Shown here: positions 1 through 25,928 of the stretch, in pieces | Numbering within the stretch: position 1 is the first letter of the stretch | Layout: the number at the start of each line of letters is the position of its first letter | DNA from: a virus | DNA length: 25,928 nucleotides | Virus record (IMG/VR): IMGVR_UViG_3300033144_004187 | Span: 1-25,928 of that record | Reading direction: 5' to 3' (one strand) | Made by a program: the position numbers and the translations under genes | The notes under the pieces: model-generated | Database searches by the model: none | What the model was told of the DNA's origin: nothing | Seen by the model: the letters and a program-made list of their open reading frames with translations, nothing else

Positions 1-1
1 T

Positions 2-3000
2 CTCTTTGATACAACGCCACCGGTAGCTCCTACGGGTATCGTGGTGACCAGTGCAAACAACCAAGACAATACCAATGTTCCGTATGCTGAAATAACATGG
101 GGGCCAAACCCAGAAAACGACTTAGCTCTTTATGGTCTGTTCAGGAAGACAGGAGCAGGAGTTCCTGCTAATGAAGATGACTACTGGGGACTTATGGGTG
201 TTCCTAGTTCAGGAACAAGACAGGCTAGAGACTATGGTGTACTTGAAGGTGAATCCTACTGGTATGCTATGAGGGCTCAGGACCGTGCAGGTCTTTGGTC
301 TCCTCTTGGTAGTGGATACCCTGGTCCGATTGTAATTGGTGATGTAACGGGGCCAGCGGCCCCTGTTGATCTCTACCTCAACGATGTCAATACAGGATTC
401 AGCAACACACCCATAGATTATCCAGCGGCCAAGTTTGATGTGATTATGCCGTCCGATAGTGACTTGGGGTTCTTGGATATCTATGTGACGAATCCTTCTC
501 CAGGCAGTGCATCTACTGACTGGGGAATAGCACTTCCATACACTAGCATTCCTGTTGTTCCTAATGGAAGTGGGCATTTCCAATATGTTGAAAATACTGC
601 TGGGCAGAATGTTCGATTCTTCTTTAGGACCAGAGACAAGTCTGGAAATTACGATGTCACTAATCCTCCAACCAATTTGATTGTTTCATACAACGTTGGT
701 TTGATTGATACTATTCCTCCTGCTACACCAACAAACATAGCAGTTACGACAGCCTTGATGCCAGGTGGAATCAATACTCCCTATGTGGATGTGACATGGG
801 ATGCTAATACAGAGGCAGATCTAGACCTATATGGTGTCTTCAAGAAGAAGGGTACTGGTGCTCCCGCATCGGATGATGAATACTGGCCAGTGGTTGGTAT
901 TCCCACTAGCGGAGCCCTGAGCTTCCGCGACATGGCGGTACAACCAGGAGAGACATATTGGTATGGAATGAGAGCCAAGGATAATTCAGGTAACTGGTCA
1001 GACCTTGGAACATCCAGTCCTGCTTCTCTTGTTGCAGGAGAGAATACACCCCCAGCCACACCAACTAATGTGGTAGTAACCACAGCAAACGAAGCAGATG
1101 AAACCAACGCACCATATGTAAATGTCACATGGGATGCTAACAGTGAAACTGATGTTGATCTATATGGTGTGTTCAGAGCGATAGGAACATCACCTCCTAC
1201 TAGTGAAGATGACTACTGGGGTATTGTTGGTGTTCCTCCATCTGGTGGAGCATTACAATTCAAAGATAGAGCAGTACAGGAGGGTCAAGATTACTGGTAT
1301 GGTGTGCGGGCTAAGGATACTGGTGGATTGTGGTCACCGATTGGCAGCGGAGATGTTGGTCCAATCACAGCAGGTGATACAACAGGCCCAGCCGACATAG
1401 TGAGTGTTGATATCAACGGAACACCAATGACTCTTGATACCAGTGGGAATATCAATGATTGGATTGTGAACTTTGATATGCTCATGCCTTCTGATTCTGA
1501 TTTGAAGAACGTGGTCTTGTATGTAGATAAGGATGCAGCTTATGACCCTGTTGCTTCCTGGGCTGAATCAGTAGAGTGGTTTACTTTGGATGTAACTCCT
1601 GATAGCACAGGTACTATTTCATTCATAGAAAGAACACCGGGACGACCAAATCGCTTCTTCTTCAGAACTAAGGACAAGTCTGGAAACTTCAGCTCTGCTG
1701 ATCCTCCTAAGTGGGTATACCTGAACTTACTCAGAGGTGGTTCGGACACAACACCACCAACAGCACCAACCGGCGTTGCTCTAGTTACTGATACCATCGA
1801 TGATACTAGTAGGAAGAGCTATGTTGATATCAGTTGGTTCCCAAGTCCAGAAATTGATGTGGCTGGTTACAAAGTCTACAGGACTATACCTGGAACAGAC
1901 ATCTGGGAAACCATAGCTGATGTCTCAGCCAGTGGTGCCACATCCTACAGGGATGTGGGAGTTGTGACGGGTTCAGGATATGTCTATGGTGTGACGGCCT
2001 ATGATACTTCTTTCAACGAGAGCACAACAAATCGATGGGAGCCAGAGCTAAACTCTCCTGCTCTCTTCCAGTTATTGAAAGCTGATGATATTCCGGTTGT
2101 TGCTAGCGGAAGTAATCTAGCAACGTGGCCTGCTACAATTGGAGCAGATGGTGTCGAGGCTACACCCAGCCAACAGCCACTATACGGTACAGATATTCTG
2201 AATGGTCTTCCTGGTGTTGAGTTTGATAGAGCCCGACTTGGTGGTTTCGATCTAGATGCTTTGAGTCATCCAGCAAGTGATTACACTTTTGGTTTTATTA
2301 TCAACCCAGGCCCAACCGGCGATTTGATAGAAGACGAAAAATGGTTTGATGTGCAGACTGATGTTTTCTCCCTTTCCCAGGATGTCGCAGGAAATGGATA
2401 TGACTATTACGACGGATCTTTCCATACGGTGGGTGATGTTCAAGAAGGACCTCAAACCACTATCTTCACCATCGAGTCGGGTGTTGGTATTGAAGCATTC
2501 CGTGATGGAACCAGCATAGGAACCCAAACCACCAATGATGTCCAAAGAGCAATAACAAATCAAATCGGACTGGGCGCTCATAACAATATCGCCCTCAGGC
2601 ATTTCCATGGTTTCATGCATGAGGTTGCTGTCTGGGATATACCACTCAGTGACGAAGCTAGGGAGTCATTTGAAGGATACGCAGCCTGGAAGTACGGAAG
2701 AGTCTCTGCGTTGGACTCATCGCACACATACAAGACATACATGCCTATGGGATTTGAGACAGCATATACTGTTGCGGGTGACACCACACCACCAGGGTTT
2801 GTAACTGTTGTAAAAGTGAATGGTAATACAATCAGTGCTTACACCCCAGAGACAATTGTCAGACCACCTGACAGCGTAGCCAACTTCAGTTGGACCAACC
2901 CATCAGATACTGACCTCGTCAGGGTCAACATCTGGAGGAACGAGGTCTATGGAACTGGAAAGATTGCAAGTGCTTGGGCTGATGCAAACAAGTACATCGT

Positions 3001-5065
3001 TGGCACAGTCGATGCTGTACCAGGAGAGATATCACGCTTCTCATTGGTGGATACCACAGCAATAATTGGCGCTGATAAAACTGACTGGTTCTTCTTCACT
3101 GCTGTAGATAGGGCAGGGAATGAAGATACTACAACAGAACCAGCACTCGGCTCATTCTGCAAAGTCACTTGGGATAACAACGAAGTGCCCATTGCTGGTG
3201 GTATTAACATTACTGCAACGCCAGCTCCAAATTCACTTGGATGGCTGAACACCGCCCCAACTATATGGATAACACCACTGCTGACTGGTGGTTCTGATGT
3301 CTATTGGGTCAACTACTTCCCTTACAACGGTAATAACTTCTGGCAGCAACTTGGTCAGAACTTCGAGGATGTTGATGATGACACTCCTGCTTCTGGAATT
3401 ATGTTCAATGCTTACACAGAACACACAACTGGAGAGAGCAGGCAGGGACAGTATCTAATCAAACTGGATACTGTTGCGCCTGATGTATCAGCGGTCAATC
3501 TTAGTTTCGCTAGTGCGCCCGGTGCTGGTGCCAAGTTGAACTGGACATCACCAACGGATGATACCAGTGGACTGAAAGAGACTGAGATCTATAGGGCAAG
3601 AGCCAATGAGGGTGCTAGTATCATCGGTACCGTACCAGCAGGTAGCACAGAGTTTCTTGATGGTGATGCCGCCCCTAGTGAGTTCTATTTCTACTGGCTC
3701 AAGGGTAGAGACTACGCTGATAACCTTTCAGTGTTGTCAGCTGGTGCCAGCGGTCAGGTGAATCCAACAGCTTGGGACGCGCACGTTAACTGGCTGGACA
3801 ACTCTTCATTTGAAAGACCAGACCCACTCGGCGTCAACTTGTTTGATACTTGGGACGACCACGGTAGTCCACAATCCACAGGTGATGCTGCTCACGGATT
3901 GGTTGGTGTTGTAGTGGATACAACCAACTGGGTAAGTCAACCGGGTATACCACTGATTGGAAAACATTATATGTTCTCTAGCTATGTTCAGTCATTGGAA
4001 GCAGTACCCACCAGTGTACCAAGACTGATTCTAACCTTCAAAGACCTAACAGGGACACAGACAGAGCAGCTCGTTATGTCAGCTAGTGGTGTAAATGCTT
4101 TTGGTGGTGGATACAACAGAGTTCACCAGGATGTGGCGCTGAATGGTTGGGTCATAGGTCCTGATGGTTCAACCGAGACTGAGTATCAGTACGATCCTAA
4201 TGCTGTCACGGTTGATGTCCATCTATATCAAGGTGTTGGAGCTGAGACTGTAATGTGGGATGGAGTGATGATGCAGGAGGTTGTTGGTAGCTCTGGAGCT
4301 TGGACCAGCTATGAAACAGGTGAAGCTGCACCAACCACTTACTACGATAGCAGGGTTCTCAACAGGGACCGGATCAATGCCTATGTGGGACGATTTGCTG
4401 AGATTTATGCGAACAACATTACTGCTGGTGTAGTGACATCTTCAGATGGCACTACATACTTCGACCTGGACAATGATGTGATTGTTATGGAGCACGCTAC
4501 TGAAACAGGAAGCCTTCTCGAATTGAGATTGGAGAGTGATGTAACAAGTATCTCTGAGGCTGGTTTTGTCAGGGAGATGGTTGGTGTGACCGAAACGGGT
4601 GTTGTGTTCAACAACTTCACCGGCACTTGGGACGGGACACCCGATGAACTGGGCCCCCTTCACTCACCAACTATATTCAGGCCTTGGTATGACTTCTCTA
4701 GTCTAGGAACTCCTTTGAGTTTCTTCAATGCTAGACGGTTTGTGGGCTACATAGAACTCTCAGCTGACTACCCTTGGATTTCCTGTACGTTTATGGGGGG
4801 TCAACTCTTCTGGAAGAACTTTGGTACAGGAGAGGTCAGATTTGAGCAGTTCCCTGGTCCGAGTATGGTACCAGCCACTTGGGATGGGGGTACTACCCAG
4901 TGGTCAGAAGGCGGGCTGATTCTCACTGAGTTTGGAGGGGAACCAAACGTAAGTGCAAGATATCAAGTCGATCTGCAGGTACGAATCTATCAACCTGATG
5001 GTGCCTGGACCGGACCTTGGCTGACCGCAATGGTTGGTGTGCACAAGAACTTGGAAAGCTACTAA
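2..5065 (+). CDS. Large modular tail/host-recognition protein, FN3 and LamG domains (5'-partial)
   Basis: The reading frame is already open at base 2 and encodes a normal domain start (DTTPPVAPTG) before the first internal start codon at 41, so the gene begins upstream and 1687 codons are visible. The product is a string of beta-sandwich domains. Fibronectin-III-like repeats lie at about nt 8-2045. A LamG/concanavalin-like domain lies at about 2066-2700 and ends in the typical EGYAAWKYG motif. Further Ig-like domains lie at about 2775-3745, followed by a carbohydrate-binding-like domain (NSSFERPD onward, about 3790-4300). The C-terminus around 4370-4490 (ITAGVVTSSDGTTYFDLDND) resembles the end of phage central tail-tip or fibre proteins. 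I infer a virion surface protein for receptor or glycan binding. A baseplate or head-fibre location cannot be excluded. The tail-protein assignment is fairly firm; the exact receptor role is inference. Confidence 0.8.
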   Translation, partial: LFDTTPPVAPTGIVVTSANNQDNTNVPYAEITWGPNPENDLALYGLFRKTGAGVPANEDDYWGLMGVPSSGTRQARDYGVLEGESYWYAMRAQDRAGLWSPLGSGYPGPIVIGDVTGPAAPVDLYLNDVNTGFSNTPIDYPAAKFDVIMPSDSDLGFLDIYVTNPSPGSASTDWGIALPYTSIPVVPNGSGHFQYVENTAGQNVRFFFRTRDKSGNYDVTNPPTNLIVSYNVGLIDTIPPATPTNIAVTTALMPGGINTPYVDVTWDANTEADLDLYGVFKKKGTGAPASDDEYWPVVGIPTSGALSFRDMAVQPGETYWYGMRAKDNSGNWSDLGTSSPASLVAGENTPPATPTNVVVTTANEADETNAPYVNVTWDANSETDVDLYGVFRAIGTSPPTSEDDYWGIVGVPPSGGALQFKDRAVQEGQDYWYGVRAKDTGGLWSPIGSGDVGPITAGDTTGPADIVSVDINGTPMTLDTSGNINDWIVNFDMLMPSDSDLKNVVLYVDKDAAYDPVASWAESVEWFTLDVTPDSTGTISFIERTPGRPNRFFFRTKDKSGNFSSADPPKWVYLNLLRGGSDTTPPTAPTGVALVTDTIDDTSRKSYVDISWFPSPEIDVAGYKVYRTIPGTDIWETIADVSASGATSYRDVGVVTGSGYVYGVTAYDTSFNESTTNRWEPELNSPALFQLLKADDIPVVASGSNLATWPATIGADGVEATPSQQPLYGTDILNGLPGVEFDRARLGGFDLDALSHPASDYTFGFIINPGPTGDLIEDEKWFDVQTDVFSLSQDVAGNGYDYYDGSFHTVGDVQEGPQTTIFTIESGVGIEAFRDGTSIGTQTTNDVQRAITNQIGLGAHNNIALRHFHGFMHEVAVWDIPLSDEARESFEGYAAWKYGRVSALDSSHTYKTYMPMGFETAYTVAGDTTPPGFVTVVKVNGNTISAYTPETIVRPPDSVANFSWTNPSDTDLVRVNIWRNEVYGTGKIASAWADANKYIVGTVDAVPGEISRFSLVDTTAIIGADKTDWFFFTAVDRAGNEDTTTEPALGSFCKVTWDNNEVPIAGGINITATPAPNSLGWLNTAPTIWITPLLTGGSDVYWVNYFPYNGNNFWQQLGQNFEDVDDDTPASGIMFNAYTEHTTGESRQGQYLIKLDTVAPDVSAVNLSFASAPGAGAKLNWTSPTDDTSGLKETEIYRARANEGASIIGTVPAGSTEFLDGDAAPSEFYFYWLKGRDYADNLSVLSAGASGQVNPTAWDAHVNWLDNSSFERPDPLGVNLFDTWDDHGSPQSTGDAAHGLVGVVVDTTNWVSQPGIPLIGKHYMFSSYVQSLEAVPTSVPRLILTFKDLTGTQTEQLVMSASGVNAFGGGYNRVHQDVALNGWVIGPDGSTETEYQYDPNAVTVDVHLYQGVGAETVMWDGVMMQEVVGSSGAWTSYETGEAAPTTYYDSRVLNRDRINAYVGRFAEIYANNITAGVVTSSDGTTYFDLDNDVIVMEHATETGSLLELRLESDVTSISEAGFVREMVGVTETGVVFNNFTGTWDGTPDELGPLHSPTIFRPWYDFSSLGTPLSFFNARRFVGYIELSADYPWISCTFMGGQLFWKNFGTGEVRFEQFPGPSMVPATWDGGTTQWSEGGLILTEFGGEPNVSARYQVDLQVRIYQPDGAWTGPWLTAMVGVHKNLESY
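8..2045 (+). repeat. Two interleaved classes of protein-domain repeats
   Basis: Inside the large tail gene two domain types alternate. Type A carries the pattern DTTPP-x-APTN, then YVDVTWDxNxExD, LYGVF, DDYW, GxPxSG, and GExYWYGMRAKD. Type A copies start near 8, 706, 1045 and 1744; the last is diverged. Type B carries MPSDSDL and later RFFFRTKDKSGN, with copies near 346 and 1381, giving the order A-B-A-A-B-A. Copies are partly conserved at DNA level: the 17-base string gaagatgactactgggg occurs at 173-189 and again at 1205-1221. This indicates tandem duplication and possible recombination between copies. Confidence 0.75.
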
Positions 5066-5075
5066 GGAGAAAACG

Positions 5076-5327
5076 ATGAGTGTAGACAACACAACAATAA
5101 CCTTCCAGGATAGGAGGGATGAAGACCCTAAAATGGTGATCTGTATCTTTACAGACATACCAGATGAACTGAGCAAGAGAGAGATTAAGTTCTTGTTCCA
5201 GAAGGCAGCAAGGCAAGCAATGAAAGCAGTGGATGTTGACCCTTCATATGTCGATATAGACAAACTTAGAGCAGCAAGGGATGCTGGTGATATATCCCAA
5301 GCAATCTTTGATCAACTAACCAGCTAG
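5076..5327 (+). CDS. Small protein of unknown function (83 aa)
   Basis: I do not recognise this protein. The start chosen is ATG 5076, which follows AAGGAG at 5064-5069; the upstream in-frame GTG at 5034 lies inside the preceding gene and has no comparable ribosome site. The product is small and charged with an acidic N-terminal half (QDRRDEDPK), a central predicted helix rich in Lys and Arg (SKREIKFLFQKAARQAMKAV) and another near the C-terminus. No membrane segment or metal-binding motif is visible. It sits 10 bases after the large tail protein and 8 bases before the methyltransferase-like gene, so it is co-transcribed with virion genes. It could be a minor virion or chaperone-like protein, but this is only a guess from context. 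Confidence 0.65.
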   Translation: MSVDNTTITFQDRRDEDPKMVICIFTDIPDELSKREIKFLFQKAARQAMKAVDVDPSYVDIDKLRAARDAGDISQAIFDQLTS

Positions 5328-5335
5328 GGAGCGAA

Positions 5336-5722
5336 ATGAGAAGCAGCTGTAGAATTGACAGAAAAGGGGATCTCTACATCCATGGTATCCCTGTGTCTTG
5401 GTCAAGAGATGTGGAGTATTTCAAAACAAAAATGCTACCTAACCCAGCGGGAGATATTCTTATGCTGGGGCTTGGTCTGGGTAATGATGTGGTTTGGTGT
5501 TTGGAACACCCAATCAAGAAAATAGTGGTTGTTGAGTCAGTACCAGATGTAATTTCTCTGTTCAAGACTCGACAGCCAGCTCACGCTCATGATTCTAGAT
5601 TGGAGATCATTTGTGGATCATTTCCTGAATGCCTCAATCTAGAGGGGGTCAACTTTGACGCAGTCATTTACTCTATCGATAATTACAAGTTCGTGGACAT
5701 AGGAGACAAGAATGAATCGTAA
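5336..5722 (+). CDS. Truncated class I SAM-methyltransferase-like protein (128 aa)
   Basis: The sequence has the first half of a Rossmann-type methyltransferase. Residues 40-50 (DILMLGLGLGN) match motif I, the glycine-rich SAM loop. E67 in KIVVVESVPDV is the acidic residue that usually holds the ribose. RLEIICGSFPE at 88-98 and FDAVIYSID at 107-115 look like the next two strands. The N-terminal part (GDLYIHGIPVSWSRD) resembles the lead-in of spermidine-synthase-like family members. Complete enzymes of this fold are usually about 200 residues or more; here the last strands are missing and the protein stops 13 residues after the motif IV strand. Start ATG 5336 follows GGGAG at 5327-5331. The 3' end overlaps the next gene by 11 bases. 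It may bind SAM without catalysis, or act on a virion component; the substrate is unknown. Confidence 0.6.
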   Translation: MRSSCRIDRKGDLYIHGIPVSWSRDVEYFKTKMLPNPAGDILMLGLGLGNDVVWCLEHPIKKIVVVESVPDVISLFKTRQPAHAHDSRLEIICGSFPECLNLEGVNFDAVIYSIDNYKFVDIGDKNES

Positions 5723-7673
5723 AGGTGTAGACAGACCACACGAGAGAGATTTCTTCGATCACAGGCCTGATATCCGAAAGAGCCCTGAGAACCTAGCCGA
5801 GGCTCAGGATGGTCTTTACAGGGACGCGGAGCCTGATGCTACTGGTCTGTCTCATAGGGTAGTTGACTACATAGATGATTTTGAGATCCTGGATCAAAAA
5901 CTAGATGAGCTGGATCAGCTTATCTATGATCAGCAGTTCAACCTGAGTATTCCTATCGATCCAAACGATAGACCAGACTTGGCTAAGGCCATTGTTTGTA
6001 TTGGTGGAGAGAACCCGAATATCATTGACTACGCCACATACCAGAAAGCCCACGAGTACTGGAAAGATCCTATCACCCCCATGTGGGGGTTTGATCCCAA
6101 GGAGATCAAGACCAGAGAAGAGGGTGAGAAGTCTCTAGTTGCATCAGCTCTAGCACAATCAGCCAAGGTCTTTTCTATGACCATGAAGTTTGTCATTGGT
6201 GGTACCCTGGAGTTTGCTGCTAAGAAGGCAATCCCATTTCCTCTAAAGGCACTACGAGCGCCATTCCTCAAGTGGGCTAAGAAGCTCAAAGACTCAGCCA
6301 CCAACGATATGAATGCTGATGATACCATCGAGAAGCTAAAGGATCTCGCTGATAACGAACAACCTCTTCAGGAGCCTCTAACAACAGATGGGATTCTGGG
6401 TGAAGCAATTGCAGCAGGAGATGGGGTCGAGATCAACAAGTTTGCTTGTGGTAACAGGATCGCAGAGTATGTACACCGGAGAGCCCTGGAGCATGACACA
6501 CCAGGAGCCAACCCTACCTCTTTCTACTACAGTGCCATCCATTCCTCTGTGACGACAGCCGCATCTGCCAAGAGAATGGTCTCTCATTTCTCTCTGGTTG
6601 GGACGCCAGGATATGGTAACGCTAACGGACAGAAGAGTTTAGTGCCTGCTAATAGTCCAGCTCTGAGCAAACTGACGAATCTGTTTGGATCCAATTCAAA
6701 AGAACTCATCGATAAGCTCAATGCCAGTACGCTTGGAAGTACGCCTGGAGGTACATCTGGTTTCTTCGATGTGGGCACAGGAACTGGATTTGGAGGGAAT
6801 GTAGCAACTCCATTCATTCAGGATGGACTAGAGACCAATATCCGGCTGGTAGATCATGCTCTCGGAACCCTCAGGTGGTGGTTCACAGGGCCTGATTTCA
6901 TCTGCTGTTTGATCAAGGGCCTGGGTCTTGTGGGTAAGTTGGATCTGAAATTCCTCTATACCATCAAATTCATCCTTTGGTACATCATGACCAAGGGAAC
7001 CAAGGAACTAGAGGGTGTCTGGGAGGACCGATATGCCACCCTGGATGCTATCATTTTGGGCCTGATGTCCAGGCTCTTGGGTATCCTGGATGTGATCAGC
7101 AATAGAGCTATCGATGGTGCATTTGACATGGTGATCAAGGGACTAAGTAACACCAACGCTGTTGCTTGTAGCCCACTTGATGAGCTTCTGGGCCTACTCA
7201 AGGGTGAGATGATAAATGTGAAATTGGATATCGGCGCACTCATCTGGTCTATCCGAGGAGAGTTTAAGCTATCTGAGGAAAAGGGATACAGGATTTCCAT
7301 AGCCGTAGAGAGAAAACAAAGACTTGAGCTGTTTTATCGTATTGTAAATGCTATAATTAACGCGTTGGAGACAGGGCAGTTATGCCGACAGGATGCTACC
7401 AAAGAAGACCTCGGGGTTGCTCAGCCACCCACCATTGAAGAGGTGGATGGATTCATTCGTAATCATTTCAGCAATGATTTCCAGGATTCTGAGCGTAGTC
7501 GTGCGTACATCATTGAGAAGTATGCACGCGATCCATTGACTGGACAGCCTTTGGACAAAGACCTTGTCCTCAACGAAACATCCGTTAGGGCTCAACTAGA
7601 GAACTGCGGGCAGGTCGGTGAGGAAACAGTAGAAGAAATCACACGCCTTCTCCGGGAGTGGAGATCACTATGA
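5712..7673 (+). CDS. Probable virion protein of unknown function (653 aa)
   Basis: I do not recognise a family. The 653-residue protein has an acidic, hydrophilic N-terminus with a short helical stretch (DQKLDELDQLIYDQQ). A hydrophobic/basic block follows (FSMTMKFVIGGTLEFAAKKA, about residues 154-173). A Gly/Ser/Thr-rich middle (TLGSTPGGTSGFFDVGTGTG) leads to a strongly hydrophobic central part with FICCLIKGLGLVGKLDLKF, TIKFILWYIM and AIILGLMSRLLGILDVI (about residues 395-460). These could be membrane-active or amphipathic helices. The C-terminus is charged and helical. Start ATG 5712 has AGGAG at 5701-5705. The gene ends in an ATGA overlap with the portal gene, so translation is probably coupled. 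Position next to the portal suggests an internal head, ejection or portal-associated protein, but this is inference. Confidence 0.7.
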   Translation: MNRKGVDRPHERDFFDHRPDIRKSPENLAEAQDGLYRDAEPDATGLSHRVVDYIDDFEILDQKLDELDQLIYDQQFNLSIPIDPNDRPDLAKAIVCIGGENPNIIDYATYQKAHEYWKDPITPMWGFDPKEIKTREEGEKSLVASALAQSAKVFSMTMKFVIGGTLEFAAKKAIPFPLKALRAPFLKWAKKLKDSATNDMNADDTIEKLKDLADNEQPLQEPLTTDGILGEAIAAGDGVEINKFACGNRIAEYVHRRALEHDTPGANPTSFYYSAIHSSVTTAASAKRMVSHFSLVGTPGYGNANGQKSLVPANSPALSKLTNLFGSNSKELIDKLNASTLGSTPGGTSGFFDVGTGTGFGGNVATPFIQDGLETNIRLVDHALGTLRWWFTGPDFICCLIKGLGLVGKLDLKFLYTIKFILWYIMTKGTKELEGVWEDRYATLDAIILGLMSRLLGILDVISNRAIDGAFDMVIKGLSNTNAVACSPLDELLGLLKGEMINVKLDIGALIWSIRGEFKLSEEKGYRISIAVERKQRLELFYRIVNAIINALETGQLCRQDATKEDLGVAQPPTIEEVDGFIRNHFSNDFQDSERSRAYIIEKYARDPLTGQPLDKDLVLNETSVRAQLENCGQVGEETVEEITRLLREWRSL

Positions 7674-9841
7674 GATTACTCAAGTTAGGAAAATTTGAAA
7701 TCAACCTGGGGAGTAGAGAAGATACCCAGCCTCTAGTGGATGAGGATCTCGACATTGATGATGGTGCCAACAGACCCGCTCGGGTAAACAAGATAGCTCG
7801 AAGTAGGGGTGCTGTGTACAATGTCTCAGGAAGAGAATCCGACTTCAAGGAATCTGACTACAACCTTAACGATGTATCTGCGGCTGTGGATACAGAGATC
7901 TATTTCAGGAAAGCCGTAGATCGTTTTGTTGGTGAGGTTTGGAAGAATGGGTGGAGCTTCATTGGTAAAGACCAAGATGCTGTTTTGTATGTAAGAGCGA
8001 GAATCGCTCAGATGGCTGAGGTCATGGAGCAGCCCTTCGAAGATCTACTTCATGATGTAGCAAGACAGCTCATCCAGTTCAGCAACTGCTTTGTCGAGAA
8101 GATCAGAGATGAGAACGCTTCTGGTGGTCGCAGGTGGACGCGCTTTGATGGGAAGGAGTATATCCCCATTGCTGGACTTAAGGTTCTAGATGCCACCTCT
8201 ATGCTCATCAAGAGAAAAGACAACGGCAAGCCGAGCAAATACCAGCAGCGAGTTCCTGGGCATGGTCGAGTACCAGAGTGGCCAGCACAGAACATTCTCC
8301 ATCTGCACTACTTCAGGCAGGTAGGTCTGGATACTGGTACTCCCTTCATTACCCCAGCGTTAGATGACATCAGAGCCCTTCGTAACATGGAACAGAATGT
8401 TGAGATTCTTGTGTTCCAACATGCCGTACCTCTCTTTCATTATACAGTTGGTACAGATGATGCGCCTGCCCAGCCCGGTGAAATCGAGGCTCTAGAGGCC
8501 GAAATTGAGGAGATGCCAAACAGTGGCGTTCTGATCACACCCGAAAGGCATACAGTACAAGTACTTGGAGCCCAGGGTGAGTCTATCAATGCAGAGCCCT
8601 ATCTCCAGTACTTCAAGACAAGAGTCTTGTCTGGTGTTGGACTGGGCTCTATCGCTGTAGGAGAGGGTGATACAGCCAATCGTTCTACTGGCTCTACCAT
8701 CAATACCCTAATCCAAGACACAGCAAAGGTTTTCCAGGTTCGCATCAAGATCTTTATTGACGAACTCATAGAAGAAATCCTCAGAGAAGGACAGTACGAG
8801 TGGGACAAGGCAATGACGCCCAAGCTTGTTGAGTTGTTCATCCCTGAGATTGATGTAGAAACCAAGATTCTCAAAGAGAATCACAATGTGGAAATGTGGG
8901 TACAGAACGCAATCACATCCGCAGAGGCCAGAAGAGAAATGGGTAGAGACCCATTTACTGATGAGGAGTGGGAAGATACATACTGGAAGCGTATCGGTGA
9001 GCCCAAGGCCCTCATTCAGTCACTGGATGAAAAGTTTGTCACTACAGGTGATAACACAGGGGCAGCAACTCTTGGTGGTGGTACTGTCAAGACCAGCAAA
9101 GCATCTGCTAATAAAAACAACCCCAAAAACCAACATGGAAGTAGAGGAGCGCCCAAGACAAGTAAGGACGCTGTAGAAGTTGTAGACGAGATAACTGAAA
9201 AGGTAAAAGACGAGCATGCAAATCTCCTCTATACTTTAGGTTACGCTCAGATGAAGAGAAATCTCATGGGCTTATTGGAAGACATAAAGGCTGATGTCAC
9301 CAATCGAATGTTCATGGAAGATGAAGAACAAAGAGATATTCTCCTTGAGGGATCAGTATCAATGGGGATCGATGCAATGATGCGCGTGAGTGATTTCTAT
9401 ATTCGCAATGCCCTGGAGTTTGGAGCACGAGACTTAGGATACGAGGGACCAATTGATTCGTTTGGTACCTCTATGCTAGTTGATTCAACACGACACGATT
9501 ACGTCAGGTTCGGTAACGACATTCAGAAGTTCATAACTCAATCTTTGAAGGCAGATAACCCAGCAGTTCAGTTCAGAGCCTTCGTTGACACGATCTCTTA
9601 TCGACTAGACTTCATGGCTAGAACACAAATCATGAAGGCAGTCAACTTTGGATCTGCTGAGACTGCTAAGTTCTTGGGAGATAACGAGATAGAGATCAAG
9701 AGCGGAAGTGATGAAAAGCACAAGTGCGGCCCAGGAACTAAAAGGCTCGACATAAGTGGTGGTGTTTCATTGAACTTGCTACCTCCATATCATCCAAATT
9801 GTACATGCGAGGTACTAAGAGTCACGCCAGGTTTGAGTTAA
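7670..9841 (+). CDS. Portal protein with C-terminal MuF-type minor head domain
   Basis: The portal is the dodecameric ring through which DNA enters and leaves the head. I start it at ATG 7670, which overlaps the previous stop (ATGA), rather than at GTG 7658; the product is 723 residues. Residues about 65-450 have portal-like features: AVDRFVGEVWKNGW, QNILHLHYFRQ, a crown/stem region with EIEALEAEIEEMPNSGVLIT, and RREMGRDPFTDEEW near 421-434. A low-complexity Gly/Thr/Lys/Asn linker (about 460-500) leads to a C-terminal domain that ends with ART (650-652), C686 and PPYHPNCTC (705-713). That ending is the signature of the Mu gpF / SPP1 gp7 minor head family. Portal and MuF are separate genes in many phages, so this is a fusion. 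It is followed directly by the protease gene, the usual order. Confidence 0.88.
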   Translation: MRLLKLGKFEINLGSREDTQPLVDEDLDIDDGANRPARVNKIARSRGAVYNVSGRESDFKESDYNLNDVSAAVDTEIYFRKAVDRFVGEVWKNGWSFIGKDQDAVLYVRARIAQMAEVMEQPFEDLLHDVARQLIQFSNCFVEKIRDENASGGRRWTRFDGKEYIPIAGLKVLDATSMLIKRKDNGKPSKYQQRVPGHGRVPEWPAQNILHLHYFRQVGLDTGTPFITPALDDIRALRNMEQNVEILVFQHAVPLFHYTVGTDDAPAQPGEIEALEAEIEEMPNSGVLITPERHTVQVLGAQGESINAEPYLQYFKTRVLSGVGLGSIAVGEGDTANRSTGSTINTLIQDTAKVFQVRIKIFIDELIEEILREGQYEWDKAMTPKLVELFIPEIDVETKILKENHNVEMWVQNAITSAEARREMGRDPFTDEEWEDTYWKRIGEPKALIQSLDEKFVTTGDNTGAATLGGGTVKTSKASANKNNPKNQHGSRGAPKTSKDAVEVVDEITEKVKDEHANLLYTLGYAQMKRNLMGLLEDIKADVTNRMFMEDEEQRDILLEGSVSMGIDAMMRVSDFYIRNALEFGARDLGYEGPIDSFGTSMLVDSTRHDYVRFGNDIQKFITQSLKADNPAVQFRAFVDTISYRLDFMARTQIMKAVNFGSAETAKFLGDNEIEIKSGSDEKHKCGPGTKRLDISGGVSLNLLPPYHPNCTCEVLRVTPGLS

Positions 9842-9900
9842 CACTAAGGAATATGTTATGTTACCATCTGACAGGCAATGCAGCCTAGGAGGAAAAAACG

Positions 9901-11583
9901 GTGAAAAGGGATTCATTGAGAATAGTCGATCAATTCGTCATTGATTCAGGCAGTCTCAGCGATGAAAACAGGTCTATGCTCAAGAGCATTCTCGTAGAGG
10001 ATGCCAAAACAAGCAAGACTGAGACCAAACCCAAAGCTCTTATGGTCAAGGTATCGGCTACCCATGCTGGCATGCTTAACAAAAACATTGCAATGTACAT
10101 TCCGGACGCAATGCGAAGGGCAGCAGCTAGTTGGATAGATCCTCATGAGAAACCAGTCCTCACGCATCACGAGAAGAAGAAAGACGCTATTGGTCGAGTC
10201 AAGAACGCTGAGTATTTAGAGTTGGGCGTTGAAGGCTTGGATGACATGGAAACCCCATCGGGTTACATTGAACTTCTAGTTAAGATCACAGATTCAGATG
10301 CAATTCAGAAGATCCTCGATGAGAGGTACCTGAGTGTTTCTGTAGGGATGCAGTCCAAGAACGTAAGGTGCTCCATCTGTGATTCTAACCTAGCCAAGAA
10401 CGGTCTCTGTGAGCACAAGAAGGGCAAAGACTACAATGACAAGCTCTGTTACTGGAAGATATCAGATATCAACTATACGGAGCTTTCGTTTGTAAATACC
10501 CCAGCCGATGAATTTGCCAAGGTTGAAGGTATCAGCGTAGTACAGGATTCTCATGATGTAGACGTACTTGGGTTTGAAGATTCGTTGCTTAATGACGAAA
10601 CAGAAGACACAACCGATTCAAACACTGAAGGAGAGGACACCATGACCCTCATGGACCAGATTAAGGCACTCATCGATGAGCACGAGTTCACTGATGAGGA
10701 GATTACTGAGTTCGTAGATGTCTTGGATCCTCAACTAGATGAGGTATTAGAAGACGCTAAGCTCTCAACGGCACAGAGAAAGAAGCTATCAGGTGGCACT
10801 TTCTGTGGACCGAAGAGATCATTCCCTGTTCCTGACTGTGCACATGTTACAGCAGCCAGGCGTTTGATTGGGAGAGCTAAGGTTTCTGACAGTACCAAGT
10901 CTAAGATTCTTGCCTGCGTTTCCAAGAAAGCTAGTTCTCTTGGGTGTTCTGCTAAGGGCAAGAGTTCAAAAGACGAGGTAACGATATCCGATCTCATGAC
11001 AGCATGGGTTTCGGACCTTAGTTACGTCACAGAACTGCAGGACAAGATCAAGGATCAAGAAGTACAGACATCCGAGCTCAATGATCAGACAACTAAAGCT
11101 AAGAAGAACACACAGTCGCTCAAGGATACAATCAATACGCTATCTTCGGACAACAGGGAGCTGAATGACAAAAATAGTGCCCTTGAGTCCGAGAATTTGA
11201 CTCTGAAGGATGAGAATGAGAAGTTGGTAGAGGATGTATCTGCACTCAAAACTAAGAGGCACGAGGACCTTGCTGAGAAGGCCGTTGATCTTAAGATCCG
11301 TCTCGGTAAGCCAGGAGCAGCTGAAATTCTTAGCAAGACAGACCCAGAGGAACGTAAGACCCTCCGGGATGAGATGATCAAAGAGCATAGTTCCAGGGAC
11401 ATCAAATCTCTGGAAGATAGTATAAGTGATTTGGTTCTAGAAATAGGACAAAAGAAAACTCCAACTGGGACAATCGAGTCTCAGGGAGTAGAAACCAAAG
11501 AAAGACAGAGTCGCCCACGTAGGAATTCTAGAGAGTCCAAGCAGAATAATGTCAAAGACACTCTATTTGGTGGAAAAAAGTAA
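9901..11583 (+). CDS. Prohead protease-scaffold fusion (560 aa)
   Basis: Starts at GTG 9901 with AGGAGG at 9887-9892. Residues about 45-220 look like a phage prohead protease. THHEKK at 88-93 supplies the candidate catalytic His. YLSVSVGM at 143-150 supplies the candidate Ser. TELSFVNTPADEF at 193-205 is the typical closing motif. Between Ser and the closing motif lies a Cys/His cluster (C157, C160, C170, H172, C183) that could bind zinc. Residues about 287-350 (LSTAQRKKLSGG, FPVPDCAHVTAARR) resemble the small DUF6582-type module found in some phage head proteins. Residues about 374-460 are a long charged coiled coil, as expected of a scaffold, and the tail is basic. Protease and scaffold are thus one polypeptide, with a probable internal start. 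It should process head proteins during maturation. Confidence 0.8.
   Translation: MKRDSLRIVDQFVIDSGSLSDENRSMLKSILVEDAKTSKTETKPKALMVKVSATHAGMLNKNIAMYIPDAMRRAAASWIDPHEKPVLTHHEKKKDAIGRVKNAEYLELGVEGLDDMETPSGYIELLVKITDSDAIQKILDERYLSVSVGMQSKNVRCSICDSNLAKNGLCEHKKGKDYNDKLCYWKISDINYTELSFVNTPADEFAKVEGISVVQDSHDVDVLGFEDSLLNDETEDTTDSNTEGEDTMTLMDQIKALIDEHEFTDEEITEFVDVLDPQLDEVLEDAKLSTAQRKKLSGGTFCGPKRSFPVPDCAHVTAARRLIGRAKVSDSTKSKILACVSKKASSLGCSAKGKSSKDEVTISDLMTAWVSDLSYVTELQDKIKDQEVQTSELNDQTTKAKKNTQSLKDTINTLSSDNRELNDKNSALESENLTLKDENEKLVEDVSALKTKRHEDLAEKAVDLKIRLGKPGAAEILSKTDPEERKTLRDEMIKEHSSRDIKSLEDSISDLVLEIGQKKTPTGTIESQGVETKERQSRPRRNSRESKQNNVKDTLFGGKK
10628..10633 (+). promoter_or_regulatory. Internal ribosome binding site for the nested scaffold
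   Basis: AAGGAG is followed by 8 bases and an in-frame ATG, with a second in-frame ATG three codons further on. It lies in an acidic linker (NTEGEDT) where codon choice is flexible, so the strong match is less likely to be a by-product of protein constraint. Confidence 0.6.
10642..11583 (+). CDS. Nested scaffold protein from internal start (313 aa)
   Basis: In the same frame as the protease, ATG 10642 (codon 248) is preceded by AAGGAG at 10628-10633 with an 8-base spacing, a textbook ribosome binding site placed exactly where the protease domain ends. Translation from here would give a 313-residue protein containing the small DUF6582-like module and the coiled coil but no protease. Nested scaffolds within protease genes are established for phage lambda (C/Nu3) and others. 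Making extra scaffold this way would supply more scaffold than protease. The internal site is seen directly; its use is inferred. Confidence 0.6.
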   Translation: MTLMDQIKALIDEHEFTDEEITEFVDVLDPQLDEVLEDAKLSTAQRKKLSGGTFCGPKRSFPVPDCAHVTAARRLIGRAKVSDSTKSKILACVSKKASSLGCSAKGKSSKDEVTISDLMTAWVSDLSYVTELQDKIKDQEVQTSELNDQTTKAKKNTQSLKDTINTLSSDNRELNDKNSALESENLTLKDENEKLVEDVSALKTKRHEDLAEKAVDLKIRLGKPGAAEILSKTDPEERKTLRDEMIKEHSSRDIKSLEDSISDLVLEIGQKKTPTGTIESQGVETKERQSRPRRNSRESKQNNVKDTLFGGKK

Positions 11584-11625
11584 CTCTGTAAACTTGAAAA
11601 GAACCTGTAAGGAGGATCGAGTACG

Positions 11626-12861
11626 ATGGCACAGTTGAATTTCAATAACTACACGACTCGTCGTCAGCAAACACGATCTCCATTGAGTGGTTTTATTCAG
11701 AGCAAGCTTCGCGGAATTATCGAGCATTCAGAGCCAGGTAATGGCTCTAGACCTCCCGAAGCCTTCTATCCATTTAAGTACCTGCCGGTTATGATGGTAG
11801 ACAGCACCACAGAAGATGGTGTTGTTATTGCTAAGGGCACAGTTGTTGCTGGCCTTACTACCAAGACAAACCCGCACGGTTTTGGTGAAGTAGCTGACGC
11901 TAGTTCCATTTATGTTGGTGTCGATTACACTGGTGGTGCTATCACTGCCAACATCGACCTAGATTTCTGGGGCTACACCGATGCAGTAGCTGCTCTGCTT
12001 ATGCCTGCCAATGGAGGTTACAATGTAATCTCTGGGTCAGGGTCTATGGATCAATACACCACTCTGGATACTGGAAGAACAATTCAGACAGATGGAACCC
12101 TCGTGAATATCGCAGCGGGTGGAGCCAATGTTGACCTTCCATACACCAGAGCTGGAAACTACCCAATTGGTCTAGTCACCGCCGATGTCTATCAGGACAT
12201 TCGTGGTGCTAACCTCAACTATCAACTCTTCAACATTAGTGGTATTGTGTCCCGTGGATACATCGAACTTCCGTTCGTTGATCTCTACAATGCGGATGCT
12301 GCTGGTCTAAATAAGCATAATGCTCTAGCCCTAGCCCTGGAAAACGGGACTGGATCTAGCGAAATTGCTCCTTTGGTCGTAGCTGGCACATCTGACTGGT
12401 ACCAGACCGTTGGTAGAACTCATGCATTTGTATACAACCACACCGGAGATGCAAATCTCTTGATTCCTGGTTCGTTGCTTATGTCTGATCTCTACGGTAA
12501 GCTAGTTCCTCAGTGGGCTGCTCCTTCGCCAACAAGCGCAGATGCAGCTACAGCGTTCCCTCTTGGAACACTAGGAACATCAGCAGCACCTGATGGTGCT
12601 TTGATTACAGCACAGACCGTAGGTAGGTTGGTAGTTACGGATAGTAGATTCCCCAAGGCCGACCTTGAAACAGTCACCACATATCCTGGCAGCATGATGC
12701 CTGGAACAGAAACCGCTGGTCTCCCATCTCCTCTGTTTACGTTTGTAAGAGATGTGATGATTCAGTCTGCATTTAACACCGCACCCAGTCGGAAGAACAT
12801 CCTCGATTCAGTACAGAGGGGTAGCTTCGGAGTGGCTCGCATCCAGCTTCTGCTGGCTTAA
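11626..12861 (+). CDS. Probable capsid decoration or accessory head protein (411 aa)
   Basis: The protein lies between the protease/scaffold and the major capsid gene, a common place for decoration or stabilising proteins. It has a strong ribosome site (AAGGAGG 11609-11615) suited to high expression. After a basic N-terminus (YTTRRQQTRSPLSGFIQSKL) it is mostly beta-rich and Gly/Ala/Thr-rich. The stretch TTEDGVVIAKGTVVAGLTT is reminiscent of the gpD-type barrel found in decoration proteins. The length is much greater than a simple gpD-like protein, so several domains are likely. The C-terminus (PSRKNILDSVQRGSFGVARI) is more helical. No enzymatic motif or signal peptide is visible. It could instead be a second capsid-type subunit or a head fibre base. 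The structural role is likely; the exact role is unproven. Confidence 0.5.
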   Translation: MAQLNFNNYTTRRQQTRSPLSGFIQSKLRGIIEHSEPGNGSRPPEAFYPFKYLPVMMVDSTTEDGVVIAKGTVVAGLTTKTNPHGFGEVADASSIYVGVDYTGGAITANIDLDFWGYTDAVAALLMPANGGYNVISGSGSMDQYTTLDTGRTIQTDGTLVNIAAGGANVDLPYTRAGNYPIGLVTADVYQDIRGANLNYQLFNISGIVSRGYIELPFVDLYNADAAGLNKHNALALALENGTGSSEIAPLVVAGTSDWYQTVGRTHAFVYNHTGDANLLIPGSLLMSDLYGKLVPQWAAPSPTSADAATAFPLGTLGTSAAPDGALITAQTVGRLVVTDSRFPKADLETVTTYPGSMMPGTETAGLPSPLFTFVRDVMIQSAFNTAPSRKNILDSVQRGSFGVARIQLLLA

Positions 12862-12876
12862 CGGAGGAGAGGACCA

Positions 12877-14211
12877 ATGAACAAGATGGACTATTTCGAC
12901 CTCTTCGTCCCCGAAGACGGATTCAAGCCAGAAGAGATCAATGGTATCCATAGACTCTATGACGTAATGACCAACAACGGATGGTGCATTTCTGCATCAG
13001 ACGAAGAGCCTGCTCGTTTGAACATTCAGGACACCCTGATGACAGGCGATGCAACGCGCTTCATTCCCAGAGTTGTTCAGTATATCGTCAGAGAGGCTAT
13101 CGAGCCTAATCTTCTGATCGTGCCGAATCTGTTTGAGGAAGTTCGCATGGGTGCAGGTCGGATGATTGAGATCGGAGCTATTGGAGCAATCTATGCAGCC
13201 GAGATCCCAGAGGGAGCCGAGTACCCGGAGAGGTCTCCTGACCTCGACGGAGGAGACATGGTTGCAGTCACAGTCTCCAAGCACGGACTTCGCATTTCTG
13301 TCACCGACGAGCTCATCGCAGACTCCCAGTGGGATGTATTGAACTTGTGGTTGAGGGCGGCAGGTCGAGCCCTAGCACGCCACAAGGAAAAGAAAGCACT
13401 TCAACTCTTCAACTCCATGGGATACACTGTGTTCAACAATGACCAGAGTGGAACCGATGGCGGCGAGATTGGAGCTCTAACCGGACGTGACCTCACAGGA
13501 GCAGCCAACGGAAGCATGACATTGCACGATATCTTTGACATGTACACCTGGCTCGTTCTACGTGGATTCACACCAGATACCCTTCTCATGCATCCTTTGG
13601 CATGGAAGGTGTTTATGACCGACCCCGAGATAAGGGAGATCGTTCTTCAGGGAGCTACCGTGGCAACACGTAAGATTCCTGCTGGTAATCCTTTCAACGG
13701 TTGGGGAACTGGTTTTGGTGGATTTGGTCTAAGGACTAAGGCAACTGGAGAAAGCGGAACAGCAGGAGCAGCAGCTCTTGGTGGACAGCCTCTACCAGCG
13801 GCCAGCCCTTGGGTCGCCACCCTGAACCCAATGAATGCGACATTCAATTTGCCGCCACGATTCCTGCCAACACCAATGACAGTTCTCGTGTCGCCACATG
13901 TTCCATTTACCCCATCGGTTGCTGGAATCGGTAAGCCATCCACCTCAATTATCATGTGCGATAGTGGTAATTGTGGTATCCTGGTTACCAGAGACCCAGT
14001 CAGCACGGAAGAGTTCGATGACCCAGCACGCGATATTCGTAACCTGAAGATTCGTGAACGCTACGGCCTAAACGTCGTAGAGCAGGGACGCTCTGTTGCT
14101 GTTGCCAAGAACGTCGTGGTTGAGCGCAACTACGTCTTCGATAATGTCAACAGTCAGACCATCGCTGAGATTTCTCAGAGCACTAGCCAGCCTACTGGCC
14201 ACGCCTGGTAA
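12877..14211 (+). CDS. Major capsid protein, HK97-fold (444 aa)
   Basis: The main shell protein. Residues about 88-175 carry the pattern common to HK97-fold capsid proteins: an AAEIPEGAEYPERSP segment, then VSKHGLRISVTDELIADSQW (about 133-152) and a long helix containing ALARHKEKKALQLF. This corresponds to the E-loop/spine-helix part of the fold. A Gly/Ala-rich region around residues 273-305 (GWGTGFGGFGLR, ESGTAGAAALGG) is probably a flexible insertion. The C-terminal domain contains RDIRNLKIRERYGLNVVEQG, typical of the P-domain end of such proteins. Start ATG 12877 follows GGAGG at 12863-12867. The position just after protease, scaffold and accessory head genes is standard. A strong hairpin follows the stop. 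Cleavage by the upstream protease is plausible, but I cannot locate the site. Confidence 0.85.
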   Translation: MNKMDYFDLFVPEDGFKPEEINGIHRLYDVMTNNGWCISASDEEPARLNIQDTLMTGDATRFIPRVVQYIVREAIEPNLLIVPNLFEEVRMGAGRMIEIGAIGAIYAAEIPEGAEYPERSPDLDGGDMVAVTVSKHGLRISVTDELIADSQWDVLNLWLRAAGRALARHKEKKALQLFNSMGYTVFNNDQSGTDGGEIGALTGRDLTGAANGSMTLHDIFDMYTWLVLRGFTPDTLLMHPLAWKVFMTDPEIREIVLQGATVATRKIPAGNPFNGWGTGFGGFGLRTKATGESGTAGAAALGGQPLPAASPWVATLNPMNATFNLPPRFLPTPMTVLVSPHVPFTPSVAGIGKPSTSIIMCDSGNCGILVTRDPVSTEEFDDPARDIRNLKIRERYGLNVVEQGRSVAVAKNVVVERNYVFDNVNSQTIAEISQSTSQPTGHAW

Positions 14212-14239
14212 TCACGAGTTAGTTACATATCGAATGAGT

Positions 14240-14288
14240 GAACTGAGGGGATGGGGGTTCAAGCCCTCATCCCCTTTAGTTCTTAAGG
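14240..14288 (+). terminator. Hairpin after the major capsid gene
   Basis: GGGGATGGGGG (14247-14257), loop TTCAAG, and CCCTCATCCCC (14264-14274) form an 11-pair stem with one G-T wobble. GAACT (14240-14244) and AGTTC (14278-14282) extend it outside a small internal loop. The following bases are only moderately T-rich (TTTAGTTCTT), so it may be a weak terminator, a partial attenuator, or an mRNA-end stabiliser rather than a full stop. The next gene's ribosome site starts immediately after it. Confidence 0.65.
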
Positions 14289-14297
14289 AGTATGCAA

Positions 14298-14939
14298 ATG
14301 ACACCGCTAGAAGTAAAACCTGGTTATTGGGTAGTACTAAATCCGAAGAAAGCCATTTACTGGAAGGATCTAGATCATACAGGAATCGCACTGGATGCTT
14401 TCACTCCGAAAGGAATGATTGCTCAAATCCCAGAAGGGCCAGAAAACCATATCGAGTGCGACAGGAGATGCACTGGTTTTCTTCATATAGTAGAAGAGGC
14501 TGTAAGGCTCGGGCGTCTAAAGCTTTCAGCAAGGAAACCCAAGCTTCCAGGTTTGGATTTCAATAAGAAGGATGTTGATATATCCTCTTATTTGAACAAC
14601 CCGATCTCGGTCATCAAGAAGATGGTCGAAGAGGGTAAGTTTCAAAACACAGAAATTGAATCTCTTCTTTCCATAGAAGTCTCATCAGAAAAGCCAAGAA
14701 AGACTCTAGTTAAGTACTTATCCGGGGCGATCAAGGAATACGCCTCAGAGTTGGCAATCGGAGTTTTAAGTGGAGGCAAGGAAGGAATGGATACGAACTG
14801 GCAACGAAAGAGAATTAAGAAAGACAAGAGACCTTTGAAGAATGAACCAAAGGACACCGACTTGGCCAACGAACTCATTGAAGAACAAAAGGAAGCTAAA
14901 TCCAAAACTAAGCGAGCTTCTCACTCTAATAGAAGATAG
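14298..14939 (+). CDS. Neck-region protein of unknown function (214 aa residues or fewer, basic C-terminus)
   Basis: I choose ATG 14298 because TAAGGAG at 14284-14290 is 7 bases upstream; the in-frame ATG at 14292 is only one base from it. The N-terminus (LEVKPGYWVVLNPKKAIYW) looks beta-rich, and two cysteines follow in IECDRRCTGF (about residues 52-58). The middle (SSYLNNPISVIKKMVEEGKF, EIESLLSIE) looks helical and is similar in flavour to small helix-bundle DNA- or protein-binding modules. The C-terminal 60 residues are strongly charged and basic (NWQRKRIKKDKRPLKNEPKD, KSKTKRASHSNRR). It is the first gene after the capsid, in the position where phages keep connector or head-completion genes. 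I do not recognise a family. A DNA-contacting head-completion role is only a suggestion. Confidence 0.7.
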   Translation: MTPLEVKPGYWVVLNPKKAIYWKDLDHTGIALDAFTPKGMIAQIPEGPENHIECDRRCTGFLHIVEEAVRLGRLKLSARKPKLPGLDFNKKDVDISSYLNNPISVIKKMVEEGKFQNTEIESLLSIEVSSEKPRKTLVKYLSGAIKEYASELAIGVLSGGKEGMDTNWQRKRIKKDKRPLKNEPKDTDLANELIEEQKEAKSKTKRASHSNRR

Positions 14940-14950
14940 GAAACCACACC

Positions 14951-15994
14951 ATGGCTAACCCGTTACTTCTGGTTACCAATCCTGATAACTTAGCTAGTGG
15001 TGTTCCGGCCAATACGATCATAACTGCGACGTTTGATCAAGCAATGGATTCTTCCACCATTACGGATTTGACATTCATTGTGAATGTAGAGAACAGCATT
15101 ACTGATGTATTGGTGGGTAATGTTGATTATCTGCATGGTGAACGTAAGGCTAGATTTACTCCGCTAGCACTTCTAAATTCAGGAATTGAATATAGAGCCA
15201 CCCTCATTGGTGGCTCCATCAAGAATGCCTTTGGAGAGGCTCTAATCTCCAATCCCTCTTGGACCTTCACTGCTTCATCTATCACCATAGAACCAACCGG
15301 AGCAGGAAGTGATCTCATAGCTACCAGTGGTTCTTTACCAGCCACAGGAATATACGGTGCTGAAACCACCAGTTTGAGTATCATTGAAACAGTGCCCGCT
15401 GATGTGGCTGCCTTGGTTGTACAAACACAGGGCGTCAGTCTGTATTTCAATGATGATCTGTGGATAGAGAACCCAACGGCTCCCAGCGTCACAGGGATGG
15501 CTGCTGGAGCCATATCGGACCCAACTGGATGGTTGACTGCCACTGTGTCTATCGAAGCTGAGGCAGCTTTAGGAACAGCCTGGGCTGGCTTCACTCCCAA
15601 TACTCCTCAGTTTGGCCTCACCTATGATCTGGATACCAACATTGCCCTGTTGACTCCAAATGGAACAGGACATGTTGGATCAACATACAGCGGTGGTAAC
15701 TTCGTTCAAGGCACATCCACCTCTGGAGTCTGGGAGCCGATGACCGACTATATCATCACGGTCACCAAGGATAGAATCAAGGGCTTGAATACATCCAACC
15801 TGACCCCAGATTACTCGTTCTTCTTCACCACGATTCTCGACCCCATGTATACCTCCATCCAGATTATCAGGATGGACCTTGGTAGCTTCATCGACAGCGT
15901 TCCAGACAACACAATAGCACTGCTCATTCACAGGAATAGCGTCTATGCTAGCCAGCCCGGTCCAAAACTATGTGCGGCAGTACGTTACATGTAA
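14951..15994 (+). CDS. Ig-like domain connector protein, N-terminal part (347 aa)
   Basis: Residues about 3-110 (TNPDNLASGVPANTIITATF, then FTPLALLNSGIEYRATLIGG) match the SbsA-type bacterial Ig-like domain (Big_5 pattern). A second beta domain follows at about 155-296 (VSLYFNDDLW, DYIITVTKDRIKGL, YSFFFTT). Then comes a helical segment (YTSIQIIRMDLGSFIDSVPD, LLIHRNSVYAS) that ends abruptly in a low-quality tail (QPGPKLCAAVRYM). The helical segment is continued sensibly in the +1 frame by the next gene (NYVRQYVTCKTELDLINALY), so this looks like the first part of one protein. The start ATG 14951 has only a weak AGGA upstream, so coupling to the preceding gene, which ends 11 bases before it, is likely. 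The role is probably neck, connector or virion surface; the Ig-like domains could decorate the particle. Confidence 0.75.
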   Translation: MANPLLLVTNPDNLASGVPANTIITATFDQAMDSSTITDLTFIVNVENSITDVLVGNVDYLHGERKARFTPLALLNSGIEYRATLIGGSIKNAFGEALISNPSWTFTASSITIEPTGAGSDLIATSGSLPATGIYGAETTSLSIIETVPADVAALVVQTQGVSLYFNDDLWIENPTAPSVTGMAAGAISDPTGWLTATVSIEAEAALGTAWAGFTPNTPQFGLTYDLDTNIALLTPNGTGHVGSTYSGGNFVQGTSTSGVWEPMTDYIITVTKDRIKGLNTSNLTPDYSFFFTTILDPMYTSIQIIRMDLGSFIDSVPDNTIALLIHRNSVYASQPGPKLCAAVRYM

Positions 15995-16361
15995 GACAGA
16001 ACTGGACCTGATCAATGCCCTCTATCTGGGCATTGGGAAGCTAGGTAGTGGAAGGCGAACCCTAGGTGATATGTCTATCACCAAGGATGCTGGTGGAGTG
16101 CAGGATCTGGTTGGACCAATCCGAGAAGGACTACTTCTGTGTGTCAAGGAGGCTATGGCCCTGATCAAAACTGGCGGTAGTGGGGTTGTGCCTAAGCATG
16201 CCGTACCTCACCTCAACCAGAGAGAACACCCAGGATTCCCTGATACATGGATGCGAATGGACCAGGAGGATGATGCACCAGATGGGCAATACAAGCCATC
16301 TACTACCATCAGAGCTGGTAGAAACCTCACCTATCCCTTCAAGAGAAGGAGAAACATCTAA
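15945..16361 (+). CDS. Connector-like protein, or +1-frame C-terminus of the Ig-like protein (138 aa)
   Basis: This frame overlaps the end of the Ig-like gene by 50 bases. Its first 30 residues (YVRQYVTCKTELDLINALYL) look like a helical head-tail connector domain that follows directly from the helix ending the upstream gene. GSGRRTLGDMSI and the helix EGLLLCVKEAMALIKTGG follow, then a Pro-rich basic tail. Two readings are possible. It could be a separate gene starting at ATG 15945, with a weak AGGAA at 15932-15936. Or it could be the C-terminal part of a single protein reached by +1 slippage near CCC GGT (15956-15961), which would read ...YASQP-VQNYVRQYV.... A sequencing indel or a real frameshift mutation would look the same. 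It ends in a TAATG overlap with the next gene. Confidence 0.6.
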   Translation: MLASPVQNYVRQYVTCKTELDLINALYLGIGKLGSGRRTLGDMSITKDAGGVQDLVGPIREGLLLCVKEAMALIKTGGSGVVPKHAVPHLNQREHPGFPDTWMRMDQEDDAPDGQYKPSTTIRAGRNLTYPFKRRRNI

Positions 16362-16915
16362 TGGCGAGGGGCAAATACTACCTCCAGACAGCGACCCCCT
16401 ACGACAAAGCCACCAGTATTCAGGGGGAGGGAACCCATATCGATATGCGAACTGAGATGGATGCCATTCTCAGAGGAGATGGATCCACTCCAGGGCAGGG
16501 GCACTGGGTTATCTACAGGCGCTTCGATAAGACCAGGAGATCTGAATATTGGGACGAGGAGTACCGAGAATCAACAGGGGGCCCATCATGGGAATTCTCC
16601 GATGAGATTACCCTGGTTCGACATACACAGATAACAGCGGGCAGTTTAACTCGGTTCTTTGAAATGGAGCTCCCAGCTGGTATGATCCACGTAGATTACC
16701 GTATCTACTATATGGAGCACACAGTTAAGCCCAAAATTGAAGATGAAATTTACGAATTAGACTGGGATGATCATTCGATCAAACCCAGAGTTGAAGATCT
16801 TACTCTTCCAGATATAGGCAAGTACAACATAAATGACATGGTTCCCATGAGGGGGGATAATGGTCGTATCGAATTTTACGCTTGCCTCTGTAGAAGAGAA
16901 AACGTTAGGAGCTAA
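16361..16915 (+). CDS. Neck/head-completion candidate, unknown family (184 aa)
   Basis: The ATG overlaps the previous stop (TAATG), with AAGGAG at 16346-16351 upstream. The protein is compact and rich in Tyr, Trp, Arg and acidic residues (YRRFDKTRRSEYWDEEYRES), with probable beta strands (EITLVRHTQITAG, MIHVDYRIYYMEH). Near residues 125-150 there is a short imperfect duplication: HTVKPKIEDEIYEL then HSIKPRVEDLTL. The C-terminus (RIEFYACLCRRENVRS) has two cysteines. It sits between the connector-like gene and the probable tail terminator, where head-closure or neck proteins normally occur. I cannot name a family. Confidence 0.7.
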   Translation: MARGKYYLQTATPYDKATSIQGEGTHIDMRTEMDAILRGDGSTPGQGHWVIYRRFDKTRRSEYWDEEYRESTGGPSWEFSDEITLVRHTQITAGSLTRFFEMELPAGMIHVDYRIYYMEHTVKPKIEDEIYELDWDDHSIKPRVEDLTLPDIGKYNINDMVPMRGDNGRIEFYACLCRRENVRS

Positions 16916-16917
16916 GA

Positions 16918-17727
16918 ATGGCTGACCCACAGCACGAATTTACTCTCGATGAGAATAGTATTCTGCCGACTGGAGTCAGACAAGATGATGGGTCTTACTC
17001 GGATACGGTCCTTACCGATTCGGATGGAATTATCCCAGCATCAAGAGCAAACCCACCTCGCTTACAATTAGGTGGTAGTGGAGATGTTAAGGATTTTGCA
17101 CATGGGGTATATCAGCTCGTTAAGGTATTGAAACCCGCATTAGTCTTCACGCATGCGTACCCGGAGTCCGTAATCAACCATGGAGATCAAGAACCAGACA
17201 GGACGAATAGAGTGCCCACGTTTGCACCCACTATCACCTGGAAGGTTTTTAGAAGAGAACCTGGCAGTCTAGGCGAAAAACCATTCGGTCCCAGGACAAT
17301 GAAGAAACCAAGAATCATGGAACGTGCAGTACAGAGCGAGACTAACCCGGAGTTTCTCGTAGCTATTTACGAAATGGACTATGATAACATCTTGCAGTTT
17401 GATATCTTCTCTGAGACCAATGAGGAATGTGAAGACATAGCAGTCTGGTTTGAAGACGCTATGATCATGTTTCTCTCATATTTTCAAGAGCTAGGCTTTA
17501 AGAGGGTTTTCTTCTTCAGACGGTTCGTTGATGAACATGTGGAGAGGATGGCCACCGGGCTGAATAGTAGAAGTTTACATTATTATGTTCGAACCAACAG
17601 ATATTTCCAGACTGAGGCAGCAAAGCTCAAGGAAATACTTGTGAAACTACTGGAAACAGTTACAACTGAAGAAGAGTACATAGATTTCCGCACTGGAAAA
17701 CTTCAAGACGATCTCTTCAGTAACTAA
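16918..17727 (+). CDS. Probable tail terminator/tail completion protein (269 aa)
   Basis: Immediately precedes the tail sheath gene, the classic place for the protein that caps the tail tube and joins it to the neck. ATG 16918 follows AGGAG at 16907-16911. The first 100 residues are hydrophilic and extended. The remainder alternates strands and helices: FLVAIYEMDYDNILQFDIFS, then a helix with EECEDIAVWFEDAMIMFLSY, then FKRVFFFRRFVDEHVERM, LHYYVRTNRYFQTEAAKL and a C-terminal helix (KEILVKLLETVTTEEEY). This alternating pattern, with a long helix followed by paired strands, fits gpU/gp15-type tail terminators. The assignment rests on position and secondary-structure feel, not on a diagnostic motif. 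Confidence 0.5.
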   Translation: MADPQHEFTLDENSILPTGVRQDDGSYSDTVLTDSDGIIPASRANPPRLQLGGSGDVKDFAHGVYQLVKVLKPALVFTHAYPESVINHGDQEPDRTNRVPTFAPTITWKVFRREPGSLGEKPFGPRTMKKPRIMERAVQSETNPEFLVAIYEMDYDNILQFDIFSETNEECEDIAVWFEDAMIMFLSYFQELGFKRVFFFRRFVDEHVERMATGLNSRSLHYYVRTNRYFQTEAAKLKEILVKLLETVTTEEEYIDFRTGKLQDDLFSN

Positions 17728-17741
17728 GGAGGAATGTTCAA

Positions 17742-20267
17742 ATGGCAGACCGTTATCCAAATCTACCAAATGTATCATCCACATTGGAAGATGGTGGTCT
17801 TCAGCTAGCCAGACAGACTGACCTTGGTGACAGTATAGTGATTTTGGGAACCGCTGAAAAAGGTCCTCTGAATGTACCCGTAGCTCTGACAGGATTGAGT
17901 CAGGCTAAGGCAACATTCGGATCTTACGGAGCGGGAACTCTTGTTCGTGGTCTTTTTGAAGCCCAGGGTGCAACACCCCAGGGTAAGGACCTCAGAGGAT
18001 GCAGAGTTGGAAATGCAACCAGAGCTACTCTTTCTTTTGCCGAAGCAACGGGCGCAATTAGTGTGGAATATGATGATCCCACTTATGAGTCAAGCGGCAT
18101 TGCAATTGCAGATGCATTTGTAATGAGTGCAAAGAAAGAAGGGGATGACTACAACAACGCCACTATCAAGATGGACTACATCGATGGTAGGTTGGCTGTT
18201 GTGGTATGGAATCCCATCACCGGATTGGAAAGTTCATACAGCTACAATGCTGATCCGCTACAAGAAGCAACAGTTCACAACGTAAGCGAGCTGGTTACAG
18301 CTATCAATGCTGATAGCAATCTGAATGATGACTTCGAGGCAACTATGAAGGACCTCGATATCGCATTCGAAGTAGATATCATTGCCAGTGGAGATGCTTA
18401 CGCTAGTGGAGTGACCGTGGTTGGTGATAACATCCGCGTAGAACTAAGAACTAGATTGGACAATCTGGTTGTTGGAGATGGAGGCACATACCCAAGTGGT
18501 GTGCATGATGTGGTTGGTCTTTATGGCGACTACGCTTCTAACTTCCCAACAGTCGGAAACAAGATTGTCAGCGTTGACAGTGTTTATCAGATTGCCGAAT
18601 CAACCGGAATAGGTATTGTCTCCGGAGGAAGAGGATCTGTAGATCTCGTCAATGCTCCCTACAAGGAAGAAACAACAGACAAGTACATTGGTGATGCAGC
18701 AGGTACATCCTACGCTGCAGCCGAAGCAATTCAGGTTGTCAATGGTGGCTACATAGCCACAATTGAAGACACAGCAGTGGAAGTCTACGCTTGGGATTCA
18801 GTTGGAGATGTTCAGGCTGCTTCTCTTGTTGTCTACAAGACAGTCGGTGGAGTGAGAAGTACAATGGCGCTCACCACTGACTATGTAGCAACAGTTACAG
18901 CCCCAACTCCTTCCATTGATTTTGTAACAGGGAAGGTACCTGATCCTGGATCAATCATCACCGTAGACTACATCACCGAACCAGTGTCCATTACGGAGTA
19001 CTCAACTCGCCAGACAGCTCTAGATACGCTCTCATGGCAGTCGTACTTCATCTCTGGAAACACCATGACGTTCGGTGGATCACCACCAACCGACCTGAGA
19101 ATCACATACAAGTACAAGAACAACTTCGGTATCGGAGGAGAAGTAATTCTGGAAGATGCCGATAAGGGTAAGTTCTTGTTCCCAGCAGGCACCCCGAATA
19201 ACTGGAAGAGCGCTCTCGATGTTGCTACCATGGCTGCTCCTGTTACTCTTGGGTTCACATACACCTACCAGCCCGAATGGATCACACTAGGATTTAGCGC
19301 TGTTGCCCTCAAGGGTGGTAGCGATGGTGTAATCATGACGAATGCTGAGAAGTACACAGCTCTGGCTGCTGGTTATGAGGCTCTAGAGGATTATGAGGCA
19401 GACATCTTTGTCCCAGTAGCTTGCTACCTGGATGATACAAAGGCTGTCTTCAATCCAGAGACTGGTACATCAGAAACTCAGAATGCTGCGTTCCATACTC
19501 AGCTTCATACCTTCCTGAGTGATCACGCTGATGGTGTGAATGAGGCTATTGGTATTATTTCAACCAAGCCAGCCACATCGAACCTACCAGCGGGTGTGAC
19601 CACTTGGTACAAGGGTCTGACTGAGACAAGCACATCTGATGTTCTAAGGGCGGCCAATATCATGTCCGTCTTTGATAGTAAGTTCGTCAGCGTGCTCTCT
19701 ATGGAGCCTATCTTCTCAAACACAGAAGTCAGTCTTCCATACACAGCAACAGGCGAGTCAGCCTACGCTGGACTGATGTCGGGACTAACACCGGGTCAGG
19801 CCACCACAAACAAGAGAGTCGATGGACTGTCAGGACTGAGATATGCCCTATCTAGGGGTCGTCTTGATAAGCTCACGGAACTCAGGTATGTGACTATGCG
19901 TATGGGTGCCAATGGAACCCCAGGTCTGGTGATCACTGATGGTGTTACAGCAGCAGCTGCTGGATCAGACTACGTGAGAATCAGTACCGTGCGTGGTGTC
20001 TTTGGAGCCATGCAGGTTGTTCGTCTAACTGCCTCTCCATTCATTGGAGAGCCAGGAGACGCAGAAGGAAGAGCAGCCCTTGAAGCAGCAATCACCAAGG
20101 GTCTGCATAGCATGGTGGAGTCCAGAGACATTCGTGACTTCGCTCTCAACATCACCTCAACGGTACAACAGCAGATTCAGGGTATCGTTGATGTGGAAAT
20201 GATTATCGTACCGCAGTTCGAGATGAGAAAGATCAGAGTTACCGTCAAGATCAGACCGTCTCTATAA
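17742..20267 (+). CDS. Tail sheath protein (841 aa)
   Basis: The contractile sheath subunit. The N-terminal stretch DSIVILGTAEKGPLNVPVAL (about residues 30-49), followed by ATFGSYGAGTLVRGLFEA (about 57-74), is characteristic of phage sheath proteins. The C-terminal end also fits: AITKGLHSMVESRDIRDFAL near 783-802 and MIIVPQFEMRKIRVTVKI near the end match the conserved C-terminal domain that contacts the tube. At 841 residues it is longer than the T4 sheath (659 residues). The middle (about residues 85-500) is beta-rich, Gly/Thr-rich and probably holds inserted surface domains. Start ATG 17742 follows AAGGAGG at 17726-17732. A stable hairpin follows the stop codon. Confidence 0.9.
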   Translation: MADRYPNLPNVSSTLEDGGLQLARQTDLGDSIVILGTAEKGPLNVPVALTGLSQAKATFGSYGAGTLVRGLFEAQGATPQGKDLRGCRVGNATRATLSFAEATGAISVEYDDPTYESSGIAIADAFVMSAKKEGDDYNNATIKMDYIDGRLAVVVWNPITGLESSYSYNADPLQEATVHNVSELVTAINADSNLNDDFEATMKDLDIAFEVDIIASGDAYASGVTVVGDNIRVELRTRLDNLVVGDGGTYPSGVHDVVGLYGDYASNFPTVGNKIVSVDSVYQIAESTGIGIVSGGRGSVDLVNAPYKEETTDKYIGDAAGTSYAAAEAIQVVNGGYIATIEDTAVEVYAWDSVGDVQAASLVVYKTVGGVRSTMALTTDYVATVTAPTPSIDFVTGKVPDPGSIITVDYITEPVSITEYSTRQTALDTLSWQSYFISGNTMTFGGSPPTDLRITYKYKNNFGIGGEVILEDADKGKFLFPAGTPNNWKSALDVATMAAPVTLGFTYTYQPEWITLGFSAVALKGGSDGVIMTNAEKYTALAAGYEALEDYEADIFVPVACYLDDTKAVFNPETGTSETQNAAFHTQLHTFLSDHADGVNEAIGIISTKPATSNLPAGVTTWYKGLTETSTSDVLRAANIMSVFDSKFVSVLSMEPIFSNTEVSLPYTATGESAYAGLMSGLTPGQATTNKRVDGLSGLRYALSRGRLDKLTELRYVTMRMGANGTPGLVITDGVTAAAAGSDYVRISTVRGVFGAMQVVRLTASPFIGEPGDAEGRAALEAAITKGLHSMVESRDIRDFALNITSTVQQQIQGIVDVEMIIVPQFEMRKIRVTVKIRPSL

Positions 20268-20271
20268 ATCC

Positions 20272-20297
20272 GGTAGGGGGCCTTCGGGCCCCTCACC
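20272..20297 (+). terminator. UUCG-loop hairpin after the tail sheath gene
   Basis: GGTAGGGGGCC (20272-20282), loop TTCG, GGCCCCTCACC (20287-20297): ten of eleven positions pair, counting one G-T wobble and one A-C mismatch. The TTCG loop closed by C-G is a very stable RNA tetraloop. There is no T run after it, so it is more likely an mRNA-stabilising or partial termination element than a strong intrinsic terminator. It starts 4 bases after the sheath stop. Confidence 0.65.
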
Positions 20298-20319
20298 TAA
20301 CCTTTGGAGGTAATACAGA

Positions 20320-20976
20320 ATGGCACTATCACCACAAACTTCGGTTGGTGGTCTGGTAGGTCTCCAGACAAGCCAGTACACTAGAACGTACACCTCCTTT
20401 TCCGGATGTGATATCAAGGTCGTATTTCACAACCAAGTTATCTCTGAGATTCAGGGAATTAGTTACTCTGTAACAAGGGAAAAGGCTCCTGTCTATACAA
20501 TGGGACAGGCAGACCCGCGTGCGTTTTCTAGGGGAAAGCGAGGAATTGCTGGTTCCTTGATCTTCACAGTCTTCGACAGGCATGTTATGCACAATCTTGT
20601 GAATAACAGTTTGTATGCTGCTAAGTTTGATGATTGGCGAAATCCAGAAGAGACCATCCTTGCTGTTCATGAAGCAGGTGGATTGGCTACGGATCTGAAC
20701 CTAAATGCTCAGCTCAGAAGGGCTGTGTATTCTGATCAGATTCCTCCTTTCGACGTCACCCTTAGTGCTGCCAATGAGTATGGCCAGATGGCTAGCATGA
20801 GACTCTATGGTGTAGAAATCCTCAACGAAGGTTCCGGTCTTTCAATTGATGACATCATCAATGAAGCCCAGATGACCTTTGTTGCTAGATCTCTTACCCC
20901 ATGGATTCCAGTCGAGAGACCAGCCAGCCCAATCATGGACATCGGAGGCAACCAGGCTTTCACAGTCACAACCTAA
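20320..20976 (+). CDS. Tail tube protein (218 aa)
   Basis: Follows the sheath, as tube genes do in contractile phages. Features shared with the next gene include SFSGCDIKV, YSVTREKAPVYTMG, FSRGKRGIAGSLIFTVFDR and PPFDVTLSAANEYGQMASMR. These match tail-tube-like proteins of large Gram-positive myoviruses of the SPO1/Twort type, as far as I can judge from memory. The domain is a single beta sandwich of the usual tube size, which suits a stacked hexameric ring through which DNA passes. Start ATG 20320 follows GGAGG at 20306-20310. The stop codon is part of a small hairpin and is followed by a second, stronger one. Among the three tube-like genes this one is the best candidate for the main tube subunit. 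Confidence 0.82.
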   Translation: MALSPQTSVGGLVGLQTSQYTRTYTSFSGCDIKVVFHNQVISEIQGISYSVTREKAPVYTMGQADPRAFSRGKRGIAGSLIFTVFDRHVMHNLVNNSLYAAKFDDWRNPEETILAVHEAGGLATDLNLNAQLRRAVYSDQIPPFDVTLSAANEYGQMASMRLYGVEILNEGSGLSIDDIINEAQMTFVARSLTPWIPVERPASPIMDIGGNQAFTVTT

Positions 20977-20990
20977 TCCACCTTGGATTA
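20974..20990 (+). other. Small perfect hairpin covering the tube gene stop codon
   Basis: TAATCCA (20974-20980), loop CCT, TGGATTA (20984-20990): a perfect 7-pair stem that includes the TAA stop. It is directly upstream of the larger terminator-like hairpin, so the two may act together at the 3' end of the tube mRNA. Confidence 0.5.
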
Positions 20991-21000
20991 GATCAGTTTG

Positions 21001-21035
21001 GGAGGGTGGGCTACTACGCTCACCCTCCTTTATCT
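21001..21035 (+). terminator. Terminator-like hairpin after the tail tube gene
   Basis: GGAGGGTGGGC (21001-21011), loop TACTAC, GCTCACCCTCC (21018-21028) give an 11-pair stem with one G-T wobble, followed by TTTATCT. This is the best intrinsic-terminator candidate of the three hairpins in the window. The next gene's ribosome site (AGGAGG 21036-21041) begins a few bases later. Confidence 0.7.
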
Positions 21036-21045
21036 AGGAGGCCAC

Positions 21046-22014
21046 ATGTCAGTACATACTGGTCCTAATGGACTATCAGAAACAACATTTGAAACCAGTA
21101 GAGCTAAGAGTGAAAAAGCTCAGATCACGGAGCAGAGAAATACAATTTCTGTTGCTCCTGCTCGTGACTTGAACTATGCATCATTTTCAGGTTGTGATAT
21201 ATCGGTACTAGCATACGCTGGTGGTCGTCTCAAAAAGTTTGCTGAGATGATGACATTCTCATATTCAGTTCACAGAGAGAAGTACCCTGTGCGAGTATGT
21301 GGTCTGAGTAACCCCAAGGGTTACACCAGAGGAACGAGAACCATTGCTGGTAGTATGATTTTCACGGTGTTTGATCGAAACGCCTTCTGGGATATTCTGA
21401 CCAAGAACCCACGCGATCTTCCCGACAGGAGAAGTGAAACTCCCCTGATCGATGCAATCCCCCCAATTGACCTAACCATCTCCTTCACCAACGAGTTCGG
21501 ATACCACTCAAGAATGACCATCTATGGTGCTGAGCTAGTAGACCACGGCATGACCATGTCTGTAGACGATATCATCACCGAGCAGGTGGTAAGCTACACA
21601 GCCAGAGACATCACCGAAATGGCACCTCCCGGAGGAGAACACGGACCAGATGGTGGATTGAATAGCGGCAGCGCAGTCTTCTTCAGTGGCTACCCGAGTG
21701 ATATAGAGGTCCATAGGTACTATGGGGCTCTGCGTGAACTCTGGAAGCTTAACCAGAAACTTCTCACAACCAAGCAACGCCAGGAAGGTCTGGATGCAGC
21801 AGACGCTCAGTACCTGGAAGCATACAACTCCTTGGAGCTAGATATCCGCAGTCTAGAAACCAAGATAGAGAATATCAAGAAGAGCATCAATTCGGATATG
21901 TTGGATGATTACAATAGATTAGCCAGCACGGATGAACATGGAAGATTCAGAGCTGACTACAATGCAGGGGCATCTCCGATAGCTCCCAGATGGACATACA
22001 ATGACATTCGATAG
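21046..22014 (+). CDS. Tail-tube-like protein, paralog with coiled-coil extension (322 aa)
   Basis: I start at ATG 21046, which follows AGGAGG at 21036-21041; an in-frame TTG at 20998 lies before the terminator hairpin and is unlikely. Residues about 45-200 align with the preceding tube gene: ASFSGCDISV, YSVHREKYPVRVCGL, YTRGTRTIAGSMIFTVFDR, PPIDLTISFTNEFGYHSRMT and SVDDIITEQVVSYTARDI. After the tube fold there is a Gly-rich linker (PPGGEHGPDGGLNSG) and a helical coiled coil of about 70 residues (LRELWKLNQKLLTTKQRQEG, LDIRSLETKIENIKKSINSD). The extension suggests a specialised ring, for example the tube initiator at the baseplate, rather than the repeated tube subunit. The exact place in the tail is inferred. 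Confidence 0.75.
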   Translation: MSVHTGPNGLSETTFETSRAKSEKAQITEQRNTISVAPARDLNYASFSGCDISVLAYAGGRLKKFAEMMTFSYSVHREKYPVRVCGLSNPKGYTRGTRTIAGSMIFTVFDRNAFWDILTKNPRDLPDRRSETPLIDAIPPIDLTISFTNEFGYHSRMTIYGAELVDHGMTMSVDDIITEQVVSYTARDITEMAPPGGEHGPDGGLNSGSAVFFSGYPSDIEVHRYYGALRELWKLNQKLLTTKQRQEGLDAADAQYLEAYNSLELDIRSLETKIENIKKSINSDMLDDYNRLASTDEHGRFRADYNAGASPIAPRWTYNDIR

Positions 22015-22026
22015 TCTGGTAAGACC

Positions 22027-22056
22027 TTGTAAAACCACACTCATAGGTGGTACAAT
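22027..22056 (+). promoter_or_regulatory. Candidate sigma70-type promoter
   Basis: TTGTAA (22027-22032), an 18-base spacer and TACAAT (22051-22056) match four and five of six consensus positions. It lies in the 59-base gap before the third tube-like gene, one of the longer gaps here. AT-rich gaps easily produce such matches by chance, and a weak inverted repeat (ACCAC/GTGGT) falls in the spacer. Confidence 0.3.
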
Positions 22057-22073
22057 AATACCCGAGGTGACCC

Positions 22074-23249
22074 ATGGCCGACGAACGTAGCAGAACAAAT
22101 CTACCACCAAAATACGATGATTTTTACCCAGCAGGCACACAAGCTAAGGTCTTCTTTGGATCTGTGTGGGTAGATGATCTTGTCTCAATTCAGTGGGATG
22201 CTGTGGAGCAAAAGGCTCCTTTGTATGGGTATAACTCAGATCTTTTTGATGGTGTTGCTGCTGGAACAAAGATTGTCCAGGGCGTACTAACCATCGCATT
22301 CAAGAAAGCGGGGTATATCCCCGCAATCCTCACCTCTCTAAGACAGAGAGGTATTGGTTCTTTGGATCCTATAGGTGATTTCAAGAGAGCCAAGGCAGAT
22401 AGAAGAAACGAACAACGACGTCTCAGTTGGAGACCAACAGTCAATACAACCCCGCTTACAGGTGCATTAGAGGATTCTGTAACTCCGGGGCCTCGCACTA
22501 ACAACATTGAACAGCTTCTGGATCTTGCCAAGCAAGACGATAACTCCCTCTATGAGATGATCGCTGAGAACCTCAGGAACTCAATATGGGGAAACACCAG
22601 GAGCAACCCGTTCACAGTCACCGATCATGATAAGTCCGAGACGGGACTAAAAGTGGTTAGGGGCTTCGATATTTTCATAACGTATGGTCACATAGAAGGA
22701 GACCAAGAAGACTTTACGAAGAAGCTCATAGAGAATTGCCACATTACAGCAGTAAGGCAGCAATTCGGAGCTACCGGAGAACCCATCATGGAGGGGTATA
22801 CATTCTTCGGTAAAGTTCTCGATCCTCACTTAGCGACATTCAACCAAGTGTTCAAACAAGCGGACAAAGAAGATCCTATCAAGATTCAGGATGAAGCAGA
22901 GAAGAGCGAACAGGTCCGGGCTCAAGTCGATACATATAGGCCTGATTTACAAACACCAGGAACAACAGGAGGTACTGTCGTTCTGACAGTCCCAAATGGT
23001 TTGACGGAAGCAGGATGGGTTATTTCCGATGTCAAACCAATGGGAGTAGAGGAACACGGTATTGTTCCTGACTTTCTGTTTGATGTCTCTCCTGGTAGCA
23101 AGGTCACGGTTGTCGATATAAATCTAGGGCCCACTTCTCCAGAACACTATTCAATGGGAAGAATTGTTATAGAGTACACCATGGTCAAGAACGGAACCAC
23201 CAGTCGCACACTTAGGACTGGTTCCATCTTGATCCCTATTAAGCAGTAA
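22074..23249 (+). CDS. Third tail-tube-like protein with C-terminal Ig-like domain (391 aa)
   Basis: The N-terminal region (GTQAKVFFGSVWVDDLVSIQ, AVEQKAPLYGYNSDLFDGVA, then GTKIVQGVLTIAFKKAGYI) follows the same strand pattern as the two preceding tube genes: metal-free beta strands, the K-x-P-x-Y-x-x turn, then GxxIVxGxxxIxF. A second half-domain appears after an insertion: VVRGFDIFITYGHIEGDQED and IENCHITAVRQQFGATGEPI correspond to the last strands of the tube fold. The inserted part (about residues 100-190) is charged and helical. The C-terminus (about 300-391, GTVVLTVPNGLTEAGWVISD onward) is a separate beta domain. Start ATG 22074 has GAGGTGA at 22064-22070. It is probably a tail-tube or baseplate-hub ring protein. 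The homology is visible but distant. Confidence 0.65.
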   Translation: MADERSRTNLPPKYDDFYPAGTQAKVFFGSVWVDDLVSIQWDAVEQKAPLYGYNSDLFDGVAAGTKIVQGVLTIAFKKAGYIPAILTSLRQRGIGSLDPIGDFKRAKADRRNEQRRLSWRPTVNTTPLTGALEDSVTPGPRTNNIEQLLDLAKQDDNSLYEMIAENLRNSIWGNTRSNPFTVTDHDKSETGLKVVRGFDIFITYGHIEGDQEDFTKKLIENCHITAVRQQFGATGEPIMEGYTFFGKVLDPHLATFNQVFKQADKEDPIKIQDEAEKSEQVRAQVDTYRPDLQTPGTTGGTVVLTVPNGLTEAGWVISDVKPMGVEEHGIVPDFLFDVSPGSKVTVVDINLGPTSPEHYSMGRIVIEYTMVKNGTTSRTLRTGSILIPIKQ

Positions 23250-23267
23250 AACGCAAGAGGAGGCATT

Positions 23268-23714
23268 ATGCCTAAGAAACCCGTCAAAGAAGAATTACTA
23301 GTAGAAGAACCAGAGCTTGTAGAGGTCGAGACCGAAAAAGAGGTCACGATGGAAGAGGCTATGGCTGAAGCTGCTAGCATGATCGTACAAGAGACACCCA
23401 ATCTTCAGGACACTGTCGATGCCCTGAAGGAAGAGAACCCAGAGAGTGACCTATTCCTCAGTACAATAGGGTCTGACACCTATATCTTTAAGTCTTTGGA
23501 TCGAGTAACATACAATGACTTCATAACCAAGAGCGAAGGTATGGTTGATCCTGGGATGATTGAAGAACTAGTTTGTGACATGTGTGTTCTTCACCCTGGA
23601 CCACAGAACTTTGAGATCTTGAAGGAACGACAGGGAGGTCTAATCACTGCTCTTTCAGAGGAAATCTACAAGGTCAGTGGGTTTGCTGTGGTACTACCTC
23701 CAGTTAAGCTCTAA
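23268..23714 (+). CDS. Tail assembly chaperone-like protein 1 (148 aa)
   Basis: Small acidic protein between the tube genes and the long tail gene, the position of gpG/gpT-type tail assembly chaperones, which hold the tape measure during tail growth. The N-terminal 45 residues are almost all Glu, Val and Lys (EELLVEEPELVEVETEKEVT). The domain follows: FLSTIGSDTYIFKSLDRVTY, IEELVCDMCVLHPGPQNFEI, GGLITALSEEIYKVSGFA. The same domain pattern recurs at the start of the next gene. Start ATG 23268 has AGGAGG at 23258-23263. The function rests on position and this pattern. Confidence 0.65.
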   Translation: MPKKPVKEELLVEEPELVEVETEKEVTMEEAMAEAASMIVQETPNLQDTVDALKEENPESDLFLSTIGSDTYIFKSLDRVTYNDFITKSEGMVDPGMIEELVCDMCVLHPGPQNFEILKERQGGLITALSEEIYKVSGFAVVLPPVKL

Positions 23715-23732
23715 GCTTGAAGGAGGTCCATC

Positions 23733-24476
23733 ATGGTGGACATACAAAGTCTCAAAGAGCAATTCGGTCCTCTCTTCAAGGTAACGGTAGGGGGGACCGA
23801 TTTCATATTCAAGCAACTGTCTATAGGTGAGTTCAGTGAGATTGGAGATATGGATTTAACTCCTGATGTCGCTGATACAATACTCCAGAATGGGGTGGTG
23901 TATCCCGAGGAGTATCAGCTTCGATTGGGAGAACTCCTGGGCTTATCTGAGGCCATATTGAAAACATCAGGCTGGTCCGATCCTGATATCTTTCTTGATG
24001 TTTTGGATGATAAAAGGAAGACAACCAACCTCATGTTTCCACAGGCAAAATCAGCACTGTGTACTGTGTTCAATATGAAGCCACGCGAAGTTGATGAATT
24101 ACAGATTGAAGAGTTTGCTGAGTTGGTCTCTCAAGCTGAGTCAGCTATGGGACAGCGCTTGTTCAAGAGCAAGAGAAGAAATAAAGAGTCAAATGAACAC
24201 GGCCCCATCCCTGAGATGAGACCAGTACCAGAAGATGGCAAGTGGGCTGCTAGTCCTGGTGATCTACAGAGCGCAGGGATTGCTCCTGCTTTCAACTCTT
24301 TGATAGAGCGCATAGAGGACGAAACAGGCAACACACCACTCACATACAATGAAGCCAAGAAACTGAAGAGGAGACCATCCGAGAACCTACCAAAAGCAGA
24401 ACTCAATAAGGAGGTTCAGTGGGTGGATGACTTGAGGAAATACCAGAAGCCAGAAGAGTGGCCGGATGGAAAATAA
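23733..24476 (+). CDS. Tail assembly chaperone-like protein 2 (247 aa)
   Basis: Residues about 10-80 repeat the fold of the preceding gene: VTVGGTDFIFKQLSIGEFSE matches its STIGSDTYIFKSLDRVTYND, and GLSEAILKTSGW matches its ALSEEIYKVSGF. The rest is mostly helical and charged, with KSALCTVFNMKPREVDELQI and EEFAELVSQAESAMGQRLFK, typical of the T-part of a tail chaperone. The C-terminal third is hydrophilic and extended, ending in WVDDLRKYQKPEEWPDGK. It has its own strong ribosome site (AAGGAGG 23720-23726) and start, and lies in the same reading frame as gene 1 with two stops between them. The stop overlaps the next start (TAATG). Confidence 0.65.
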   Translation: MVDIQSLKEQFGPLFKVTVGGTDFIFKQLSIGEFSEIGDMDLTPDVADTILQNGVVYPEEYQLRLGELLGLSEAILKTSGWSDPDIFLDVLDDKRKTTNLMFPQAKSALCTVFNMKPREVDELQIEEFAELVSQAESAMGQRLFKSKRRNKESNEHGPIPEMRPVPEDGKWAASPGDLQSAGIAPAFNSLIERIEDETGNTPLTYNEAKKLKRRPSENLPKAELNKEVQWVDDLRKYQKPEEWPDGK

Positions 24477-25928
24477 TGGGACAGAACGAATCATACTACG
24501 ATGAGTACTATGCGGAAGCACGGGAGACCATACCTGTAGGGTTGGATGATATCCCTATTCCGGGTTCGTTCAAGACAGCGGACCTCCTGCGTCTAGGTGC
24601 CACTCTTGTTGCCTTCCCTATTGTCATCGGTGCTCTCCATAAGGGCATGGGCCGAATAGGCCCAACCCTCAGTAGAGGGCTCGCCACAGGTATAGCCAAA
24701 TCCCTCAGACCTACCAGTATCTACACCAGGGCGTTTAGTCGGATCAAAGCATCCAGTTCAGGTCCAGGACCCACTCTCTCCCAGACAGTGGAGTCCATGC
24801 CCAAGGATCACTTCCTGAACATCCTTCGCTCACGCATGACGAAGAAGACAACTTCCATGACCCAGGAGTACATGCAGTGGAAGAGTAGATCTGCCCAGCT
24901 CATGGCCCAGCGTCGTTCTGGTGGTATGTCTCCCGTTCGAGCAAGAGCTATCCGATCTCAGGAGTTCTTCAGGAAGCTAAGCGATCCTAAGTTTGTCAAG
25001 AGTGGTATGGCTCGTCATGCCCAGCAGTACATGAAGAGATCGTTTGCATTCTACGGTGCAGCTAGAATCATTGGTGGTGTTGAAGGTCATGATGATGGTC
25101 CAAGCATCTTTAATCCAGTTGGTACGGCTCTGGACTTCATGAAGTTCACGGTTGGGTTCTATCCTATAGATCTGGCTCTACTTGGTGGCGGAAAGATTAT
25201 CTCTCAGAGTTTCCATGGAGGGGCTGGTGCTCTACAGGGAGCCCTTGGTCGTAACAAAGACAACATGCGTAAGTACATGGCTCGCCATGCTGCTGGTGCT
25301 GCGAAGTGGAGAGAGAAGTTAGCATCTTCTGCTTATGGCTCCAGAGGAGCCTGGAGGAAATACAGAGACCAAGTCAAGTGGCGAGACACACCACCGCATA
25401 AGTCAGTAGGAATGGTTGGTAAGTATGGACTAGCTCAAACGGGTAAACTTCTCAAGGCTGGGTGGGATCAGGGTGTGGGGCAGCGCAGGCAGATCATTCA
25501 AGAGAGAAGAAAAGATCCATACATCACTGAGGCATTGCGAGTAGCAGCTGGTGCTATGGATAAGGCATCCAGAGCGGTTGGTGGTCAAACAAGCGGTAAC
25601 TTCTCTTCTGCTCCTGTTGACGACAGGCAAATGCTGCGTGGTGCTCTGAAGGATGAATTCAAGAAAGCTTCTGAGTGGAAGCCCAGTTTCTTTGAAGACC
25701 TCATGGGACTGGAAAGAGCCAAGCTTGCTGAGACAGCCAGAAGACACGTAGCTGAGAAAATGGTCAAGACCTGGGGACTTGGTAAGGCTGGTGAAAGCCA
25801 GGAGCAGTTCTACCAGATGTACACCAAGAATATGTACAACGACCGGATGGTTTACAACCTGGGTGATGGTAAGACCATGGACCTCAGTCCATTCAACCCC
25901 AAGAGTGGCATCCAGAAGATATACAGAC
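24476..25928 (+). CDS. N-terminus of a large tail protein, possibly tape measure (3'-partial)
   Basis: ATG 24476 overlaps the previous stop (TAATG), and the frame stays open for 484 codons to the window end, so the full protein is larger. Following the chaperone pair, the gene is in the usual tape-measure position. The visible part starts acidic (ESYYDEYYAEARETIPVGLD), then has a hydrophobic segment (LLRLGATLVAFPIVIGAL, about residues 37-54). After that come Arg/Lys-rich helices (TKKTTSMTQEYMQWKSRSAQ, GGMSPVRARAIRSQEFFRKL). Two more hydrophobic stretches lie around residues 190-202 and 219-243 (FMKFTVGFYPIDLALLGGGK). The remainder is basic and helical. It does not show a long regular heptad repeat in the visible part, so the tape-measure call is from position and size. 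An alternative is a large virion-associated ejection or lytic protein. Confidence 0.55.
   Translation, partial: MGQNESYYDEYYAEARETIPVGLDDIPIPGSFKTADLLRLGATLVAFPIVIGALHKGMGRIGPTLSRGLATGIAKSLRPTSIYTRAFSRIKASSSGPGPTLSQTVESMPKDHFLNILRSRMTKKTTSMTQEYMQWKSRSAQLMAQRRSGGMSPVRARAIRSQEFFRKLSDPKFVKSGMARHAQQYMKRSFAFYGAARIIGGVEGHDDGPSIFNPVGTALDFMKFTVGFYPIDLALLGGGKIISQSFHGGAGALQGALGRNKDNMRKYMARHAAGAAKWREKLASSAYGSRGAWRKYRDQVKWRDTPPHKSVGMVGKYGLAQTGKLLKAGWDQGVGQRRQIIQERRKDPYITEALRVAAGAMDKASRAVGGQTSGNFSSAPVDDRQMLRGALKDEFKKASEWKPSFFEDLMGLERAKLAETARRHVAEKMVKTWGLGKAGESQEQFYQMYTKNMYNDRMVYNLGDGKTMDLSPFNPKSGIQKIYR

Follow-up and report, generated by a model that had tools for sequence, protein, structure and literature searches.

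The locus

What would a virus with a contractile tail do with three tube-like genes in a row, immediately 3′ of its tail sheath gene? This question is raised by the window analyzed here (the whole stretch of 25,928 nucleotides, positions 1 to 25,928 of IMG/VR record IMGVR_UViG_3300033144_004187), in which the three genes, here termed T1, T2, and T3, lie in the following setting:

17742..20267, + strand: tail sheath gene (phrog_16991 tail sheath, E 1.4e-60; Pfam DUF2586, E 1.8e-11)
20272..20297, + strand: strong hairpin with TTCG loop in the sheath-T1 spacer, which folds at −21.8 kcal/mol
20320..20976, + strand: T1, 218 aa, paralogue of T2; homologues annotated as tail tube or major structural protein; length constant in relatives
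21000..21029, + strand: strong hairpin in the T1-T2 spacer, which folds at −29.4 kcal/mol
21046..22014, + strand: T2, 322 aa, tube fold and predicted helical-hairpin C-terminal tail (AlphaFold2 model, PDB matches)
22074..23249, + strand: T3, 391 aa, diverged tube fold with helical insertion, fold of the C-terminal part uncertain (hhalign to T1; AlphaFold2 model, PDB matches)
23268..23714, + strand: first of a gene pair at the tail-assembly-chaperone position, resembling gp143 in location only; weak PHROG match, function unknown
23733..24476, + strand: second gene of this pair, likewise placed by position only; weak PHROG match, function unknown
24458..25927, + strand: start of a large protein (open frame) in the gp145 or tape-measure region, placed as gp031 of KLEB27-3 and gp035 of ME3, truncated by the window end

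The longest open reading frame of T2 opens at TTG 20998; since AGGAGG stands before ATG 21046, the start was set at the latter. The pair behind T3 was compared with gp033 of Acinetobacter phage ME3, plasmid records annotated as tail chaperonin, and gp143/gp144 of Bacillus phage 0305phi8-36. A PHROG search gave no match for the large protein, and a Pfam search with the T1, T2, and T3 of the window was unproductive.

Paralogy and predicted folds

A sequence-only reading of the window had ascribed three tube motifs to all three proteins. All of them are found in T1 and T2 (in T2 the last reads NEFG), and T3 has degenerate traces only (EQKAPLYGY); the pattern is therefore common to two of the three. 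As judged from their sequences, T1 and T2 are clear paralogues (blastp, 35% identity over 178 positions, E 1e-34; family profiles in hhalign, E 5.6e-48), and T3 is a remote member of the family. Single-sequence comparison of T3 gave E 0.004 with T1 and E 0.38 with T2, and the T1 and T3 family profiles aligned at E 3.6e-13 with a probability of 97.9. The T1 HMM recovered, at E < 1e-3, 38 of 54 T3 proteins in the first set and 39 of 51 in held-out loci; the T3 of the window itself scored E 0.095 only. No more than 27 selected loci per group went into each HMM, with T3 proteins of >450 aa excluded and T2 cut to 300 aa; position decided the assignment of T3 in loci L033, L040, L042, and L058 and of both T2 and T3 in L053 and L055.

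Structure prediction points in the same direction. In the AlphaFold2 model of T2, the beta core has a pLDDT of mostly 85-97, the tube fold spans about residues 44-195, and the best PDB matches are tail/neck chains of phage 812 (Foldseek E 1.7e-7). The T3 model (pLDDT 71-95 in the beta core, mean of 63.4 over the whole model) has its tube fold at about residues 13-255; its best matches are diffocin (E 1.6e-5) and phage 812 (E 5.4e-5), and it superimposes on a tail chain of phiCD508 with Z 11.9 and an rmsd of 3.1 over 123 aligned positions. AFP and PVC chains are also among the structural matches. The alignments used for folding comprised 42 (T2) and 43 (T3) of 54 relatives each; near-identical sequences, records of named phages, proteins of great length, and the fragment L005 were excluded. 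Thus, T2 and T3 are predicted to adopt the tail-tube fold (beta-sandwich, long hairpin, and helix), and T1 should have it as well, because it is homologous to T2. The earlier proposal of three tube-fold genes in a row, for which a T2 or T3 model lacking the tube beta-sandwich had been named as the refutation, holds: both models contain the tube core.

The additions to this core fared differently. The coiled-coil tail claimed for T2 is borne out by the model, which places helices at residues 218-246, 254-280, and 283-294. For T3, the divergence and a helical insertion (helices predicted within 81-172) stood, whereas the extra C-terminal beta domain is weak, with a pLDDT of about 33-53. A reading of T3 as an unrelated neighbor was rejected on the grounds of the hhalign alignment to T1, the AlphaFold2 model, and the tube matches in the PDB. 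The PHROG name "major head protein" (phrog_9206) was also discarded as a guide to function: a separate head-protein match lies at 12877-14208, and the structures matched by the T2 and T3 models are tail tubes. The matched PDB chains, all of them tube-like, derive from caps, tubes, and baseplates alike, and therefore, the fold itself gives no placement of the rings.

Related systems and age of the trio

In Bacillus phage vB_BauM_KLEB27-3 (OM634661.1), the sheath gene is likewise followed by three genes (gp026-gp028), each annotated as a tail tube protein, and then by two small genes and one for a large structural protein. Identities to the window are 51% (T1), 42% (T2), and 25% (T3); in contrast to the window, T2 (181 aa) and T3 (240 aa) are shorter and lack the T2 coiled-coil tail and the long T3 C terminus. 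ME3 has the identical gene order with gp030-gp032, although its T1 is only 30% identical to that of the window; its record notes homology of gp030 and gp031 to YP_001429631 and YP_001429632, and gp032 scores with the T3 profile. By numbering, and by a homology that is indirect, via the ME3 notes, gp140-gp142 of 0305phi8-36 correspond to T1-T3. The report on that phage places the chaperonins gp143/gp144 after gp140-gp142 and describes gp142, the T3 counterpart, as a virion protein (PMC2147016). The order sheath, T1, T2, T3, chaperone-position pair, and large protein is common to the window, KLEB27-3, MTATph1, ME3, and three plasmid records; by this order, the trio of the window belongs to a tail module of the 0305phi8-36 type.

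Among 93 unique related loci that have T1 (which the search required) and ≥5 kb of sequence after it, 92 have the order T1-T2-T3, as do 51 of 52 held-out loci. A locus counted as unique if the last 120 residues of its T1 were not found in another locus (127 of 148 kept), and close relatives are still counted separately. Since the three-gene order recurs so regularly, the trio is more than a chance arrangement. Three tube genes had been called unusual for a contractile phage, a statement that needs context: within the present lineage, the trio is nearly universal. The same constancy bears on the idea that T2 and T3 are absent from the finished tail as rings and serve in assembly, or are diverged, partly redundant copies. 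T3 does evolve fast (mean column identity of 14%, compared to 34% for T1), as such copies might, but they would hardly be kept in nearly every locus, and the gp142 counterpart is reported as part of the virion; we regard this idea as very improbable.

In a tree built by a quick method from 32 loci (95 rows), the T1 and T3 groups are each split off by a branch with an SH-aLRT of 99, and T2 was not recovered as a single clade. Members of the T1 and T3 groups come from phages as well as phage-like plasmids of Bacillus/Paenibacillus/Cytobacillus, Moorella, and Acinetobacter. Given this range, the duplication is neither recent nor local, and the local duplication put forward by the sequence-only reading is not supported. 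The trio is an old, conserved design of a widespread family of large phages and not a quirk of one phage. The tail-tube family is common in viral metagenomes, with at least 550 confirmed stretches, and yet most of its members are labeled hypothetical or misannotated as major head protein. A direct tblastn search with a permissive cutoff gave, beyond four known records, only matches at E 4 or worse, and a degenerate-pattern scan with the T3 protein of the window gave 11 stretches, none of them confirmed. Our literature search, which covered few subscription journals, found no paper on the T1-T2-T3 gene set and none on the two named phage relatives. Such a fixed trio of tube paralogues is a clean set with which to study how the ends of a phage tail tube are marked.

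Expression layout and protein lengths

Sheath-T1 spacers of relatives have a folding z of < −2 in 26 of 36 cases and T1-T2 spacers in 82 of 97 (91 of 100 in another run with single-base shuffles); a strong hairpin is found in 5 of 42 spacers between T3 and the next gene, and spacers of the pair after T3 are strongly folded in 9 of 21. Folding was limited to spacers of 30-250 nt, with gene starts chosen by a ribosome-site rule. As a T-run follows the post-T1 hairpin on its 3′ side in only 29 of 105 loci, these hairpins need not be terminators. A gap of ≤10 nt separates T1 from T2 in 2 and T2 from T3 in 71 of 107 loci, with T2 and T3 overlapping in 42. The post-T1 hairpin and the near-contiguity of T2 and T3 suggest unequal output of T1 versus T2/T3.

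The proteins also differ in length behavior. T1 is almost constant (123 loci, median of 218 aa, none >400), whereas T2 (118 loci, 167-1,367 aa, 29 >400) and T3 (103 loci, 182-1,691 aa, 14 >400) carry up to hundreds of extra residues in relatives. For T2, this argument is weakened, since at least 3 of 37 long T2 proteins hold inteins and some relatives have no extension (181 aa in KLEB27-3, 174 aa in MTATph1). These lengths bear on the possibility of a mixed tube, in which two or three of the proteins would be interleaved, or arranged in consecutive zones, beneath the sheath of a very long tail. Such a tube would agree with the fold common to all three, with the smallest T2 and T3 proteins being no bigger than a bare tube protein, and with the long tails of jumbo phages; phage G, likened here by description only and with two genes instead of three, has tube-like candidates, gp179 and gp180, between sheath and chaperonins, their roles being left open there (PMC8570332). 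However, extensions of hundreds of residues on T2 and T3 would clash beneath the sheath, T1 is short throughout, and the suggested unequal output speaks against equal partners, so that we consider a mixed tube unlikely.

Proposed roles and wall-degrading domains

The main tail tube protein is most likely T1, and T2 and T3 are probably low-copy rings at one end of the tail, the distal one. In our model, T1 would be present in high copy and stack as the sheath-enclosed tube; T2 and T3 would be co-expressed, low-copy rings terminating the tube, most likely on the baseplate side, with T2 as an adaptor ring adjoining the tube and T3 farthest out, adjoining the hub. Copy numbers, ring positions, and the order T1-T2-T3-hub are what we infer. 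Overall, we hold it moderately probable that the trio is an ancient one of a 0305phi8-36-type contractile tail, comprising a shaft protein and two co-expressed end-ring proteins. The specialization foreseen by the sequence-only reading thus gains support from T1 length constancy, the extensions, the enzyme fusions described below, and the expression layout; its exact assignment to tube, initiator, and hub rings does not.

A main tube protein accompanied by low-copy tube-fold rings at the baseplate is known from T4 (gp19/gp54/gp48) and Afp (Afp1/Afp5/Afp7), where the end-ring genes are located apart from the tube gene. The design proposed here from genes and models is alike in its main tube and end rings but differs in that all three genes are adjacent. 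Neither the T1 and T3 alignment profiles nor the single sequences matched a tail protein among solved structures, a kind of search that is possibly too weak.

Space outside the sheath would permit the gain of domains on the end rings. Among the 27 T3 proteins of >320 aa scanned, a transglycosylase SLT domain is present in one (E 7.4e-22), an NlpC/P60 domain in another (E 5.5e-8), and a lysozyme-like match below the Pfam cut-off in a third (E 9.8e-4); the T3 of the window gave no enzyme domain in the scan, and none of the 37 long T2 proteins scanned has a wall-degrading domain, a difference (3/27 versus 0/37) that is not significant alone. These domains also bear on a neck placement of T2 and/or T3, with a role as rings for tube termination or head-tail connection. 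Terminator proteins can show tube-like folds, and cap and neck chains are among the PDB matches. However, the usual neck/terminator place is filled by conserved virion-structural genes located ahead of the sheath gene (15945-17724), two of which match PHROGs named virion structural protein, and wall-degrading domains on the T3 of one clade suit a distal site better; a neck position therefore appears improbable to us.

If T2 and T3 are end rings, a wider view may be ventured, which we put forward tentatively: throughout the lineage of large contractile phages, the tail tube may consist of three paralogues, ancient and fixed, of which one makes a simple shaft and two make end rings serving as swappable platforms, the last ring carrying wall-cutting equipment in some members; this set would stand in for the usual unrelated-looking initiator and tail-lysozyme parts. 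PF05489 (LysM-type tail protein X) was found in none of six records, and neither was PF04965, despite KLEB27-3 genes annotated as baseplate wedge subunit; these models may fail on so diverged a lineage. The trio is also suited to asking how a tail tip acquires cell-wall enzymes, the enzyme-bearing T3 proteins being confined to one clade of related contigs whose T1 proteins are 70-97% identical.

Gene layout and sequence kinship

The window, a virus record of 25,928 bases, carries a cluster of tail and head genes on the plus strand, in which a portal, a match to a major head protein and the sheath lie upstream of three consecutive tail-tube-fold genes (T1, T2 and T3). Downstream of T3 lie two small genes, then the beginning of a large protein. 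The coordinates given for the three genes in the sequence-only reading are correct:

17742-20267, +, sheath, directly preceding T1
20320-20976, +, T1
21046-22014, +, T2
22074-23249, +, T3

By sequence alone, T1 and T2 are paralogues (35% identity, E 1e-34 in a single-sequence comparison). The tube motifs that had been ascribed to all three genes are found in these two, with NEFG replacing NEYG in T2, and are absent from T3, which as a single sequence is barely similar to T1 (E 0.004) or T2 (E 0.38). The family alignments of T1 and T3 match along the full length of the domain (hhalign E 3.6e-13, probability 97.9). With a cut-off of E < 1e-3, the T1 HMM by itself finds 38 of 54 T3 proteins, as well as 39 of 51 in loci kept out of HMM building; the T3 of the window is among those missed (E 0.095).

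AlphaFold2 models of T2 and T3, built from alignments with 42 and 43 relatives, respectively, share an element order of a short strand, a long two-strand hairpin, a helix and three more strands. With VIA Z reaching 10.3, the best solved matches of the T2 model are all tail-tube or tail-end chains, drawn from phage 812, contractile injection systems, phage lambda and others, and those of the T3 model are diffocin, phage 812, phiCD508 and AFP/PVC chains (Z up to 11.9 across 123 residues). Hence, the tube beta-sandwich is present in both predicted structures, and the fold of T1 is assigned through its homology to T2. The T3 model does not establish the extra C-terminal domain suggested for this protein, because its quality falls off beyond the core (mean pLDDT of 63.4).

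Age and conservation of the trio

Relatives of T1 were gathered from viral contigs, genomes, phage records and plasmid records. The order T1-T2-T3 is kept in 92 of 93 unique loci (no other locus having the same last 120 residues of T1) with at least 5 kb downstream of T1, the single exception being L148, and in 51 of 52 loci kept out of HMM building. In a tree covering 32 loci and 95 domains, T1 and T3 are each set apart from the rest by a branch with SH-aLRT 99, and T2 is not recovered as a single clade; only two changes are needed for all three labels. The trio occurs in phages of Bacillus, Moorella and Acinetobacter, and therefore the duplications are older than the spread across these phages; the local duplication that had been proposed is not supported. 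In sum, the trio is real, conserved and mostly ordinary within its lineage.

A proposed division of roles

Length, spacing, hairpins and cargo set T1 apart from T2 and T3. Among untruncated proteins, T1 is uniformly short (median 218 aa, none of 123 above 400 aa), and T2 (167-1367 aa, 29 of 118 above 400 aa) and T3 (182-1691 aa, 14 of 103 above 400 aa) are free to grow, with sequence added N-terminal to, C-terminal to or within the tube domain; inteins account for a few long T2 (3 of 37 scanned, including those of L031 and L084). The median separation is 71 nt between T1 and T2 and 2 nt between T2 and T3, which overlap in 42 of 107 cases. Strong hairpins (z < −2 versus dinucleotide shuffles) were found in 82 of 97 T1-T2 spacers, in 26 of the 36 sheath-T1 spacers that are long enough, in 5 of 42 spacers between T3 and the next gene, and in 9 of 21 spacers of the gene pair thereafter. 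Since a T-run is present at only 29 of 105 post-T1 hairpins, these could act in processing or stability in addition to termination.

Scanning of 27 T3 proteins above 320 aa revealed an SLT transglycosylase domain (L031), an NlpC/P60 domain (L038) and a lysozyme-like match under the curated cut-off (L035), all on contigs of one clade, the T1 proteins of these three being 71-84% identical to one another. The 37 long T2 proteins scanned yielded no enzyme of the wall-degrading type, and the T3 of the window lacks an enzyme domain. The T3 of L145 has a staphylococcal-nuclease-like domain in its N-terminal part.

In the model that we favour, T1 would be the high-copy protein that forms the shaft inside the sheath, being uniformly short and flanked by hairpins, and T2 and T3, whose genes almost abut and whose lengths can expand, would be low-copy rings at a tail end, T2 as an adaptor ring and T3 on the hub side. 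Wall-degrading domains on T3, like other tail-tip enzymes, point to a distal site, a small body of evidence from one clade. The earlier idea of specialisation into tube, initiator and hub rings is thus reasonable with regard to lengths, spacing, hairpins and T3 enzyme cargo; the ring positions are inferred.

The kind of arrangement is already known: Bacillus phage vB_BauM_KLEB27-3 has three adjacent genes annotated as tail tube protein, the record of Acinetobacter phage ME3 links T1 and T2 to proteins of Bacillus phage 0305phi8-36, and for phage G the authors left undecided, in section 3.8, whether two tube candidates both make the tube (PMC8570332). The additions made here, stated in no paper found in the literature searched, are the proposed division of roles and how regularly it recurs through the lineage.

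Variations in relatives

Within six named records, nothing besides the trio matched the T1 or T3 profile. A fourth, partial tube-like open frame lies 3' of T3 in L043 and L050 (both 14718-15533), L037 (15985-16557) and L099 (12151-12564), and the record holding L033 has two more T3-like frames (contig 147037-148816), about 8-9 kb from its own trio. L145, on a contig binned as Acholeplasmataceae, has T1 in two adjacent copies as well as the nuclease-like domain in its T3 gene mentioned above (5755-6932 and 8484-9665).

The T1 gene of L047 contains a group I intron (7030-7210, Rfam RF00028 match), and T1 is broken up in L043 (7959-8911), L044 (6498-8570), and L053 and L055 (1713-5734), separate pieces matching the T1 profile. 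Intein and LAGLIDADG domains lie within the T2 gene of L031 (8733-11096) and L084 (9721-12060), with a weak signal of this type in L051 (8760-10415). A gene of about 590-644 aa separates T2 and T3 in L018 (9434-11368), L027 (10082-11854), L037 (10796-12598), L043 (11073-12872) and L044 (10753-12552); the three scanned (L018, L027 and L043) had no Pfam or PHROG match.

The name of PHROG family phrog_9206, 'major head protein', is apparently a mislabel of a tail tube family that has passed into phage annotations (OR602862.1, NC_041884.1). Nine plasmid records from Bacillus, Paenibacillus and Cytobacillus, each 200-240 kb long (NZ_AP025341.1, NZ_CP048288.1 and NZ_CP065512.1 among them), also contain T1 relatives; they are probably phage-plasmids, since the three whose genes were inspected have the full tail gene order.
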